Assembly (NCBI RefSeq): GCF_900116365.1
Contig: NZ_FPAG01000005.1
Coordinates: 124,001-188,000, forward strand
Length of the DNA stretch: 64,000 bases
Source of the DNA: Zhouia amylolytica
Lineage (GTDB): Bacteria; Bacteroidota; Bacteroidia; Flavobacteriales; Flavobacteriaceae
Direction of reading: 5' to 3'
A program made the position numbers and the translations under genes. Of this stretch, positions 1 through 64,000 are shown piece by piece (within the stretch, counting starts at the first letter, position 1; each line of letters begins with the position of its first letter). The notes below the pieces were generated by a model. That model did no database searches, had not been told where the DNA came from, and worked only from the letters and a program-made list of their open reading frames with translations.

Positions 1-824
1 ATATAATGAAAACTAGACTCGGGCTTAACGTGTCTTAGTATCGCCGAAACATCACGCACACTTCCCCCTTGGTCAAGTATATAATTTGCTTTTCCATGCC
101 TAAAGGAGTGAGGCGTGATGTTTTTTTCTATTGAAGCTAACTCCGATAATTCTTTTATCCATCTTTGTAAACTTCTAACGTTAAAAGGTTTTCCTGTTTT
201 TCGATTGATAAATAATTCTTCGGCAGTAGTTTCCATACATAGTCTTATGCCTAAATATTTATTTAATAGTTCATTGGTGTCATATCCCCAAACTACTAAA
301 TTATAGCGCATACTTTTTCTGCTTCTAACCTTGGCGGTTCTTAAACCATCTGTACTTTGAGAACTGATGGATGATAGTTTTATATCTATCAATTCGCTTA
401 TTCTCATTCCAGTATCCCAAAGTAAATTGAGTACTAGCTTTTTCTGTAAATCGCTTAAATAATTTTCATCTAGAAGATCATTCATATCTTCAAAATCTTC
501 TCTTGTTACAATGTCCTTATCGGGATTAATAAATCGTACTGGGATTATTTCTTTAGGATTAAAGTTAGTTTCTCTTCTTCCATGCCAGAAATAAAAGAAA
601 TTTCTTAAAATTCTAGCGGAGTAAGCTATGGTTGCTGGACTGTAGTGAGGCTCCATGCTTTTATGGTAAGCTACCACATCATCACCTGAAATATCACATA
701 AACATGATTTAGGCATTATAAAACTAATAAAGTGTTCAAGTCTTACTTTGTACCGAGAGTATGCTACGGTTGTGTGAGATTTTTTCCAATCTAAATAAAT
801 CTGTATTGCTTTGTCTATTGTCAT
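1..824 (-). CDS. Tyrosine recombinase/integrase (3' end cut by window edge)
   Basis: Reading leftward from the ATG at 824 gives an open frame of at least 274 codons that runs off the window. The N-terminal part resembles a SAM-like core-binding domain. The C-terminal part carries the tyrosine recombinase catalytic set: an Arg in the segment DTGMRISEL, the box HSFRHGKA (H-x-x-R), and a final LRHVKPESSFHY in which Tyr lies nine residues after His, the usual spacing of the nucleophile. Length and layout fit XerC/D-like integrases of Bacteroidota mobile elements. It breaks and rejoins DNA at specific sites. Which element it belongs to is unclear, because the serine recombinase at 26.7 kb could mobilise the same DNA. 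The missing part should be only a few residues. Confidence 0.9.
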   Translation of the reverse strand, partial: MTIDKAIQIYLDWKKSHTTVAYSRYKVRLEHFISFIMPKSCLCDISGDDVVAYHKSMEPHYSPATIAYSARILRNFFYFWHGRRETNFNPKEIIPVRFINPDKDIVTREDFEDMNDLLDENYLSDLQKKLVLNLLWDTGMRISELIDIKLSSISSQSTDGLRTAKVRSRKSMRYNLVVWGYDTNELLNKYLGIRLCMETTAEELFINRKTGKPFNVRSLQRWIKELSELASIEKNITPHSFRHGKANYILDQGGSVRDVSAILRHVKPESSFHY

Positions 825-835
825 ATTAAAACATA

Positions 836-868
836 AAAGACCCACCAAAAGCAATCTAGTGGGTCTTT
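836..868. terminator. Perfect 10-bp inverted repeat upstream of the integrase
   Basis: AAAGACCCAC (836-845) pairs with GTGGGTCTTT (859-868) around a 13-base loop. A short T run follows on the plus strand and a T run also follows on the minus strand, so it could end transcription either way. On the minus strand it lies just before the integrase start, where it could instead act as a leader hairpin controlling the integrase. Confidence 0.5.
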
Positions 869-910
869 CATATAACCTAAATCAAAAAAGACCAGGCTAA
901 TGATTACACC

Positions 911-964
911 ACATTGTTGCTTTAGCTTGCATTTTAAAGTGCAAGCGACCCTTTCGGGCAATGT
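911..964. repeat. Branched inverted-repeat structure in the 825-1208 gap
   Basis: The 384-base gap between the integrase and the next gene holds no convincing gene. Within it, ACATTG (911-916) pairs with CAATGT (959-964). This encloses a hairpin GCTTGCA (925-931)/TGCAAGC (940-946) and a small CCC/GGG hairpin (949-958), giving a three-way-junction shape. A separate inverted repeat CTACCA/TGGTAG (1042-1064), followed by a T-rich run, lies further right. These could be recombinase binding sites, a small RNA or leader structures. No promoter could be assigned with confidence. Confidence 0.4.
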
Positions 965-1208
965 TGGGGTTTCTTTATATTTAAGTTACCACTATAAGTG
1001 TATATCATAATAAAATTGTAGGCAAGGTTTATGTTGTTACCCTACCAATGAGTACTACTGGTAGTTTCTTTTCAGTAATGGTATAATTGAGTTAAGAATA
1101 GATATTTTTTCTAACCAGATAGTTATTTAAGCGTATCATAACTCCTCATACAGAAACAGTTCTTTTTCCACAAATGAATATTTAAAATTTAACCCTTCCC
1201 TTTTTAGT

Positions 1209-2375
1209 ATGCGAAATTTTAATCCCTATGAGGTTAGTTATTTTGCACGAACAAATTTCAGAAATAACAAAAAGCTTTTTGGAATAAAACAAAGCGATAG
1301 ACTTTTTCATTTTTATTGTGTTGGTAAAAGCGGTTCAGGTAAAACGACCCTACTTAAAACACTTATGAAAGAAGATTTATTTGCTTCAAGAGGGTTTACT
1401 TTTATTGACGTCCACGGAGATGCTTCTAAAGAAATAGTTCAAGATATTTTCTTGAAATACCCTTCAACAGATTTAATTTATTTTGATACTACTGATTCAG
1501 AAATAGATTTGGCTTACAATCCGTTAAGAAAAGTGAGTCCTTCAAAACGTTCACTGGTAGCCTCAAATATTTTAGAAATCTTTCAGCGTAACTGGAAATC
1601 GGCTTGGGGAATGAAAATGGAACATATCTTAAGAATGATATTACTCACTCTTTTAGATCAGCCCAATGCAAATCTTTCAGATATTTTAAAGTTACTTCAT
1701 GACAAAGGATTTAGGGATTCATGCCAAAGGTATATTCAAAGTGATGAGATAAAAACGTTCTGGCAAAAAGAATTTCCAAAATACAAGTCGAACGACCTCT
1801 TACCCATTATGAATAAGGTAGGAGCATTACTTTCTCATAATGTAGTAAAACGGATTTTAATTGAGAATAAAAGACAATTGTCCTTTAGAAAAATCATGGA
1901 CAATAAACAGGTTTTAATTATCAATCTAGCTAAAGGTTCTATAGGAACCGATGTTTCTAATTTACTTGGAGGACTTCTTCTAACATCCATCTCATCTGCT
2001 GCTTTTTCAAGAATTGACACTCATGAACAACTACGTATTCCCCATTTCCTTTATGTGGATGAGTTTCAGGTTCTCGCTGGTAATGAACTTATAGGAGAGT
2101 TGTTGGCTCAAAGTAGAAAATTTAAACTAGCATTAGTAATCTCAAATCAATTCCTTCATCAACTTTCTACAGAAGTGAAAAATGCTGTTTTAGGTAATGT
2201 TGGAACCATAGTCTGTTTTAGATTAGGAATTACCGATGCCAAGTTAATGGAAAAGGAATTCTATCCAATTTTTAAAGCTGAAGACTTTATTTCGTTAGCC
2301 AACTATTCTATTTACTTACGCCTAATGATTGATGGAAAACCATCAAGCCCATTTAGTGCAGATACCATTCTCTAA
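1209..2375 (+). CDS. TraD/TraG-like or HerA-like DNA-pumping ATPase, short form
   Basis: This 388-residue protein has a Walker A motif GKSGSGKT at about residues 39-46. Next comes FIDVHGD, the usual strand after Walker A in conjugative coupling ATPases. A Walker B motif FLYVDEFQ lies near residue 275, followed by SRKFKLALVISNQ, the sensor-like segment of this family. It lacks the long N-terminal region seen in the related 1010-residue ATPase at 23630 and starts almost directly at the nucleotide-binding core. It probably drives DNA translocation, but it could be a truncated or specialised paralogue. It is followed after 18 bases by a radC-like gene. Confidence 0.75.
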   Translation: MRNFNPYEVSYFARTNFRNNKKLFGIKQSDRLFHFYCVGKSGSGKTTLLKTLMKEDLFASRGFTFIDVHGDASKEIVQDIFLKYPSTDLIYFDTTDSEIDLAYNPLRKVSPSKRSLVASNILEIFQRNWKSAWGMKMEHILRMILLTLLDQPNANLSDILKLLHDKGFRDSCQRYIQSDEIKTFWQKEFPKYKSNDLLPIMNKVGALLSHNVVKRILIENKRQLSFRKIMDNKQVLIINLAKGSIGTDVSNLLGGLLLTSISSAAFSRIDTHEQLRIPHFLYVDEFQVLAGNELIGELLAQSRKFKLALVISNQFLHQLSTEVKNAVLGNVGTIVCFRLGITDAKLMEKEFYPIFKAEDFISLANYSIYLRLMIDGKPSSPFSADTIL

Positions 2376-2393
2376 TTTTACACCCTTATTTAA

Positions 2394-2861
2394 ATGAAAA
2401 CAAAACAGCTTGCAACTCAATTATTGAGTTGTGCAGAAATAGAATTGCATTACAAAAGACCTTTGTTTGATTCTATGGTTTCTATTACAAAACCAGAAGA
2501 TGCTGTTAAAACCTTAAGACAATTTATCAATCCAAATACTTTGGATTTAAAGGAAGTATTCTGGTTACTAACATTAACAAATTCAAACAGATTGATTGGT
2601 GTTTCTGAAATTACTACAGGAACAACCAAAGGTGTACAAATAAGTCCAAAACTTATTTTTCAAATAGCTTTAAAAACAAATGCTGTAGCTATTATTGTTG
2701 CTCATAATCACCCATCAGGAAAATTAAAAATTTCTGAAAGTGATAAAAAAGAAACACAAAAGCTAAAACTATTGGCCGATAAGATGGAGATAACCTTGTT
2801 AGATCATCTCATCATTACTTCAGAATCCTTTTTGTCCTTTGCTTATGAGCGTGAGCTCTAG
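2394..2861 (+). CDS. RadC-like JAB-domain protein
   Basis: This 155-residue protein carries the JAB/MPN (JAMM) metal-binding signature AHNHPSG near residues 102-108, with the downstream acidic residue in KISESD. The N-terminal helix-hairpin-helix region of chromosomal RadC is absent, as is usual for the short RadC-like proteins of Bacteroidota mobile elements. The name RadC is historical, and the biochemical role of these proteins is not settled. It lies between the short ATPase gene and the methylase gene, all on the same strand. A second member, on the interrupted element, is encoded at 28450. Confidence 0.85.
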   Translation: MKTKQLATQLLSCAEIELHYKRPLFDSMVSITKPEDAVKTLRQFINPNTLDLKEVFWLLTLTNSNRLIGVSEITTGTTKGVQISPKLIFQIALKTNAVAIIVAHNHPSGKLKISESDKKETQKLKLLADKMEITLLDHLIITSESFLSFAYEREL

Positions 2862-2902
2862 CTAACCTACTTTATCAACCCTTTATTTATCACTTCCCCA
2901 TT

Positions 2903-3697
2903 ATGACCAAAACACCCATAACCTACTATGGAGGTAAGTTGAATATGCTTCAACATATCCTTCCCAATATCCCTGAACATAAAATTTATACGGAGACTTT
3001 TTTTGGAGGTGGTGCAGTCTTTTTTGCAAAAGAAAAAGCAGATTCAGAAATCATAAATGATACCAATGCAATGGTCATCAATTTTTATGAAGTCTGTAAA
3101 ACTGACTTTGAAAATCTTAAAACAAAAATTGAAGCAACCATCTTTTCAAGAGCCACGTATTCAGTTGCATGGACTATATACAGAATGCCACACTTGTTTA
3201 ACAAATTACAACAAGCTTGGGCGTTTTATGTAGCTACCAATATGGGATTTGGGTGTAGGATTGGGTCTTGGGGATTTGATAAATATAGTAAACGAGTAAA
3301 AGCATTTCAGAACAAGAAATTGCAGTTTGATGGAACAATCTTCAGACGCTTATCCAATGTTCAAATTGAGCATACTAACGCTTGTAAAGTATTAGAACTT
3401 TATAATACTAATGATGCCTTCCATTATATTGACCCACCTTATATCAATTCCAATCAAGGACACTATGGTGGTTACACCGAAGCAGATTTTGAAAAGCTGT
3501 TAGATACTCTTTCCAATATCAAAGGAAAATTTCTGTTGAGTAGTTATCCCTCAAAAATTTTGGATGCTTATATCCAAAAAAATGGTTGGTACACCAAACA
3601 GTTTTCAAAACCTCTTACAGCAAAAAAAGCTATTGCTGGAAAACCTAGAGACAGTAAAAAAACAGAAGTTCTTACTGCAAACTACCCTTTAAAATAA
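2903..3697 (+). CDS. DNA adenine methylase (D12/Dam class)
   Basis: This 264-residue protein has the N-terminal signature YYGGKLNML and the AdoMet-binding segment ETFFGGGAVFF near residues 32-42. The catalytic motif DPPY sits within HYIDPPYINS near residue 175. This order is typical of class-alpha N6-adenine methyltransferases of the Dam/DpnM type. No cognate endonuclease is adjacent, so it is probably a solitary methylase used for self-protection against host restriction or for replication control of the mobile element. The target sequence cannot be read from the protein. It starts 41 bases after the radC-like gene. Confidence 0.9.
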   Translation: MTKTPITYYGGKLNMLQHILPNIPEHKIYTETFFGGGAVFFAKEKADSEIINDTNAMVINFYEVCKTDFENLKTKIEATIFSRATYSVAWTIYRMPHLFNKLQQAWAFYVATNMGFGCRIGSWGFDKYSKRVKAFQNKKLQFDGTIFRRLSNVQIEHTNACKVLELYNTNDAFHYIDPPYINSNQGHYGGYTEADFEKLLDTLSNIKGKFLLSSYPSKILDAYIQKNGWYTKQFSKPLTAKKAIAGKPRDSKKTEVLTANYPLK

Positions 3698-3742
3698 ATC
3701 AATTATTAATCCGCATCCAATAGATGCATAACACAATTACAT

Positions 3743-3958
3743 ATGAAACGAGTAATCGATAAAACCGTTAACCTCGATTTGGTTGGCGTAAACGGAAATG
3801 CCTTTATGATTATGGGTGTATTCCAAAGACAAGCAAAAAAAGAAGGCTGGAGTACTTCTGAAATTGAAATGGTTTTGGCAGAAGCAAAGAGTGGCGATTA
3901 TAACCACCTTTTAGCAACTATAGAAAATCATTGCAAACCTAAAGATGAGGAATCATGA
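3743..3958 (+). CDS. Small protein of unknown function (71 aa)
   Basis: This is a 71-residue charged protein without membrane segments or signal peptide, and I do not recognise a family. Its last codons overlap the start of the next gene through an ATGA, which indicates translational coupling and supports both genes being real. It belongs to the rightward mobile-element block after the methylase. The residue pattern (GVNGNAFMIMGVFQRQAKKEGWS) suggests a small helical protein, but no function can be given. Confidence 0.7.
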   Translation: MKRVIDKTVNLDLVGVNGNAFMIMGVFQRQAKKEGWSTSEIEMVLAEAKSGDYNHLLATIENHCKPKDEES

Positions 3959-4554
3959 AGTTAAGAGAAAAACGTCGCATACTTATCTTTTTAGAGTTAC
4001 TCGCAGAACGATTTCAACAAGATAAGAAGCAAAGTATTACACCAAATTTAATTAAGTATTTCACTCGTGAAGAACTTAATGATTTAGTGATGTGGCTCTT
4101 CCCAGAATCTTGGTCACTAGAAGTCCTATCCTTTAAAACCGACGAAGAGTTATTGGATATTATAGGAAACGACTTAAACGTACTGCTTTACCTTATAGAT
4201 AAATTGGAACAGTCTATTGTTGCCTACCCAAAATTAGAGCAGGAAGAAGTGGATGGTTTTTTTCAAAGAACTCAAAATGAAATTCACTATTTAGCCAGTA
4301 AACCCGTCGAGGAGTGGGATAGTTATGATGTTTCAAACTATCGTTCCCTTTTGCTGAAAACAGGAACTACTAAAAAAGTGTTTGGCATTTTCACTAGTGA
4401 TGTACTGGCAGAAGATGTATACGCTGTTACAACAAAACCTTCCTACTTTTTTGATACCAAAGAAGAAGCAGAAGCAGAAATTGAAAACATAGTATCTGAA
4501 GGACAATTTTCAAAAGAAGAATTGGTCATTCATAAACTATGGTTACTGCAATAA
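3955..4554 (+). CDS. Protein of unknown function (199 aa)
   Basis: This 199-residue acidic cytoplasmic protein has a predicted helical N-terminal half (KLREKRRILIFLELLAERF) and a more beta-like C-terminal third after about residue 130. It is translationally coupled to the 71-residue protein by a four-base overlap. I see no catalytic motif, membrane segment or known domain. Its position with three other unknown genes suggests a conserved cargo or maintenance block of the element. Confidence 0.75.
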   Translation: MKLREKRRILIFLELLAERFQQDKKQSITPNLIKYFTREELNDLVMWLFPESWSLEVLSFKTDEELLDIIGNDLNVLLYLIDKLEQSIVAYPKLEQEEVDGFFQRTQNEIHYLASKPVEEWDSYDVSNYRSLLLKTGTTKKVFGIFTSDVLAEDVYAVTTKPSYFFDTKEEAEAEIENIVSEGQFSKEELVIHKLWLLQ

Positions 4555-4583
4555 TTATTTTTTAACCTTTAAAATTCAATACA

Positions 4584-5072
4584 ATGAAAGATGCAAGTAT
4601 CGTGGATGTTTTGATAGAAAATATCAAAACAGACCAAGCACTTTTAGAACAAACTGAAGTGCAAATTGAAAAAGCTAAAGACGAGAAACGTGAAGTCGTT
4701 GCACGCTTAAAAGATTATCGTAAAGATGTATCTGTTTTACTTAAGTATGCTGATGAAGAACGTAGAAAACAAATTGAAGAATTAGGATTTGATTTTTCTG
4801 AAACTGAAAACGGATTAAACCCTGTAGCCAGTTTGGTTTTAGACACTATTGTGAAAGCAAAAGACAATCAGCTTACCAATGCTGAATTGTACGATGCTTA
4901 TTCTAAAACCGTAAAAAATGAAAATGAGCTTTTAAGTTATACAGAGTTCAACATAAAATGTCGTTCCCTGTTTAATACGCAACGTTTGCTTCGTAAAAAA
5001 GGCAAAGATCCAAAGTCTTCAAGAGATGATGTGATTTCTCTAAATGGTAGAGTGGAACCTTCTTCTAAATAA
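4584..5072 (+). CDS. Coiled-coil protein of unknown function (162 aa)
   Basis: The first 80 residues are rich in Glu, Lys, Gln and Leu with heptad-like spacing (EQTEVQIEKAKDEKREVVARL), indicating a coiled coil. The rest (about 85-162) looks like a small globular helical region with a basic end. It could be a DNA- or partner-binding accessory protein, but nothing in the sequence names a family. It starts 29 bases after the previous gene and ends three bases before the next, consistent with one transcript. Confidence 0.7.
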   Translation: MKDASIVDVLIENIKTDQALLEQTEVQIEKAKDEKREVVARLKDYRKDVSVLLKYADEERRKQIEELGFDFSETENGLNPVASLVLDTIVKAKDNQLTNAELYDAYSKTVKNENELLSYTEFNIKCRSLFNTQRLLRKKGKDPKSSRDDVISLNGRVEPSSK

Positions 5073-5075
5073 GTT

Positions 5076-5516
5076 ATGAAAAAAGATGATTTTTTAGACG
5101 TGTTTGATGACCAACAAAAGGCAATAGACCATGCAATCTGGTTAAACTTTAAATATCGCATTGCAGGTATTGTCTTTGGTGTCATTCACGGACCGGAAGA
5201 TAACTGGGCAGTATGTGAACAAGCTACTGCTAGCGAGATGGAAATGACGTTTTTGGATATTCTGCCAATAGATTATTCTTCGATTAGTTATAAGCAATTG
5301 GATGTCATTAGGCAGGATAAAGAACCACTTCCCTTTTGGAGTGCATTAGTCGGTTTGGTTTCAACTGCGGATGGAGAAATTTTACGCTTCATTTTAGAAA
5401 ATAAAATACCGTTAGATAAGCTCATACGTCATGAACTGGCTTCTCGCGGGTATGATAAAAACCATCGTTGGTGTGGTTTTGATAGAGCTAGAGAAATTTG
5501 GCTCGATGAAATTTAA
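5076..5516 (+). CDS. Protein of unknown function (146 aa)
   Basis: This 146-residue protein has several Trp and acidic residues and no signal peptide or membrane helix. The N-terminal half (about 1-65) mixes strands and helices around IAGIVFGVIHGPEDNWAVCE. The C-terminal part is helical and ends in HRWCGFDRAREIWLDEI. I do not recognise it. It is the last gene of the rightward block beginning at 1209 and is followed at once by a bidirectional terminator. Confidence 0.7.
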   Translation: MKKDDFLDVFDDQQKAIDHAIWLNFKYRIAGIVFGVIHGPEDNWAVCEQATASEMEMTFLDILPIDYSSISYKQLDVIRQDKEPLPFWSALVGLVSTADGEILRFILENKIPLDKLIRHELASRGYDKNHRWCGFDRAREIWLDEI

Positions 5517-5520
5517 ATAT

Positions 5521-5550
5521 AAAAAACACTCATTAGCTTGAGTGTTTTTT
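5521..5550. terminator. Bidirectional terminator between converging genes
   Basis: AAAAAACACTCA pairs with TGAGTGTTTTTT around a short loop, giving A and T runs on both sides. It can end both the rightward block (last gene ends at 5516) and the leftward gene at 5533-5820. The stop codon of the leftward gene lies inside the hairpin. Confidence 0.85.
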
Positions 5551-5820
5551 AAAGATAAATTCAGACCATCTCGCCTTACAGCTAGTTACCGCATCATCAT
5601 ATGTTTCATATTTCCCTTTTTTACCCATGATGTCAGTAGCATAATATTCTTTTTTTGTTATGCTGGAACCTATTGTACGTAACTTTGCGTTTTTTTGACA
5701 CCAATTATTGTGATTTATAAAAGACCAACCTATGTATAGAAATGCTACTATAGAAATTATTATTAAGAGCTTTTTGGAATCTGTATCTAAAAATGGTTTT
5801 TCTTTTTTCATAGTAACCAT
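5533..5820 (-). CDS. Small membrane protein of unknown function
   Basis: This 95-residue protein has a short charged N-terminus and one clear transmembrane helix (KLLIIISIVAFLYIGWSFI, about residues 17-35). A roughly 55-residue tail with two Cys residues follows and is probably outside the cytoplasm. A start at Met4 (5811) is equally plausible. It stands alone downstream of the restriction operon and converges on the preceding rightward genes. No family is recognised. Confidence 0.6.
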   Translation of the reverse strand: MVTMKKEKPFLDTDSKKLLIIISIVAFLYIGWSFINHNNWCQKNAKLRTIGSSITKKEYYATDIMGKKGKYETYDDAVTSCKARWSEFIFKKHSS

Positions 5821-5902
5821 TATATCAAAAAAAGAGTAATGGTAAATATCTACTCATTGTTAGTTATAGAGTCAAAAAAAACTAAATGTAGCTTTGCGAA
5901 TT

Positions 5903-7378
5903 TTATTCATCTTGAATAAGATATTTATACAACTCAACCATTGCCAAAGTATCCAATTCACAATAGGATAAAAGGTTTTTTCGAACTTCTTCCTTGTCTC
6001 CATCAAAGTCATCATCTAGTACTAGTCGTCCCCAAACATCTAACGCCATAGTTCCGTTTTGAACTTCAAGTGCATCATAACTCAATTCTGGTAGAAGAAC
6101 GGGTAATACTTTTTTAATAGAGGTTGATCCGTGGAATTTATAATCTACATAATCTGTTTTAAATATGTCTTCAAGGTCAAACATATTATTATTCATGTAT
6201 GCTAGATAATTCTCGTATTGAGGAAGCATTTCTAACATATCTTTATTTCGACTCATTTCAAAACTAGCGTGCCAAGAAATAAAAGTACCCGACTTCCCTG
6301 TTGAGGCTTCCATAAATTCTATTAGTTTAGCAGGTAGTTCTAGTTCATCTGCTAAAAACTCGTAGTGTTCAATTGAGCCATCTTGTTGCATTGTATGAAT
6401 GGAAACTTGGAATGGAATATGCTGATGTGGTCTAACACCATCAATTCTAGGAATTGCACTGGCGTAGGTTTCATAATCAATAAAATGAAGTGGAAATTCT
6501 AATGAAGATAATTTATTTTCAATTTCCTTGCTATCAATGATTGGTTGGTTTTGTCTTACAGATTCGACTTGTAACCGTTGCTTATCGTTTAGTTTATAAT
6601 CACTAGGAATATCTGCAATAGCGAAAACATCTTGGTCAACAAGCTCAATGATTTTTTTTGCTGAAATTCTGCCAATTTCATAAATGCTGTATTCAGGAAT
6701 GTCTTCATTGAAATACTTAAAACTATCACAATGATTGGAGCGTGTCTTTTCTTTACATGAGCATATTTGTAAATTAATAGTTTCTTTATTTATGTAATTT
6801 ATAGCTCCATTTATCTCATTAACAACGGTTGAATAAATACTATTAACTTCCTCTGTTACATTAACCACCTCCAGTAATTGTTCTGGTTGTATTTCCCCTT
6901 GCTTTACATAATCTTTGTTAAGATGAATGATGGAAACTTGAGACACCTTATAACCATTTTCTAACATTGCATATTTTTGAAAACAAGCATCCTTTAGATG
7001 GTTATGCTTTTTGTCTTTTTTTATGCTGGTTGATGATTTTACCTCGTAAATATGCCAAGTATCGTCTTCTTTCTTTTCTAGGATATCAATACGAGCAAAA
7101 ACACCTTTTTCAGTTACAAAAGTGGCTTGAAAGAATTGTGTATTCCCTTTGTCGATTTCTTGTTTAGTTAATTCTGCCGATCCAAAATCAGGAAGTTTAA
7201 TAGCATTAGGAAATAGTTTTTGTGCATATTCTTCAACCTCATAACCTTCTTTAATCAATTTTTCTAAAAACAAAGAAAACTCACCTTTCGGAAAGTCTTC
7301 AGGTTTGTTTTTCAAAAGCCATAGAGATTCTGGGCAATTGAGATATTGAATAAAGTCTGTTTTGGTTAATTGGTGCAT
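5903..7378 (-). CDS. DUF2779 protein: Cas4-like nuclease plus DEDD-type exonuclease-like domain
   Basis: I chose the start at 7378, which gives 491 residues beginning MHQLTKTDFIQYLNCP and lies one base from the hsdR stop. A longer frame from 7462 would overlap hsdR and adds no conserved sequence. Four cysteines (about 15, 206, 208 and 217) resemble the iron-sulfur set of Cas4/AddB-type nucleases. Asp98 and the E-x-K at 112-114 form a PD-(D/E)XK core. From about residue 295 a second domain begins with HFIDYETY and ends with SYCELDTLAMVELY, resembling a DEDD 3'-5' exonuclease. It probably degrades DNA or RNA alongside the type I system. It is the last gene of the defence operon. Confidence 0.8.
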   Translation of the reverse strand: MHQLTKTDFIQYLNCPESLWLLKNKPEDFPKGEFSLFLEKLIKEGYEVEEYAQKLFPNAIKLPDFGSAELTKQEIDKGNTQFFQATFVTEKGVFARIDILEKKEDDTWHIYEVKSSTSIKKDKKHNHLKDACFQKYAMLENGYKVSQVSIIHLNKDYVKQGEIQPEQLLEVVNVTEEVNSIYSTVVNEINGAINYINKETINLQICSCKEKTRSNHCDSFKYFNEDIPEYSIYEIGRISAKKIIELVDQDVFAIADIPSDYKLNDKQRLQVESVRQNQPIIDSKEIENKLSSLEFPLHFIDYETYASAIPRIDGVRPHQHIPFQVSIHTMQQDGSIEHYEFLADELELPAKLIEFMEASTGKSGTFISWHASFEMSRNKDMLEMLPQYENYLAYMNNNMFDLEDIFKTDYVDYKFHGSTSIKKVLPVLLPELSYDALEVQNGTMALDVWGRLVLDDDFDGDKEEVRKNLLSYCELDTLAMVELYKYLIQDE

Positions 7379-7379
7379 G

Positions 7380-10300
7380 TTACGAATTATACTTCTTAAA
7401 ATTTTCAGCCTGTTCAAAGATTTCTTTATAGACCTCATCACGATCAACAGGAGGATAATCATTTTCGGCTAATAAAATGATTAAATCTACTTTTAGTTCA
7501 GCTTTTAGGTCTGCACGCTTACTCCAGTCGGCATATTTTGCCTTATCATCAACCACAGTTTTTACTGCTTTTGCAAGGTGAACCAATTTATCTTCTGGAT
7601 ATTCAAAATCGTATTTATGAGCTAATGTTTTTAAAATGTCATAAAAAGCTTTTTCTTCAAAATCAATTCCTAGATTTTTAAATGAATCTTTTTCTTTTTT
7701 AAGTTCGTAGAAAAGGTCAATAATTTCATCTGTAAAATCTTCTAAAACTTCGCTTCGAAGCACATCGCTTTCTTTTCTTTCATTGTATTTCTCAACTAAA
7801 ATTTGCATTTTTTTAGAGAAGTCAATTCCTTTTACTTTATTAACTTTTTTAAGTTCTCCAATAGCCTTTGCTAGCAATTGTTGTAGTAGTTTTATTTTAG
7901 TATTTGGTAGTTTTATTTTTTCAATTTTAGCCAAATAATCGTCATCAAATATGTCTACTTCTTTTTGATTGTCTTCACCTAGTTTAAAAATTTCCTCAAC
8001 ACCATCGCTTTGCAATGCATCTTTAATCATTTCACGGACTCTTGCATTCATTTGAGCGGTATCAGGAGCATTCCCTTTAGTTAGTTTAAAGACTATAGAA
8101 CGAATCGCTAAATAGAAATGGATATAATCTCGTTCTTCTTCTGTAAAAGCTTCTGTGCTTCCTGCACATATGTCATAAGCTGCTTTTAGACGTTTGACCA
8201 AGTCCATAAATCGTCGTTCTAATTCTTGGGTTATTTGAACGAACTCTGCTGCTTTATTTAATGTTTGAAGCTGTTCTAAGGTAGTACCTTTGAAATAAGG
8301 TTCTGAATTAAACTTATAGAAAATTTTATGTAATAAATCTAAATGGTCTTTTACTACGGTAATTGATTTTTCAATCTCTTCGATATTCTGTCCATCTATC
8401 TTTCCAAATTCGGCTAACGCCAAATTCATTTGTTTTTTAATACCAATGTAATCTACTACGAGTCCCTTATTCTTTCCAACATATTTCCTGTTAACACGAG
8501 AAATGGTTTGAATGAGATTATGACGTTGTATCGGTTTATCAATATAAATCGTATCTAAAAATGGTACATCAAAACCTGTAAGCCACATATCAACAACAAT
8601 GGCGATTTTAAAATTAGATTTTGCATTTTTAAACTGTCTATCTAATTCTTTACGATACTCTTTTGTACCTAACATATCGTAAAGTTCTTTAGGATCGTCT
8701 TTACCTCTGGTCATTATCATTTTAATACGTTCCATCGGTTTGATTTCTTTTTTCTCTTTATCTGTAAGTTCACTTCCCTCTTCGTGGGTTTTTATTTCAG
8801 CCCATTCTGGTCGTAATGCAATTACTTCTTGGTATAGGTTGTAAGCAATTTGTCGGCTACTTGCTACGAACATCGCTTTTCCTTTTACCGTAGCGCCTTC
8901 ATTAACCCTGTTTTCATAATGATTTACAAAATCTTGTGCTACTGCTTTTATGCGGTCAGGATCGCCAATGATGACATTCATTTTTGCAGTCGTCTTTTTA
9001 CTTTCTTCTATTTGGTATTCGTTAGCACCATCTTCTGCACATTGGTCATAATAAGATTCTATTTCTTTTAGTTTCTCATTTTGCAGTAAAACTTTTGCGG
9101 CTCTTCCTTCGTACACGATGCGAACCGTAATCTCATCTTTAACCGATTCTGTCATGGTATAGGCATCCACAATTTCTCCAAATACATCTAAAGTTGCATC
9201 AATTGGTGTTCCTGTAAATCCTACATAAGTAGCATTAGGTAAAGAGTCGTGTAAGTATTTAGCAAAACCATAAGACTTGGTAACTCCTTCTTTGGTTACC
9301 GTTATTTTTTGGTCTAGGTTGGTTTGGCTTCGGTGCGCTTCATCTGAAATACAAATCACATTAGTTCTGTCGGTAAGTAGCTCGGTATCTTCAGTAAACT
9401 TATGAATAGTCGTTAAAAACACACCACCACTTTGTCTACCTTGTAATAGTTTGCGTAAATGGTCTCTACTTTCAACACTAATAATATTATTGTCACCTAT
9501 ATAACCTTTAGCATTGGTAAATTGCCCTGATAGTTGGTCATCTAAATCGGTTCTATCTGTAATTAAAACGATTGTAGGACTACTAAAGTGTACGCTCTTC
9601 ATTAACAAGCGTGTTAAAAACAGCATAGTAAAACTTTTACCACATCCTGTTGCACCAAAGTAAGTACCACCCTTACCATCACCTAGTGGTTTTTGGTGTT
9701 CTTTTATATTTTCATATAGCTTGGTAGCCGCATAATATTGAGGGTAGCGACATACAATTTTTTCATCCTTTTTAGAACTGTCAGGTATATATATGAAATT
9801 GCGAATAATATTACGCAAATCCTCATGGTTAAACATACCGTGAACAAGTGTGTACATGGCATCAATACCATCTACATCTTTGTTAAGTCCAGATACTCTT
9901 CGCCATGCATAAAAGAACTCATAAGGCGCAAAAAATGATCCTGCTTTTGTATTAACTCCATCGCTAATAATACAAAAGGCATTGTACTTAAATAGTTCTG
10001 GAATATCTCGCCTGTAACGAATGGTTAATTGAACATAGGCATCATGAATTGTTGTTTCTTCTCTAATGGCACTTTTAAACTCAAAAACCACCAATGGTAA
10101 GCCATTGATGTATAGAATGCCATCAGGGATTCGTTTTTCGTAACCAATTATTTCTAACTGATTAACGAATTTGTATGTATTATTATTGGTTTCAGAATAA
10201 TCTATAAGGTAAATCCAAATATCCTTTTGAGAACGGTCTTCACGTTTAAATGAAAATCCATCAGCTACCAACTTCATAATAGACTTGTTACTTTCGTATA

Positions 10301-10523
10301 AATCTGAAGCAGAATAGGTTTTTAAACGTTTTATAATTTGGTCTGCTTCGCTTGGTGTTAGTTTTTCATTTTTATATTGAGTAAGTAGAAACGTTTTTAA
10401 GTCATCTTCAAAAATGACCTCTTGAAAATCACGAGAGATAGTGCCACCGTTAACATGAGGAATGTCTTCCGTTTTTAAAATATCTATAAATGCTTTTTCT
10501 AATTGGTATTCTGTGAATTTCAT
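7380..10523 (-). CDS. hsdR: Type I restriction enzyme, R subunit
   Basis: This 1047-residue protein has an N-terminal PD-(D/E)XK nuclease core (Pro-Asp at 133-134, then EFK at 148-150). The superfamily 2 motor follows, with Walker A GATGCGKS near residue 290 and the DEAH box ISDEAHRSQ near residue 393. Later helicase motifs include GFTGTP, VDMWLTGFDVP and QTISRVNR. It is the ATP-driven translocase and endonuclease that cuts unmethylated DNA together with HsdM and HsdS. It is separated from hsdM/hsdS by three inserted genes but shares their strand and tight spacing. All key motifs look intact. Confidence 0.95.
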   Translation of the reverse strand: MKFTEYQLEKAFIDILKTEDIPHVNGGTISRDFQEVIFEDDLKTFLLTQYKNEKLTPSEADQIIKRLKTYSASDLYESNKSIMKLVADGFSFKREDRSQKDIWIYLIDYSETNNNTYKFVNQLEIIGYEKRIPDGILYINGLPLVVFEFKSAIREETTIHDAYVQLTIRYRRDIPELFKYNAFCIISDGVNTKAGSFFAPYEFFYAWRRVSGLNKDVDGIDAMYTLVHGMFNHEDLRNIIRNFIYIPDSSKKDEKIVCRYPQYYAATKLYENIKEHQKPLGDGKGGTYFGATGCGKSFTMLFLTRLLMKSVHFSSPTIVLITDRTDLDDQLSGQFTNAKGYIGDNNIISVESRDHLRKLLQGRQSGGVFLTTIHKFTEDTELLTDRTNVICISDEAHRSQTNLDQKITVTKEGVTKSYGFAKYLHDSLPNATYVGFTGTPIDATLDVFGEIVDAYTMTESVKDEITVRIVYEGRAAKVLLQNEKLKEIESYYDQCAEDGANEYQIEESKKTTAKMNVIIGDPDRIKAVAQDFVNHYENRVNEGATVKGKAMFVASSRQIAYNLYQEVIALRPEWAEIKTHEEGSELTDKEKKEIKPMERIKMIMTRGKDDPKELYDMLGTKEYRKELDRQFKNAKSNFKIAIVVDMWLTGFDVPFLDTIYIDKPIQRHNLIQTISRVNRKYVGKNKGLVVDYIGIKKQMNLALAEFGKIDGQNIEEIEKSITVVKDHLDLLHKIFYKFNSEPYFKGTTLEQLQTLNKAAEFVQITQELERRFMDLVKRLKAAYDICAGSTEAFTEEERDYIHFYLAIRSIVFKLTKGNAPDTAQMNARVREMIKDALQSDGVEEIFKLGEDNQKEVDIFDDDYLAKIEKIKLPNTKIKLLQQLLAKAIGELKKVNKVKGIDFSKKMQILVEKYNERKESDVLRSEVLEDFTDEIIDLFYELKKEKDSFKNLGIDFEEKAFYDILKTLAHKYDFEYPEDKLVHLAKAVKTVVDDKAKYADWSKRADLKAELKVDLIILLAENDYPPVDRDEVYKEIFEQAENFKKYNS

Positions 10524-10570
10524 TTTACTCTTTTTATTTTATCATGTTTTAAATGAGAAGTAGTATTGTT

Positions 10571-11098
10571 TTATCGTCTAAGAAAATTTTCTAATTCCCA
10601 TTGCGCCAAACTCAAATTGTTTTGCTTTGCCAAAACCCTAGCATCGTTAATTATTTGCATATACATGTCTATAGTATTCAACTGCGTCCAATTAACTAAC
10701 GGTTGCTTATATATTTTTTGCTGAATAATTCTATCTACAGGAAAATGAGGTGGCTCTGGCAACAACCCTAAACACCAATAGTATTTTAAAGCTAGATTGA
10801 GCAGTTTTTGGCTAATGCCAATATTTATAGGTGCTTTGAGTACTTCTTTAAAGGATGCTGTGTAATTAGAGATACGAATAATGTTTTCTATATGATCTTC
10901 ATCTGAAACAGGCTGTTTATATTTTTTTAAAACAATTTGCTCTAGATAGCCTTTAAGCATGTTTCTAAAATAGCTACGCTCTTTTTCTTTAGTATTTGCT
11001 TTATAAATACCACTATGCTGAAACGCACCACCAAAAGTGAGCAACCAAATTTCTTCTATGAGGAAGTTTTGTTTTATATTATTTAAATTGGCTTTCAT
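10571..11098 (-). CDS. Unknown protein inside the restriction/Gabija-like operon
   Basis: This 175-residue, mostly helical protein has many aromatic residues and no recognisable catalytic motif. It begins 10 bases after the UvrD-like gene and ends 47 bases before hsdR, so it is cotranscribed with them. It has no signal peptide or membrane helix. It may be an accessory, regulatory or immunity-like component of the nested defence operon. I know of proteins of this size in type I operons but cannot name this family from sequence alone. Confidence 0.75.
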   Translation of the reverse strand: MKANLNNIKQNFLIEEIWLLTFGGAFQHSGIYKANTKEKERSYFRNMLKGYLEQIVLKKYKQPVSDEDHIENIIRISNYTASFKEVLKAPINIGISQKLLNLALKYYWCLGLLPEPPHFPVDRIIQQKIYKQPLVNWTQLNTIDMYMQIINDARVLAKQNNLSLAQWELENFLRR

Positions 11099-11108
11099 CT
11101 AACACAGT

Positions 11109-13211
11109 TTAATCAGTTAAATCAATTATTTCCCAGCCACTATTCTTATACTTTTCTACATGTTCAACTAAATTCTCTTTCAACATGGCGAAGCATAATA
11201 AATGGGTGGGTCTCGAAAAACCAACATACATCATTTTTAAAGTTTCTTTTGCTCTTGAATCCTTATTAGTTCTGTACTCATGTTCCTCATATAATAATGG
11301 GTTGGGTAAAATTATCTCTGGTTTAGTTTTAGTTGCTTTTTTTGCTATTATATTCAACTTTTCTGATTCATAATTGATATATGAGGTTTCTACATACATT
11401 GTTGCACAATGCGTCTGTCCCTTAACGGAATGCACAGTTCCTATTTCGACAGGAATCTCTTCTTTATTTAAAGGGACATCTTCTGTTAGATTAACAATAT
11501 TAACAAGTTCATTGTATTCTTCGTCTAAAAATGTTTTAACACCATCGTTTATTTCTAAATTGAACCATTCCTTAAATTCATTTTGAATGAAATTCTTGAT
11601 AGAATTGTAAGTTTGAGAAGCTTTATTAGCAACCATTATCTCAAAAGACCATTGATACAGAAGACTTTTGAAATTTTCATAGACATCATTATCAGGTTGA
11701 TTTTTAATATCCTTAATTAATTCGGATTTAGTATAATATCGTTCAATTTCTTGACCCCTAATTTTAATTTTATAGGTTTTATTCTCTAGTTTTAAAACAG
11801 CGATTAATGCATTTAAAATTGTTTTCCTAGCGGGTTCTAAGCTTGATTTATCTTTATTGAAATATTGTAAATATTTTGAAAGTGTGTCAAAAGTTTCTTT
11901 TTTACTTTTAGACTCCTTATTGTAATTGGAAAATATATTTTCCAAACGAAGCTTATCATTATTACTTCCATTGTCATCCCATTTAGCGCTCCAACCTATT
12001 ATTTTGAAACCATATTTTTCAGACTCTATCGTTTCTTCAAGTTTGTTCTCTTTTATAAGTTCTTTAAAGGTTTCTTCAAGTTTACCAATTGATTCTTTAT
12101 TAAATAAGACAAGATGCGGTTTAATGGGTTTTTGTAACTCTCTTAAACCATTAACAACAAACCTTGCATCACCATTATCGTCTTTTTGTCTGTCTAAAGT
12201 AAAGCAGTTAACTAGTTCTGATACTTCTTTGGTTAAACGTTTCGATCCATTTAAAAATCTTTGATTTCTAGGCTCCCAATCAGCATTTGTTTTTACGCTT
12301 TTACCAGAATTATAAATAGACTGGTTTATATCTCCAATTCTTTGGATTTTAGTATTTGAATTATCAGTATTAAAAATTTTTTCTATTAATTCAATTTGAA
12401 AAGACTCTAAATCTTGGGTTTCATCTATAAAAACATATCTAAATCTGTTTTGGAGTAATAGCTTAACTTCTGAATAATTATTTAAATACCAATCAGCTAA
12501 ATTGAATGAATCTCTATAGTTTAACAGCCCCTTTCGAAATAGATTTTCCTTCCAATTCTCTAGTTCAATATAATAGGGTTGATTAGGACTATCGTGTTTG
12601 AGTATTGTTCTGTTATAGTATATTAACTTCCTTTCACTAATATCGAAATAAAACCGTTTAAGAAAATCTAGTATTTTTTCTTTACCTTCTTGGAATTCAA
12701 CTCTTCTGCCAGCATTTACTAATCCAAACAATTTATTAATTAAATTTTTGGGTTCTTGACCACGCTTTGACCACTTAAGAGAGTAGAAAAAATCGTTTAC
12801 CTCAAAATTATAAAGTTCATCATCATTTTGTCTTATATAAGAACCATATTTTACTTGGCAAGCCTGATTTGCTAAAAATGTGTTCACAAATGATTGGACA
12901 GTACCAACAAAATTGGGATATTCAAAAAGACTTGGGCAATAAGATTTCAAGTTTTTTTCAATTTCTTCAACAGCTGCATTTGTATGTGAGAGAATAAGTA
13001 TTCCAGAACCATCTTTAAATGGAAGATTTTTTGAGAGACAATAAAGTTTAGCTAATAAAGCAGTTGTCTTTCCACTACCTGGTACAGCTAATAAATCACA
13101 AGTGTTAAGATCCTTGATGAAAGGTACTCGTTCCTCTAAATCAAATTCATTACCATCTATTAAAAGATTTTCAGCTTCTTTTATATGTTCATCTTTAATC
13201 TTCATGCTCAA
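11109..13211 (-). CDS. UvrD/Rep-like helicase, GajB-like component
   Basis: This 700-residue superfamily 1 helicase has Walker A AVPGSGKT at 42-49 and motif Ia ILILSHTNAAVEEIE. The DETQD box is at 263-267, followed by RIGDINQSIY. Motif V (VHSVKGQTH) and motif VI (MYVGFSRPTHLL) lie near the C-terminus. A start at Met3 (13205) is also possible. It overlaps the end of the OLD-family gene, which implies coupled translation. OLD plus UvrD is the gene pair of Gabija (GajA plus GajB), where the helicase-like partner joins the nuclease in an anti-phage complex. It is longer than the roughly 500 residues of the studied GajB, so the assignment is Gabija-like rather than certain. Confidence 0.85.
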   Translation of the reverse strand: MSMKIKDEHIKEAENLLIDGNEFDLEERVPFIKDLNTCDLLAVPGSGKTTALLAKLYCLSKNLPFKDGSGILILSHTNAAVEEIEKNLKSYCPSLFEYPNFVGTVQSFVNTFLANQACQVKYGSYIRQNDDELYNFEVNDFFYSLKWSKRGQEPKNLINKLFGLVNAGRRVEFQEGKEKILDFLKRFYFDISERKLIYYNRTILKHDSPNQPYYIELENWKENLFRKGLLNYRDSFNLADWYLNNYSEVKLLLQNRFRYVFIDETQDLESFQIELIEKIFNTDNSNTKIQRIGDINQSIYNSGKSVKTNADWEPRNQRFLNGSKRLTKEVSELVNCFTLDRQKDDNGDARFVVNGLRELQKPIKPHLVLFNKESIGKLEETFKELIKENKLEETIESEKYGFKIIGWSAKWDDNGSNNDKLRLENIFSNYNKESKSKKETFDTLSKYLQYFNKDKSSLEPARKTILNALIAVLKLENKTYKIKIRGQEIERYYTKSELIKDIKNQPDNDVYENFKSLLYQWSFEIMVANKASQTYNSIKNFIQNEFKEWFNLEINDGVKTFLDEEYNELVNIVNLTEDVPLNKEEIPVEIGTVHSVKGQTHCATMYVETSYINYESEKLNIIAKKATKTKPEIILPNPLLYEEHEYRTNKDSRAKETLKMMYVGFSRPTHLLCFAMLKENLVEHVEKYKNSGWEIIDLTD

Positions 13212-14970
13212 TTCTACAGGTGTGCCTTATTGCATCAATTAAATAACTTATGTATTCGTCGTTTTTATCTAAAACAAAATCATTAGAGCTAATCAGTTCT
13301 GCAAATTCATTAGCTACTGCTACCTTATCTAAATTTCCTTTAGCCTTTGATAATTTAGTTATTAATGTTTGTTCAAAGCCTAGATGCCAACCATCATCTT
13401 CAGAATATTTAAAGGATTTTGTTCTACTATGAACTCTACTGACAGCTTGTTTAAAGAGCTCTGAAACACTGTCAGATTTAAATAAGCACCATTCGAGAGT
13501 CCATTCTTTTGCAATATTTAAAATAAGCTTAGTATTGGCTATATCCCCTAGATTAGCCCTTATTCTAGCTTCCTTATTAGCTTGCTCTACATCATCAAAA
13601 GTCCCATCACTTTTAGGCCTGACGTCTAAATCTGTAACAATAGCCACAGGAATATTCATAATAGTATCGTCTGCGCGAAGGAATATTTTCGCAAAAGGTA
13701 AATAGGCAGTAGAGCCTACATTTACTATCGAAACCTCATACTTTGTTAAATCGTACCCGAGCTTTTTTGCTAATTCAGGAATAATTATTTCCTCTGCCCA
13801 TCCTTCTACAATAATGACACCTTTTGAAAAGAACAAATTAGATTTCGTGACATCCAAAAAACGTTTTAAGTATTTAAGGTTTTTTTCATCAAGTTTTGTC
13901 ATTCCTTTATCAAGTGAAAAGACTTTATCTTCTTTACAGATAATTAAATTCTCAATAGGTACTTTAGAAGCAAGATTAGGACTATGAGTTGTTAAAATAA
14001 ACTGAACATTTTCTGTCTCTCTTTGAATTGATTCAACAACCTTCATTTGGGCTTGTGGGTGTAAGTGAGCTTCTAATTCTTCAATGAGACAAAGCTTTAA
14101 TCCGTTCCAATCCCTTTTCAAGTGTAATAATTCAGTTGCCATAAAAAGGCGATTCATCGTTCCAAGCCCTAGGTTTTTTGAACCTTCTATACCTATAGAT
14201 ACCTTTTCTAAAATTGATTTGATATCAGGATTGGTAAGATTTAACTTTGAACCTATAGCTTCTGAAATGAAATCTTGTAAAAATTTATCAATTACATCTT
14301 TTATTTGTGCTTTATTGCTTTGTTGACCATCTTCGTGATTATCATCTTCAAACCAATCTTTGATCTGCTCATTTACTCCAGAAAACCAATTAGTAAATGG
14401 ATGAGGATTTCCCACGTCTTCTTTAAACAAGCTGTGACCTTGAAGAATTTGAGAGACTCTAGAATTTTTCTTTGCAATCAATTCTGTGTCAGCATCTCTA
14501 AGTGCCTTTAAATATGTCGTTTTAAGATAGCTCCTCGCTTCAGCGTTTAATGGGTAGCCAACATCATCCATTCCCGCTTTAATGTCAGTAGGAATTATTC
14601 GATTGTCCCTTATTTCAACCTCATAAATTAATCTTAAAACTGGGGAGGCTTTTTCACCTTCCCCTTCCCAACCTAACCATTCAATAAAATTCTTAGCCTC
14701 TTCGGATGATAATCCCTTAAAAAACAATTCAATTCTCAATTTTGATTCACCTTCAAAAAAATCTTCTTTTTCAACCTTAATCCATTCGTATGCATGGGTC
14801 TTTAGTACTAGCTTAATAGCATCTAATATCGCAGTCTTACCTGAATCATTTTCACCAATTAATACGTTTAAACCATTTTTAAAAGGCACAACTAAATGTG
14901 GAGTTTCTAAATCAAAGTCAGGTCGACCATATTTTCTAAAGTTCCATAATTTTAATGTTGATAAATGCAT
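13195..14970 (-). CDS. OLD-family ATPase/TOPRIM endonuclease, GajA-like component
   Basis: This 591-residue protein has an N-terminal ABC-type ATPase with Walker A GENDSGKT at 39-46, Walker B LCLIEELE at 293-300 and switch histidine TTHSPN at 327-332. A C-terminal TOPRIM domain follows, with Glu389 in VIIVEG and the DxD pair Asp447/Asp449 in TDLDV. This is the architecture of class 2 OLD nucleases and of GajA, which nicks DNA when nucleotide levels fall during phage infection. It is encoded directly upstream of, and overlapping, a UvrD-like helicase, as in Gabija. It lies 10 bases after hsdS. All expected catalytic residues are present. Confidence 0.88.
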   Translation of the reverse strand: MHLSTLKLWNFRKYGRPDFDLETPHLVVPFKNGLNVLIGENDSGKTAILDAIKLVLKTHAYEWIKVEKEDFFEGESKLRIELFFKGLSSEEAKNFIEWLGWEGEGEKASPVLRLIYEVEIRDNRIIPTDIKAGMDDVGYPLNAEARSYLKTTYLKALRDADTELIAKKNSRVSQILQGHSLFKEDVGNPHPFTNWFSGVNEQIKDWFEDDNHEDGQQSNKAQIKDVIDKFLQDFISEAIGSKLNLTNPDIKSILEKVSIGIEGSKNLGLGTMNRLFMATELLHLKRDWNGLKLCLIEELEAHLHPQAQMKVVESIQRETENVQFILTTHSPNLASKVPIENLIICKEDKVFSLDKGMTKLDEKNLKYLKRFLDVTKSNLFFSKGVIIVEGWAEEIIIPELAKKLGYDLTKYEVSIVNVGSTAYLPFAKIFLRADDTIMNIPVAIVTDLDVRPKSDGTFDDVEQANKEARIRANLGDIANTKLILNIAKEWTLEWCLFKSDSVSELFKQAVSRVHSRTKSFKYSEDDGWHLGFEQTLITKLSKAKGNLDKVAVANEFAELISSNDFVLDKNDEYISYLIDAIRHTCRIEHED

Positions 14971-14980
14971 ATTGTTTTTT

Positions 14981-16234
14981 CTAATTTGCTAACTCCCTTT
15001 CAACCTTATATGAGGTCATCCTAGACAGAAGTAATGATTTTATTTCGTTTAATTGCTTTGATAATTGACGATTTGAATGAATTTTATCGAGTAAAGTCAT
15101 GCCAATTTCTTGAAAAGATTCTATTATATCTGCTTGAGGGATTATAATGGGTAAGTCACTTAAATTCCCTTTGTTTAAACTACCTCGAATACTTTGACCA
15201 TCAGATTCGTTTCTTAACTCATGGTATCTTGAATAAAGATTAAAGAAAATGAAAGCTTGATATTTTTCCTCTAAAGGTCTAATACACAATACAGATTGAT
15301 TTATATAAGAATCTATTTTACAAAATGATGTTTGTCCTCTTGTTTTTCCTTGTCCAGCAGTTGCCATTATTGAGTCTCCAATCTTTGCTAACTTAGTAGA
15401 TGAATTTTTAACACCTTCTTTGGTTATCATTCTTTCAGAGTCAATAATTACTGTCTCTCTAGTTTCACCAGAGGAAAGCCAGAAAAACTCATTTCCCCAA
15501 TATGTTTCTTCATTTGTGCTAGGCGTTCCTCCACTAAAAATGTCTTTAGTAATAGTGCTTAAGACTTCTAATTTCCAACCAACAGGAATTTCCATATCTA
15601 ATTCTTCATTATAAACCATTACACCACCAGAGGATTTATAAGGTTTACCTTCTTCATTTGGGAACTCAAAATCTACAAACCAATGTTTGTATAGTGTTTG
15701 AGCTGTTTCTTCTAGTTTTTGGTTGAGTTGCTCGTTTAGTTTAATGCGATTTACTACTGTATTGTATTCTTTTACGATTTCTAGTTGTTTTTCAATGGAA
15801 GGAACTGGTAACTTCATGTTCAAAAAATCTTCCCATTCCAAACTTCCTCTTACACCACCTACGGCATGAAAGCATGCTTCTCTATCAAATTCTGAACGAG
15901 TGAACCACATCATTAAATATTCAGGTAATAATTGAGATTCATTTATAATTTGAAAAACAGGATATGCTTGTGAGATAATAGCTTCGTCAAAATCTTGTAA
16001 TAAAGCAACAGGCATTTTTTTATCACGTCTAACCTGCATAACACTACAAGCAAATTGCCCTTTCCTAATAATCTTATAGTTTTTCATATTAGTGCCAACC
16101 GTATTGGCAACAGATGGGATAAACTCTTTTGAAATGCTCAAGCCTAACAAAAGATTAATAGAAAGGTCTTTGTTACGTTCGTCAACTAACTCTATGAAAT
16201 CGCCTATTTTTCTATAATTCGATGTCATAACCAA
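14981..16234 (-). CDS. hsdS: Type I restriction-modification specificity subunit
   Basis: This 417-residue protein has the two-repeat layout of HsdS. A first target-recognition domain spans about 1-140 and ends in FLNMKLPVPSIEKQLEIV. A helical spacer spans about 140-200 (KLNEQLNQKLEETAQTLYKHWF). A second recognition domain (about 215-370) and a second helical arm end in SLLLSRM. It chooses the bipartite DNA sequence that HsdM methylates and HsdR defends. The reading frame overlaps the hsdM end by 17-23 bases depending on whether Met1 (16234) or Met3 (16228) is used. No inverted hsdS fragments are nearby, so phase variation by inversion is not indicated. Confidence 0.93.
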   Translation of the reverse strand: MVMTSNYRKIGDFIELVDERNKDLSINLLLGLSISKEFIPSVANTVGTNMKNYKIIRKGQFACSVMQVRRDKKMPVALLQDFDEAIISQAYPVFQIINESQLLPEYLMMWFTRSEFDREACFHAVGGVRGSLEWEDFLNMKLPVPSIEKQLEIVKEYNTVVNRIKLNEQLNQKLEETAQTLYKHWFVDFEFPNEEGKPYKSSGGVMVYNEELDMEIPVGWKLEVLSTITKDIFSGGTPSTNEETYWGNEFFWLSSGETRETVIIDSERMITKEGVKNSSTKLAKIGDSIMATAGQGKTRGQTSFCKIDSYINQSVLCIRPLEEKYQAFIFFNLYSRYHELRNESDGQSIRGSLNKGNLSDLPIIIPQADIIESFQEIGMTLLDKIHSNRQLSKQLNEIKSLLLSRMTSYKVERELAN

Positions 16235-17783
16235 GCTCTTTAAAAACGTTTAATAAATCCTCTTTAGATTGTGCTTCTTGTTTGAGTAAATCTGTCATTT
16301 CAGCTTGTATAGTTTTCATCTTGTCCTCAAAATTGATGTTCTCGTCTCTGTTTACAAACTCAATGTATTTACTTGGCACTAAAGAGTAGTCTTTAGCTTT
16401 TACCTCTTCAAGATTTGCAGAATAGCAATATTCAGGCACATCTTCGTAACCTGAATCCTTTTGTTGCCAGTTGTGGTAAGTTTCAGCTATTTGTTTTATA
16501 TGGTCAGGTGAGAATTGAATAAACTTTTTCTCAAAAGGTTCTCCAATTTCTCTTAAATCCATAAACAATATTTCATCTTCTCTATTCCTATAATTACGAG
16601 TGGCGTCAGGAAGTTTTACCACACGTTCTTTTTTGTTGTTATTTAAAATCCAAATTGTTACAGAAATATTGGTAGTATAAAACATGTTTTGAGGCAAAAT
16701 AACAATCGCTTCTACCAAGTTGTTTTCAATAAGTTTTTTACGTATTTTATACTCTTCACCACCACCAGAAAGCGCTCCGTTTGCCAAGATAAATCCAGCT
16801 ACACCATTTTGAGAGAGTTTAGAGACCATATTTAAAATCCACCCATAATTGGCGTTGCTTTTTGGTGGTACATCGTAACCTTTCCAACGAGGGTCATCTA
16901 GTAACTCATTATCAGCTCTCCAGTCCTTTTGGTTAAATGGTGGATTAGCCATAATAAAGTCGGCTTTTAGGTCTTTATGTTGGTCTTTGGCAAAGGTATC
17001 GGCAGGTACATCCCCTAAATTGGCTGCAATACCTCGAATAGCCAAGTTCATCTTTGCAAGTTTATAAGTAGTAGAAGTATATTCTTGTCCGTAAATAGAG
17101 ACTTCTTTTTTGTCCCCATTATGCGCTTCAATAAACTTAATGGACTGCACAAACATACCACCAGAACCACAGGCAGGATCGTAGATAATTCCTTTGTATG
17201 GTTCTATCATTTCAGCAATAAGATTTACAATACTTTTTGGTGTGTAGAATTCTCCCTTTCCTTTTCCTTCAGCTAATGCAAACTTGCTTAAAAAATACTC
17301 ATACACACGGCCAACAATATCTTGCTCCTTATCTTTAAGTGTATCAATATTATTAATGGTATCGAGTAGTGCAGACAATTTACTCACATCCATATTAAGG
17401 CGTGAAAAATAGTTATCAGGCAACGCACCTTTTAATGCGGGATTATTTTTTTCTACGGTATGTAAGGCAGTATCTATTTTTAAAGCAATATCATCTTGTT
17501 TGGCATTTTCAATAAGATAACTCCAGCGGGATGCTTCAGGTAAAAAGAAGACGTTCTTCATATTGTAGAACTCCTTCATTTCAAGATATTTTTCTTTCCC
17601 TTCTTCTATCAATTCTTGTCTGCGTTCCTCAAATTTATCGCTGGCAAACTTTAAGAAAATTAAACTTAATACTACGTGTTTGTATTCAGAAGACTCTACT
17701 GTTCCACGAAGTTTATTTGCTGAATCCCAAAGAGTTTCTTCAATGGTTTTTTGTTTTTTGGTTGTTGTTTTTCGTTTAGCCAT
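16212..17783 (-). CDS. hsdM: Type I restriction-modification DNA methylase subunit
   Basis: I start it at 17783 (MAKRKTTTKKQK), giving 523 residues. A 10-residue extension to 17813 is possible but unlikely. An HsdM_N helical domain is followed by the N6-adenine methylase core, with DPACGSGG near residue 202 (AdoMet binding) and the catalytic NPPF near residue 280. It methylates host DNA as M2S with HsdS and forms the restriction complex with HsdR. It is the first gene of the seven-gene defence operon, so its upstream gap (17784-17984) should hold the operon promoter. I could not identify one by eye. Confidence 0.95.
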   Translation of the reverse strand: MAKRKTTTKKQKTIEETLWDSANKLRGTVESSEYKHVVLSLIFLKFASDKFEERRQELIEEGKEKYLEMKEFYNMKNVFFLPEASRWSYLIENAKQDDIALKIDTALHTVEKNNPALKGALPDNYFSRLNMDVSKLSALLDTINNIDTLKDKEQDIVGRVYEYFLSKFALAEGKGKGEFYTPKSIVNLIAEMIEPYKGIIYDPACGSGGMFVQSIKFIEAHNGDKKEVSIYGQEYTSTTYKLAKMNLAIRGIAANLGDVPADTFAKDQHKDLKADFIMANPPFNQKDWRADNELLDDPRWKGYDVPPKSNANYGWILNMVSKLSQNGVAGFILANGALSGGGEEYKIRKKLIENNLVEAIVILPQNMFYTTNISVTIWILNNNKKERVVKLPDATRNYRNREDEILFMDLREIGEPFEKKFIQFSPDHIKQIAETYHNWQQKDSGYEDVPEYCYSANLEEVKAKDYSLVPSKYIEFVNRDENINFEDKMKTIQAEMTDLLKQEAQSKEDLLNVFKELGYDIEL

Positions 17784-17984
17784 AGATAGGGGTGATACTT
17801 TATATTTTACCAAATATACAGGTTTTGTCAGAGGGCATGTTTTGCCTTCTGAATATTTTTATTAATATAATTTTATAAGGAGAAAATAGCGATATAAATG
17901 TAGGAAAAATAAAAACTCCTACAAAGATAGAAGTAGATAAAATTCTCTTAAGAATAGACTTGTTAAAAATATAATCTTTGCTCT

Positions 17985-18359
17985 TTATTTATAATGAAAT
18001 GAAGGTAGGTTTTTAATATTAATCATTTGTAAAATAAGGCGAGTTAAGAAAAAACCACAAACGTATACCAAAAAAGAGATTGAATTAAAATATTTTTTAA
18101 GAATAATCTCTGGGCCAAAGAAATAGATTATTAAATAGATAATACCTATATAAAAAATGTTATATAATACGCTCCCTAAAGCTCCCCATTTACCTGTAAT
18201 AATGAACTTAAGCACAGCGATATTTAACATGATAATAGCTATAATAGCTATAATATACCAATTTTCAATAATAATTGGGTTTATAATACCCCACCAAAAG
18301 TTAAGTGTATTGGCTGGAAATTCTAGAATAATTTTTACGATTTGTTCAATAGGTGTCAT
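17985..18359 (-). CDS. Small membrane protein of unknown function (124 aa)
   Basis: This 124-residue, very hydrophobic protein has about three transmembrane helices, around WYIIAIIAIIMLNIAVLKF, IFYIGIIYLIIYFF and FLVYVCGFFLTRLILQM. It has no signal peptide and no recognisable domain. It lies upstream of the hsdM gene on the same strand but about 200 bases away, so it need not belong to the defence operon. A membrane effector role is possible but unsupported. Confidence 0.6.
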   Translation of the reverse strand: MTPIEQIVKIILEFPANTLNFWWGIINPIIIENWYIIAIIAIIMLNIAVLKFIITGKWGALGSVLYNIFYIGIIYLIIYFFGPEIILKKYFNSISFLVYVCGFFLTRLILQMINIKNLPSFHYK

Positions 18360-18417
18360 TATTTATTTATACACCTTAAAATAATGAAGTCAATAATTTG
18401 AAGTAATAAGAAGTAAT

Positions 18418-18453
18418 AAAAAGGTTCGGTAAAACATATTACCGAACCTTTTT
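18418..18453 (-). terminator. Strong rho-independent-type terminator
   Basis: A long perfect stem (AAAAAGGTTCGGTAA against TTACCGAACCTTTTT) with a short loop ends in a T run on both strands. It follows the stop of the leftward three-gene set ending at 18476 and separates it from the gene at 17985-18359. Confidence 0.9.
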
Positions 18454-18475
18454 GAAGAGAATATTTAATTAGAAA

Positions 18476-18736
18476 TTACTCTACAATCTCTAAACGAGTG
18501 AAAAAGTATTTTAAAGACCAATACATCCAATAAGGTGTAGCTAAACCAAATGTAATGATGGATAATAGCATTAAACCTAAAGACATAATGAAATATTCTC
18601 CAAAGCCCCCTGTAAATTTTATTTTTTTACTCATAAGTAATTTTTTTATAGTTATAGTTTCGTTTTTTAAGGTCTCTTTTTTATTGTTATCTTTTTTAGA
18701 TATTTCTAGTAATTCTGAAACAGATTTTTCCATCAT
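18476..18736 (-). CDS. Small membrane protein (86 aa)
   Basis: A charged cytoplasmic N-terminal half (about 1-40) is followed by one hydrophobic stretch, EYFIMSLGLMLLSIITFGLATPYWMYWSLKYF, that could form one or two membrane segments. The pattern of Gly, Phe and Tyr around it resembles short DUF898/YjgN-like membrane repeats, but the match is by eye only. Its start overlaps the end of the 66-residue gene upstream by four bases, so both are translated together. It is the last gene before the terminator. Confidence 0.6.
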   Translation of the reverse strand: MMEKSVSELLEISKKDNNKKETLKNETITIKKLLMSKKIKFTGGFGEYFIMSLGLMLLSIITFGLATPYWMYWSLKYFFTRLEIVE

Positions 18737-18933
18737 CTATCTTCTTTAATTTGTTTAGTATAAAGAGTAATAAAGAATGTTGCTAATAACACACATCCAA
18801 CAAAATAGATGATGTTTATAATTGTATAGGGTAAATAAAATCCTAGAATACTATTTAAAAAATACACTAATTGAATAAGTGTTATTAATATAACTCCTAA
18901 AAGAGCTAATCCTGTTGCTTTTTTAAGTTCCAT
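18733..18933 (-). CDS. Small two-helix membrane protein (66 aa)
   Basis: This 66-residue protein consists almost wholly of two transmembrane helices (LALLGVILITLIQLVYFLNSI and TIINIIYFVGCVLLATFFITLY) with a charged tail. It starts three bases after the lipoprotein gene stop and overlaps the next gene by four bases, indicating one operon. No family is recognised. It may anchor or partner the neighbouring envelope proteins. Confidence 0.6.
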   Translation of the reverse strand: MELKKATGLALLGVILITLIQLVYFLNSILGFYLPYTIINIIYFVGCVLLATFFITLYTKQIKEDR

Positions 18934-18936
18934 AAT

Positions 18937-19686
18937 TTATTGTCCTACACGTTTACGTTTAGCTTTTATTTGTTTCGCAATTTGCTCCATTTCTCGTGGG
19001 TCTATGTGGCGAGATAAATTAGACATTGCGTCAGCATAGTAAGATTCTAACACCTTAGCAACAGGGTTATATATACCTGTATCGCTTAAAATAACTTTAT
19101 CAGACACTTTTCCTTTAGAGCCATCAAATGTTAGGTTACCATTAGCGTTTACTGGTTTACGGTCAAGGTCAACAGTTTTTTTCCAAAATTTTTCACCGTC
19201 TATAGGATCTGTTGCCGTAAGGATAATTCTACCCTTATGGTAAAAAGTACCTCCTAATTTATAACAAGTTTTGCATAACATTTGAGTGCTAAAGTTTGGT
19301 GTTCTTTTACCAAAACTTCCCTGTTCAGTTAGTATTTCAACTTCAATTTCAATGGCAAAATCGCTATTTAATTTATCACCATATACCATTTCATCTCTTG
19401 TTTTATATGGCCCCTTGATTTTGAATCCGTTTGCATTTAGTGTTTCTTCAAAATCATCAGCCATATTTCGTACAAAAGATGCATATGGCTCAACAAGGTT
19501 GTTGTTGTCTCCATCAGAGAAAACAGGGTCGATGATAGCAACTGTTAAGCTATTTTCGGAGATTTGATTGCGTTGTTCTGGTGTGTAGCCAAACTTAGGA
19601 TTGTACTTTGACGGAGCAACTTGTTTTACGCTTCCGCAAGACATCATTAAAAACCCTAAGGCTAAGAGAGTGAATAATTTTTTCAT
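18937..19686 (-). CDS. Lipoprotein of unknown function
   Basis: I start it at 19686 (MKKLFTLLALGFLMMSC), giving 249 residues with a classical lipoprotein signal and the lipid-attached Cys at residue 17. An upstream in-frame Met at 19758 would place 24 extra residues before the signal and cross the terminator. The mature part has strand-rich segments (SDFAIEIEVEILTE, KGRIILTATDPIDGEKFWKK) and a basic C-terminus. It may sit in the outer membrane or periplasm. It heads a leftward operon with two small membrane proteins, suggesting a small envelope complex of unknown role. Confidence 0.75.
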   Translation of the reverse strand: MKKLFTLLALGFLMMSCGSVKQVAPSKYNPKFGYTPEQRNQISENSLTVAIIDPVFSDGDNNNLVEPYASFVRNMADDFEETLNANGFKIKGPYKTRDEMVYGDKLNSDFAIEIEVEILTEQGSFGKRTPNFSTQMLCKTCYKLGGTFYHKGRIILTATDPIDGEKFWKKTVDLDRKPVNANGNLTFDGSKGKVSDKVILSDTGIYNPVAKVLESYYADAMSNLSRHIDPREMEQIAKQIKAKRKRVGQ

Positions 19687-19739
19687 TTTTACATGGTTTA
19701 TAAGATTGATGTAAAAATGAAATGAATTTAAAACACAAA

Positions 19740-19766
19740 AAAACCAGAATGAAAACATCTGGTTTT
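19740..19766 (-). terminator. Terminator after the response regulator gene
   Basis: AAAACCAGA (19740-19748) pairs with TCTGGTTTT (19758-19766) over a nine-base loop. On the minus strand a run of T follows. It lies just beyond the stop of the regulator at 19795 and separates it from the lipoprotein operon. Confidence 0.8.
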
Positions 19767-19794
19767 TGAATGAAAATGTAGGTTTAGCAAAATT

Positions 19795-20679
19795 TTATTT
19801 CATTCTTTCATATAAGCTTTCAAAACGTTTTTCTACTTCCGCCTTGTATCTGTCTGAAATTTCTAATACTTGGTCAGCAATTTTAATTCGCTTTCCATTA
19901 ATTCTTCCTTGTAAAGAGAATTCATTGTCTATATTAACAATATAATCGTCACTAATACGAACAAAATATGGCGGCACCTTTTTAAGTATTACAGATAAGT
20001 TGTTTGGAACGATATATGATTTTTTCATCCAAGTATAAGCACGTGCATTATTTCGTTCTAATTTTTTATACATAGTTTTTTTTCGTTCTTCTGTCTTTTG
20101 CTCATCTATTTCTTCTGTATTTGTTGTGAAGTATGCTATTTCTTTAAATGGAATACCAACTTGTGAGATGGTTTTGTTGTCTAAGTCTTTGGTGTTTTGA
20201 ACATAGTCAACATATACCAAAATATCCTCTTTTATGAGAGGTTTAGGAGGTGATTTATATAATTCAAGCACTGTTTGTATAGAGCGAATTAAACGTTTTT
20301 CATCCAAATGAGGTTTTGTTTGAATTACTATTGGATCTTCCTCAGTTAGATTGATATCTTTTTTCGAAATAAAATCACCCTGTTTCGTTTTTAAACCTTC
20401 ATAAAAGGTTTGGTCGTCATCTAAATCAGTTACATATATAAAAGGAATGTTATATTCTTTTCTTAACAAGTTACCGAGATAAATACCATTATGGTCTCCT
20501 TGCAAATCAATATCTAATAATACTAAATCAGGTCTTTCTTTATTGATGTTACCAATTGCTTTTTCGACGCTAGGTGAGTAGGAACCTACTGAATAATGAT
20601 GGTCTTTGAGAATCATTTTAAGTCGCTTATATATAAGCGACTTGTCTTCTACAACAAGTATATGAGCTTTATTTTTCAT
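19795..20679 (-). CDS. Response regulator with LytTR-like output domain
   Basis: This 294-residue protein has a receiver domain of about 125 residues with the acidic pair Glu11/Asp12 and the phosphorylatable Asp56 in LVLLDIDLQ. From about residue 195 to the end, the segment including VRISDDYIVNIDNE resembles a LytTR DNA-binding domain. Between them lies a charged linker. It starts one base after the stop of the histidine kinase gene and is surely its partner, acting as a transcription regulator. Possible targets nearby include the divergent lipoprotein gene and the gene at 23040. Confidence 0.85.
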   Translation of the reverse strand: MKNKAHILVVEDKSLIYKRLKMILKDHHYSVGSYSPSVEKAIGNINKERPDLVLLDIDLQGDHNGIYLGNLLRKEYNIPFIYVTDLDDDQTFYEGLKTKQGDFISKKDINLTEEDPIVIQTKPHLDEKRLIRSIQTVLELYKSPPKPLIKEDILVYVDYVQNTKDLDNKTISQVGIPFKEIAYFTTNTEEIDEQKTEERKKTMYKKLERNNARAYTWMKKSYIVPNNLSVILKKVPPYFVRISDDYIVNIDNEFSLQGRINGKRIKIADQVLEISDRYKAEVEKRFESLYERMK

Positions 20680-20680
20680 T

Positions 20681-22297
20681 TTATGCAGCAGTTTTAGGTA
20701 ATGTTATGTTCATGGCAACACCACTAGAGCCATCTATGTTAAAAGTACCTCCATATTCTTGAGTTAAAAGCTGAATTGTTTCAAGTCCAAAAGAATCTAA
20801 ACTATCGATATCAAAATCTTTTGGTAAGCCTTTACCATTGTCCTTCAATGATAATGTGTAAGATTTACTGTTTGAACTTAAGTTAATATCTATAATACCT
20901 TTTTCAGTATCATTAAAAGCATACTTGTAAGAATTGGTAACAAATTCGTTAACTATAAGTCCTACAGGAAAAGACGTGTCTGCAAGAATGGTTTCCTCAT
21001 TTTTTGTTTTATTTAAAATGCTAATATTTTCTTTTGCATAAGCTTCTTGTACATTTTTAACAAGTGTATCTATATAATTTTTGGCTTTTACAGAGGTTAT
21101 ATCGTCTTTCTTAAAGAGTTGTTTATTAACTTCAAACATACTACGCATTCTGTTTTGGAGTTCATTGAGTTTGGTTTGATAGGCTTCATCTTCAAATCTT
21201 CCTTTGGCAAGGTTTATAAACAAATCAATAAATGAAAGATTGTTTTTCATACGATGGTGCAACTCCTTTTGCAAGGTCTCTACCATGTTTTTTTGTTTTT
21301 TAATCTTTTTAAAGAAATAATAAACTAGAAATAATGAAGTAATTGAAATTATAAAAAGTAAAGTTAGATAGGTGATATTTGCATTTTTATACTCTATTTC
21401 ATTTTGACTTAATTGCTCTTGAGTTTTTAACCTAAATAATTCATCGTCAATAACTCTCTTTTGTGATCTAACTAATAAAGAATCTTTAAAATTTTTATAA
21501 AAATTATGTTGTACACTATCTCTTAAATTATCCCACTTAACATATGATTTTAAGATTTGGTCTGATTTACGTTCTTTCAAATCTATTTGATGTAGTAGCC
21601 TTAAAAAACGTTCTCTTACAATTGAAAATTCACTTTTAAGGTATTTGTTTTTAAAACTATAGATGCTTTTTATGTCTGATTTTTTAGCAAACTTATATGC
21701 AAGTTTAGATATTTCAATTAAAGAAGATGTTTTTTTAGAAAGCTCGGTGTTTTCAATTAAAGTATTTAAATTTTTAATATGTTTTTCGACTTCTTTAACA
21801 TTCCCTTGTAAAGAAAGTAGGTAAATTAAATTGTTTAAAGTTTCTATTTCAAATAATTTATCTTTACTAAGTTTAGCCATATTAACAGAAAGGGTTGTTA
21901 ATAAAATAGCATCTTTATATTTACCTTCATTTATTAAAGCTCTCCCAATACCATCCCTTAAATACATTTGAGGGATAGGTTCAATTTTTTTAAAAAGTAA
22001 TTGATGGTTTATACCTTCTTTAAATTGATTTACTGCTTCGTATGTGTCATATATTTCATTATAAACATTACCTAAACCGATACAAGATTGAACAAAAAGA
22101 GGAGAATATTTTTTATTTCCTACACACTCTTTTACTTTTATATAATTTTCAATAGCTTTAGAAAGTTTAGATTCTCTTTGCTGTTTTTCAGCGATAGTTA
22201 AAAAACGTTGACAATTTACAGTTGTATCTTGACTTTTAATGTTTTGAGATTGAGAATTAAAAACTGTTAACAAAAAAATAAGTAAGGTAATTCGCAT
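20681..22297 (-). CDS. TPR-containing sensor histidine kinase (HisKA_2 type)
   Basis: I start it at 22297, where MRITLLIFLLTVFNSQSQ forms a clear signal peptide. This gives 538 residues. A longer frame from 22498 has no signal. The periplasmic part (about 20-300) is helical with TPR-like repeats. One membrane helix lies near residues 305-325. The phosphoacceptor box ELHHRMKNN near residue 348 is of the HisKA_2/HWE type. The ATP-binding domain has the N box NEFVTNSYKYAF and the G1 box DNGKGLP. It senses an envelope signal and should phosphorylate the adjacent regulator. Its start codon overlaps that of a divergent gene. Confidence 0.88.
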   Translation of the reverse strand: MRITLLIFLLTVFNSQSQNIKSQDTTVNCQRFLTIAEKQQRESKLSKAIENYIKVKECVGNKKYSPLFVQSCIGLGNVYNEIYDTYEAVNQFKEGINHQLLFKKIEPIPQMYLRDGIGRALINEGKYKDAILLTTLSVNMAKLSKDKLFEIETLNNLIYLLSLQGNVKEVEKHIKNLNTLIENTELSKKTSSLIEISKLAYKFAKKSDIKSIYSFKNKYLKSEFSIVRERFLRLLHQIDLKERKSDQILKSYVKWDNLRDSVQHNFYKNFKDSLLVRSQKRVIDDELFRLKTQEQLSQNEIEYKNANITYLTLLFIISITSLFLVYYFFKKIKKQKNMVETLQKELHHRMKNNLSFIDLFINLAKGRFEDEAYQTKLNELQNRMRSMFEVNKQLFKKDDITSVKAKNYIDTLVKNVQEAYAKENISILNKTKNEETILADTSFPVGLIVNEFVTNSYKYAFNDTEKGIIDINLSSNSKSYTLSLKDNGKGLPKDFDIDSLDSFGLETIQLLTQEYGGTFNIDGSSGVAMNITLPKTAA

Positions 22298-22862
22298 GGT
22301 TAAGTTAGTTTTTCGTGAAATTTTGATGTTAATTTTTTTATTAATTTTTACTGCTTGTACAAATAATGATTTATCTAAAAATGTTGATAGTCTTTTAAAA
22401 AAGGGTAAGTATTCGCAATTATTTTCGCAATTAAAATACCCAAAGAATCCATCAAAAAACCTAATTGATGTTAGGTTAACTCCAATGATAGATAGCAATT
22501 TTTTTAAACTTGACTCTAGTTCTATTGCTAAAACTAAAAATTATATTTATGATTTAAGTCTTAATGATACTATTAAAAGTCTATTGTTGTCTGAAACCCC
22601 TAATAGTTTTTCGGTTGTTGGAAAAATATTTAACTATAAATCAATTGATACAATTATGTTTGAAAAAGGTAGGTCTTTATTTATTGTTCATGCCCTATAT
22701 TCATTAAAAGAAGTGTCAGAACCATATAGCCTAGATCCTTTAGCTATAAATAAAAAAGAACTTAGCCCCAACACTCAAATTATTTTTAAAATGAAAAGAA
22801 CACTTTTTGGTATTAAAGTAATATCAATAGAGTCTCCAGATATTCATGTGTCGGATGAGTAA
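22296..22862 (+). CDS. Lipoprotein of unknown function, divergent from the kinase
   Basis: This 188-residue protein has the signal MVKLVFREILMLIFLLIFTAC with the lipid-attachment Cys at residue 21. The mature part is Ser/Lys/Asn rich and shows no known domain. Its ATG begins at 22296 inside the reverse ATG of the kinase (CATG, 22295-22298), so the two genes overlap by two bases. No upstream in-frame Met exists close by, and a start at Met11 would leave a signal too short to work. The shared start suggests coordinated control with the kinase/regulator pair. Confidence 0.7.
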   Translation: MVKLVFREILMLIFLLIFTACTNNDLSKNVDSLLKKGKYSQLFSQLKYPKNPSKNLIDVRLTPMIDSNFFKLDSSSIAKTKNYIYDLSLNDTIKSLLLSETPNSFSVVGKIFNYKSIDTIMFEKGRSLFIVHALYSLKEVSEPYSLDPLAINKKELSPNTQIIFKMKRTLFGIKVISIESPDIHVSDE

Positions 22863-22867
22863 ATATA

Positions 22868-22887
22868 AATGTTAAAATTTTAACATT
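22868..22887. repeat. 20-bp perfect palindrome in the 22863-23039 gap
   Basis: AATGTTAAAATTTTAACATT reads the same on both strands and lies five bases after the preceding stop codon. A second inverted repeat, GAAATAAA/TTTATTTC (22913-22935), follows. The rest of the gap contains several TTTTCATT-like units before the gene at 23040. It may be a regulator-binding site or a weak terminator. Confidence 0.5.
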
Positions 22888-23039
22888 CAATGATTTCTGT
22901 AAAAAATGACAGGAAATAAATTTTCATTTTATTTCACTTAATTTTCATTAAAAATAATAATATTTTCATTTTAAATATTTCAAAATAACGATTTCAGATA
23001 CTTTCATTACATAATTACTAACCATTAAAAACGCTAATT

Positions 23040-23624
23040 ATGAATGAATTTACCTTTTATTTAATGAGATATGGCATGTATGCTGTATATGGAATTATAG
23101 TTTTTCTTGTGTTGAAGTTTATTTTCAGCAAAACTTTAAAAAACTATCACTCAAATTGGAACACTCTTATTGATAACTTTGAGTACTCGCCAAAGGAATT
23201 TTATCAACGCCTAAAAACAGAATTAGAATCTCACGGAGTAACAAAAATCAGTATTAAAGAAACAATGCATAAAGAAGGTGGTATGATGTCTCATTCACGA
23301 TTATACCTGCGTGCAACGTGGAAAGATTATCAATATGATATTTGTGGAGCAAAATTTGGTCATGGATTTTTCGTGTCGTGGTGGCTATTGTATAAAGATT
23401 CAATAGGCAAAATATTAATCTCTAAAATACCATTTGTAGGTGGTTGGCTTGCAAGAAGATTATACCCAGTAACTTATTACCGAATAGATACTGCATCTAT
23501 GTTTATGTCTTACGCTCAATCATCAGTGCTAAAAGTTATCGAAGACATTACAAATGACAAAGGAGTCCGTGCATTAACCGAAGCTGAAAAGAAGCCAGTA
23601 TTGAATAACATATTTATTCGTTAG
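23040..23624 (+). CDS. Membrane-anchored protein of unknown function
   Basis: This 194-residue protein has an N-terminal membrane helix (about 12-28, MYAVYGIIVFLVLKFIF) and a cytoplasmic region rich in aromatic residues. Basic and Trp-rich segments follow (ICGAKFGHGFFVSWWLLYK), perhaps a second membrane-associated stretch. The family is not recognised. It ends five bases before the large ATPase gene, so the two form an operon, and it may be a membrane partner of that DNA-pumping ATPase. Confidence 0.7.
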   Translation: MNEFTFYLMRYGMYAVYGIIVFLVLKFIFSKTLKNYHSNWNTLIDNFEYSPKEFYQRLKTELESHGVTKISIKETMHKEGGMMSHSRLYLRATWKDYQYDICGAKFGHGFFVSWWLLYKDSIGKILISKIPFVGGWLARRLYPVTYYRIDTASMFMSYAQSSVLKVIEDITNDKGVRALTEAEKKPVLNNIFIR

Positions 23625-23629
23625 TTTGG

Positions 23630-26600
23630 ATGAATGCTAGCGAACAAGCAACACTTAACTTCTATCAATGGGAGTATCGTCATCGTGGTTACTACCATTT
23701 TGACACCCCTGTTGATATAGAGGTTCCATATATTCCCTTTCGTCATAAAACGTATCAGCATGAATCCATAGAAGATGATGGACGTGCTCCATCACTCTTT
23801 AAACAAATAACTAAATTACTTACTCCATCTAAAGAAAAAGAAGAATCAACCGAAGAAGTAGCAGAAATAGAACCTCGATTTTTAGCTTTCGATAGTAAGC
23901 CGAATCTTGTCGGAGTTTCATTCTCATTTCCAAAAGGAACCGAAATACCGTCTAATAGAAATATTGAATTTCTTAATATGCTGTCGTTTACGGAGAACCT
24001 ACTTTCATTTGAAATAATTGGAACTTCAGAGAGTATTACTATCCAGTTTGTTTGTAGTGAATATGATAAAGGAAGAGTAACATCGCATTTACAAGCCTAT
24101 TTTCCAACCGCAATTATTCGTGCAATAGAAATAGATGATTTTGGTTTTGATTCTGAAAATGATATTGCAATTGCAGATTTTGGTTTGAATGATGAATACA
24201 TGAGAAGTATTGCAACTACTAATTCATTTATCATAGACCCATTAACTTCTGTTGTTGCAATAATGGAATCACTACAACAAAATGATATTGTAGTATTTCA
24301 AATACTGTTTAAAGGAATTGCCTCTCCGCTCGCAAAAGATATAACCTATTCGGTTTCTGATGGTGTTGGCGGTTCATTCTTTGCCGATGCTCCTGAAATG
24401 CCAAATTGTGCGAAAGATAAAATTACAAACCCATTGTTTTCGGTGGTTATGCGAATTGCTACCCAAGGAGAAAATAATATTAGAAGTCAGTATCTAGCAC
24501 AAGAATTGGCACGAAGTATTTCAGCTATTTCAACTTCGGAATATAACAAGCTAATTCCATTATCTAATGAAGGATATGATTATAATTTTCACAAATATAA
24601 TCTGCACCATCGATTAAGTAATAGGTTGGGATTTGTATTGAATTCCAAAGAGCTTAATACTTTTCTTCATTATCCAAACAAAACAATAGTCTCCAAAAAA
24701 CTTGGATTACAAGGTGGGAAAACAAAACAAGTTCCGACAACTATTACCAATCAAAAATATCTACTTGGTATAAACGAACATAATGGAGTAGAAAGTAAAG
24801 TAATGTTGAATGACGAAATGCGCTTACGTCATAAACACATAATCGGAGCAACAGGAGTTGGTAAAAGTACATTGATTACTAACATGATGATTGAAGATAT
24901 GAATACAGGAAATGGCTGTGCTTTGTTTGACCCACATGGAGATATTGTAGAAGATGTTTTACTTCGTATTCCACAACATCGTAAAAATGATGTTATTGTA
25001 ATTGATCCATCTGATACGAACTACTCTATCGGGTTTAATTTATTGGGGGCAACAACTGATTCAGAAAAAATAGTTTTGAGTTCAGATTTAGTGTCATCCT
25101 TCAAACGTCACGCAACAGCATGGGGCGATAATATGTCCGCAGTTCTCTCCAACGCTATTAATACTTTTTTAGAAAGCAGTAGAGATGGAACACTCATTGA
25201 GTTAAAACGTTTTTTATTAGAAGATTCATTTAGAAAAGAGTTTTTAACTTCGGTTCAAGACCCATCTATTCATTATTACTGGAATAATGAATATGCGATG
25301 GTAAGTAAAAGAATTGCTCCATTACTAACGAGAATAGATACCTTTTTACGTCCTAAAGTTATCCGATATATGTTGGCTCAAACTGGAGGTGTTGATTTCA
25401 AAAAATGTATTGAAGAAAAAAAGATTGTTTTAATCAAGCTTTCACAAGGTTTAATAGGTGAAGAGAATAGCTTTTTATTAGGTTCAATTTTCCTTTCAAA
25501 ATTTAACCAAGTAGCACAAGGACGACAATCATTACCAAAGCATCAGCGTCATCCTTATTACATATATCTTGATGAATTTCAGAATTTTATAACGCCAAGT
25601 ATTACTAGGATACTTTCTGGCGCAAGAAAATATGGTCTAGGATTAGTGTTGGCACATCAAGAATTAGGACAAATTGATGATGCTAAAATTCTGAATTCTG
25701 TTATTTCAAATCCGTACACACGAATATGTTTTAGGTTGGGAGATTCTGATGCAAAACGACTGGAGTCTGGGTTTTCCTATTTTGAACAATCAGATTTACA
25801 AAGTTTAGGAATTGGACAAGCCATTATGCGAGTTGGTTCTTCAAATGATGATTTTAATATTTCAACATTTCCATTACCTAAAGCTGAAATTGATGCAGAA
25901 ATAAATCGGAAAATTATTCTTACCAATACGAGAAATAGTTATGCAAAACCCAAAGTAGAACTTGATAAACTCTTAATATCATTATTACCGAAGCGAACTC
26001 AATTTAAAAAAGAACCTAAAGAGAAAGTAATTCTTAAAAAACAGGAGGAAGTTATTGAGATTATTGACTCAAAAGAAGAAGTAGAGGTTATTGAAGATAC
26101 AGAAGAAACTATAGAAAATAATCATATTTCTGACACTCAAAGAGAACAACTGGTAAAGGAAGAAAACGAATCTTTAGAAGTTAGAGCCCATACCTATCTA
26201 CAATCAATCATTAAAAAACTGGGACAAGATCGAAACTATAAAGCCACCAAAGAATATCCTACAAAAGATGGTGGGCGTATCGATATGGTATTAGAAAAAA
26301 ATGGTTTGAAAATAGCATTTGAGATATCGGAAACCAATAAACCTGCTTACGAAGTTAAGAACATTAAAAAATGTTTAAAAGCAGGGTGTATTCCAGTTGT
26401 AATGGTTTCAAAAAGTAAACATCACTTAATGAGTGTTAAGAAACTGGCAGATAAAGAGTTAAGTGATAAGGACAAGGAGTTAATACAGTATTTACAGCCT
26501 GATGAAATACCAAACTTCCTTGACCAATTTATTCTTGAACCTAGTAGAAAAGAAGAAGTAGTTAAAGGGTACAGAATAGTAACTGAATTTGATGACGTAG

Positions 26601-26662
26601 AGAGTACTAAAATTAAGAATCTTAAATCACGAATTGCAAGAGTATTTAAGCGAAAAAAATAA
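23630..26662 (+). CDS. Conjugation-type DNA translocase with C-terminal nuclease-like domain
   Basis: This 1010-residue protein has an N-terminal region of about 380 residues with alternating strands. A TraD/HerA-type motor follows, with Walker A GATGVGKS near residues 406-413, then LFDPHGD, and Walker B YIYLDEFQ near residue 648. A charged linker spans about 790-860. The tail (about 865-985) has GRIDMVLEKNGLKIAFEIS, an Asp followed by a Glu-x-Ser on hydrophobic strands as in PD-(D/E)XK-like folds. It probably pumps DNA during conjugative transfer or processes it for defence. A shorter paralogue lies at 1209. It precedes the serine recombinase by 63 bases. Confidence 0.8.
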   Translation: MNASEQATLNFYQWEYRHRGYYHFDTPVDIEVPYIPFRHKTYQHESIEDDGRAPSLFKQITKLLTPSKEKEESTEEVAEIEPRFLAFDSKPNLVGVSFSFPKGTEIPSNRNIEFLNMLSFTENLLSFEIIGTSESITIQFVCSEYDKGRVTSHLQAYFPTAIIRAIEIDDFGFDSENDIAIADFGLNDEYMRSIATTNSFIIDPLTSVVAIMESLQQNDIVVFQILFKGIASPLAKDITYSVSDGVGGSFFADAPEMPNCAKDKITNPLFSVVMRIATQGENNIRSQYLAQELARSISAISTSEYNKLIPLSNEGYDYNFHKYNLHHRLSNRLGFVLNSKELNTFLHYPNKTIVSKKLGLQGGKTKQVPTTITNQKYLLGINEHNGVESKVMLNDEMRLRHKHIIGATGVGKSTLITNMMIEDMNTGNGCALFDPHGDIVEDVLLRIPQHRKNDVIVIDPSDTNYSIGFNLLGATTDSEKIVLSSDLVSSFKRHATAWGDNMSAVLSNAINTFLESSRDGTLIELKRFLLEDSFRKEFLTSVQDPSIHYYWNNEYAMVSKRIAPLLTRIDTFLRPKVIRYMLAQTGGVDFKKCIEEKKIVLIKLSQGLIGEENSFLLGSIFLSKFNQVAQGRQSLPKHQRHPYYIYLDEFQNFITPSITRILSGARKYGLGLVLAHQELGQIDDAKILNSVISNPYTRICFRLGDSDAKRLESGFSYFEQSDLQSLGIGQAIMRVGSSNDDFNISTFPLPKAEIDAEINRKIILTNTRNSYAKPKVELDKLLISLLPKRTQFKKEPKEKVILKKQEEVIEIIDSKEEVEVIEDTEETIENNHISDTQREQLVKEENESLEVRAHTYLQSIIKKLGQDRNYKATKEYPTKDGGRIDMVLEKNGLKIAFEISETNKPAYEVKNIKKCLKAGCIPVVMVSKSKHHLMSVKKLADKELSDKDKELIQYLQPDEIPNFLDQFILEPSRKEEVVKGYRIVTEFDDVESTKIKNLKSRIARVFKRKK

Positions 26663-26725
26663 AGTTCTGTATTGTTTTTGAACTCTTTTTTAAAGCAATT
26701 ATTTTAGATACAAAACACTGTAAAT

Positions 26726-28276
26726 ATGAATGTTGGACTTTTTATTCGAGTAAGTACTTTAGACCAAGCGAACAATACGGATTCTGTTGAGACACACATT
26801 GAACGTGGTAAATTATACGCACAATCTAGAGAGTGGAATGTAGTTGAAATTTATAACCTCGCTGGTGTTTCTGGAAAGAGTACAATTAATCACCAACAAA
26901 CAAGTAAAATGTTTGATGATATCATTTCTGGAAAAATTGAAGCCGTAATCATAAGTTCCTTGAGTAGACTTGCTAGAAATACTTCAGAATTATTGGAGTA
27001 TAGTAAATTTTTTGAGGAACATAATGCTTCTCTAATTTCTATTAATGAATCTTTGGATACTTCAACAAGTGGTGGAAAATTCTTTTATACGCTTTTATCT
27101 GCCCTCTCCACGTATGAACGAGAGATAACCTACGAACGACAGATAGCCAGTTTAAATTACCGTAGAAAGCAAGGTAAATTTACTGGTGGGATGGTAAGTT
27201 ATGGGTACAAAATTGTTGATGCAGAAGTAGTAATTAATGAAGAAGAAGCTCCTGTAAGAAGATTGATATATGATTTGTTTTTAGAACATCAAAGAATGTC
27301 ATCCGTTGCACGCGAATTAAACAATAGAGGATATGTTACACGAAAAGGAAAACCATGGTCTGACACAACCATACGAAGACTTTTAAAAAATACAGATGCA
27401 AAAGGGGTAAGACGATGTAATTATAGAGGTCAATTAACTGATGATAATCCTACTGGACTAAAGCCACAATCTGAATGGCAATATCTTCCCTGTCCTGCGT
27501 TAATATCTCAAGAAAAATGGGATGAGGTAAATGCAATTATTAAAGACCAAGAAAAAAATAGCAAAAACAAGCAACCACTTAATAAACGTGTTCATTTGTT
27601 TACAGGTTATCTCAAGTGTGATAAAGGACATAAATTAAGTGTGATAACAAAGAGTTCTAATTACCGATGTAAAGCGTGTAAGTTAAGTATTAACAAAGAT
27701 GATTTAGAAGAGGTGTTTTTATCACGATTAAAAAAGTTTTTAATTTCTGATGAAGAACTAGCGAATTACAATCAATCTAACCAACAAGAATTACAGTTAA
27801 AAATTGATGAGATAGAATTTTCCGAAACACAATTAGAGAAGCTAGAAAAGAAATTAGAAAAACTTATTGATTTAAATTTAAATGGAGAAATTCCAACCAA
27901 AGGATTTAAAAAACATTACGAGCCAGTTTATGTAAGAAAAGAAAATCTAGAAGCTAATATCAATAACTTAAAACTTGAACTTAAAAAATTAGAAGAAGCT
28001 AAATCTTCTTTTGATATTATTGCTAACAAGTCTTTAGATTTTTATAACAATTGGGAGAATCTAGACCGAGGAGAAAAGCGATACGTAGTAGAATCCATTA
28101 CCAACGAAATTATATTTGATGGGCAAACCATTAGTTTTAGGCTAAAACAGATAGCTCCGCTATCTTCTTTGGAATTAGGGCAAAATGGTCAACAACGTGG
28201 CACAACGTGGTGGCTTGGGGGAAGGCCGCAGAAATTATTGAAAAGTACGTGGCTAAAAGCAAAGAACTGGCCATAA
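26726..28276 (+). CDS. Large serine recombinase
   Basis: This 516-residue protein has an N-terminal resolvase-type catalytic domain with the nucleophile Ser10 in IRVST and the SSLSRLARN segment. A recombinase domain follows from about residue 160 to 270, then a zinc-ribbon region with Cys in LKCDKGH and YRCKACK, and a long coiled coil (about 345-440). It integrates and excises DNA at specific att sites. The last ~28 residues, from about codon 489, are read out of frame through the 3' part of an ssb gene. The integrated state therefore supplies this C-terminus, and the excised circle should encode a different one. Confidence 0.9.
   Translation: MNVGLFIRVSTLDQANNTDSVETHIERGKLYAQSREWNVVEIYNLAGVSGKSTINHQQTSKMFDDIISGKIEAVIISSLSRLARNTSELLEYSKFFEEHNASLISINESLDTSTSGGKFFYTLLSALSTYEREITYERQIASLNYRRKQGKFTGGMVSYGYKIVDAEVVINEEEAPVRRLIYDLFLEHQRMSSVARELNNRGYVTRKGKPWSDTTIRRLLKNTDAKGVRRCNYRGQLTDDNPTGLKPQSEWQYLPCPALISQEKWDEVNAIIKDQEKNSKNKQPLNKRVHLFTGYLKCDKGHKLSVITKSSNYRCKACKLSINKDDLEEVFLSRLKKFLISDEELANYNQSNQQELQLKIDEIEFSETQLEKLEKKLEKLIDLNLNGEIPTKGFKKHYEPVYVRKENLEANINNLKLELKKLEEAKSSFDIIANKSLDFYNNWENLDRGEKRYVVESITNEIIFDGQTISFRLKQIAPLSSLELGQNGQQRGTTWWLGGRPQKLLKSTWLKAKNWP
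28192..28210. repeat. Probable attachment-site junction with tandem 9-bp repeats
   Basis: ACAACGTGG occurs twice, at 28192-28200 and 28202-28210, separated by one C. It lies exactly where similarity to ssb begins inside the end of the serine recombinase gene, the usual position of an att site relative to a large serine recombinase. The opposite att site was not found in the window. Confidence 0.55.
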
Positions 28277-28377
28277 CCGGAAAACTTACCTCAAGATCCT
28301 ATGAGGATAAAGATGGCGTGAAACGCTATGTAACCGAAATTACAGCCAGTGAAATTCTTTTGCTAGGTAGTAAGTAA
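28192..28377 (+). pseudogene. ssb: 3' fragment of ssb (single-stranded DNA-binding protein), split by insertion
   Basis: In the frame TGG at 28198, CAC at 28201 and so on, the DNA encodes TTWHNVVAWGKAAEIIEKYV, then LAITGKLTSRSYEDKDG and YVTEITASEILLLGSK, ending at the TAA at 28375-28377. This is the second half of an OB-fold SSB protein (compare the WHRVV and RYTTEVVV segments of E. coli SSB). There is no start codon, and the upstream frame is replaced by the serine recombinase gene. The conserved coding sequence without frameshift suggests recent disruption that excision would reverse. Confidence 0.85.
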
Positions 28378-28449
28378 AACAAAAAAGAGGGCATTTTATA
28401 TCCCTATAGTGTGTCCTCTTTTTATTCTTTAACCGCTAAATGTAAAGCT

Positions 28450-28899
28450 ATGAAATTTATCGTAAATGAAATACAGATCAGCTATAAAGAGCAATTAGAT
28501 GTTCATCAGATGCCGAAGATCACAGGATCAAAAGCCGCCGCAGAATTACTTTATAACCATTGGGATAAAAAAACCATTGGATGCCAGGAGTGTTTTAAAG
28601 TAGTACTACTTAATAACGCCAATAGGGTTAAAGGGGTGTATGAGATATCAAAAGGAAGCATAACAGGAACCTTGGTGGATTTAAGGATCTTGTTCGCCAT
28701 TATACTTAAATCACTGACCGTGGCCATTGTATTGGTGCATAATCACCCCTCAGGGAATCTCTGTGCCAGCCAAGCCGACAAAGAGCTGACCCATAAAATT
28801 AAACAGGCCGCCGGGTTTTTTGATGTAGCTGTATTAGATCACCTGATACTAGCGCCCAATGGAAACTACTTTAGTTTCTCCGATGCCTTTATTTTATAA
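28450..28899 (+). CDS. RadC-like JAB-domain protein of the interrupted element
   Basis: I chose the start at 28450 (MKFIVNEIQISYKEQL), giving 149 residues. A frame from 28411 would add 13 poorly conserved residues. It carries the JAMM signature VHNHPSG and the downstream acidic residue in CASQADKE. It follows the ssb fragment by 72 bases, and ssb plus radC next to mobilisation genes is a familiar layout in Bacteroidota mobile elements. Its codon use is richer in G+C than that of the copy at 2394, fitting a different origin. Biochemical role unknown. Confidence 0.85.
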   Translation: MKFIVNEIQISYKEQLDVHQMPKITGSKAAAELLYNHWDKKTIGCQECFKVVLLNNANRVKGVYEISKGSITGTLVDLRILFAIILKSLTVAIVLVHNHPSGNLCASQADKELTHKIKQAAGFFDVAVLDHLILAPNGNYFSFSDAFIL

Positions 28900-28916
28900 A
28901 TCACTAAATACAACCA

Positions 28917-28949
28917 AAAGCGCCCATCTATTATGATGGGCTTTTTTTA
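28917..28949 (+). terminator. Terminator after the radC-like gene
   Basis: GCCCATC (28922-28928) pairs with GATGGGC (28935-28941) over a six-base loop and is followed by a run of seven T. It closes the ssb-radC transcript and isolates it from the mobilisation genes. Confidence 0.88.
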
Positions 28950-29290
28950 TGTTACATCCCCTATTATTTGTACCTTGAATGGGTGATTTGACTCGAATAA
29001 TTGGCAACCCTTCATCCTGATTTTTCAGGAATTGATTTGACTTTCCCAGTTGCCAATTCCATATATAAAATATACTGGATCTGTGTGATCCATGGCTGAT
29101 GTTTTGGTCCGCTCTGCGCACCAAAAGATAAGCAAGAGGGTAGCGCGCTAAAGCGACGCGTTCTGCCAGCTTTTCCCTGCAAAGCCCCTGTTTATAATGG
29201 TTTAGAGGCAAGTATGGTAATATCAGCGAACTGGTTTTTTACTAAAAAAGCCGCTGAGCCCAGTAAATACAACAGATTTTTTACTAAAAA
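28950..29290. other. Hairpin-rich gap before the mobilisation genes, probable oriT
   Basis: No gene is seen in these 341 bases. They contain a perfect 10-bp inverted repeat AATTGGCAAC (28999-29008)/GTTGCCAATT (29049-29058). Between its arms sits a smaller hairpin TCCTGA/TCAGGA (29015-29030). Further right is TGGATC/GATCCA (29076-29092). Near the end, the direct repeat TTTTTTACTAAAAAA occurs twice (around 29236 and 29278). Inverted repeats next to a relaxase gene and its accessory gene are the hallmark of a transfer origin. The nick site cannot be placed by eye. Confidence 0.5.
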
Positions 29291-29872
29291 ATGGATAAAG
29301 GATACAAAAAAGAAAGGTTTATAACCTTAAAAATTAAGCGCTCTGTAGCTGTAAGGTTTCGAAGGTTTTGTAAAAAATACAAAACCTCTCAGTCCCTCAC
29401 ATTAGACCATATGATGGAATTCTTTGATCGCAATGGAGTGACACCCAAAGATCGATTGGGACAAACCATTACCAGTCTAAAAGGTCAAATGTCCCGTCGC
29501 TTTAATGCCATTATTGCCATTATCCGTGATATCGAAAAAGGACAAACCAAACCCACCCTAGCCATGTTACAGGCCCTGTTTGAACAGCACCTGCAGGATC
29601 CAAAAGGTGCTACCTTGTCAGAAGAGGATTTTGATTTTTTAGAACCTGAACCGGGAGGCGGTAGTGACACCGATTTTGAGATAGGGGAGCTGACCATACC
29701 TAAAATTCGATATGATCGATTGGAAGAAAAACTTCTAAGCCTGCAAAGAGATTTTGAATTTGTGCTTACCAATATTCAGCAGGTACATCCACCATTGGGC
29801 AAATCCTATCTCAAAGTCAACCTTACCCAAGAAAAAATCGAAACATATAAACGAACCCTTAAAAATCTATAA
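29291..29872 (+). CDS. BfmA/BtgA-type mobilisation accessory protein
   Basis: This 193-residue protein has a very basic N-terminus (DKGYKKERFITLKIKRSVAVRFRRFCKKY) of the kind seen in BfmA/BtgA mobilisation proteins of Bacteroides elements, which help the relaxase find and bend oriT. The region at about 45-95 is helical (LTSLKGQMSRRFNAIIAIIRDIEK-like), and the C-terminal half is acidic and perhaps coiled. It lies directly after the hairpin-rich gap and three bases before the relaxase gene, matching a mobA-mobB pair. The likely DNA-binding fold is ribbon-helix-helix. Confidence 0.8.
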   Translation: MDKGYKKERFITLKIKRSVAVRFRRFCKKYKTSQSLTLDHMMEFFDRNGVTPKDRLGQTITSLKGQMSRRFNAIIAIIRDIEKGQTKPTLAMLQALFEQHLQDPKGATLSEEDFDFLEPEPGGGSDTDFEIGELTIPKIRYDRLEEKLLSLQRDFEFVLTNIQQVHPPLGKSYLKVNLTQEKIETYKRTLKNL

Positions 29873-29875
29873 ACC

Positions 29876-30895
29876 ATGTATGTTACCATAAGCGCACAAT
29901 ACCAAGGAGGGAACTTTAAAGGCAGTGTCGGTGATTTTGTAAAGTATCTGGAAAAAGAAAACCAGAAGAAGGCCCCCCAGGAGCAGGAGCTTTATTTCAA
30001 TCAACATAAGGACGACATCAACCCACAAACCGTGATCACCCAAATCGATAACAATACCGCCAAACTCAAAAAGAAAGAGCCTAAGTTTTATTCCATTGTA
30101 GTGAGTCCTTCGAAGCGTGAACTTAAACACATTGGAGACAACCCAGAAAAACTACGGCAGTATACCCGGGAGCTGATGAAAGCCTACGCCGCTTCCTTTT
30201 ATAGGGATCGAACCGTAACAGTGGATGATATAAAGTACTATGCTAAAATAGAGCACGAGCGCAGCTACTCGGAAAAAGACAAACAGATCAAAGAAAACCA
30301 ACCCTACTTGAATAAAATACTGGAGCTTAAAAATAAGATCAGAGAGATTGAAAGGGGAGAGGCCAAAGGGAATATTCAAAAGCTAAGTAGACAAATCTCA
30401 AAAATACAGCACCAGGCACCCCACCACCAAAATGGTAAGATGATAGTTCATGGGATGCAAAAACAAGGCCATCAAAGCCATGTGCATATCATCGTAAGCC
30501 GAAAGGACATCACCAACACCCATAGCCTCTCACCAGGTTCTAAATACAAGGCATCACAGACCATTCTCAATGGCAGAAAACAAAAACAGGGATTCAACAG
30601 AAATCAGTTCTATAAAGCTGCAGAGAAGACCTTTGATACCACCTTTGGATATCGACGTAACTTTGTAGAGAGCTACCATGCCAGAAACCTGCTGGATAAA
30701 AACCCGAAACAGTTTTTTACGGCGCTTTCCGGGTTGCCCACTACTGAGCGGCAAGCGGCTTTTAAACTATTGCGCGCAACTGGAGTGAAGCTGCCTGTGA
30801 TTCCTGTTAGTCAGGCCCAACTGGCCTATAAAACCCTTATGAAACTAAAGCGCAGCATTGGAAAGGCCATCGACTCAGGATCCATTGGAATATAA
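29876..30895 (+). CDS. MobB-like relaxase (DUF5712-type)
   Basis: This 339-residue basic protein carries a His-rich centre with SHVHIIVSRKD near residues 202-212, matching the metal-binding HxH strand of relaxases, and NGKMIVHGMQ just before it. The candidate nucleophile Tyr cannot be fixed by eye. Bacteroidota MobB/DUF5712 proteins of this length are encoded after a BfmA-type gene and before a TraG-like gene, exactly as here. It should nick oriT and pilot the strand into the recipient. The central part (about 125-175) is charged and probably coiled. Confidence 0.8.
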   Translation: MYVTISAQYQGGNFKGSVGDFVKYLEKENQKKAPQEQELYFNQHKDDINPQTVITQIDNNTAKLKKKEPKFYSIVVSPSKRELKHIGDNPEKLRQYTRELMKAYAASFYRDRTVTVDDIKYYAKIEHERSYSEKDKQIKENQPYLNKILELKNKIREIERGEAKGNIQKLSRQISKIQHQAPHHQNGKMIVHGMQKQGHQSHVHIIVSRKDITNTHSLSPGSKYKASQTILNGRKQKQGFNRNQFYKAAEKTFDTTFGYRRNFVESYHARNLLDKNPKQFFTALSGLPTTERQAAFKLLRATGVKLPVIPVSQAQLAYKTLMKLKRSIGKAIDSGSIGI

Positions 30896-30900
30896 TAGTT

Positions 30901-32490
30901 ATGGAAATTTATAATTCAATATATGGGGTTTTAATCGTATTGGCCATTGGTGGGTTGATATCATTCTTGGTTATAAAATATTTTAAAAATGGATTGGGGA
31001 TGATGATGATAAGTCTGGGGGTGATCGCTTTGATATCATTTTACCGAATGCCTCTGGAGGCTTTTTATTCTTGTCTTTATACTTTCATAATACCATGGGT
31101 TCTTTGTGCAACGGTATGTTATGGTTTGGAGAATTCCTCAACCAAACCTTCGAAATTCAATAAGGCCTACCGGGTTACCTTTAAGACCATGGGAAGGAAA
31201 TTGGTCCTGGAGAATATCCGACGAGGCGTGTCCATCATAGCTGCAGCCGGTAGTGGTAAAACCCAGAGTATTATCTACGGTTTTTTAAAGAATTTTTACC
31301 AGCAGCAATTATGTGGGGTCATTCATGACTACAAAGATTTTGAGATCACCGAAATGGCCTATCCACTGTTTAAAGAAAGTGAGATCCCTTTTTATATTAT
31401 TTCATTTGATCCCATCCACCACAAGGTGAATCCCATAGCACCTAGATACCTGCCTGATGAAGAAAGTGTCTATGAAGTATCCAGGGTGCTTTTGGAAAAC
31501 CTGATGGAATCTAAAGATGCCGATAATAACAGTACCACCCGGTTTTTTAAAGATGCCGTAGAAGGTCTGGTCAGCGGGCTGATCTGGCGATTAAAATCCG
31601 ATTATCCGGATTATTGTACCATTCCTCATTTGATTGCACTATACCAACAACTAAGTACCAAAGGACTTATAAAATTTTTAAGAGCTGATATGACCTCTCG
31701 GGCGATGGCTGATGCTTTTATAAGCGGAATCGGTTCTGATAAGCAGACCGCAGGTGTTAAGAGTACGCTGGCCAATGCCTTTAAAAAAATTACCACCAAA
31801 AGGATTTTTATAACCCTATCGGCAGATGAGGTTCCATTGGATATTAACAGTCCTAAGAACCCGGCAGTAATCTGCGTGGTGAACAATCCAAAAAAAGATA
31901 GTTCGCTGTCTCCAGTTATAGCCACGATCATTCATACGATTACCAAACAGATGAGTCAGCGGCACCGGATGCCTTCTTTTTTGCTTTTGGAGGAGGCTTC
32001 TACCTTAAAACTATTAAATATGCATCGGATTCCGGCAACGCTCAGAAGCTATGACATCGCCACGATTTATGTCCTGCAGGATAAAATTCAAAACGACATG
32101 ATGTATGGAGAAAAGGCTAGCAGGGCTATTCTTTCAAATCTATCGTATCAATTTTTCGGGAAAGCCAATGATCCGGATACCGCTAAATACTATGAAGGCT
32201 TTTTTGAACGAGTTAAAGCCCCGACCCGTAGCGTTAGTAAAAGTAGCGGGATGAGCTTTCAAACCCGAATAACTAAAGGGGAAAGGGAAGTAGCCAAAAG
32301 AAGAGCAGAGGTGTTTTATAAATTAAGGCAAGGGGAGTTTGTGGTCTTTGCCGATGGGAAGGATAGAAAGGTAAGATTTAAAAATCCTTTAATAGATAGG
32401 TTTTTACCTGATACCAAGAATCAACTTCAAGATGAAATGGAGGAAATTTTCGAAAAAATTCATAGGGAGATAAGGGGGTTATTTCAATGA
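30901..32490 (+). CDS. TraG/VirD4-like coupling protein
   Basis: This 529-residue protein has an N-terminal membrane region with about three helices in residues 5-75. Walker A AAAGSGKT lies at 114-121, and a Walker B-like LLLEEAST near residue 363 has Glu in place of the usual Asp. It links the relaxase-DNA complex to the mating channel and pumps DNA. It starts five bases after the relaxase gene and is the last gene of the mobilisation block. After it the base composition drops to the AT-rich style of the sugar locus, marking the probable right end of the mobile DNA near 32.5 kb. Confidence 0.85.
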   Translation: MEIYNSIYGVLIVLAIGGLISFLVIKYFKNGLGMMMISLGVIALISFYRMPLEAFYSCLYTFIIPWVLCATVCYGLENSSTKPSKFNKAYRVTFKTMGRKLVLENIRRGVSIIAAAGSGKTQSIIYGFLKNFYQQQLCGVIHDYKDFEITEMAYPLFKESEIPFYIISFDPIHHKVNPIAPRYLPDEESVYEVSRVLLENLMESKDADNNSTTRFFKDAVEGLVSGLIWRLKSDYPDYCTIPHLIALYQQLSTKGLIKFLRADMTSRAMADAFISGIGSDKQTAGVKSTLANAFKKITTKRIFITLSADEVPLDINSPKNPAVICVVNNPKKDSSLSPVIATIIHTITKQMSQRHRMPSFLLLEEASTLKLLNMHRIPATLRSYDIATIYVLQDKIQNDMMYGEKASRAILSNLSYQFFGKANDPDTAKYYEGFFERVKAPTRSVSKSSGMSFQTRITKGEREVAKRRAEVFYKLRQGEFVVFADGKDRKVRFKNPLIDRFLPDTKNQLQDEMEEIFEKIHREIRGLFQ

Positions 32491-32610
32491 TTAATTTTTT
32501 ATGGTATGGTTAAGGAATTGATTTTAAGAGATGAATATGAACATTTAATCATAATTATATATGATATAAATAATGTTTTTATTGCTTGATTAAATAATTT
32601 TTATAAATTA

Positions 32611-32626
32611 GCTAAATCAATTTAGC
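32611..32626. promoter_or_regulatory. LacI-type operator upstream of fucI
   Basis: GCTAAATCAATTTAGC is a 16-bp near-perfect palindrome 76 bases before the fucI start. It matches four other sites in the sugar locus (consensus GCTAAATCGATTTAGC). A palindrome of this size with a central C-G step is typical of LacI-family operators, and a LacI-type gene lies at 36278. It probably represses the fucI-kinase transcript in the absence of the sugar. The 32491-32702 gap holds no gene. Confidence 0.8.
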
Positions 32627-32702
32627 AAACCTTCAAATTGTGATTGTGAGATTAATTGATGCTTATAGTATTTAAATTAAGTAAGGAAAAATTTAATATA
32701 AA

Positions 32703-34487
32703 ATGGAAAACAATAATAGATTAATAGGAGCCATGCCTAAAATTGGTATTAGACCTGTGATTGATGGACGATTGGGAGGAGTAAGAGAATCGTTGGAAGA
32801 AACAACTATGAAAATGGCAGTAAACGCCGCAAAATTAATAGAAACTAACCTAAGGCATGCTGATGGAAGTAATGTAGAATGTGTAATAGCAGATACTTGT
32901 ATTGGAGGAGTTGCAGAAGCAGCACAAGCAGCTGATAAATTCGAAAAGCAGGGAGTTGGAGTTTCCCTTACAGTTACTCCCTGTTGGTGTTATGGAAGTG
33001 AAACCATAGACATGCACCCAACCTGGCCAAAGGCTATTTGGGGATTTAATGGGACAGAAAGACCTGGTGCTGTTTATTTGGCCGCTGCCTTGGCGGGTCA
33101 CAACCAAAAAGGAATTCCTGCATTCGGAATATATGGAAAAGATGTTCAGGATATTGGAGATGAATCTATTCCCGATGATGTAAAGGGTAAAATATTACAA
33201 TTTGCAAAAGCTGGATTGGCCGTAGCAACAATGAAAGGAAAGTCATATTTATCAATGGGCTCTGTTTCCATGGGAATAGCTGGATCAATTGTGAAAGATG
33301 ATTTTTTTGAAGAATATTTAGGCATGCGATGTGAATATATAGATATGTCTGAATTTGCTCGTCGTATAGAGAAGGAAATATATGATGTTGAGGAATTTGA
33401 AAAGGCATCTAAATGGGTTCAGAAATATTGTAAGGAGGGTAAAGATTATAACCCAGATAACATTAAAAAATCTCGTGCCGAACTTGATGAAGATTGGAAT
33501 TTTGTTGTTAAAATGGCATTGATAGGTAAAGATTTAATGATAGGTAATCCCAAATTAAAAGATAAAGGATATGGAGAAGAGGCTTTGGGTAGAAATGCTA
33601 TTATTTCAGGCTTTCAAGGGCAAAGACAATGGACAGATCATTACCCGAACGGAGACTTTATGGAAGCTATTTTGTCGTCTTCCTTTGATTGGAATGGTGT
33701 AAGACAGCCTTTTATGGTGGCGACTGAAAATGATAGTCTCAATGGTGTTTCTATGCTTTTCGGACATCTTTTAACAGGAGCAGCGCAGATTTTTAGTGAT
33801 GTTAGGACTTATTGGAGCCCTAAGGCTGTTAAAAGAGTGACGGGTTACCAACTCGAAGGCGATAGCTCAGATGGATTCATACATCTGATCAATTCTGGAG
33901 CATCGGCTTTGGATGGTACAGGTGAGCAATGTATTGATAATAAACCAGCCATGAAACCATGGTGGGAAATCACAGAGATCGAGGCCCAAAAATGTCTTGA
34001 GAAAACAACTTGGGGACCTGGAATGTTAGAGTATTTTAGGGGTGGAGGTTATTCATCAACTTTTAAAACTAAAGGAGAAATGCCAATTACCTTATCAAGA
34101 ATTAATATTGTTAAGGGTGTCGGTCCTGTACTTCAAATCGCGGAAGGGAAAACAATTGATCTACCCGATCACGTTCATAATCAATTAAATGAGAGAACAA
34201 ATCCAACCTGGCCAACAACATGGTTTGTTCCAAGGCTTACCGGTAAAGGTCCTTTTAAAGATGTTTATAGCGTAATGGCTAACTGGGGAGCTAATCATGG
34301 TGCTTTTGCATACGGTCATATCGGAGCGGACTTGATAACCCTAGCTTCAATGCTTAGAATCCCAGTGAATATGCACAATGTGCCCGAAGACATGATATTT
34401 AGACCAAGTGCTTGGGCCTCTTTTGGTATGGATCCAGAGGGAGCAGATTATAGAGCCTGTATAAATTATAAACCATTATATAGTTAA
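32703..34487 (+). CDS. fucI: L-fucose / D-arabinose isomerase
   Basis: This 594-residue protein matches FucI in length (E. coli about 591) and motifs. The probable metal ligands are Glu near 342 (MVATEND), Asp near 366 (FSDVRTYW) and His near 532 (GANHGAF). It converts L-fucose to L-fuculose and equally D-arabinose to D-ribulose, in the cytoplasm. It is followed after six bases by an AraB-type kinase, which would trap D-ribulose as D-ribulose 5-phosphate. That pairing, and the lack of a fuculose-phosphate aldolase, favour D-arabinose as the real substrate. A LacI-type operator lies upstream. Confidence 0.95.
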
Positions 34488-34493
34488 TCGATT

Positions 34494-36131
34494 GTGAAAA
34501 GTTTAGTCAAGTATGTTCTAGGAGTTGATTTTGGAACTGATGCAGTTAGAGCCGTTTTAGTTGATGATAGTAGCGGTGAAGTTTTAAGGATTAAGGAAAG
34601 CAGGTATGAAAAATGGGCAAATGGTGACTACTGTGTACCTAAAATAAACCAATATAGACAACACCCTCAGGATTATATCGATAGTTTAATCAATGTGGTA
34701 AGTCAAATTAAAAGTTCATGTAATGAAGAGGTAATAGAGAATATTTCAGCAATTTCTTTTGATACCACTGGAAGTACTTTAGCCGTAGTAGATGAAAATG
34801 GTATACCCCTAGCCATGCATCCTGAGTTTGAAAATAACCCTAATGCCATGTTCATTTTATGGAAGGATCATACCGCCAAAAAAGAGGCAAATGACATAAA
34901 TAACCTAGCAGAAAAATCATCCGTTGACTATTTAAAATATTCAGGTGGTATTTATTCTACTGAGTGGGTGTGGTCGAAGCTTCTTCATGTATTGAGAAAA
35001 GACTCGAAAGTAAGGTCAAGGGCATATAGTTTTGTAGAACATTGTGATTGGATGCCTGCATTATTAACTGGAAAGCAGCATCCTTCATTGATTAAAAGAA
35101 GTAGATGTGCTGCCGGTCATAAAGCAATGTGGCATGAAGAGTGGGGAGGTTTTCCTCCAGCAGCATTCTTTTCACAACTGGATCCTGTATTGGGTGAAAT
35201 AGCTAATAACTTATTACCACATACCTATACAAGTGATTGTCAGATGGGGGAGCTCTCAAGAGAATGGAGCGACAAATTGGGATTGGGAACCCATGTGAAA
35301 ATTGGAGTTGGGATTTTAGATGCCCATGCAGGAGCTATTGGCGGTGGAATAAGACAAGGTACACTTGTTAAGGTGATGGGAACCTCTACTTGTGATATCC
35401 TGATTAGTTCTAAAGAAGAGTTAAACGATAAATTAATTCAAGGCGTATGTGGTCAAGTAGATGGAGCCGTTTTACCGGATTACATAGGTATTGAAGCCGG
35501 ACAAAGTGCCTATGGAGATATTTTCGCATGGTTCAAAGATCTTTTGTTATGGCCAATTAAGAAAAGTAAAGGTGTAATTAATATGGAGCAGTTTGATTCA
35601 GATTCTTTGCTATTAGAGTTATCACGAGAGGCCCAGTCTATTAATGTAACCGAGAGAGATTTGGTAGCTACAGATTGGTTAAATGGAAGACGAACACCAG
35701 ATGCCAATCATGAATTAAAAGCAACCATTACCGGACTTGATTTGGGGATAACACCTCCAATGGTTTTTAAATCCTTGGTCGAAGCAGCTGCTTATGGTTC
35801 AAGAGCTATTATTGATAGAATAAAGTCTTATGGAGTATATATCGAGGAAATTATTGCTGTTGGAGGAGTGGCCAAAAAATCTCCTTATGTAATTCAAACA
35901 TTGGCTAACGTTTTAGGTTTGCCGATTAAAGTGTATTTAGCCGATGAATCTTGTGCATTGGGCTCAGCAATTTTAGCAACAGTTGTTTCCGGTAAATATA
36001 ATACTGTTGATCAGGCGAGAAATCAACTAGCGGTTCACGATTATGTCACTTTTGAACCAGAGGATGAGAAAATAGAAATCTATAATGTTCTATATGAAAA
36101 GTATAGAAAATTAGGAGCATTAAAAGTTTAG
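34494..36131 (+). CDS. AraB-type ribulokinase (FGGY family)
   Basis: This 545-residue protein starts with GTG at 34494. The N-terminal phosphate-binding segment YVLGVDFGTDAVRAVLVD, the segment FDTTGSTLAVVDENG and EFENNPNAMFILWKDHTA read as ribulokinase (AraB), not as fuculokinase (FucK). AraB enzymes phosphorylate L- and D-ribulose on O5. Coupled to FucI it would turn D-ribulose into D-ribulose 5-phosphate for the pentose phosphate pathway. It lies six bases after fucI, in the same transcript. L-ribulose use via an epimerase elsewhere cannot be excluded. Confidence 0.88.
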   Translation: MKSLVKYVLGVDFGTDAVRAVLVDDSSGEVLRIKESRYEKWANGDYCVPKINQYRQHPQDYIDSLINVVSQIKSSCNEEVIENISAISFDTTGSTLAVVDENGIPLAMHPEFENNPNAMFILWKDHTAKKEANDINNLAEKSSVDYLKYSGGIYSTEWVWSKLLHVLRKDSKVRSRAYSFVEHCDWMPALLTGKQHPSLIKRSRCAAGHKAMWHEEWGGFPPAAFFSQLDPVLGEIANNLLPHTYTSDCQMGELSREWSDKLGLGTHVKIGVGILDAHAGAIGGGIRQGTLVKVMGTSTCDILISSKEELNDKLIQGVCGQVDGAVLPDYIGIEAGQSAYGDIFAWFKDLLLWPIKKSKGVINMEQFDSDSLLLELSREAQSINVTERDLVATDWLNGRRTPDANHELKATITGLDLGITPPMVFKSLVEAAAYGSRAIIDRIKSYGVYIEEIIAVGGVAKKSPYVIQTLANVLGLPIKVYLADESCALGSAILATVVSGKYNTVDQARNQLAVHDYVTFEPEDEKIEIYNVLYEKYRKLGALKV

Positions 36132-36277
36132 ATCTTTTAATAAAATTTTAATTGGATATGGGAAAAATGGAATTAAAGAATGTCATGAGTGATTTTTGAA
36201 ATAAAAAAAATGTATAATATTGCATACCTACTATTTTAGTATGAAATAATAGACCATCAGATCAAATAAACATTAGT

Positions 36278-37270
36278 ATGAAAAAGGTAAGCCTCGAAGA
36301 TATTTCAAAAGAATTGGGAGTTTCCAAAACTTTAGTCTCATTCGTAATGAATGGTCGTGCCAAAGAACAAAGAATCAGTGATGAAATGGCTGAAAAAGTT
36401 TTGAAAAAGGCCAAAGAAATGGGCTATGAGGCCAATTATGCCGCTAAAGTTTTAAGGACGGGTAAATCTGATACAATTGGATTAATTATAGCTGATATTT
36501 CGAACACCTTTTTTGCAAAGTTGGCCAGAAGCATTGAAAATAATGCTCAAAAGCATAAATACAATGTAATTTATGGTAGCACTGATGAAGATACTCGAAA
36601 TTCAGTTAAATTGATAGAGGTGCTGAAGAAGAAAAATGTTGATGGCCTTATAATTAGCCCCAGTATCGGGGATCAAAAGATTATAAAACAATTGAATAAA
36701 GAAAAGATACCTTATGTTCTTGTGGATAGGTATTTTCCTGAAATTCAATCTGATGTTGTAGTAGTGAATAATTTTCAAGGGTCTTATGATATTATTAATA
36801 GAGCCATTGAACAGGGAAGTAAAAAGATTGCCTTTTTAAACTTTAATGCGGAATTGGTAAATATGCAAGATCGTTTTAAAGGGTATCAACAAGCCTTAAA
36901 AGATGCAGGAATTCCGTATGAAGAAAAGTTGGTGAAGAATTTAAACTTTAGTAATATGGATAAAGAAATAGAAACAGCAATGAAGGAGTTGTTGTCAATT
37001 TCTCCTACCATAGATACTATTTATTTTTCGAATAATCAGTTAATGTTGCTAGGAGTGAAGTATCTATTAAGGACTGATAAAGAATTCTTATCCAAAGTGA
37101 AGGTTACCAGTTTTGATTGTTACGAATTTATGGATTTATTGGACCTTCCTATATCCTATGGAGAGCAACCTATCAAAGAAATTGGGAAAGTTGCAGTTGA
37201 TTTGATAGTGGATAAAATTGAAAATAAGCATACCACTCCCAAAATAATTACATTGCCTATAAAGAATTAA
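36278..37270 (+). CDS. LacI-family transcription regulator
   Basis: This 330-residue protein has an N-terminal helix-turn-helix (SLEDISKELGVSKTLVSFVMNGR, about 4-27). The hinge helix region follows, then a periplasmic-binding-protein-like effector domain beginning with DTIGLIIADISNTFFAKL near residue 64. It is the obvious candidate to bind the five GCTAAATCGATTTAGC-like sites in this locus. No such site lies in its own upstream gap (36132-36277), so it does not appear to repress itself through that motif. The effector is probably the sugar or a phosphorylated intermediate. Confidence 0.93.
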   Translation: MKKVSLEDISKELGVSKTLVSFVMNGRAKEQRISDEMAEKVLKKAKEMGYEANYAAKVLRTGKSDTIGLIIADISNTFFAKLARSIENNAQKHKYNVIYGSTDEDTRNSVKLIEVLKKKNVDGLIISPSIGDQKIIKQLNKEKIPYVLVDRYFPEIQSDVVVVNNFQGSYDIINRAIEQGSKKIAFLNFNAELVNMQDRFKGYQQALKDAGIPYEEKLVKNLNFSNMDKEIETAMKELLSISPTIDTIYFSNNQLMLLGVKYLLRTDKEFLSKVKVTSFDCYEFMDLLDLPISYGEQPIKEIGKVAVDLIVDKIENKHTTPKIITLPIKN

Positions 37271-37311
37271 TTGAAGTTGATATTTAATGAGGTGAAGAAT
37301 AATAAATAATT

Positions 37312-37327
37312 GCTAAAACGATTTAGT
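37312..37327. promoter_or_regulatory. LacI-type operator directly before the kdaD-like gene
   Basis: GCTAAAACGATTTAGT matches the shared palindrome at 14 of 16 positions. It ends four bases before the start codon at 37332, so bound regulator would block RNA polymerase close to the initiation region or act as a roadblock. Confidence 0.7.
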
Positions 37328-37331
37328 CAAA

Positions 37332-38183
37332 ATGAAAGTGTTTAAAAAAGGCTCGCTTATATGTATACTATATAAGGGGCAGATTTATAAGAAATATTCG
37401 AGTGATTGGAACTCATTTATAAATAGAATTGACCTGTATAATGAGATTTTAATTGATTTAAAAAATGGAAGTTTTTTTCCGTCGCATATGTCTATTGATG
37501 AATTGAGTTTGGTTTCCTGGGATCCTCCGATGGATAAACAAGAAATTTGGTGTGCAGGTGTGACCTACAGTCCAAGTAAAAAGGCAAGAATGAAGGAGTC
37601 AAAAACTTCAAAAGGGGCTGAATTATATCAATTGATCTATAAGGCTCAAAGACCTGAACTATTTTTTAAATCGGGTAAGAATAGGACAGTAGGACATAAT
37701 GCTCAGGTTAATATAAGAAGAGATTCCAATAATAGTGTAGCTGAACCTGAGCTTACTTATTTTTTGAGTTCTCATGGTACTATTGAAGGGTATACCATTG
37801 GCAATGATATGACTGCAAGAGATATAGAGGGGGACAATCCCCTTTATATTCCGCAAGCCAAAACATACGAAGGTTGTGCAAGTATTGGCCCGTGTCTATA
37901 TGTTCCGGAAAGTACATCTTTACTAGACTTTAATATAAATATGACAATAGAAAGGGATAATCAAGTCATTTTTGAAAATACTATTAGTTCCTCAGATATG
38001 TGTCGTAACTCAGAAGAATTAATTTCTTATTTATTCAATTCTTGCGAGTTTCCATTTGGATGTTTTTTAATGACTGGGACAGGTATCATACCTGATCAGG
38101 AATTTGGCCTAATTCGAAAAGATCGAGTTTTAATTACTATTGATCCAATAGGATGTCTGGTAAATACCGTAGGATGTAGATAA
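37332..38183 (+). CDS. FAH-family protein resembling 2-keto-3-deoxy-D-arabinonate dehydratase
   Basis: This 283-residue protein belongs to the fumarylacetoacetate hydrolase superfamily. The segments EIWCAGVTY, FFKSGKNRTVGHN, EPELTYFLSS, GYTIGNDMTARDIEGDNPLYIPQAKTY (in parts) and LMTGTGIIP recall the Sulfolobus D-arabinose pathway enzyme KdaD. KdaD dehydrates 2-keto-3-deoxy-D-arabinonate to 2-oxoglutarate semialdehyde. The acidic metal ligands of the family appear present (EPEL and the Asp in GNDMTARD). A 2-keto-3-deoxy-fuconate-type hydrolase is the main alternative. It precedes fucP by 18 bases and has its own operator. Confidence 0.75.
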   Translation: MKVFKKGSLICILYKGQIYKKYSSDWNSFINRIDLYNEILIDLKNGSFFPSHMSIDELSLVSWDPPMDKQEIWCAGVTYSPSKKARMKESKTSKGAELYQLIYKAQRPELFFKSGKNRTVGHNAQVNIRRDSNNSVAEPELTYFLSSHGTIEGYTIGNDMTARDIEGDNPLYIPQAKTYEGCASIGPCLYVPESTSLLDFNINMTIERDNQVIFENTISSSDMCRNSEELISYLFNSCEFPFGCFLMTGTGIIPDQEFGLIRKDRVLITIDPIGCLVNTVGCR

Positions 38184-38201
38184 CTTTGATACTTAAAAAT
38201 T

Positions 38202-39545
38202 ATGAACTTGAAAACCACCAAAACTTTAAATACCACCAAAACGAATTTGAACAATGCCATTCCAGTTGTTTCAAAAGAACATTTATTACCTTTTATATTA
38301 GTTACATCTCTATTTGCCCTTTGGGGTTTTGCAAATGATATAACAAATCCAATGGTTTCTGCATTCAAGAAAATATTGGAACTGGATAATTTCCAAGCTT
38401 CACTGGTTCAATTAGCATTTTATGGAGGTTATGGTACTATGGCATTACCTGCGGCTATTTACATCAAAAAATATTCTTATAAAAAAGGAATCCTACTAGG
38501 TTTACTCTTATATGCGATAGGTGCATTGATGTTTTATCCAGCTGCAGTATATCAAGAATACATCTATTTTTTAATAGCTCTTTATGTTTTAACCTTCGGG
38601 CTTGCTTTTTTGGAGACAACCGCCAACCCATATATTCTTTCGATGGGTGATACACGTACAGCGACCCAACGTCTTAACCTAGCACAAGCCTTCAACCCTA
38701 TAGGTGCTTTATCAGGCCTTTTTGTAGCTCAGACCTTTATACTTGGTGCCCTACAATCTGATGATGTTGACTATGGATCCTTATCAATCACTGCCAAAGA
38801 ATCTATTAGAGCCACAGATCTTATGGTTATTAGAGACCCTTATGTTGCTTTAGGGGTTTTTGTGCTTTTAATGTTCGGAGTTATTTCAATGGTGAAAATG
38901 CCAGAAAGTGTGGAGCAAAAACAAACCAATATTTGGAGTTCGATTAAACGCTTATTTCAAAAAAAGAGATTTGTTGGTGGGGTCATAGCACAAACCTTTT
39001 ATGTAGGAGCACAAATCATGTGTTGGACTTATATATATCAATATGCTGAACTACTAGGGATAGATAATCAAACCACTGTTTATTACGCTATGTTGGCTTT
39101 GGCGGTATTTTTATTAGGTAGATGGCTGTGCACATTTCTATTACGTTTTTTTAATTCGGGGTTTTTATTATCAGGGTTGTCTTTGGCTGCGATGGGGTGT
39201 ACACTAGGTGCAATATTTATTCAAGGAATAACTGGTTTGTATAGTCTCATTGCGATTTCATTTTGTATGTCTTTAATGTTTCCTACCATTTATGGTATTG
39301 CATTAGAAGGGTTAGGAGAAGACACCAAATATGGATCAGCCTTTTTGGTAATGGCTATTGTAGGGGGAGCTATTTTACCTTCTTTACAGGGAATGATTAT
39401 GGATATAGGTGGTCCCGGATATGATGATGTTAGGATTCTAGGTGTTCCTGAGGTTAATTTTTCTTTCGTGTTACCACTTGTGTGTTTTATAGTGGTAGCG
39501 ATTTATGGATATAAGGCGATTAACTATACCAAGAATGATAAATAA
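38202..39545 (+). CDS. fucP: FucP-type sugar:H+ symporter
   Basis: This 447-residue major facilitator protein has about 12 membrane helices. The family signature ALWGFANDITNPMVSAFKK near residues 39-57, LAFYGGYGTMALPAA, and ETTANPYILSMGD near residues 138-150 are typical of FucP. The E. coli FucP carries L-fucose and also D-arabinose and L-galactose. It would import the monosaccharide freed by the periplasmic enzymes of this locus. It is cotranscribed with the kdaD-like gene. Confidence 0.92.
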   Translation: MNLKTTKTLNTTKTNLNNAIPVVSKEHLLPFILVTSLFALWGFANDITNPMVSAFKKILELDNFQASLVQLAFYGGYGTMALPAAIYIKKYSYKKGILLGLLLYAIGALMFYPAAVYQEYIYFLIALYVLTFGLAFLETTANPYILSMGDTRTATQRLNLAQAFNPIGALSGLFVAQTFILGALQSDDVDYGSLSITAKESIRATDLMVIRDPYVALGVFVLLMFGVISMVKMPESVEQKQTNIWSSIKRLFQKKRFVGGVIAQTFYVGAQIMCWTYIYQYAELLGIDNQTTVYYAMLALAVFLLGRWLCTFLLRFFNSGFLLSGLSLAAMGCTLGAIFIQGITGLYSLIAISFCMSLMFPTIYGIALEGLGEDTKYGSAFLVMAIVGGAILPSLQGMIMDIGGPGYDDVRILGVPEVNFSFVLPLVCFIVVAIYGYKAINYTKNDK

Positions 39546-39561
39546 TTAAAAAAATTGATCT

Positions 39562-40815
39562 ATGAAAAGACAGAGGAGTTTCTATTTATCAATCATCGTA
39601 GTATTTCTTTTTAACACGGGATGTAATCTATTTAACCAAAATCAAAAAGCTAAAAATAGTGTAATGGAATTTGAAAAGGGAACATTTGGACACGATGAAA
39701 AGTTTTTGGAAAAATATTACCAAGACTTAATTGTATTGAATACAAAAGATGAAAAAGCAAAAATAATTATCTCACCTGAACTGCAGGGTAGAGTGATGAC
39801 AAGTACATTGAATGGTAATAAAGGCTATAGCTTTGGATGGATAAATTATGATTTGATTTCCTCAGGTAAACTAAATGAGCAATTCAATCCCGTTGGAGGG
39901 GAAGAACGCTTTTGGTTGGGACCTGAAGGTGGTCAGTTTGCCTATTATTTTCCACAAGGAAAAAGTTTCACATTTGAAAACTGGAAAGTGCCTAGTCCTA
40001 TTGATACCGAGCCTTTTGAAGTGACAGGCAAAACTTCAGATAGAGTTGTATTTCAAAAGGATTTTACCTTAGTGAATTTTTCCGACTATGTATTTAAAAT
40101 AGGGGTTAAAAGGACTATAGGATTATTAGAAACCCCTGAAATTTTACAGCGAATTGACCTTCCGGGGCTTGATGTCCAAGCAGTGGGGTATGAGACTGAA
40201 AATCAACTGACAAATATTGGTGATCAGCCGTGGACTAGAGAAACAGGAATGCCATCAGTTTGGTTATTGAGCATGATGACACCCTCTCCTGAAGTTACGG
40301 TAGTTATCCCAGTTAAAGATAATCATGCCAATAAAAAAGAAGATGTAGTAAATGACAATTACTTTGGTAAAGTTGAAGATGCTCGACTTAAAGTAATAGG
40401 AAATACAATATTTTTTAAAGCTGATGGAAGCAATCGTGGTAAAATTGGCGTGTCTCCAGATAATGCAACCGGGGTTATGGGGAGTTATGATGCAATTAAT
40501 GAAACACTTACGATACTTCAAATTAAGCCGCCTAATTCAAATGATCCCTATGTGAATTCAGCTTGGGAATATCAAAAGGAACCTTTTGAGGGAGACGCCT
40601 TGAACTCTTATAATGATGGACCTCTCGATGATGGATCCCAAATGGGACCTTTTTATGAATTGGAGAGTTCTTCACCAGCACTATCTCTAAACCCTGGTGA
40701 AGATTATAATCACATACAACGCATATATCATTTCAAGGGAGGTGAGGGTGCTTTGGATTCAATAAGTCGAAAAGTGTTAAATGTTTCAATCAATGCTATT
40801 AAAAAAGTGTTTTAA
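39562..40815 (+). CDS. DUF6786-type lipoprotein, mutarotase-like fold
   Basis: This 417-residue protein has a lipoprotein signal (LSIIVVFLFNTGC, lipid Cys at about 21). The body is strand-rich with segments such as GEERFWLGPEGGQFAYYFP and ITLSPELQGRVMTSTLNG-like openings typical of galactose mutarotase folds. It resembles what I know as DUF6786, a family found beside carbohydrate genes of Bacteroidota. It may interconvert sugar anomers or bind oligosaccharide in the periplasm. The family call is by recollection, and no catalytic residues are claimed. Confidence 0.6.
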   Translation: MKRQRSFYLSIIVVFLFNTGCNLFNQNQKAKNSVMEFEKGTFGHDEKFLEKYYQDLIVLNTKDEKAKIIISPELQGRVMTSTLNGNKGYSFGWINYDLISSGKLNEQFNPVGGEERFWLGPEGGQFAYYFPQGKSFTFENWKVPSPIDTEPFEVTGKTSDRVVFQKDFTLVNFSDYVFKIGVKRTIGLLETPEILQRIDLPGLDVQAVGYETENQLTNIGDQPWTRETGMPSVWLLSMMTPSPEVTVVIPVKDNHANKKEDVVNDNYFGKVEDARLKVIGNTIFFKADGSNRGKIGVSPDNATGVMGSYDAINETLTILQIKPPNSNDPYVNSAWEYQKEPFEGDALNSYNDGPLDDGSQMGPFYELESSSPALSLNPGEDYNHIQRIYHFKGGEGALDSISRKVLNVSINAIKKVF

Positions 40816-40848
40816 CACTATTCTTTATAGTTATAACTTTAATTTTTT

Positions 40849-41826
40849 ATGAAAAAAATATTTTTTTTAATTTTTATAGGTATATGCTCATGTAAGGTTT
40901 CTAAGCAAGATATCTCAAACCGAAGCCTATTAGAGAAAGCTGAAATCCCATATATTAAAGGAGAGAGCAAGCTTGCCTTTAATCCTAAACCATCCACTGA
41001 TTTTGATGATAATAAATGGTTCACAAATGATCATTGTTTTGTGGAGGACGAATCAGGAATATTGCATTGGTTTGGAATAAACAATCCCTTTCCTCCTGAG
41101 GGAAAACAACTGTATAGATATCACCCTTACCTTGGACATCTCACTACGGATGCACCAGAGGATAACTGGAAGCGAGAAGATTTTGCGGTAAATGAGATTA
41201 ATGGAACCGAATATATTGGGGCTCCATATATTGTAAAACATGAAGAGTCAGGAAGATGGGTTATGGTCGTCGAACAATGGAGAGAGAATAGGCAGTTGGA
41301 GGTGTATTGGTCAGATGATTTATATAATTGGGAAGAAACCAAAAATCCAATCCTGCCAAATAAACTATGGATCGGAACTAGAGACCCTCACATAATGAAA
41401 GGCTCAGATGGAAAGTATTGGATTCATGTGGTTGCTACCGGTAATAAAGGAGTGAATCAATCACAAGTTCTTAGAATTCGTACAAAGGATTTTGTGAATT
41501 TTGATGAACCTGAAACAATCTTAGGTATTGATGATAATAATTGGGCCACTCTTATAGAGTCACCTTATCTTGTTGAAAGAAATGGAATGTGGTATCTGTT
41601 TTTTACCTACGCTCATCGAAGATATGCCGAAACAATTGTGGTTGTTTCAGATAATCCTGATCATTTTAATTATAAAGAAAATGTGCTAACAACCATGTTT
41701 GGTCATGCAGCCGAAATTTTTAGGTATAAAGGGAAGGAATATATCACTTCTTGTGGTCCGGAGGATGCTCATTACTTAAATTCTCATGGTGTAACAATAG
41801 CTGAATTAGGTTGGTTAAATCAGTGA
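40849..41826 (+). CDS. GH43-like five-bladed propeller lipoprotein (first copy)
   Basis: This 325-residue protein has a lipoprotein signal (FLIFIGICSC). Candidate catalytic acids sit in the order expected for the GH32/43/62/68/117 propeller superfamily: Asp in WFTNDHCF, Asp in GTRDPHIM, and Glu in IESPYLVERNG followed by WYLFFT. It shares the TNDHCF motif and the same triad with the protein at 44712, so the two are paralogues. It probably removes a side chain or terminal pentose from oligosaccharides. The exact family and linkage cannot be read from the sequence. Confidence 0.75.
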   Translation: MKKIFFLIFIGICSCKVSKQDISNRSLLEKAEIPYIKGESKLAFNPKPSTDFDDNKWFTNDHCFVEDESGILHWFGINNPFPPEGKQLYRYHPYLGHLTTDAPEDNWKREDFAVNEINGTEYIGAPYIVKHEESGRWVMVVEQWRENRQLEVYWSDDLYNWEETKNPILPNKLWIGTRDPHIMKGSDGKYWIHVVATGNKGVNQSQVLRIRTKDFVNFDEPETILGIDDNNWATLIESPYLVERNGMWYLFFTYAHRRYAETIVVVSDNPDHFNYKENVLTTMFGHAAEIFRYKGKEYITSCGPEDAHYLNSHGVTIAELGWLNQ

Positions 41827-41866
41827 AAAAAATGTTTAAAATAATTGATTTTGAAAAGAAAACATT

Positions 41867-44497
41867 ATGATTAATAATTCATTTTATAGAAATGTATTTA
41901 AAATATCGGTAAATTTTTTAATAGGTTTATACACTAGCTTGAGTATTTCCCAAGATGTAACCAATTATAAAACTACCGAAGAATTAAAATATATTGGAAT
42001 GCCAGTTGGAGGCATTTGTACAGGCCAAGTTTATCTAGGAGGCGATGGACAATTGTGGTATTGGGATATTTTTAATGTTTCCATGTTAGATCCAGGTAAT
42101 GGTGGGGGACATCGATATTATAATAATCCTTTGACTCAAGATAAAAAATTTGAAAATGGTTTTGGATTAACCATCCGTCAAGGCAAAAAAGTAATTTCAA
42201 GATCGTTGAATAGCAAGGGATTCTCAAATATTAATTTTGTAGGTGAATATCCCATAGGGAAAGTTTTTTATAATGATGATAGATTGCCTGTCAGTGTAGA
42301 GCTTAATGCTTTTTCGCCATTTATCCCAACAGATGCTGAAAACTCAGGGCTGCCAGTAACAGTTCTTGAATACACCGTTAAAAATAATGATACAAAAAAA
42401 CTAGAAGTAGAATTAAGTGGCTGGTTACAAAACATGTCAAGTTATTGGAGCTCCAATAAAGTGGAAGGTGCCCATACCAATGAAATAATTTCAACTGATA
42501 ATTATACACGTTTAATTTGTAAAAGTGACGATGTATTAAAGGATCAATTGCCGGATTGGGGCTCTATGAGTTTAACACTAGTTGGTAAGGGAACGGGAAC
42601 AGCAAAGGCCCCAGATTTAAAAGGACTTCCGGTATATAATTCTGAGAACAATGCCCGTAAAGCTTCCATTGAACTTGGACAAAAATTAGTGGGGAGCGTG
42701 TCAGGAAAAACAATTTTAAAGCCAGGTGAGAGTAAAACCTTTAAATTTCACTTGAGTTGGTACTTTCCAAATATTCATCTATGGGATGGAGCGCATCATT
42801 GGAAAAATAAAGAAAATTTAAGGCATTACTATACCAGTAAGTTCTCTAATTCTTTAGAAGTTTCAGATTATTTGTTAGATAACCCATGGATTATTAAAAC
42901 TACTAAAAAATGGAACAAAACCTGGTATGATTCTACCTTACCTAAATGGTTCTTGGATAGAACTTTTATAAATGTGAGCACACTTGCTACAACAGCTTCT
43001 GTTCGATTTAATGACTTAATGGATAGGCCTGATAGTGAAGGACGTTTTTACACCTATGAAGGGGTTTATCTTGGTGAAGGAACTTGCACTCATGTTTTTC
43101 ATTATGAACAGGCAATGGGAAGAGTTTTTCCTAATTTGGCTCGACAACTCCGTCAACAAACTGATTTAGGTTTATCTTTTGATCAATCTGGAATCATTAA
43201 ATACAGGGGTGAATTTAGTAATTTAGGACGTCATGATGGTCGGGGATTTGCCATAGATGGTCATGCCGGGACAATAATGCGTATTTACAGAGAGTATTTG
43301 ATGTCTACAGATAAATCTTTTTTGGCAGACAATTGGAGTAAAATAAAAAAGGCTATACTGATTTTAATTAATCAAGATAAGGGTGTAAACGGAATTGCAG
43401 ATGGAATTATAGAGGGCAAGCAGTACAATACTTTGGATAGAACCTGGTATGGTAAAATATCTTGGATAAGTGGATTGTATGGTGCTTGTTTAAGAGCTGG
43501 TGCTGAAATGGCTGGAGAAATGGGGGATATTAAGTTCTCTAAACAGTGTGAAAGAATATCTCAAAAATCTTTTAAAAATATTTCTAAAGAGCTATTTAAT
43601 GGAGAATATTTTATCCAAAAAACAGATCCTAAACACCCTGAAGCTCCCAACTCAAATATAGGATGTCATGCCGATCAATTATTAGGACAATACTGGACTA
43701 CACAAACAGGATTGGGTGATATACTGCCAAAGAATGAAATTAAAAAGGCTCTTCAGTCTATAATGGAGTATAATTTTGTTAATAACTATGGGCGTTATCT
43801 TCAAAGCGCTGAAATTCCGGTTAGTCGTTATTATGCTGATGATGATGAGAAAGGTATTATTATGTGCACTTTTCCTAAGGGAGGAGCCACAAAAGCTCCG
43901 GGGCTTATAGAGAATGAATGGGAAAAACTGGTAGTTGGTTATTTTAGTGAGATCTGGACTGGACAAGAGCATCAATTGGCAGCAACAATGATTTCAGAAG
44001 GACTCCTTGAGGAAGGGTTGAAAATAGAAAGAGCAATACATGACCGATATGACCCAATAAAGAGAAACCCATTTAATGAAATTGAATATGGAAATCACTA
44101 TACAAGGGCTATGAGTGGTTATGCTCCGTTTATTTCTATTTCTGGATTTATCTATAACGGCCCGAAAGGTATTATTGGTTTTAACCCTAAATTCAACACA
44201 AATAACTTCAAGTCAGGATTTATTACTGCAGAGGGCTGGGGAAGTTTTTCTCAAAAAGTAAATGATTCCGAAAAACTAATTGAGCTTAAATTGAATTATG
44301 GGAAATTGAAATTAAATGAATTTAAAGTTCCTGTCCCTAAAGGGAAAAAAATAGAGAGAGTTCAATTGTCATTGGATAAAAAAAATACAGATGTAATTTC
44401 AAAAAAAGTTCAAAACGAGTTTTTATCAATAAAGTTTCAACCACAAAACCTTAAACAAGGCGATGAGCTGAAGTTAGTTATTCAATACAAATCTTAA
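41867..44497 (+). CDS. GH116-type glycoside hydrolase
   Basis: This 876-residue protein has an N-terminal signal peptide (ISVNFLIGLYTSLSISQ). A beta-sandwich opens with the GH116 hallmark IGMPVGGICTGQVYLGGDGQL, and a C-terminal (alpha/alpha)6 barrel follows. By analogy with GH116, the nucleophile is Glu near 404 (YLGEGTC) and the acid/base is Asp near 524 (NTLDRTWYGK). GH116 enzymes include beta-glucosidases, beta-xylosidases and other specificities. Its placement between two propeller enzymes and upstream of susCD suggests it trims the same glycan in the periplasm. Confidence 0.82.
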   Translation: MINNSFYRNVFKISVNFLIGLYTSLSISQDVTNYKTTEELKYIGMPVGGICTGQVYLGGDGQLWYWDIFNVSMLDPGNGGGHRYYNNPLTQDKKFENGFGLTIRQGKKVISRSLNSKGFSNINFVGEYPIGKVFYNDDRLPVSVELNAFSPFIPTDAENSGLPVTVLEYTVKNNDTKKLEVELSGWLQNMSSYWSSNKVEGAHTNEIISTDNYTRLICKSDDVLKDQLPDWGSMSLTLVGKGTGTAKAPDLKGLPVYNSENNARKASIELGQKLVGSVSGKTILKPGESKTFKFHLSWYFPNIHLWDGAHHWKNKENLRHYYTSKFSNSLEVSDYLLDNPWIIKTTKKWNKTWYDSTLPKWFLDRTFINVSTLATTASVRFNDLMDRPDSEGRFYTYEGVYLGEGTCTHVFHYEQAMGRVFPNLARQLRQQTDLGLSFDQSGIIKYRGEFSNLGRHDGRGFAIDGHAGTIMRIYREYLMSTDKSFLADNWSKIKKAILILINQDKGVNGIADGIIEGKQYNTLDRTWYGKISWISGLYGACLRAGAEMAGEMGDIKFSKQCERISQKSFKNISKELFNGEYFIQKTDPKHPEAPNSNIGCHADQLLGQYWTTQTGLGDILPKNEIKKALQSIMEYNFVNNYGRYLQSAEIPVSRYYADDDEKGIIMCTFPKGGATKAPGLIENEWEKLVVGYFSEIWTGQEHQLAATMISEGLLEEGLKIERAIHDRYDPIKRNPFNEIEYGNHYTRAMSGYAPFISISGFIYNGPKGIIGFNPKFNTNNFKSGFITAEGWGSFSQKVNDSEKLIELKLNYGKLKLNEFKVPVPKGKKIERVQLSLDKKNTDVISKKVQNEFLSIKFQPQNLKQGDELKLVIQYKS

Positions 44498-44711
44498 TTG
44501 TTTAATAAGATATATAGAAATCTAGGTGTTAGAAAGCTACCTTCTCAACTTTTCAATGATAAATAAAAATCAGATCTAAGTTAAATGTTAATCTTGGAAA
44601 TAATATGATATCAAGATATTGATCTTATGTTGTAATGAAAGGTTTTGAACTTGAGGTTTCCAAGTGTAAACTCAAAATATAGATGTAGAGTATTTAAACA
44701 AAAAATAAATT

Positions 44712-45695
44712 ATGAAATTAAAAATAGTTAATATATCGTATTTTTTTATAGCTATTATATTATTGGTAGCTTGTAAAAATGAGAAAGAAATAAAGCAGGT
44801 TAACAAGAGGAATAATGTTGAAAAGCCAGTAATAATAAGTGAATGGCAACATATTTTTAACCCTAATGATACCCGCTCAGAAATTGACACCACTTGGTAT
44901 ACCAACGATCATTGTTTTGCAAAAGGTAATGATGGTAAATGGCATGCCTATGGTATTATTGGTCATAAACCAGTAAACCCTTGGACAGGGGAAAACAAAC
45001 TTTTTCATATTTCTGCCGATAGTATTTCTCAATTGAAGTGGGAAGATCATGACTATGCTTTAACTGCCAAGGAAGGAGTCGAACGCGTCTTATGGGCTCC
45101 TCATGTGTATCAAGAGAATGGTGAAAACTATATGTTTTATAATATTGGTAACCTTCAAGAGAATGCACCAAATTACGCAAGCTGGGGACAACTCTGTATG
45201 GCAAAATCAAAAGATATGTTTGAATGGAAACGTCATGAACTTAATCCATTGTTTAGTGATCCAGGTCATGCTAGGGATTCTTATATATTGAAAAGTAATG
45301 GAGTGTATTATTTTTACTATACTCGAACTTATAGTGAAGTCGATCTACGTTCTTGTGTAGCTGTGCGTACCAGTCCGGATTTGAAACATTGGAGTGGACC
45401 TAAAATTGTACATATTCAGCCCTTTGAAGTAGACTGGGGAGGTGATGCTGAGAGTCCTTTCGTAGTAGAGAAAAATGGCATCTTCTACCTTTTTGTTTGT
45501 CGTGCAATGACAGAATATGATCAAACGCACGTGTACTACTCTAAGGATCCTACCAACTTTCCAAAGGAAAATTTAGTTTGCGAACTTCCTACTCATGCTT
45601 CAGAAATAATTAAAGTCAATGAGGATGAATGGTATATATCTACTACCGGATGGAACAAAAAAGGATTGTTTCTCGCCAAACTGGATTGGGAATAG
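44712..45695 (+). CDS. GH43-like five-bladed propeller lipoprotein (second copy)
   Basis: This 327-residue lipoprotein has its signal end at LLVAC. It carries the same candidate triad as the protein at 40849: Asp in WYTNDHCF, Asp in ARDSYIL and Glu in AESPFVVEKNG. Overall sequence is only moderately similar, so the pair may differ in linkage. It follows the GH116 gene after a 214-base gap without genes and is the last gene before a 14-bp inverted repeat and the susC control region. Function as a pentosidase is inferred, not shown. Confidence 0.75.
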   Translation: MKLKIVNISYFFIAIILLVACKNEKEIKQVNKRNNVEKPVIISEWQHIFNPNDTRSEIDTTWYTNDHCFAKGNDGKWHAYGIIGHKPVNPWTGENKLFHISADSISQLKWEDHDYALTAKEGVERVLWAPHVYQENGENYMFYNIGNLQENAPNYASWGQLCMAKSKDMFEWKRHELNPLFSDPGHARDSYILKSNGVYYFYYTRTYSEVDLRSCVAVRTSPDLKHWSGPKIVHIQPFEVDWGGDAESPFVVEKNGIFYLFVCRAMTEYDQTHVYYSKDPTNFPKENLVCELPTHASEIIKVNEDEWYISTTGWNKKGLFLAKLDWE

Positions 45696-45726
45696 AACTC
45701 CAATGGTTAATTAATTATACTTTGAT

Positions 45727-45762
45727 CTTTGTGGATAAAATCTAAATGTTTTATCCACAAAG
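45727..45762. terminator. Long inverted repeat closing the upstream operon
   Basis: CTTTGTGGATAAAA pairs perfectly with TTTTATCCACAAAG, giving 14 base pairs around an eight-base loop. There is no T run after the stem, so it may protect or define a 3' end rather than act as a classical terminator. It separates the enzyme genes from the susC control region. Confidence 0.6.
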
Positions 45763-45954
45763 TCCGATAAGTTCATTTTAGATATTTTTCCTAATATTTT
45801 AAAGTAGATGAAATGAGTTTTTTAAGAAGATATATTTTCGGAACTCTATAAGGAGTGAGACTAAGGAATTCATCAAGTATTATACTAAAATTTAAAACAG
45901 ATTTTAATTTTTTAGCATTTTAAGTTTGTATAATACAAAAAAATAAATACATTA

Positions 45955-45970
45955 GCTAAATCGATTTAGT
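45955..45970. promoter_or_regulatory. First LacI-type operator upstream of susC
   Basis: GCTAAATCGATTTAGT matches the shared palindrome at 15 of 16 positions. It lies 64 bp, about six helical turns, upstream of a second copy, which would allow a dimer-dimer loop. The 45696-46164 gap (469 bases) otherwise holds the hairpin at 45727 and a degenerate third copy near 45997-46012. No gene is seen in it. Confidence 0.8.
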
Positions 45971-46018
45971 AACCTTGTAAGGCCGGAATTTCAATAGCTA
46001 AATTTTTTTACATTTTTT

Positions 46019-46034
46019 GCTAAATCGAATTAGC
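46019..46034. promoter_or_regulatory. Second LacI-type operator upstream of susC
   Basis: GCTAAATCGAATTAGC matches the shared palindrome at 15 of 16 positions and lies 130 bases before the susC start. Together with the site at 45955 it makes susC the most heavily controlled promoter of the locus. Confidence 0.8.
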
Positions 46035-46164
46035 AAATTTAATAACATGAATATCAATTGCTTATGAAAAACAAACTTTAAAATTTTTTATGCACCACCA
46101 CTAAGTGATACACCACTCACTTTTGTTATTAATTAATGTTTAATCAACCATTAAATATCAAATT

Positions 46165-49100
46165 ATGATTAAAAAACTTTGCTTAACTCAAATATTCAAA
46201 AGACCGTATAACACCATGGTCTTATTGTTTACAGTATTAAGTTTTATACAGCTTAATGCTGCTAATGAATTTAATTTTCATGGAGACGATAATACTTTAC
46301 TTGAAAGTATTGATCAACAAACTATTACCGGAAAAGTAACCGATGTTAATAATATCCCTTTATCAGGTGTGAATATTATGATAAAAGGAACCTCTGTAGG
46401 TACCAATACTAATTTTGATGGTGAATATAGCCTCAAGGCTAAACCAGGCGATGTTTTAGTATTCTCTTACGTGGGTATGAAGTCCACTGAAGTAAAGATT
46501 GAGAGACAGGCTACCATTAATATAGTTTTGGAGGCTGATACAAGTCAACTCGATGAAGTTGTGGTTGTTGGATATGGATCTAAAACTAAAGCATCTCTAA
46601 CAGGAGCGGTAGAGGTTGTAACTGCAAAGGATATTGAAAGTAGACCAGCAACTAATATCTTAGCGACTTTACAGGGGTTGGTTCCCGGTGTTACCATAAC
46701 TAGATCAAGTGGTCAACCTGGTAGAGAAGGTTTCAATATAAATTTAAGAGGTATATCTTCAGTCAATGGAGGGAACACTCCTTTAATTCTTGTTGATGGA
46801 AATCCAGTTGATGATTTTAATACCATTAACCCAAAGGATATAGAGAATATCTCTTTCCTGAAAGATGCATCAGCCGCAATTTATGGATCTAGGGCTGCAG
46901 GTGGAGTTGTTTTGATAACAACAAAATCAGGAGCAAAAGGTAAACCCTCAATTAGGTTAACTGCGTTTACAGGTATGTCCTCAGTTCTAAATAAAATTGA
47001 ATATCCCAATATGATGGAGTATGCTTTAATGCATAGAGAAGCCGATATTAATAACGGCGTTGCACCATTTTGGAATGATGAAAGAATTAACTTAATTGAA
47101 CAAGGTTCGCCACCAGTGCGATTTGAAGGATACCCGGAATTCCAGTTTTTTCAAAGTACAGATTGGGTGGATGAAATGTATGGTACTGGAACACAACAAG
47201 ACTATAACCTAAGTGTTAGCGGAGGTGGAGATAATTCCAATTATTATTATTCAATAGGCTATAATAAGACAGATGGATTGCTAGAGAGCGCACCGGATAA
47301 TGCTGAGCGATTTAATATTAGATCAAATTATTCATTCAAATTATCTGATAAATTCAGAATCGATACAAAATTAGCGTTTGAGAGATTAAAAACAGAGGAA
47401 TTATATTGGCTTGATCGTGTAATAAACTCGGTCCGAATAACACCAATATTTTTCCCTGTTAAAACTCAAAGTGGAGAGAATTATTTTTCTCAATGGGGGT
47501 ATTCAAACCCTGTAGCTATGGCTAGAGAAGGAGCTCCCTTAGAACGTTGGACAAATAGATTCATTCCTAATTTAAAAGTTAATTGGGAATTTGCAAAAAA
47601 CATTCAATTTATAGGTCAAGCAGGGTTAACTTTTGAGAGCTATGACTCTAGAAGAATTACCACGCCTGTTCCTTATTACTTTTGGGATGATAAATTCGCG
47701 TATAATGAGTATGCAACCTATCCAAATAATGCCAACTACGGCTTTAGTAAAACAAATCAACGAAATTATTCAGCTCGATTACAATATGATAATTCATTTA
47801 ACGAAGTTCATACCGTTGGTGTGATGGTGGGGGCAACCCATGATGAATATGATAATGATTGGTTCAGTGCATATCGTGACAGGTTTATTACAGATGAATT
47901 ATTTACCCTAAATCTAGGAGATAAAGAAAATATGTCAAATAGTGGTGGAGGATACCACTGGGCGTTACAGTCTTTAATTTCTCGATTGAATTATAGTTAT
48001 AAAGGTAAATATATGTTGGAGGCTAATTTCCGATATGATGGAACTTCTAGATTTGAAAAGTCACAGCGCTGGAAGTTATTTAGTTCCTTACAAGCTGCTT
48101 GGCGTATTTCTGAGGAAGGGTTTATTAAGTCTTTGAATTTCTTCGACAACTTAAAACTAAGAGCATCATATGGAGAATTAGGAAACCAATCTGGGATAGG
48201 GCTTTATGATTATGTGCAAAATATTAATATTGGTGGGCAATATCCATTTGGTGATACGCAGAGAGCACAATCGGCAACCTTAGCAGGAATGGTCTCTACT
48301 AATAGAACCTGGGAAACCCTTATCTCTAGAAACATTGGTATTGATGCCAGTATATTCGATAGTAGATTGAACCTATCTTTTGATTACTATAAGAAAACAA
48401 ACAAAAATATGTTAGTAGGGGTAACCCTGCCATCAGTCTTGGGTGCTTCACCTCCATATACAAATAATGGAGAATTAGATTCTTGGGGTTGGGAACTCAA
48501 TGTCGGCTGGAATGATCAAAGCCATGATTTTCAATATGGAATGAACCTAGTGTTGAGCAATAGTGATAATAAAGTAACAAACCTTGGGGGATTTGATAAT
48601 TATGGACCAGGCTTTAATTCATATCGACAAGGGTATAGATCTAATTTATACTACGGTTTTGATTTTGATGGAATAATTCAAGATCAAGAGACATTGGATG
48701 CCTATAGGCAACTTGATGGTGTTCCTTCTAATATAGGTATTGGAGATGCGATGTATAGAGATGTTGATGGAAATGGTAGGATAGATGCTTATAGTGATGA
48801 GAGACAAAATGGAGATTTAGTTATTTTAGGTACAATGGATCCTCAATATTCATTTGGTGTAAATTTAAATGCTAAGTATAAAGGTTTCGATTTTAGCGCA
48901 TTTTTCCAAGGTGTTGGTAAGAGAACAGTTTTTAGAGAAAATGAAGCTAGAATTCCGTTTAACCAACCATGGTATCACCCGCCAAGACTTTTTTATAATA
49001 ATACATGGTCACCTGAACGTCCTGATGCTAAGTATCCAAGAATTTCCCATAGTAATATAAGATGGTGGAACTTCGCACATTCATCAAATAACAAGGAAAA

Positions 49101-49323
49101 TGGAGCTTATGTAAGATTAAAGAATATTCAAATTGGATATAGTCTTTCAGAACAAGTTTTAGGTAAAATCAATGGGGTTCAAAATTTTAGAATTTACCTG
49201 AGTGCAAATGATATTTGGGATTATCATAAACTTCCTGGGGGATATGATCCAGAAGATAACTCATGGGGTAGTAACTATCCTTTTGCCAAATCTATTGCTG
49301 TTGGTTTAGATGTAACATTTTAA
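46165..49323 (+). CDS. SusC/RagA-type TonB-dependent outer membrane transporter
   Basis: This 1052-residue protein has an N-terminal signal segment (MVLLFTVLSFIQLNAA). A carboxypeptidase-regulatory-like domain (ITGKVTDVNNIPLSGVN, about 52-130) follows. The SusC plug begins at LDEVVVVGYGSKTKASLTGA, and the rest is a beta-barrel ending in DVTF with the usual terminal aromatic residue. It imports oligosaccharides across the outer membrane with the SusD partner encoded next. Two LacI-type operators lie in its upstream region, so transport is switched on with catabolism. Confidence 0.96.
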   Translation: MIKKLCLTQIFKRPYNTMVLLFTVLSFIQLNAANEFNFHGDDNTLLESIDQQTITGKVTDVNNIPLSGVNIMIKGTSVGTNTNFDGEYSLKAKPGDVLVFSYVGMKSTEVKIERQATINIVLEADTSQLDEVVVVGYGSKTKASLTGAVEVVTAKDIESRPATNILATLQGLVPGVTITRSSGQPGREGFNINLRGISSVNGGNTPLILVDGNPVDDFNTINPKDIENISFLKDASAAIYGSRAAGGVVLITTKSGAKGKPSIRLTAFTGMSSVLNKIEYPNMMEYALMHREADINNGVAPFWNDERINLIEQGSPPVRFEGYPEFQFFQSTDWVDEMYGTGTQQDYNLSVSGGGDNSNYYYSIGYNKTDGLLESAPDNAERFNIRSNYSFKLSDKFRIDTKLAFERLKTEELYWLDRVINSVRITPIFFPVKTQSGENYFSQWGYSNPVAMAREGAPLERWTNRFIPNLKVNWEFAKNIQFIGQAGLTFESYDSRRITTPVPYYFWDDKFAYNEYATYPNNANYGFSKTNQRNYSARLQYDNSFNEVHTVGVMVGATHDEYDNDWFSAYRDRFITDELFTLNLGDKENMSNSGGGYHWALQSLISRLNYSYKGKYMLEANFRYDGTSRFEKSQRWKLFSSLQAAWRISEEGFIKSLNFFDNLKLRASYGELGNQSGIGLYDYVQNINIGGQYPFGDTQRAQSATLAGMVSTNRTWETLISRNIGIDASIFDSRLNLSFDYYKKTNKNMLVGVTLPSVLGASPPYTNNGELDSWGWELNVGWNDQSHDFQYGMNLVLSNSDNKVTNLGGFDNYGPGFNSYRQGYRSNLYYGFDFDGIIQDQETLDAYRQLDGVPSNIGIGDAMYRDVDGNGRIDAYSDERQNGDLVILGTMDPQYSFGVNLNAKYKGFDFSAFFQGVGKRTVFRENEARIPFNQPWYHPPRLFYNNTWSPERPDAKYPRISHSNIRWWNFAHSSNNKENGAYVRLKNIQIGYSLSEQVLGKINGVQNFRIYLSANDIWDYHKLPGGYDPEDNSWGSNYPFAKSIAVGLDVTF

Positions 49324-49334
49324 AAAGTGAAATT

Positions 49335-50987
49335 ATGAATTTAAAAAATATAATAATTGCCTTACTTGTATTAGTAATTACAAGTGCCTGTACAAAAGAT
49401 TTAGAGCTCTATCCGAAGGATCAAGTTTCAGATGGATCCTTTTGGAACAATCCAAGGGATTTTGAATTAGCTGCCAATGCATTTTATGGTAATTTACCTG
49501 GGTTTGCCTATCCTAGAGATACCGAGTCAGAAATCACCTTCGGTCAAGGACCTAACCAGCTTAGTAATGGGACTTACTTAGCTCCGGATGAATCTGGACT
49601 TTGGAATGGGGCATATGCATCCATAAGGGGAATAAATTATTTGCTTTTACAAAGTGAGAATTATCCTGAACCTAATGAAATTGGTAGGTGGGTAGGAGAG
49701 GCCTATTTTTTTAGAGCGTTTAATTATTTTAATTTATTAACCAATTATGGTGGCGTACCTATTGTGACCAAGGTTTTAGATACGGATAGTGAGGAGTTAG
49801 TAGCACCTCGTAATTCAAGGGACGAAGTAGCTGATTTAATTATTGATGACCTCCAGAATGCAATTGATAGATTACCAAATCAAAGTGATATTCCATCAAA
49901 TGAATTAGGGAAAGTATCCAAAGAGGCAGCACAAGCATTTTTAAGTCGAGTGGCATTGTTTGAAGGAACTTGGGCCAAGTTTCATGGAGGAAATAAAGCT
50001 AACGAGCGCTTAACAGTTGCAGCGCAGGCTGCAAAGGCAGTAATAGACGGAGGGCAGTTTAACCTGTTCGAAGAATTTGGAACAGAAGAAAGTTATAGAA
50101 AGCTTTTTATTGAAGCAGGTGAGGATTGCAACGAGGTAATTCTTTCAAGAAGATATGTGTTGGATATTAATGGTACTCATAATGCTACCAGATGGCTTGA
50201 ACAAAACATAATGAATCCTACACGTAGCTTGGTGGACGATTACTTATGTACAGATGGACTTCCGATAAGTAGCTCTCCATTATTTATGGGCTATGATTCT
50301 ATGGCATCAGAATTTGAAAATAGGGATCCAAGATTGAAGCAAACAGTATTGAAGCCTGGTGTTGAATATATAGGAGCAAATGCTACATTAACGACTTATG
50401 AAAAACCCAGACTAGAAGGGGCATTAACCCGAACAGGGTATACAAATTATAAGTTTTTAGGTGAAACCGAAGAATCATGGGCAGGTAGAGCCGAGTATGA
50501 TAATATTGTCTTTAGACTTGGTGAGGTGTTGCTTAATTATGCGGAAGCGAAATTTGAATTGGACGGGGCTATTTCTGATGCGGATTTAAATATATCCATT
50601 AATAAATTAAGAGACCGTGTTGGCATGCCACATTTAACCAATGCCCATGTAATGACAAATGGTCTTAGTATGCAGAATGAAATAAGACGTGAAAGAAAAA
50701 TTGAATTGGCTTGTGAAGGATTTCGATTTAATGATTTAATGCGCTGGAAGATTGCTGAGGATGAACTGCCAAAAGCTATTAAAGGGATAAAATTTGTTGG
50801 TACCGAATATGAAAGCGTATTTCCTGAGATAACCCCTGGTGTAAACTTTGAAGTTGACGCCGAAGGATATATTATAGCAGAATTAGCTTCAAATAGATTT
50901 TTCGATGATTCTAAGCATTACCTAAGGCCATTACCTAAAGTACAAATAAACTTAAACCCAAATCTGGAACAAAATCCAGGTTGGTAA
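49335..50987 (+). CDS. SusD/RagB-type surface glycan-binding lipoprotein
   Basis: This 550-residue protein has a lipoprotein signal (ALLVLVITSAC). The N-terminal TPR-like helices contain WNGAYASIRGINYLL and EAYFFRAFNYFNLLTNYGGVP. The C-terminal family end RRERKIELACEGFRFNDLMRW is present, followed by the typical PLPKVQINLNPNLEQNPGW-like tail. It forms the lid of the SusC channel and captures the glycan at the cell surface. It starts 11 bases after susC and is followed by a strong terminator, so susC-susD form a unit of their own. Confidence 0.96.
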   Translation: MNLKNIIIALLVLVITSACTKDLELYPKDQVSDGSFWNNPRDFELAANAFYGNLPGFAYPRDTESEITFGQGPNQLSNGTYLAPDESGLWNGAYASIRGINYLLLQSENYPEPNEIGRWVGEAYFFRAFNYFNLLTNYGGVPIVTKVLDTDSEELVAPRNSRDEVADLIIDDLQNAIDRLPNQSDIPSNELGKVSKEAAQAFLSRVALFEGTWAKFHGGNKANERLTVAAQAAKAVIDGGQFNLFEEFGTEESYRKLFIEAGEDCNEVILSRRYVLDINGTHNATRWLEQNIMNPTRSLVDDYLCTDGLPISSSPLFMGYDSMASEFENRDPRLKQTVLKPGVEYIGANATLTTYEKPRLEGALTRTGYTNYKFLGETEESWAGRAEYDNIVFRLGEVLLNYAEAKFELDGAISDADLNISINKLRDRVGMPHLTNAHVMTNGLSMQNEIRRERKIELACEGFRFNDLMRWKIAEDELPKAIKGIKFVGTEYESVFPEITPGVNFEVDAEGYIIAELASNRFFDDSKHYLRPLPKVQINLNPNLEQNPGW

Positions 50988-51065
50988 CGATTGATTGATT
51001 TGTTTTTAAACCATAACAATTAATTATACATAGATTAATTAGATTGGTTTGAGTTAGTTTAGTTT

Positions 51066-51091
51066 GGGGGAGTCTACAGACTCCCCTTTTT
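51066..51091 (+). terminator. Terminator after susD
   Basis: GGGGAGTC (51067-51074) pairs with GACTCCCC (51079-51086) over a four-base TACA loop and is followed by TTTTT. It separates susCD from the downstream DUF2961 gene, which must have its own promoter or depend on read-through. Confidence 0.92.
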
Positions 51092-51193
51092 AAAAAATAT
51101 TATACGCATTAGTTTGATTGTATAAGAGTTTAAAGTAAAGAAATGCATCATTCGTTTCGTAGAATGCCATTAATTTTTTGTAATACCTGTAAA

Positions 51194-52669
51194 ATGAAAA
51201 TTCTAAAATTTATAATATCTGGTTGCCTGTTATTAATTGTTTTTTCGTGCAAGTCAAATTTGAATATATTGGAAGAACTTTCATTGATAGAAAATATTGC
51301 GAGCCCTAAAGAAGACTGGGAAGGTATTATGTTCAGCAGTTATGATCGTAACGGTGGAAATGATGATGGCTTTGCAGGAACCTTCTCTAAACTTAGACTA
51401 GAGAAAGGCAATAGCGTATTAGCAGAGTGTAATGGACCTGGATATATAAGTCGAATTTGGTTTACACATTCATCATTAGATGTTGATGGACTTTTAGCAA
51501 GAAAAAAGGAGCATATTAAAATATATCTTGATGATAAAGAAACTCCTTTAATTGATATTCCCTTGGAGAATTTATTTCAAGGAACAGAAGAAGGATTCCC
51601 TAATGGACTGGTGGGTAAAGGTCTTGGTGGATATTATTGTTATGTTCCAATCTCTTTCAATAATTATTGTCGTGTCGAAGTGGAAGGTGATGATGTGAAG
51701 TTTTACCAAGTAAATGTCCAAATGTATAAGGGAAATAAAAAAATAAAAACTTTAAGTCAAAAAAATCTTGTTGATACTAATAAACTATTGAAAGATTTTG
51801 GAGAAATGATACATGAACATATGGGGGGTAATAAAGAAGCCTTAAAGGAATTTATTATTAATGTGCCCGCCAATGAAGTAGGATCTTTGGAGATTGAAAA
51901 AGACTTAGGCATAATTAATGAATTAAATATTGAGGTTGCACCCAATAATTTAGAAAGCCTTTTAAAATGTCAGTTGAAAATATATTGGGATGATCATAAA
52001 AGTCCTTCGGTTGATGTCCCGTTAAAAATGTTTTTTACAATCCCGAATAAAGATAATCCATCATTGTCCTTATTTTCAGGATATAAGAATGGTAAATTGT
52101 ATAATACTTTACCAATGCCATTCAATAAAAAAGCAAGAATTGAAATTATTTCAAACGACCAAGAATTAATGTTAAAAGTTGGTTGCCTAATACGAGATCA
52201 AAATAAGGAGACCCCAAGAGTTCTTTCAACTTATTACAACGAGAACCTACCGACTAAAAATAAAGACAAACCACATTTGTTATTGGATACAAAAGGAGAA
52301 GGACATTATGTAGGAACATTTTTGATAACCGAAGGAAAAACCCATGGAAAACATCTTCCGGTTTGGCTTGAAGGTGATGAAGTTTTTGAGATTGATGGAG
52401 AAATTAAAATTCATGGTACTGGAACAGAAGACTATTTTAATTGCGGATGGTATGGTGTTGAAGGACGATTAAACAATTCTGAAAATTTTCCTTTACATGG
52501 ATTTCCTGAGTATAGGATGGACATAACTGGTAAAGCTTCAGCCTACAGATGGCACTTGTTGGATCCAATTCCTTTTAAAAGTTCTATTCATGCAACTATA
52601 GAACATGGGACAAATAACAGCATTGAGGCAGACTATAGGAGTGTTGCTTTTTATTACATCAATCAATAG
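51194..52669 (+). CDS. DUF2961 (GH172) enzyme, shorter form
   Basis: I start it at 51194, where MKILKFIISGCLLLIVFSC gives a lipoprotein signal. A frame from 51143 would put 17 extra residues before it. The 491-residue protein has the family opening SSYDRNGGNDDGFAG and the conserved GTGTEDYF near residue 408. DUF2961 is GH172, which includes alpha-D-arabinofuranosidases and difructose-anhydride-forming enzymes. It is the most divergent of the four here, with GTGTEDYFNCGW instead of GTGTEDYYGYAW and a compact two-jelly-roll layout. Confidence 0.88.
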   Translation: MKILKFIISGCLLLIVFSCKSNLNILEELSLIENIASPKEDWEGIMFSSYDRNGGNDDGFAGTFSKLRLEKGNSVLAECNGPGYISRIWFTHSSLDVDGLLARKKEHIKIYLDDKETPLIDIPLENLFQGTEEGFPNGLVGKGLGGYYCYVPISFNNYCRVEVEGDDVKFYQVNVQMYKGNKKIKTLSQKNLVDTNKLLKDFGEMIHEHMGGNKEALKEFIINVPANEVGSLEIEKDLGIINELNIEVAPNNLESLLKCQLKIYWDDHKSPSVDVPLKMFFTIPNKDNPSLSLFSGYKNGKLYNTLPMPFNKKARIEIISNDQELMLKVGCLIRDQNKETPRVLSTYYNENLPTKNKDKPHLLLDTKGEGHYVGTFLITEGKTHGKHLPVWLEGDEVFEIDGEIKIHGTGTEDYFNCGWYGVEGRLNNSENFPLHGFPEYRMDITGKASAYRWHLLDPIPFKSSIHATIEHGTNNSIEADYRSVAFYYINQ

Positions 52670-52697
52670 AATCATAAATTAGGTTGGAGTTTAAACC

Positions 52698-54731
52698 ATG
52701 AATAACTTGAATATAAAACTATTAAGAATTATCGTTTTAGCCTTATTGGTAGTAAGTGGTTGTCAAAATAAAAAAATCAACCAAGAGGTCATCGATATCT
52801 ATTCTTTACTAAATGAAATGATGGATAGAGATAGATTGGCAATATGGCCTGAATTACCATATAAAACACTTCAGGTTAGTAGTTATTCTCGTAAATCCAT
52901 TGCCAAAAATCAAGAAGGTTGGTATGATAATAATGATGCAAGTCAATTTGTTAGGATTGATACAATTCAAGGACGTCAAGAGTTTGTTTTGATGGATGAA
53001 GACGGACCAGGAGCTATTGTTCGATTTTGGAGTACTTGGCATGCTCAAAAATTTTCAATGGGAACACTTAGGTTTTATTTTGATCATTCTCAAGTTCCTC
53101 AAATTGAGGGAAGAATTGATCAAATTATTTCAGCTAACAAATATGTGGGAAAGGAGCTCTCTCAGCCAACTTCACCATTCCTTGAGAATGGTGGTTGGTT
53201 TTCAGGTCACAATTTGTATTTACCCTTACCCTATGCTAAACATTGTAAAGTGACTTACCAAAAGGCAGATGAAAAGGTAGATGATGTACTTTATTATCAA
53301 ATAAATTACCGTAAATATGATTCGAATATTTCGGTAAAGACATTTCAGAAGGGAGACTGGGAAAGTGATAAATTTCAAGAAAAAATATCTAAACTAAATG
53401 AAGTTATATATAAAACCCCTGTTAGTGAAAATAGTAGGCACATAAGCTCAAATGGAAGTATAGACCCTAATGGGGATTCGATTTCATTACATATTAATGG
53501 TAATAGGGTAATAAGGCAATTAACAATTAAGTTGAGTTCAGAAAACTTAGAGCAAGCACTACGATCAACGGTTGTAAAAATGACCTTTGATGGTAAACAA
53601 ACCGTTTGTGTACCTGTTGGAGATTTTTTTGGAACTGGTTACAAAATTTCTCCAACAAGAACTTGGTTAAATGTGGTAGAAGAGAATGGCTTATTGTCAA
53701 TCTTTTTTCCAATGCCTTTTAAGAAGCTTGGACAAGTATCTTTATATAATTACGGAAATCAGGTTGTTGATGTAGAAAAATTTGAGTTAATACACTCTCC
53801 TTGGAAATGGGATGATCAAAGTCTTTATTTTCATGCTAATTGGCGTAATTATTCTAATATTAAAACTTCAGAAAAAAGAGATATTAATTATGTCCATATT
53901 TCTGGTAAAGGTAAATATGTTGGGGATGTTTTAACCTTATTTAATAATAGTTATGAGTGGTGGGGTGAAGGAGATGAAAAAATTTATGTAGATGATGAAA
54001 CGTTTCCTTCCAATTTTGGGACTGGAACTGAGGATTATTATGGATATGCTTGGTGTAGTGTGGTTAACTTTTCTTCGTCATTTGTAGCTCAGCCTATAGG
54101 GAACGGAAATAGAAGTCCAGGATTAACGGTAAATAGCCGATGGCGTTCTCTAGATGTTATTCCTTTTAATAAATCATTAAAATTTGATATGGAATTATGG
54201 CATTGGGATAAGACGCAGATGGATTATTCACCAACAACATTTTGGTATGGCACAGAAAAGGCTACGGCAAATGAAATAGATGTTATTGAACAAGAAGTTA
54301 AAATACCTGTGAAATTATCGCAAAGGTTTGAAGGAGAAGGTATTAAGGTAGAGAGTATTTCGGGAGGAGAGATTATTGTTGAAGCATTTTTGTCCTATGA
54401 ATGGAGTGCTAGAAATCATATGTTATGGAGAAGTTTTAACAAGGGAGATAAACTGGATGTTCTAGTATATTCAGGTGAGGAAACACAGGGAGAATTAAAA
54501 GCAGTGTTTACAACAGGTCCTGAATACGCCAAGGTTGATGTAATTTTAAATGGACAAATGATATTTCAGGATCTTGATCTTAATGGTCAAAAGTTAGCAC
54601 CTAAAACCTTTATTATTCCTAAGTTGAAAATAAGAAAAGGGAACAACCGATTAAGGTTTGTAATAAAAGGAATGAATACAAATAATTTCAAAGCATCCAA
54701 GTTCGGGTGTGATTTCATCGAAATAAATTAA
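52698..54731 (+). CDS. DUF2961 (GH172) enzyme with C-terminal accessory domain
   Basis: This 677-residue lipoprotein has its signal end at LVVSGC. The catalytic region contains VSSYSRKS, a GDFFGTGYKISP loop, EWWGEGDEKIYVDDE and GTGTEDYYGYAW near residue 441. I believe the Glu of GTGTED is catalytic in GH172. From about residue 520 an extra strand-rich domain follows (VKIPVKLSQRFEGEG onward) that may bind carbohydrate. It starts 28 bases after the previous DUF2961 gene and precedes another by nine bases, so the run is one transcript. Confidence 0.9.
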   Translation: MNNLNIKLLRIIVLALLVVSGCQNKKINQEVIDIYSLLNEMMDRDRLAIWPELPYKTLQVSSYSRKSIAKNQEGWYDNNDASQFVRIDTIQGRQEFVLMDEDGPGAIVRFWSTWHAQKFSMGTLRFYFDHSQVPQIEGRIDQIISANKYVGKELSQPTSPFLENGGWFSGHNLYLPLPYAKHCKVTYQKADEKVDDVLYYQINYRKYDSNISVKTFQKGDWESDKFQEKISKLNEVIYKTPVSENSRHISSNGSIDPNGDSISLHINGNRVIRQLTIKLSSENLEQALRSTVVKMTFDGKQTVCVPVGDFFGTGYKISPTRTWLNVVEENGLLSIFFPMPFKKLGQVSLYNYGNQVVDVEKFELIHSPWKWDDQSLYFHANWRNYSNIKTSEKRDINYVHISGKGKYVGDVLTLFNNSYEWWGEGDEKIYVDDETFPSNFGTGTEDYYGYAWCSVVNFSSSFVAQPIGNGNRSPGLTVNSRWRSLDVIPFNKSLKFDMELWHWDKTQMDYSPTTFWYGTEKATANEIDVIEQEVKIPVKLSQRFEGEGIKVESISGGEIIVEAFLSYEWSARNHMLWRSFNKGDKLDVLVYSGEETQGELKAVFTTGPEYAKVDVILNGQMIFQDLDLNGQKLAPKTFIIPKLKIRKGNNRLRFVIKGMNTNNFKASKFGCDFIEIN

Positions 54732-54740
54732 TGGGTCAAA

Positions 54741-56459
54741 ATGAATAACTTAAAAGAAATTGTACTAATAATATGTTTTTTATGCCTTGTTTCGGGTATT
54801 CAAGCACAACAGGTCTATGATGTTACTTTAAAATCACTTTTAAAAGAAATGACCAGTAGGGAAAGTATAACTCGTTTTCCTGAGTATAAGTTTTTCACAA
54901 GACACGTAAGTAGTTATGATCGTTCAAGCACATCGCCCTTAAAAAAGAATTGGTTTCATAACTGGGATATGAATCAATGGGAAGGTGTGGAGGAAACTAA
55001 AAATGGTAAAGAGTATGTTTTAATGAATGTAGAGGCACCGGGAGCTATTACACATTTTTGGATGACAGGAGCAGGGAAGAACAGAGGTCAAGGTATTTTG
55101 CGAATTTATATTGATGGTAACAAAGAACCTGTAATTAGTCAGACCATACGTAGTTTTATAGGTGAAAATAAAGAGGTGGGTTATCCACTTAGCTGTTCAG
55201 TTTCTCCATTAACTGTACCTGATGAAAGAGGACATAACTTGTATATACCAATTCCATATGCAAGATCTTGTAAGGTAACCTATCAATCTGAATCGATTAT
55301 TGATGGTAACCCATGGGAGACAAAAAGTGAAATTTTATATTATAATATAGATTATAGGGAGTATGATCCTGAGACAAAAATTAAAAGCTTTACTAAAAAG
55401 TCAATTAAGTTAAACAGGGAGCTTATTCAAGCCACTAATCAAATGTTGTTGGAAGGAGGTTTTCGCCAAGAAAATAAGGTAAATGAATTAGATAAATTTA
55501 AGGTTACTCTTGTTCCGGGACAAGAATTAATTGTTTCTAATAAAAATATAGGTTCCGCTATTCATGAAATCAACATGCGCGTTTTAGAGAATAACCCAAC
55601 ACAATCATTACGGTCTCTCATTATAAAATGTACTTTCGATAATAAACAAACTATTTGGGTGCCCATTGGAGATTTTTTCGGAGCTGGTTATCGGATAGAT
55701 GGACATGAAACACGTTATAATAAGGTTAATTCTAATGGAACACTCACTTCAAAATGGTTAATGCCATTTAACAGATCATGTAAAATAGCATTAGAAAATG
55801 TCGGTGAAAAGACCTTGGAGGTTGAAGGTTCTGTTCACTATAGTCCTTATGCATGGGATGAACAATCTATGTATTTTCATGCTTCTTGGCATCAATATAC
55901 CAACCTAGAAACAGGAGCTCCTAAAAATATGTTAGGAGGAGATGGAATTAGAGATTTAAATTTTGTAACCTTAAAGGGGAAAGGTGTATATGTAGGGGAT
56001 GTTTTGACCCTTTTCAATGCCAATTTACCACCGGGTAAAGAAAAATGGACTAAAGAGGATGGAACTTTTACTTATTGTTGGTGGGGTGAAGGAGATGAAA
56101 AGATTTATATAGACGGGGAGGTGTTTCCATCGCACTTTGGTACCGGAACAGAAGACTATTATAATTACGCTTGGTGCAAGCCAGAAAAATTTTCACACCC
56201 ATTTATAGCCCAGCCTTCAGGTGAAGGAAACTTAACACCTGGTTATACAGTTAATATGCGAGTTAGAGCTTTAGATATATTGCCTTTCAATGAAAGCTTA
56301 AAGTTTGATATGGAGCTTTGGCATTGGAATAAAGCTATAATGAATTATGCTCCCACAACTTTTTATTATATGAGGCCTGGAGGTAAATCTAATATTGAAC
56401 CAGATTACATTGGTGTAAAAGAACCTGTCCTGTTGGATTTTGAAAAGATTAAATATTGA
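54741..56459 (+). CDS. DUF2961 (GH172) enzyme with cleaved signal peptide
   Basis: This 572-residue protein has a type I signal (IVLIICFLCLVSGIQAQ) rather than a lipobox, so it is probably soluble in the periplasm. It shares LLKEMTSRESITRFPEYKF with the proteins at 52698 and 59023. It has GDFFGAGYRIDG, WWGEGDEKIYIDGE and GTGTEDYYNYAW near residue 467. No accessory domain follows the catalytic core. By family knowledge it releases D-arabinofuranose or fructofuranose-type residues, but the real substrate is not proven. Confidence 0.9.
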   Translation: MNNLKEIVLIICFLCLVSGIQAQQVYDVTLKSLLKEMTSRESITRFPEYKFFTRHVSSYDRSSTSPLKKNWFHNWDMNQWEGVEETKNGKEYVLMNVEAPGAITHFWMTGAGKNRGQGILRIYIDGNKEPVISQTIRSFIGENKEVGYPLSCSVSPLTVPDERGHNLYIPIPYARSCKVTYQSESIIDGNPWETKSEILYYNIDYREYDPETKIKSFTKKSIKLNRELIQATNQMLLEGGFRQENKVNELDKFKVTLVPGQELIVSNKNIGSAIHEINMRVLENNPTQSLRSLIIKCTFDNKQTIWVPIGDFFGAGYRIDGHETRYNKVNSNGTLTSKWLMPFNRSCKIALENVGEKTLEVEGSVHYSPYAWDEQSMYFHASWHQYTNLETGAPKNMLGGDGIRDLNFVTLKGKGVYVGDVLTLFNANLPPGKEKWTKEDGTFTYCWWGEGDEKIYIDGEVFPSHFGTGTEDYYNYAWCKPEKFSHPFIAQPSGEGNLTPGYTVNMRVRALDILPFNESLKFDMELWHWNKAIMNYAPTTFYYMRPGGKSNIEPDYIGVKEPVLLDFEKIKY

Positions 56460-56497
56460 TAATTGAGTTGAAGAATTTAATGAGTAAATCTTGTGAA

Positions 56498-58564
56498 ATG
56501 AAAAATAGTAAATTATTAGTCTTATCTGTTTGTTCAATATTTCTATTCTCATGTTCAATGGAGAATAAGGACTCCAAAAAGTTGTTCAACCAATTCATAA
56601 AAGAAATAGAGATTGGTCAACTAGGTTCTGCGCATGTAAAGCATAATATAAAAAAAATATCAGAAGGCCTTTTTAAAGTAAATGTTGGAGTTGAATTGTC
56701 AGAGGATATTGAACAAAAGGGATGGGCTGTTAAGGTTCACCCAAACTTTAAAGGGACATTTCATTGGGCTCCACATTTGACACCAACAGAGCAACATATA
56801 ATATCGGATCATGTATTTAGGGCACCCGCTTTGATCCATTCTTCTTCTGAAAAATTAATTACCATAATACCAGACTTAAATGTTAGGGCTGAAAGTGATT
56901 ATCGGTGGTATATGGATTTGGATGCTGAACAAAATTGTTTGATTATAGGAATCAGTGACTATTTTGTAGATGATCATGTTTTGTTTAAAAAAAGTGATCT
57001 TACAACATTCAGGGAAGGTAAAATGGAACTATCGTTTTATATTATGCTTGATAAGGATAAAGATGCAGTTGAAAACCCCTGGAGGAGACCATTGGCCTTT
57101 ATGTGGAAAAAATATGGTGAAATTTTGGCAGATAAAGGAGAACCTCTTAATGCGCCAATTAAGCCATACATCGATCATACTTATAACTGGGCTTTCAATA
57201 CATGGAAAGATGCAGTTTGGCAGGAGTTTAAATTGAATGGTAAAAAGGTTGGTGCACCAGCCTTTATCGTCAATATAACGCAAAGTCCTAACTATCCTGA
57301 TCTGGTGGACGAAAGGGAAATGAGATCTATTTGGAATCAGGGTTGGTTTAATTCTTTGCGCTCAGCTCAAGGATTATTTAGATATGGAAGGAAAATACAA
57401 AATGAAGATCTCATAGAAAAAGCTAAAATGACTAAAGAATTGGCTCTTTCTTTTCCTCAAAATGAAGGTTTCTTCCCAGCAGTTATAGCTACGGAAATGG
57501 AACAAGTAGAAATAGCGGGAAGAAAGTATAATCGTTCAAAAGGATGGGATACATATTATTTTGGAAACTCAAATCGAAACCCTTATTCCGATGAATTGAA
57601 GGATTCTCCTTTACATATTCTTGATATGAGTTGTACATCAACTTTTATGTTGAGTTGGTATGAGGAGCTGGAGAGGGATGAAAGGTTATTGCACTACGCG
57701 ATAAATTATGCGGATAACTTATTAAAACTTCAAGATACTCAAGGTTTTTTTCCAGGATGGCTTGATAATAAAACCTTAAAGCCCTTACCAATATTGGCAA
57801 AATCACCAGAAACTGCCAAGTCAATTACCTTCTTACTAAAATTATTCAATTTAACGGGTGAAAACAGGTATAAGAATGCAGCCTTAAATGCAATGAAGGC
57901 ATTAAATGATAAAATTATACCTGAAGGGAGATGGGAAGATTTTGAGACTTACTGGTCCTGTAGTCGATGGGGCAGCAAAGAATATGTTGGAAAGAAAATT
58001 AAGAGAAACAATATGTTTAAGCAAAATAGCTTATCGATATATTGGACAGCCGAAGCATTATTAAGCTGTTACGAGATTACCAAGGAAGAAAAATACTTGT
58101 TGCTTGGACAACGAACATTGGATGAATTGTTAATGAATCAAGCAGTTTGGCAACCCCCATATATGTACGTGAATGTTTTTGGTGGATTTGGTGTAATGAA
58201 TGCTGATGGCGAATGGAATGATTCCCGACAGGCTCTATTTTCAGAATTAATTATTAAGTATGGTAAAATACTTAACAATGAGGAGTATATTCAAAGGGGG
58301 ATTGCTTCATTAAAGGCTTCATTTAGTATGATGTATTGCGCTGAGAATCTTAAAGCTAAAAAGCAATGGGAAGCAGTTTACCCATATTTTGATGAAAAAG
58401 ATTACGGGTTTATGATGGAGAATTATGGGCATGGAGGCTATGCAAATAAAGTAGGTGGAGGTATAGGAAGTTTTACCATTTATGACTGGGGAAATGGAGC
58501 AGCATCCGAGGCTTATAACAGAATTGTAGATCACGATGGGGAAGAATTTTTTAATGTTAAATGA
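56498..58564 (+). CDS. Unknown lipoprotein with (alpha/alpha)-barrel-like repeats
   Basis: I start it at 56498 (MKNSKLLVLSVCSIFLFSC), giving 688 residues with a lipoprotein signal. A frame from 56456 overlaps the previous gene by four bases but hides the signal. The N-terminal ~220 residues are strand-rich. The rest is a series of helix pairs such as LLHYAINYADNLLKLQDTQG and ITFLLKLFNLTGENRYKNAA, as in (alpha/alpha)6 glycosidases and lyases. Charged and aromatic motifs (WNQGWFNSLR, WSCSRWGSKEY, ENYGHGGYANK) could form an active site. I do not recognise the family. Confidence 0.75.
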   Translation: MKNSKLLVLSVCSIFLFSCSMENKDSKKLFNQFIKEIEIGQLGSAHVKHNIKKISEGLFKVNVGVELSEDIEQKGWAVKVHPNFKGTFHWAPHLTPTEQHIISDHVFRAPALIHSSSEKLITIIPDLNVRAESDYRWYMDLDAEQNCLIIGISDYFVDDHVLFKKSDLTTFREGKMELSFYIMLDKDKDAVENPWRRPLAFMWKKYGEILADKGEPLNAPIKPYIDHTYNWAFNTWKDAVWQEFKLNGKKVGAPAFIVNITQSPNYPDLVDEREMRSIWNQGWFNSLRSAQGLFRYGRKIQNEDLIEKAKMTKELALSFPQNEGFFPAVIATEMEQVEIAGRKYNRSKGWDTYYFGNSNRNPYSDELKDSPLHILDMSCTSTFMLSWYEELERDERLLHYAINYADNLLKLQDTQGFFPGWLDNKTLKPLPILAKSPETAKSITFLLKLFNLTGENRYKNAALNAMKALNDKIIPEGRWEDFETYWSCSRWGSKEYVGKKIKRNNMFKQNSLSIYWTAEALLSCYEITKEEKYLLLGQRTLDELLMNQAVWQPPYMYVNVFGGFGVMNADGEWNDSRQALFSELIIKYGKILNNEEYIQRGIASLKASFSMMYCAENLKAKKQWEAVYPYFDEKDYGFMMENYGHGGYANKVGGGIGSFTIYDWGNGAASEAYNRIVDHDGEEFFNVK

Positions 58565-59022
58565 GAAGGAAGAAGCTTCCCTTTTGTTTTGGGATGTTTA
58601 AGCATAGAATAACCCAAAACATTCAAGTCGTTTGAATAGCGGCTGATTTGATGGGGTAAAAATAAAATGAATTTGATCCGTTTAAATGGCTCAAAAGGAA
58701 TAGGAAGTTTATAAAAACCATGTTTAAATGCACATCTTTAGGTTTTTGAAAATTGGCATTTAGTATAAAAATAGCCATCAATCAGATATAAGATCATTAT
58801 GAAAGTATTTAAGAATATAGGTTAATAATAAATGATCTTGTCCTTGAAATTGTTAAATAAATCTGATTGTAATAACATTAGTGTAATTTGAATCTTGGTG
58901 ATTAGCGCTTTAATCACTTAGTTACTTTGGTTTAATTTTAGTTCGAGTGTAGTATTAGCCTTAAAAAAGGATTATTTCTGTTTTAGTTAAATGTATAATT
59001 AATAATAAATTAATAATAAATT
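58565..59022. other. 458-base gap before the fourth DUF2961 gene
   Basis: No gene is seen. A small hairpin GGAAG/CTTCC (58568-58580), followed by a T-rich run, probably ends the upstream transcript. An imperfect palindrome TGATTAGCGCTTTAATCA (58899-58916) lies about 106 bases before the next gene. It differs from the LacI-type operator, so I do not count it in that regulon. The gap should contain the promoter of the gene at 59023. Confidence 0.5.
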
Positions 59023-61122
59023 ATGTTGTTTAAAGCTAAATATCTTTTAGTTATTGTAGTTGTTGTGAGTCAAGTGATCTCAAGCTGCTCTAAAAAAACT
59101 CCCGCGGTAAATTTAAATTCTTTATTAGAAGAAATGACCGATAAAGCAGCAATAACTCGTTTTCCTGATCCTTATTATATAACCAAACAATTTAGCAGTT
59201 ATGATAGAAGGAGTGACTTGAATTCTAAAAATGACTATGAGTGGTTTGCTAATGATGATTCGTCTAATTTTATCCGTACGGATACTGTAGGTAGTAGAAT
59301 TGAGCATGTGATGTTTGATGCCAAAGGACCCGGAGCGGTTGTTCGATTATGGATGACAGCAGGTGGGGCAAATCCTGGAGAAGGAATTTTAAGAATGTAT
59401 ATTGATGGGGATTCTGTGCCGTTAGTGGAGGGTAAGCCATTTGAAATGATAAATGAATACAGTTTAGCTGAATACCCTCTAAGTGCTTCGTTATCTATAA
59501 ATGCTCCTGCCAACCGAAGGGGGTATAATTTGTATTTACCCTTTCCATATAAAACTTCTTGTAAAATAACTTATGAAAGTCAAGGCATTAAAAATGTAGA
59601 TCCAAATAAATCAGAAATGTTCTATTACAATATAAACTATCGCACCTATATGGACGAGGTAGTGGTTGAGAGTGTTTCTAATAAAATACTTGATTCTTTA
59701 AAGGGAATAATTTCAGATTCCAATGAGAGATTAAATTTGAATAATAACCATAATGAAATTAAGGATGTCAAAAGTTATAATATTCAACTTAATCAAGGTG
59801 AAAGTAAGATTGAAGAAGTTGATGGTACAGGACAAGCTATTTCAAAGATTAAAATTAAATTAAAAGCTGATGATGTTCAACAGGCTCTTCGATCAACGGT
59901 ATTGAAGATTGAATTTGACGGTGAAAAGACCGTATATACTCCAATTGGTGACTTTTTTGGAACCGGATATGAATTAAATTCTTTCAAAACCTGGTATACA
60001 GAAGTTTCAAATGATAGTACAATGTCAATAAGTTATTTAATGCCCTTCAAACAGCATATGAAGATCTTCTTTGAAAACCAAGGCAAACAGTTTGTTACAT
60101 TGAATGCTGAGGTTGCATTATCTTCTTATAATTGGGATGACAATAGTATGTATTTTGGAGCCTCATGGCATCAATATAGTAGTTTGTCAACTGGAGAAAA
60201 CAAAGAGCGTAATGGAAAAGGAGGTAATTTAGACGTGAACTTTGTTAGCCTGAAAGGTAAAGGAGTCTTTGTTGGCGATGCATTATCTATATACAATTCT
60301 GCACTTCCAGGTCATTGGAAAGCTTGGTGGGGAGAGGGTGATGAAAAGATTTATATAGATGGAGAGTCGTTTCCATCTCATTTTGGAACAGGAACAGAGG
60401 ACTATTATGGGTATGCATGGTGTAGACCGGAAACATATAGTCATCCATTTATTGCACAACCCATTGGAAAGGCCAATATGAATACTGGGTTAACTATTAA
60501 TAGTAGATACAGGTCTTTAGATGCTATTCCTTTTAAGGAGTCCCTCCATTTTGACATGGAGCTTTGGCATTGGGTAAAGACAAAAGTTGATTATGCTCCT
60601 GTTACTTATTATTATATGTTCCCAGGAGGGAAGAGTAATTTCGCTGATCAATTACAAGGAATTGACGAAAAGGTTGCCAGAAAAAGAAAGGATGTTATAG
60701 TAGCAACTCCAGATCAGCATGGAGTATTGGAAGGAGAAGATTTAATTTTGGATGAATTACAAGAAGATCAAGTAATTGGAGAATATGGCGATGAACTATC
60801 TGGTGGGCTTCAACTTCTTTGGACTAAAGCGGATAAAGGAAAGGTTTTGAGAACGGGATTTGTAATGGAAAAGCAAGGGGATTATAACATCAAAATAGCT
60901 TTGGGATACCTAAGAGATGATTGTCAAATAAATCTTTCCGTGAATGATATTGAGGTTTTGAATAATGTCAAAATTAAAAATGATAGCGAAGTAAAGCTTC
61001 TAGAGCTTAATGGTATTGCATTAAAAAAAGGAAATAATAGTCTAAAAATTGAAGTGGTTAATAATACAAATACTCGATTTGGAATTGATTTTTTAGAGTT
61101 TCAGGAAATTATCATTGAGTGA
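59023..61122 (+). CDS. DUF2961 (GH172) enzyme with C-terminal carbohydrate-binding-like domain
   Basis: This 699-residue lipoprotein has its signal end at VISSC. The GH172 core has LLEEMTDKAAITRFPDPYY, GDFFGTGYELNS, WWGEGDEKIYIDGE and GTGTEDYYGYAW near residue 456. From about residue 570 an added domain (EGEDLILDELQEDQ onward, ending FGIDFLEFQE) looks like a jelly-roll carbohydrate-binding module. It is close in plan to the protein at 52698 and may be its duplicate. It is set apart from the other three by a gap, so it may be expressed separately. Confidence 0.9.
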   Translation: MLFKAKYLLVIVVVVSQVISSCSKKTPAVNLNSLLEEMTDKAAITRFPDPYYITKQFSSYDRRSDLNSKNDYEWFANDDSSNFIRTDTVGSRIEHVMFDAKGPGAVVRLWMTAGGANPGEGILRMYIDGDSVPLVEGKPFEMINEYSLAEYPLSASLSINAPANRRGYNLYLPFPYKTSCKITYESQGIKNVDPNKSEMFYYNINYRTYMDEVVVESVSNKILDSLKGIISDSNERLNLNNNHNEIKDVKSYNIQLNQGESKIEEVDGTGQAISKIKIKLKADDVQQALRSTVLKIEFDGEKTVYTPIGDFFGTGYELNSFKTWYTEVSNDSTMSISYLMPFKQHMKIFFENQGKQFVTLNAEVALSSYNWDDNSMYFGASWHQYSSLSTGENKERNGKGGNLDVNFVSLKGKGVFVGDALSIYNSALPGHWKAWWGEGDEKIYIDGESFPSHFGTGTEDYYGYAWCRPETYSHPFIAQPIGKANMNTGLTINSRYRSLDAIPFKESLHFDMELWHWVKTKVDYAPVTYYYMFPGGKSNFADQLQGIDEKVARKRKDVIVATPDQHGVLEGEDLILDELQEDQVIGEYGDELSGGLQLLWTKADKGKVLRTGFVMEKQGDYNIKIALGYLRDDCQINLSVNDIEVLNNVKIKNDSEVKLLELNGIALKKGNNSLKIEVVNNTNTRFGIDFLEFQEIIIE

Positions 61123-61300
61123 AGCATGCAAACTTAATGGTGTAATGATAAAAAGCATTTCTTTTTATGCAATGAGATGATGGATTACCTGTTAAATGAC
61201 TAAAAATTCAAGCAATGTGTCTTTCCGTATTTAATATTTAAACTAACATATGTTAAATAAATTAAAGAAATAGGAAAAAACATTTTTTTTGTCTTTTTTA

Positions 61301-61316
61301 GCTAATTCGATTTAGC
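61301..61316. promoter_or_regulatory. LacI-type operator upstream of the GH29 genes
   Basis: GCTAATTCGATTTAGC matches the shared palindrome at 15 of 16 positions, 71 bases before the start at 61388. It places the GH29 pair under the same control as fucI, the kdaD-like gene and susC. The rest of the 61123-61387 gap shows nothing recognisable. Confidence 0.8.
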
Positions 61317-61387
61317 AACAAGATTTTATACTAAAATTGAGGCTGTCTAATGAAGTATATTACTATAATATCAATTGAAATAAGATT

Positions 61388-63466
61388 ATGAATTTAACAA
61401 AACACTTTATTTTTTTAACAGTTCTAATTATGGTCTCCTGCGAGGAAGTTCCACCTCCAGAGGCTTATGGTCCAACCCCTACAACAAGACAGTTAGAGTG
61501 GCAAGAAATGGAATATTATGCTTTTATTCATTTTAGCATAAATACATTCACAGATATTGAGTGGGGTTACGGAGATAAAGATCCCAAACTTTTTAATCCA
61601 ACGGAGTTAGATACTAAGCAATGGGCTAAAGTGATAAAAGAGGCAGGAATGAAAGGTATAATCTTAACCGCCAAGCATCATGATGGATTTTGTTTATGGC
61701 CTTCGAAATATACGGACTATTCGGTTAAAAATTCGCCGTGGAGAGATGGAAAAGGAGATTTACTAAAAGAGTTGTCAGAAGCATGTAAGGAGTATGGGTT
61801 AAAGTTTGGAGTATATTTATCCCCTTGGGATCGTAATCATCCACAATATGGAAAGCCAGAGTATATAACTTATTTCAGAAATCAACTTAAGGAGTTATTG
61901 ACAAATTATGGAGAGGTCTTTGAAGTTTGGTTTGATGGAGCAAATGGAGGGTCAGGTTATTACGGAGGAGCCAATGAAACGAGAAGTGTAGATAGGAAGA
62001 CTTATTATGATTGGGAAAATACTTATAAGATTGTTCGTGAACTTCAACCTAATGCTATGCTTTTTAGTGATGCAGGTCCCGATACCCGCTGGTGTGGTAC
62101 AGAGGAAGGATGGGTAGGAGAAACCAATTGGAGTACCTTGAATAGAGATGAGGTTTGGCCCGGATTTCCTGATTATCATGAATTAAGATATGGCCATGAA
62201 GATGGAACTCACTGGGTGCCTGCAGAGGTAGATGTATCTGTTCGTCCAGGCTGGTTTTATCATAGATCTGAAGATCACAAGGTAAAGACATTACCCGAAA
62301 TGCTAGATATTTATTATAATTCTGTAGGTAGAAACGCAACTTTGCTTTTAAATTTTCCTGTGGATAAACGTGGTCTTATTCATGAAACAGATGTGAATGT
62401 TGTAACAGAGTTAGCAGAATCACTGAAAGAAGATTTTAAAAATAATCTTGCCAAAAAAGCAAAAATTCAGGCTACCCAGATTCGAGGGGGATCAAGTCTA
62501 TATAATCCGGAAAAATTAATTGACGGTCATAAAGATACCTATTGGACAACGGATGATAATGTAACTAAGGCTTCTGTAACCCTTAGTTATGATAAGTCTG
62601 TTGAGTTTAATAGACTTCTGGTTCAAGAGCATATTGAATTAGGACAAAGAGTTCAAGAATTTAGTATTGAAGCGTATGTTGATAGTAGCTGGAAAAAATT
62701 GGGAGATTATACAACAATTGGGTATAAACGAATTTTACGTTTACCAACTGTTAAGGCTAGTCAAATAAGAATAAGTATTAATAAGTCCAAGGCATGTCCT
62801 GTGTTATCAAACCTTGAATTATATAAAGCTCCAAAAGTCTACACAAAACCTATTATAAAAAGAGATAAGCAAGGCATGGTAAGAATAGAAAATGCTGATA
62901 ATGAATTGGATATATTCTATACTCTTGATGGAAATGAACCAGATAAAGGTTCACTAAAATACAATGGACCCTTTACCATAGAAAATAAAGCTATAATTAA
63001 AGCTGTATCTATAGACCCAATTACAAGTAAGCGAAGTCCTGTAGCAAGTAGATCTTTTGATATTGCTAGGAAAAAATGGAATATTCTCGAGATTGAAGAT
63101 GAAAATGCTTTAAAAGTAATGGATGGGGAAGAGAATACTTCATGGGGACAATCAGCTAATAAATTACCAATAGATTTAAAAATAGATTTAGGTGAAAATC
63201 AAAAAATCAGAGGGTTTAAGTACCTCCCAGATCAAAATCGTTGGTCGTCAGGAATTATTATTGATTATAAATTCTACACTTCTAATGATGGAGAAAATTG
63301 GGAGTTACAAAGTGTAGGAGAATTTTCTAATATAAAAAACAGTCCTATATGGCAAACCAAAACTTTTGAAGCGGTTAATGCACGTTATATAAAGTTAAGT
63401 GCACTAAGAAATACCGATGGAAATTTTAAAGCTGGATATGCAGAAATAAATATAATAACCGAATAA
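61388..63466 (+). CDS. GH29 alpha-L-fucosidase-type enzyme with discoidin domains
   Basis: This 692-residue protein is a probable lipoprotein (VLIMVSCEE) with acidic residues after the Cys, compatible with surface export. The GH29 barrel has YAFIHFSINTFTD, ILTAKHHDGFCLWPS and the catalytic nucleophile Asp183 in FEVWFDGANGG. Later domains are a discoidin-like module (about 355-470), a chitobiase-type strand region (FYTLDGNEPDKGSLKYNG) and a second discoidin-like module to the end. It removes terminal L-fucose, or possibly the similar D-arabinopyranose. A LacI-type operator precedes it. Confidence 0.92.
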   Translation: MNLTKHFIFLTVLIMVSCEEVPPPEAYGPTPTTRQLEWQEMEYYAFIHFSINTFTDIEWGYGDKDPKLFNPTELDTKQWAKVIKEAGMKGIILTAKHHDGFCLWPSKYTDYSVKNSPWRDGKGDLLKELSEACKEYGLKFGVYLSPWDRNHPQYGKPEYITYFRNQLKELLTNYGEVFEVWFDGANGGSGYYGGANETRSVDRKTYYDWENTYKIVRELQPNAMLFSDAGPDTRWCGTEEGWVGETNWSTLNRDEVWPGFPDYHELRYGHEDGTHWVPAEVDVSVRPGWFYHRSEDHKVKTLPEMLDIYYNSVGRNATLLLNFPVDKRGLIHETDVNVVTELAESLKEDFKNNLAKKAKIQATQIRGGSSLYNPEKLIDGHKDTYWTTDDNVTKASVTLSYDKSVEFNRLLVQEHIELGQRVQEFSIEAYVDSSWKKLGDYTTIGYKRILRLPTVKASQIRISINKSKACPVLSNLELYKAPKVYTKPIIKRDKQGMVRIENADNELDIFYTLDGNEPDKGSLKYNGPFTIENKAIIKAVSIDPITSKRSPVASRSFDIARKKWNILEIEDENALKVMDGEENTSWGQSANKLPIDLKIDLGENQKIRGFKYLPDQNRWSSGIIIDYKFYTSNDGENWELQSVGEFSNIKNSPIWQTKTFEAVNARYIKLSALRNTDGNFKAGYAEINIITE

Positions 63467-63470
63467 CCTC

Positions 63471-64000
63471 ATGAAAAGAATTAATTTTTTACTATTAGCG
63501 ATTACCGTCTTTTTATTTTGTAATATAAAATGTGGATATAGTCAGTCTCAGAAAATAGAACCAAACTGGAATTCAATTGATAGTAGGCCGGTACCGGGCT
63601 GGTTTGAAGATGCTAAATTCGGTATATTTATTCATTGGGGCCCTTATTCTGTTCCTGCTTGGAGTCCCAAGGGAACATACTCTGAATGGTATCAATATTG
63701 GTTAGAAAGTAAATCTTTATTTGGAAATGGTAATTTTACTGGTACAGAAGTATTTGACCATCACGTTAAAACTTATGGCCCTCATTTTAGCTATTATAAT
63801 TTTGGGGATATGTTTAAAGCTAGAGATTTTGATGCAGAAAAATGGGCTAAATTATTTGAGGATGCAGGAGCTAAATATATGGTGATTACCTCTAAGCACC
63901 ATGATGGTTTTACACTATGGCCAAGTAAAACCGCAAACAAAACATGGGGCTTTCCTTGGAATGCTATGGATATAGGGCCGAAAAGAGACCTTTTAAAGGA
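63471..64000 (+). CDS. GH29 alpha-L-fucosidase-type enzyme (3' end beyond window)
   Basis: The ATG at 63471, four bases after the previous stop, opens a frame of at least 176 codons that runs off the window. A signal peptide is visible (FLLLAITVFLFCNIKCGYSQ). The GH29 opening follows with GWFEDAKFGIFIHWGPYSVPAW and the conserved MVITSKHHDGFTLWPSK. It lacks the layout of the preceding GH29 and looks like the classical exo-alpha-L-fucosidase subgroup. It belongs to the same transcript. The nucleophile lies beyond the edge. Confidence 0.93.
   Translation, partial: MKRINFLLLAITVFLFCNIKCGYSQSQKIEPNWNSIDSRPVPGWFEDAKFGIFIHWGPYSVPAWSPKGTYSEWYQYWLESKSLFGNGNFTGTEVFDHHVKTYGPHFSYYNFGDMFKARDFDAEKWAKLFEDAGAKYMVITSKHHDGFTLWPSKTANKTWGFPWNAMDIGPKRDLLK

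Follow-up and report, generated by a model that had tools for sequence, protein, structure and literature searches.

Why would the two genes of a Gabija defence system lie inside the operon of a type I restriction-modification enzyme? The question is raised by a 64,000-nt stretch of Zhouia amylolytica DNA (the window), in which seven close-packed genes follow one another on the minus strand in the order hsdM-hsdS-gajA-gajB-X-hsdR-DUF2779. This order, at about the same coordinates, had been claimed in an earlier note on this DNA, and an ORF check of the window recovered all seven genes on the minus strand. The features are as follows.

16212..17813, minus strand: hsdM, type I DNA methyltransferase subunit (N6_Mtase 351 bits, HsdM_N 84 bits, MTase_I 498 bits)
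14981..16234, minus strand: hsdS, specificity subunit (Methylase_S 69 bits, in two stretches; Specificity_I 207 bits)
13195..14970, minus strand: gajA, cargo, ABC-type ATPase with OLD-like TOPRIM nuclease domain (PDLC00080, 711 bits)
11109..13211, minus strand: gajB, cargo, UvrD-like helicase of 700 aa (PDLC00124, 739 bits)
10571..11098, minus strand: X, 175-aa protein without family match
7380..10523, minus strand: hsdR, type I restriction subunit (HSDR_N, SWI2_SNF2, T1RH-like_C; PADLOC REase_I 1274 bits)
5903..7462, minus strand: DUF2779 gene downstream of hsdR (DUF2779 120 bits; start uncertain)
10524..14980, minus strand: hsdS-hsdR slot, 4457 bp, cargo bay, based on comparison with 28 other operons of the same HsdR family
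18418..18453, minus strand: terminator-like hairpin upstream of the operon
5520..5551, minus strand: terminator-like hairpin downstream of the operon

HsdM, HsdS and HsdR are present in one operon with the domains expected of a type I restriction-modification system. The hsdM frame opens with a TTG at 17813, the ATG at 17783 being the likelier start, and the DUF2779 protein comprises a Cas4-like N-terminal half (33 bits) as well as similarity to RNase_H_2 (25 bits). Overlaps of 23 bp and 17 bp join hsdM to hsdS and gajA to gajB, gaps of 10 bp separate hsdS from gajA and gajB from X, 47 bp lie between X and hsdR, and the DUF2779 frame, if read from its first ATG, shares 83 bp with the end of hsdR. 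The four minus-strand terminator-like hairpins are located upstream of the operon (one), downstream of it (one) and within genes (two), with none in the intergenic gaps of the operon; single hairpins of this kind are weak evidence, as 8 were observed on both strands compared to 5.5 in shuffles. The tight spacing and the hairpin-free gaps make the single transcript proposed earlier likely. GC content provided no mark of foreign origin in the cargo (gajA 33.2%, gajB 29.1%, hsd genes 32.5–34.7%). The window resembles a mobile island, with TraG/VirD4-like ATPases and a serine recombinase close by.

Gabija acts through the nuclease GajA and the DNA-end-sensing helicase GajB. That the OLD/UvrD pair belongs to this system, as had been suggested, is supported by the PADLOC models (711 and 739 bits), by the domain content of GajA (AAA_15 and OLD-like TOPRIM in Pfam) and by the predicted fold of GajB, which is similar to that of solved GajB. 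No NCBIfam model reached its cut-off for either protein, the best for GajA being PtuA with 80 of 500 bits. K45, E297, E298, H329, E389, D447 and D449 of GajA, which we take to be conserved ATPase and TOPRIM residues, are invariant in seven aligned sequences. A profile from seven GajA relatives covers solved GajA along profile positions 1–531 of 611, and the same profile scores the OLD-family structure 6p74 (82 bits) above GajA (63 bits). Like the Gabija of B. cereus VD045 (e.g. 8sm3), the window pair consists of an adjoining ATPase-TOPRIM nuclease and UvrD-like helicase; it differs by its place inside an hsd operon and by the low sequence similarity of its proteins to the solved ones (GajA against 8sm3_A by phmmer, E 7e-6), and the tree of 90 GajA rows does not include the B. 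cereus reference. In the window, gajB directly follows gajA; of the relatives, taken as the best 80 of 508 GajA matches, 79 have a GajB match as well. A search of viral contigs by pattern and tblastn retrieved no Gabija, and two phage records contain GajA-like matches, neither of which reaches 80% of GajA.

The predicted model of GajB (mean pLDDT 86.5) matches PcrA with Z 22.9 and GajB 8sm3_B with Z 16.4, i.e. it fits PcrA/UvrD better than solved GajB. Among the fold matches, solved GajB stands amid other UvrD-like helicases. With 700 aa the window protein exceeds 8sm3_B (~493 aa), and a distinct subtype had been proposed from its length. However, the best PADLOC GajB model measures 738 aa and six aligned relatives span 617–735 aa, which rules out this proposal; judged from these lengths, 700 aa is ordinary for its own GajB group.

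The earlier note had considered that the pair might lie between hsd genes by chance in this strain only. Gabija is, however, also found between hsdS and hsdR in other genomes (L022, L061, L063, L113 and L135), and the gene order is therefore not attributed to chance. The arrangement accounts for 3 of 80 GajA loci (best 80 of 508 matches), 55 of which have at least 4 kb in view on both sides; the hsd genes were searched for with profiles built in this analysis, so that distant type I families could have gone undetected. By the same profiles, no hsd genes were detected in the DNA in view around the next-nearest Gabija relatives of the window (L023–L030). Two distant Gabija clades occupy the position, to judge from their sequences. 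The GajA proteins of L113 and L135 match that of the window with just 57 and 43 bits, respectively, L135 being absent from the GajA tree. The closest GajA among the best 80 of 508 matches is that of L022, and the GajA tree joins it to the window (SH-aLRT 94), whereas AU tests, run after quick trees had been inspected, reject a clade of window and L022 for HsdR (p = 0.0007) and HsdM (p = 3e-6). A careful tree of GajA and GajB placed window and L022 nearest by path, with the sister relation not resolved. By these phylogenies, the Gabija module and the hsd genes have different histories. In addition, L102 has different operon neighbours in the HsdR and HsdM trees, which is what recombination within the operon would give.

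The comparison was extended to 29 slots, i.e. the operons of the window's HsdR family in which hsdS as well as hsdR can be seen. The close plasmid relatives L139 and L142 are counted separately, and hsdS is short or split in L128 and L137; L127 (no HsdS hit), the more distant L114–L117 (HsdR 33–41%) and hsdR fragments at contig edges (G002, G006) are left out. The slot is loaded (at least 590 bp) in 25 of the 29 operons and nearly empty in the other four. Judged from their gene content, related operons keep hsdM, hsdS and hsdR while the modules in the bay vary, many of them known defence genes: PrrC-like, OLD, AriA-like, SIR2-HerA, ThsA, AbiE, Tmn and CBASS genes, and Gabija from one of the two distant clades. 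For example, L102 holds an AAA_13 protein that matches PrrC (PDC-S06 888 bits, PrrC 54 bits), L103 an OLD protein and a GmrSD_N protein, and L105 an AriA-like ATPase. Outside this sample, the slots of L114 and L117 are empty and those of L115 and L116 contain two and one cargo ORFs, respectively; in the E. coli branch (hsdR ~61% protein identity) the slot is empty in all seven intact loci fetched. In the window, the junction holds a defence module of another kind on the same strand as the hsd genes. These data suggest that the hsdS-hsdR junction is very probably an exchangeable cargo bay of an intact-looking type I operon, loaded in the window with Gabija and the small X.

Mere co-location, arising because defence islands gather such genes, would fit the island-like surroundings of the window noted above. 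We consider it improbable, since a single junction is concerned and all 47 non-hsd ORFs of at least 80 aa inside the first-set operons (without L119, which lacks hsdM) are on the hsd strand. Moreover, the cargo edges lie near the hsdS stop and the hsdR start: in 19 of 24 loaded operons, the end of the last cargo ORF falls within a range from 40 bp ahead of hsdR to 26 bp into it. Three ORFs in the slot of L134 are on the opposite strand.

The most direct view of exchange is provided by L106 and L107, which share 90% (hsdM), 95% (hsdS) and 92% (hsdR) DNA identity and carry unrelated cargo, the boundaries of which lie 12 bp after the stop of hsdS and 5 bp ahead of the start of hsdR. As nearly the same hsdS accompanies different cargo, no HsdS-specific partnership is indicated. 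This bears on the proposal that HsdS/HsdM marks DNA which the GajA nuclease then avoids, or is physically linked to it, the seven genes forming one co-evolved system. Tight spacing, the probable single transcript and the recurrence of the nesting in other genomes would agree with such a system; the unrelated cargo of L106 and L107, the separate hsd and Gabija histories and the close Gabija relatives in whose surrounding DNA in view no hsd gene was detected (L023–L030) argue against it, as do X and DUF2779, neither of which was met in the GajA loci scanned (best 80 of 508). A specific mark or link is accordingly rated as highly improbable.

The same absence from GajA loci, 0 of the best 80 of 508 in the case of X, led us to reject X as a part of Gabija. 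X has no match in Pfam, NCBIfam, PADLOC or PDB and was not found in plasmids or viral contigs, and its single-sequence structure model is uninformative (mean pLDDT 40.5). Homologues occur in five other genomes, in two of them in or adjoining other type I operons, and X is probably a separate small cargo gene. In summary, the Gabija pair, its nesting and a likely single transcript are retained from the earlier interpretation, while the HsdS/HsdM link, the helicase subtype and the inclusion of X and DUF2779 as system parts are abandoned.

The guilt-by-embedding survey of Payne et al. (2024; bioRxiv 10.1101/2024.01.29.577857) reportedly treats the nesting of defence genes within other defence loci as a general phenomenon. 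For type I operons in particular, published cases are PrrC, RloF, TgvAB and DarTG2. A close parallel is the E. coli RptR-RMS-DarTG-M48 island, in which the unrelated module DarTG2 sits between hsdS and hsdR of a type I operon, a site its authors suggest to be a potential recombination hotspot (PMC12255303). It differs by its toxin-antitoxin cargo and the dedicated repressor RptR, and the passages seen do not mention scars of the kind described below. Similarly, GmrSD-like genes are reported to be embedded as TgvAB in the V. cholerae VPI-2 type I operon, with combined protection by that cluster, and as RloF between hsdR and hsdS in C. jejuni (PMC11411939); in the present set, GmrSD_N cargo is found in L103 and not in the window. 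Further accessory defence genes reported inside type I loci are PrrC, carried by EcoprrI, and the Campylobacter Rlo genes (PMC12707154, PMC2610378).

In EcoprrI, the restriction enzyme keeps PrrC in an inactive state. By analogy, Gabija and other slot ATPases might be functionally coupled to the type I enzyme and be triggered once a phage anti-restriction protein blocks it. The PrrC-matching AAA_13 protein (L102), the AriA-like ATPase (L105), the OLD protein (L103) and Gabija do occupy the same slot; in published work, Ocr, an anti-restriction protein of T7, is stated to elicit a response from both PARIS and Gabija (PMC12255303), and PrrC and PARIS are termed restriction guardians (PMC12707154). 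Still, the hsdS-hsdR position in just 3 of 80 GajA loci (best 80 of 508) implies that the link is not obligate. The slot also houses AbiE, ThsA, CBASS and SIR2-HerA genes, which are not known to have a guardian-type role. A guardian function thus appears rather unlikely, albeit less so than a methylation mark. On the cargo-bay reading, Gabija would act by its own known mechanism and borrow the expression of the operon, and it may complement restriction by targeting phages that evade the type I enzyme or inhibit it.

How cargo might enter the bay is suggested by short copies of the hsdR 5′ end, beginning at its start codon, which are located at cargo boundaries in relatives. Among 30 operons (E 1e-5), seven such scars were found in six (L022, L108, L110, L111, L113 and L141), all from hsdR offset 0–142, in direct orientation and inside the slot. 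The slot of the window itself contains none, so that the window is not classed among the scarred operons. An eighth scar, between hsdS and gajA of L063, belongs to another HsdR family; L063 is the only scarred one of ten operons from other HsdR lineages, as well as of 16 such operons in the wider count, and six plasmid and seven E. coli operons gave none. The first 120 bp of hsdR found no match in 319 kb of flanks at E 1e-5.

Other matches at E 1e-5 in the 30 operons were two hsdS 3′ ends just past the hsdS stop (L111, L141). At E 1e-4, weak single matches to internal hsdS (L103, L111) and internal hsdR (L109) in the first 15 operons are taken as chance. The hsdR start of L112 has one weak match inside its own hsdM (63%, E 4e-4), and a weak start-aligned match in L061 (69% over 52 bp, E 6e-4) was left uncounted. 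It should be noted that two internal hsdR tiles of L154 match downstream DNA at E 2e-6 and 6e-6; E-values below 1e-5 can thus mislead in AT-rich DNA, and the 26–32-bp scars (L022, L110, L113) are weak one by one.

The scars look like marks of past insertions. L135, with gajAB directly before hsdR, corresponds to the expected pre-insertion state of L113, as do L107 and L136 to those of L108 and L110. Compared with foreign and own hsdR, at scar lengths judged by eye from alignments and with some small margins (L108: 76 vs 72%), the scar of L022 ties with its own hsdR and that of L141 is closest to its own, so that local duplication may account for these two. Conversely, the copies could have been derived from hsdR as short reading frames with a function or as elements of translation coupling, given that they begin at its start codon and that one is annotated as a 56-aa protein. 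Little probability is assigned to this, as the scars range in length from ~26 to 133 bp, their similarity decays, and at the threshold used 24 of the 30 operons lack them. Start-anchored hsdR scars at cargo boundaries are the part we have not seen described in the literature.

Read as insertion marks, the scars would be explained if incoming DNA consisted of a module fused to the 5′ end of an hsdR gene, recombining via hsdR homology, an imprecise left join leaving a piece of the old hsdR start behind. The module nearest hsdR would then be the youngest. Tentatively, and somewhat short of calling it probable, we propose that type I operons possess, at the hsdS-hsdR junction, a cassette site that is directional and cumulative, with scars as displaced hsdR starts and module order as arrival order. 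Each new module would enter at the hsdR 5′ end together with a donor hsdR start, hsdR serving as homology arm; the scars may provide later modules with a left homology arm, and Gabija of the window would be one such passenger.

Defence systems are swapped fast between bacteria, and an ordinary restriction operon here resembles a standing dock for other systems. Start-anchored hsdR scars in some relatives would make arrival route and order readable from sequence alone and, if they hold in a wide survey, would offer a computational marker for new defence modules as well as a testable recombination mechanism. In the case of the window, Gabija is better regarded as a passenger that can be exchanged than as partner to a single HsdS.

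On the minus strand of the window, hsdM, hsdS, gajA, gajB, a gene for a 175-aa protein without family match (X), hsdR and a DUF2779 gene follow one another, and domain and PADLOC matches concur with the gene identities given in the earlier note. Spacing ranges from a 23-bp overlap of hsdM and hsdS to a 47-bp gap between X and hsdR; the DUF2779 frame overlaps hsdR by 83 bp if its first ATG is taken. Terminator-like hairpins on the minus strand are present on both sides of the operon, and none was found in its intergenic gaps. Promoter-like matches barely exceed those in shuffled sequence (73 versus 59.9, sd 7.7) and thus tell little. The Zhouia amylolytica genome holds a single hsdR of this type and a single strong hit for the GajA ATPase family. 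The surroundings (1209-28276) look like those of a mobile element:

1209-2375, TraG/VirD4-like ATPase
2394-2861, RadC
2903-3697, D12 adenine methylase
23630-26662, second TraG/VirD4-like ATPase
26726-28276, large serine recombinase

GajA combines AAA_15 with an OLD-like TOPRIM domain (PADLOC GajA, 711 bits). A profile of seven GajA relatives matches the solved B. cereus GajA with 63 bits over profile positions 1-531 of 611; in the same search this match is outscored by that to the OLD structure 6p74 (82 versus 63 bits). GajB is recognised by PADLOC with 739 bits. The structures nearest to its predicted model (mean pLDDT 86.5) are of the PcrA/UvrD type (1qhg, Z 22.9, rmsd 3.9, 425 aligned residues); it also matches the solved GajB chains 8sm3_B (Z 16.4, rmsd 7.8, 335 aligned) and 8tjy_B (Z 16.3, rmsd 2.5, 204 aligned, 25% identity). 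The helicase had been described as much longer than studied GajB, but for its group its length is ordinary: six aligned relatives span 617-735 aa and the best PADLOC GajB model has 738 positions.

A scan of 84,980 genomes gave at least 508 confirmed GajA relatives, of which the best 80 were kept. Among these 80, a GajB match accompanies 79, and at least 4 kb of flank is available on both sides in 55. The search for the same gene order, suggested in the earlier note, finds Gabija between hsdS and hsdR in three of the 80, namely L022 (Prolixibacteraceae), L061 (Methanoculleus) and L063 (from a record labelled Deltaproteobacteria), and, reached via hsdR, in two further loci whose Gabija is of another clade (L113 and L135). 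GajA adjoins hsd genes in L043, L056, L059 and L090, also among the best 80, and no hsd genes were found in the DNA examined for the relatives L023-L030. In a GajA tree of 90 rows, the five nested ones (window, L022, L061, L063 and L113, the last on a very long branch) need four state changes when the other 85 are counted as not nested; set against the four hsd-adjacent rows alone, three changes are needed, two being forced by well-supported branches. Two Psychrobacter loci (L036, L037) carry gajA as one frame and gajB in pieces. In four loci an adenine methylase gene, Eco57I-like or type ISP-like, lies upstream of gajA:

L071, 5171-8347, directly adjacent to gajA
L087, 7102-8469, directly adjacent to gajA
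L085, 2605-5925, about 0.2 kb from gajA
L064, 4921-6798, some kb from gajA

Relatives of X occur in five other genomes (3 of 395, the window's own included; 4 of 241, one repeated). Two of the five lie in or beside other type I operons, just before hsdR in L017 and after hsdR in L018, and three lie elsewhere; none was found at the best 80 of the at least 508 GajA loci. X is probably a small gene travelling on its own.

Relatives of the window's HsdR occur in 19 of the 395 genomes searched in its class, its own counted (E 1e-150; 16 at ≥60% identity), in further, overlapping genome sets (6/87, 3/64 and 3/70), and on plasmids. The slot between hsdS and hsdR is loaded (≥590 bp) in 25 of the 29 operons with both genes in view, and nearly empty in L128, L133, Klebsiella L138 and E. 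coli L137. All 47 non-hsd ORFs inside operons of the first set lie on the hsd strand, with an exception in a later set (L134, three slot ORFs on the opposite strand). The end of the final cargo ORF falls, in 19 of 24 loaded operons, within a span from 26 bp inside hsdR to 40 bp ahead of it. The window's cargo is not distinct from its hsd genes in GC content. Across the operons the cargo families are diverse:

L102, AAA_13 of PDC-S06, weaker PrrC match
L103, OLD and GmrSD_N
L105, PDDEXK_4 (homologue in L104), RelA/SpoT and AriA-like
L106, SIR2-HerA
L110, AbiEii
L111, HATPase and Tmn
L112, ThsA-like SIR2-STALD
L113 and L135, Gabija
L131, PDC-S06
L141, CBASS-type cyclase and 4TM effector
L109 (541 aa) and L118 (286 aa), no family match

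The E. coli branch of this HsdR family is present in 855 of 5426 complete E. coli genomes (at ≥80% of the query). All seven intact loci fetched (L143-L149) have an empty slot with an hsdS-hsdR gap of 94 bp; yjiA and symE flank five of these loci, and the other two are situated elsewhere. An eighth record held a broken hsdR piece only.

A relative of the GmrSD-like cargo that precedes hsdR in L017 and L103 follows it in L132 (17162-18967, hsdR on the plus strand); cargo may thus change place within the operon. Related 182-209-aa proteins follow hsdS in all of L107, L108, L110 and L136, the L108 member matching the IS200-like Y1 transposase family (28 bits). L104, L107 and L110 have in common a small protein encoded between hsdM and hsdS; its L108 relative, a PDDEXK_3 protein, lies in the hsdS-hsdR slot.

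From hsdM, hsdS and hsdR of 30 operons, 2845 tiles were compared (E 1e-5) with 179 kb comprising the hsdS-hsdR and hsdM-hsdS intervals and the DNA downstream. Beyond two hsdS 3' ends matched shortly after hsdS, only the 5' end of hsdR recurs, with seven copies (here called scars) of about 26-133 bp in six loci (L022, L108, L110, L111 twice, L113 and L141). All seven lie in the slot, in direct orientation, and begin at the hsdR start codon. No such scar was found in the window's own slot, and the first 120 bp of hsdR gave no match in 319 kb of flanks at E 1e-5. Among operons outside the window's HsdR family, one of 16 has a scar: in L063 a copy of the first part of the locus's own hsdR, 47 bp long (81%, E 1e-8), begins within the last bases of hsdS and precedes gajA. 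For five of the seven scars the hsdR of another operon is a closer match than their own, with small margins for L108; that of L141 is closest to its own and that of L022 is tied. In L135 gajAB directly precede hsdR, as would be expected of the state preceding an insertion that gave L113 its scar after gajB; L107 and L136 correspond in this way to L108 and L110. In L154 two internal hsdR pieces matched its own downstream DNA (E <1e-5), which makes each of the shortest scars weak by itself, and the case, as read from sequence, rests on their common start point, orientation and place. On the Chryseobacterium plasmid NZ_CP041688.1 (L141) the scar carries the annotation of a hypothetical protein of 56 aa (7170-7337), flanked by a DUF4062 gene and the CBASS-type cyclase/effector pair. 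After the L113 scar, the slot holds two similar genes (8789-9160 and 10798-11166), the first matching the 23S rRNA-intervening-sequence protein family in Pfam and the second resembling it; DNA similar to this stretch lies just after the scar of L110.

In published work, DarTG2 (PMC12255303) and RloF (PMC11411939) are reported to be embedded between hsdS and hsdR, TgvAB (PMC11411939) being similarly placed, and PrrC (PMC12707154) and Rlo genes (PMC2610378) within type I loci. The window resembles DarTG2 and RloF, as there described, in having a defence module between hsdS and hsdR. A relic of the C-terminal part of hsdR is reported beside rloC (PMC2610378). Literature searches on Gabija nesting and hsd, embedding, and truncated, partial or duplicated hsdR, mostly short of full text, returned no description of Gabija in this slot or of start-anchored hsdR scars.

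Cargo and hsd genes also differ in descent. L106 and L107 share 90% DNA identity in hsdM, 95% across the whole of hsdS and 92% in hsdR; their similarity stops 12 bp past the hsdS stop and restarts 5 bp before hsdR, enclosing 3.3 kb of SIR2-HerA in L106 and an unrelated 0.6 kb in L107. Among the best 80 of at least 508 relatives, the GajA closest to the window's is that of L022 (66%), joined to it in the tree (SH-aLRT 94); in a joined GajA-GajB tree the two are nearest by path, their sister status being unsupported. AU tests, done after quick trees were already known, reject window and L022 as sisters for HsdR (p 0.0007) and HsdM (p 3e-6). The HsdR of L102 falls with those of L119, L109 and L105, and its HsdM with those of L112 and L113, a conflict that fits recombination inside the operon. 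Judged by these comparisons, cargo and hsd genes part company.
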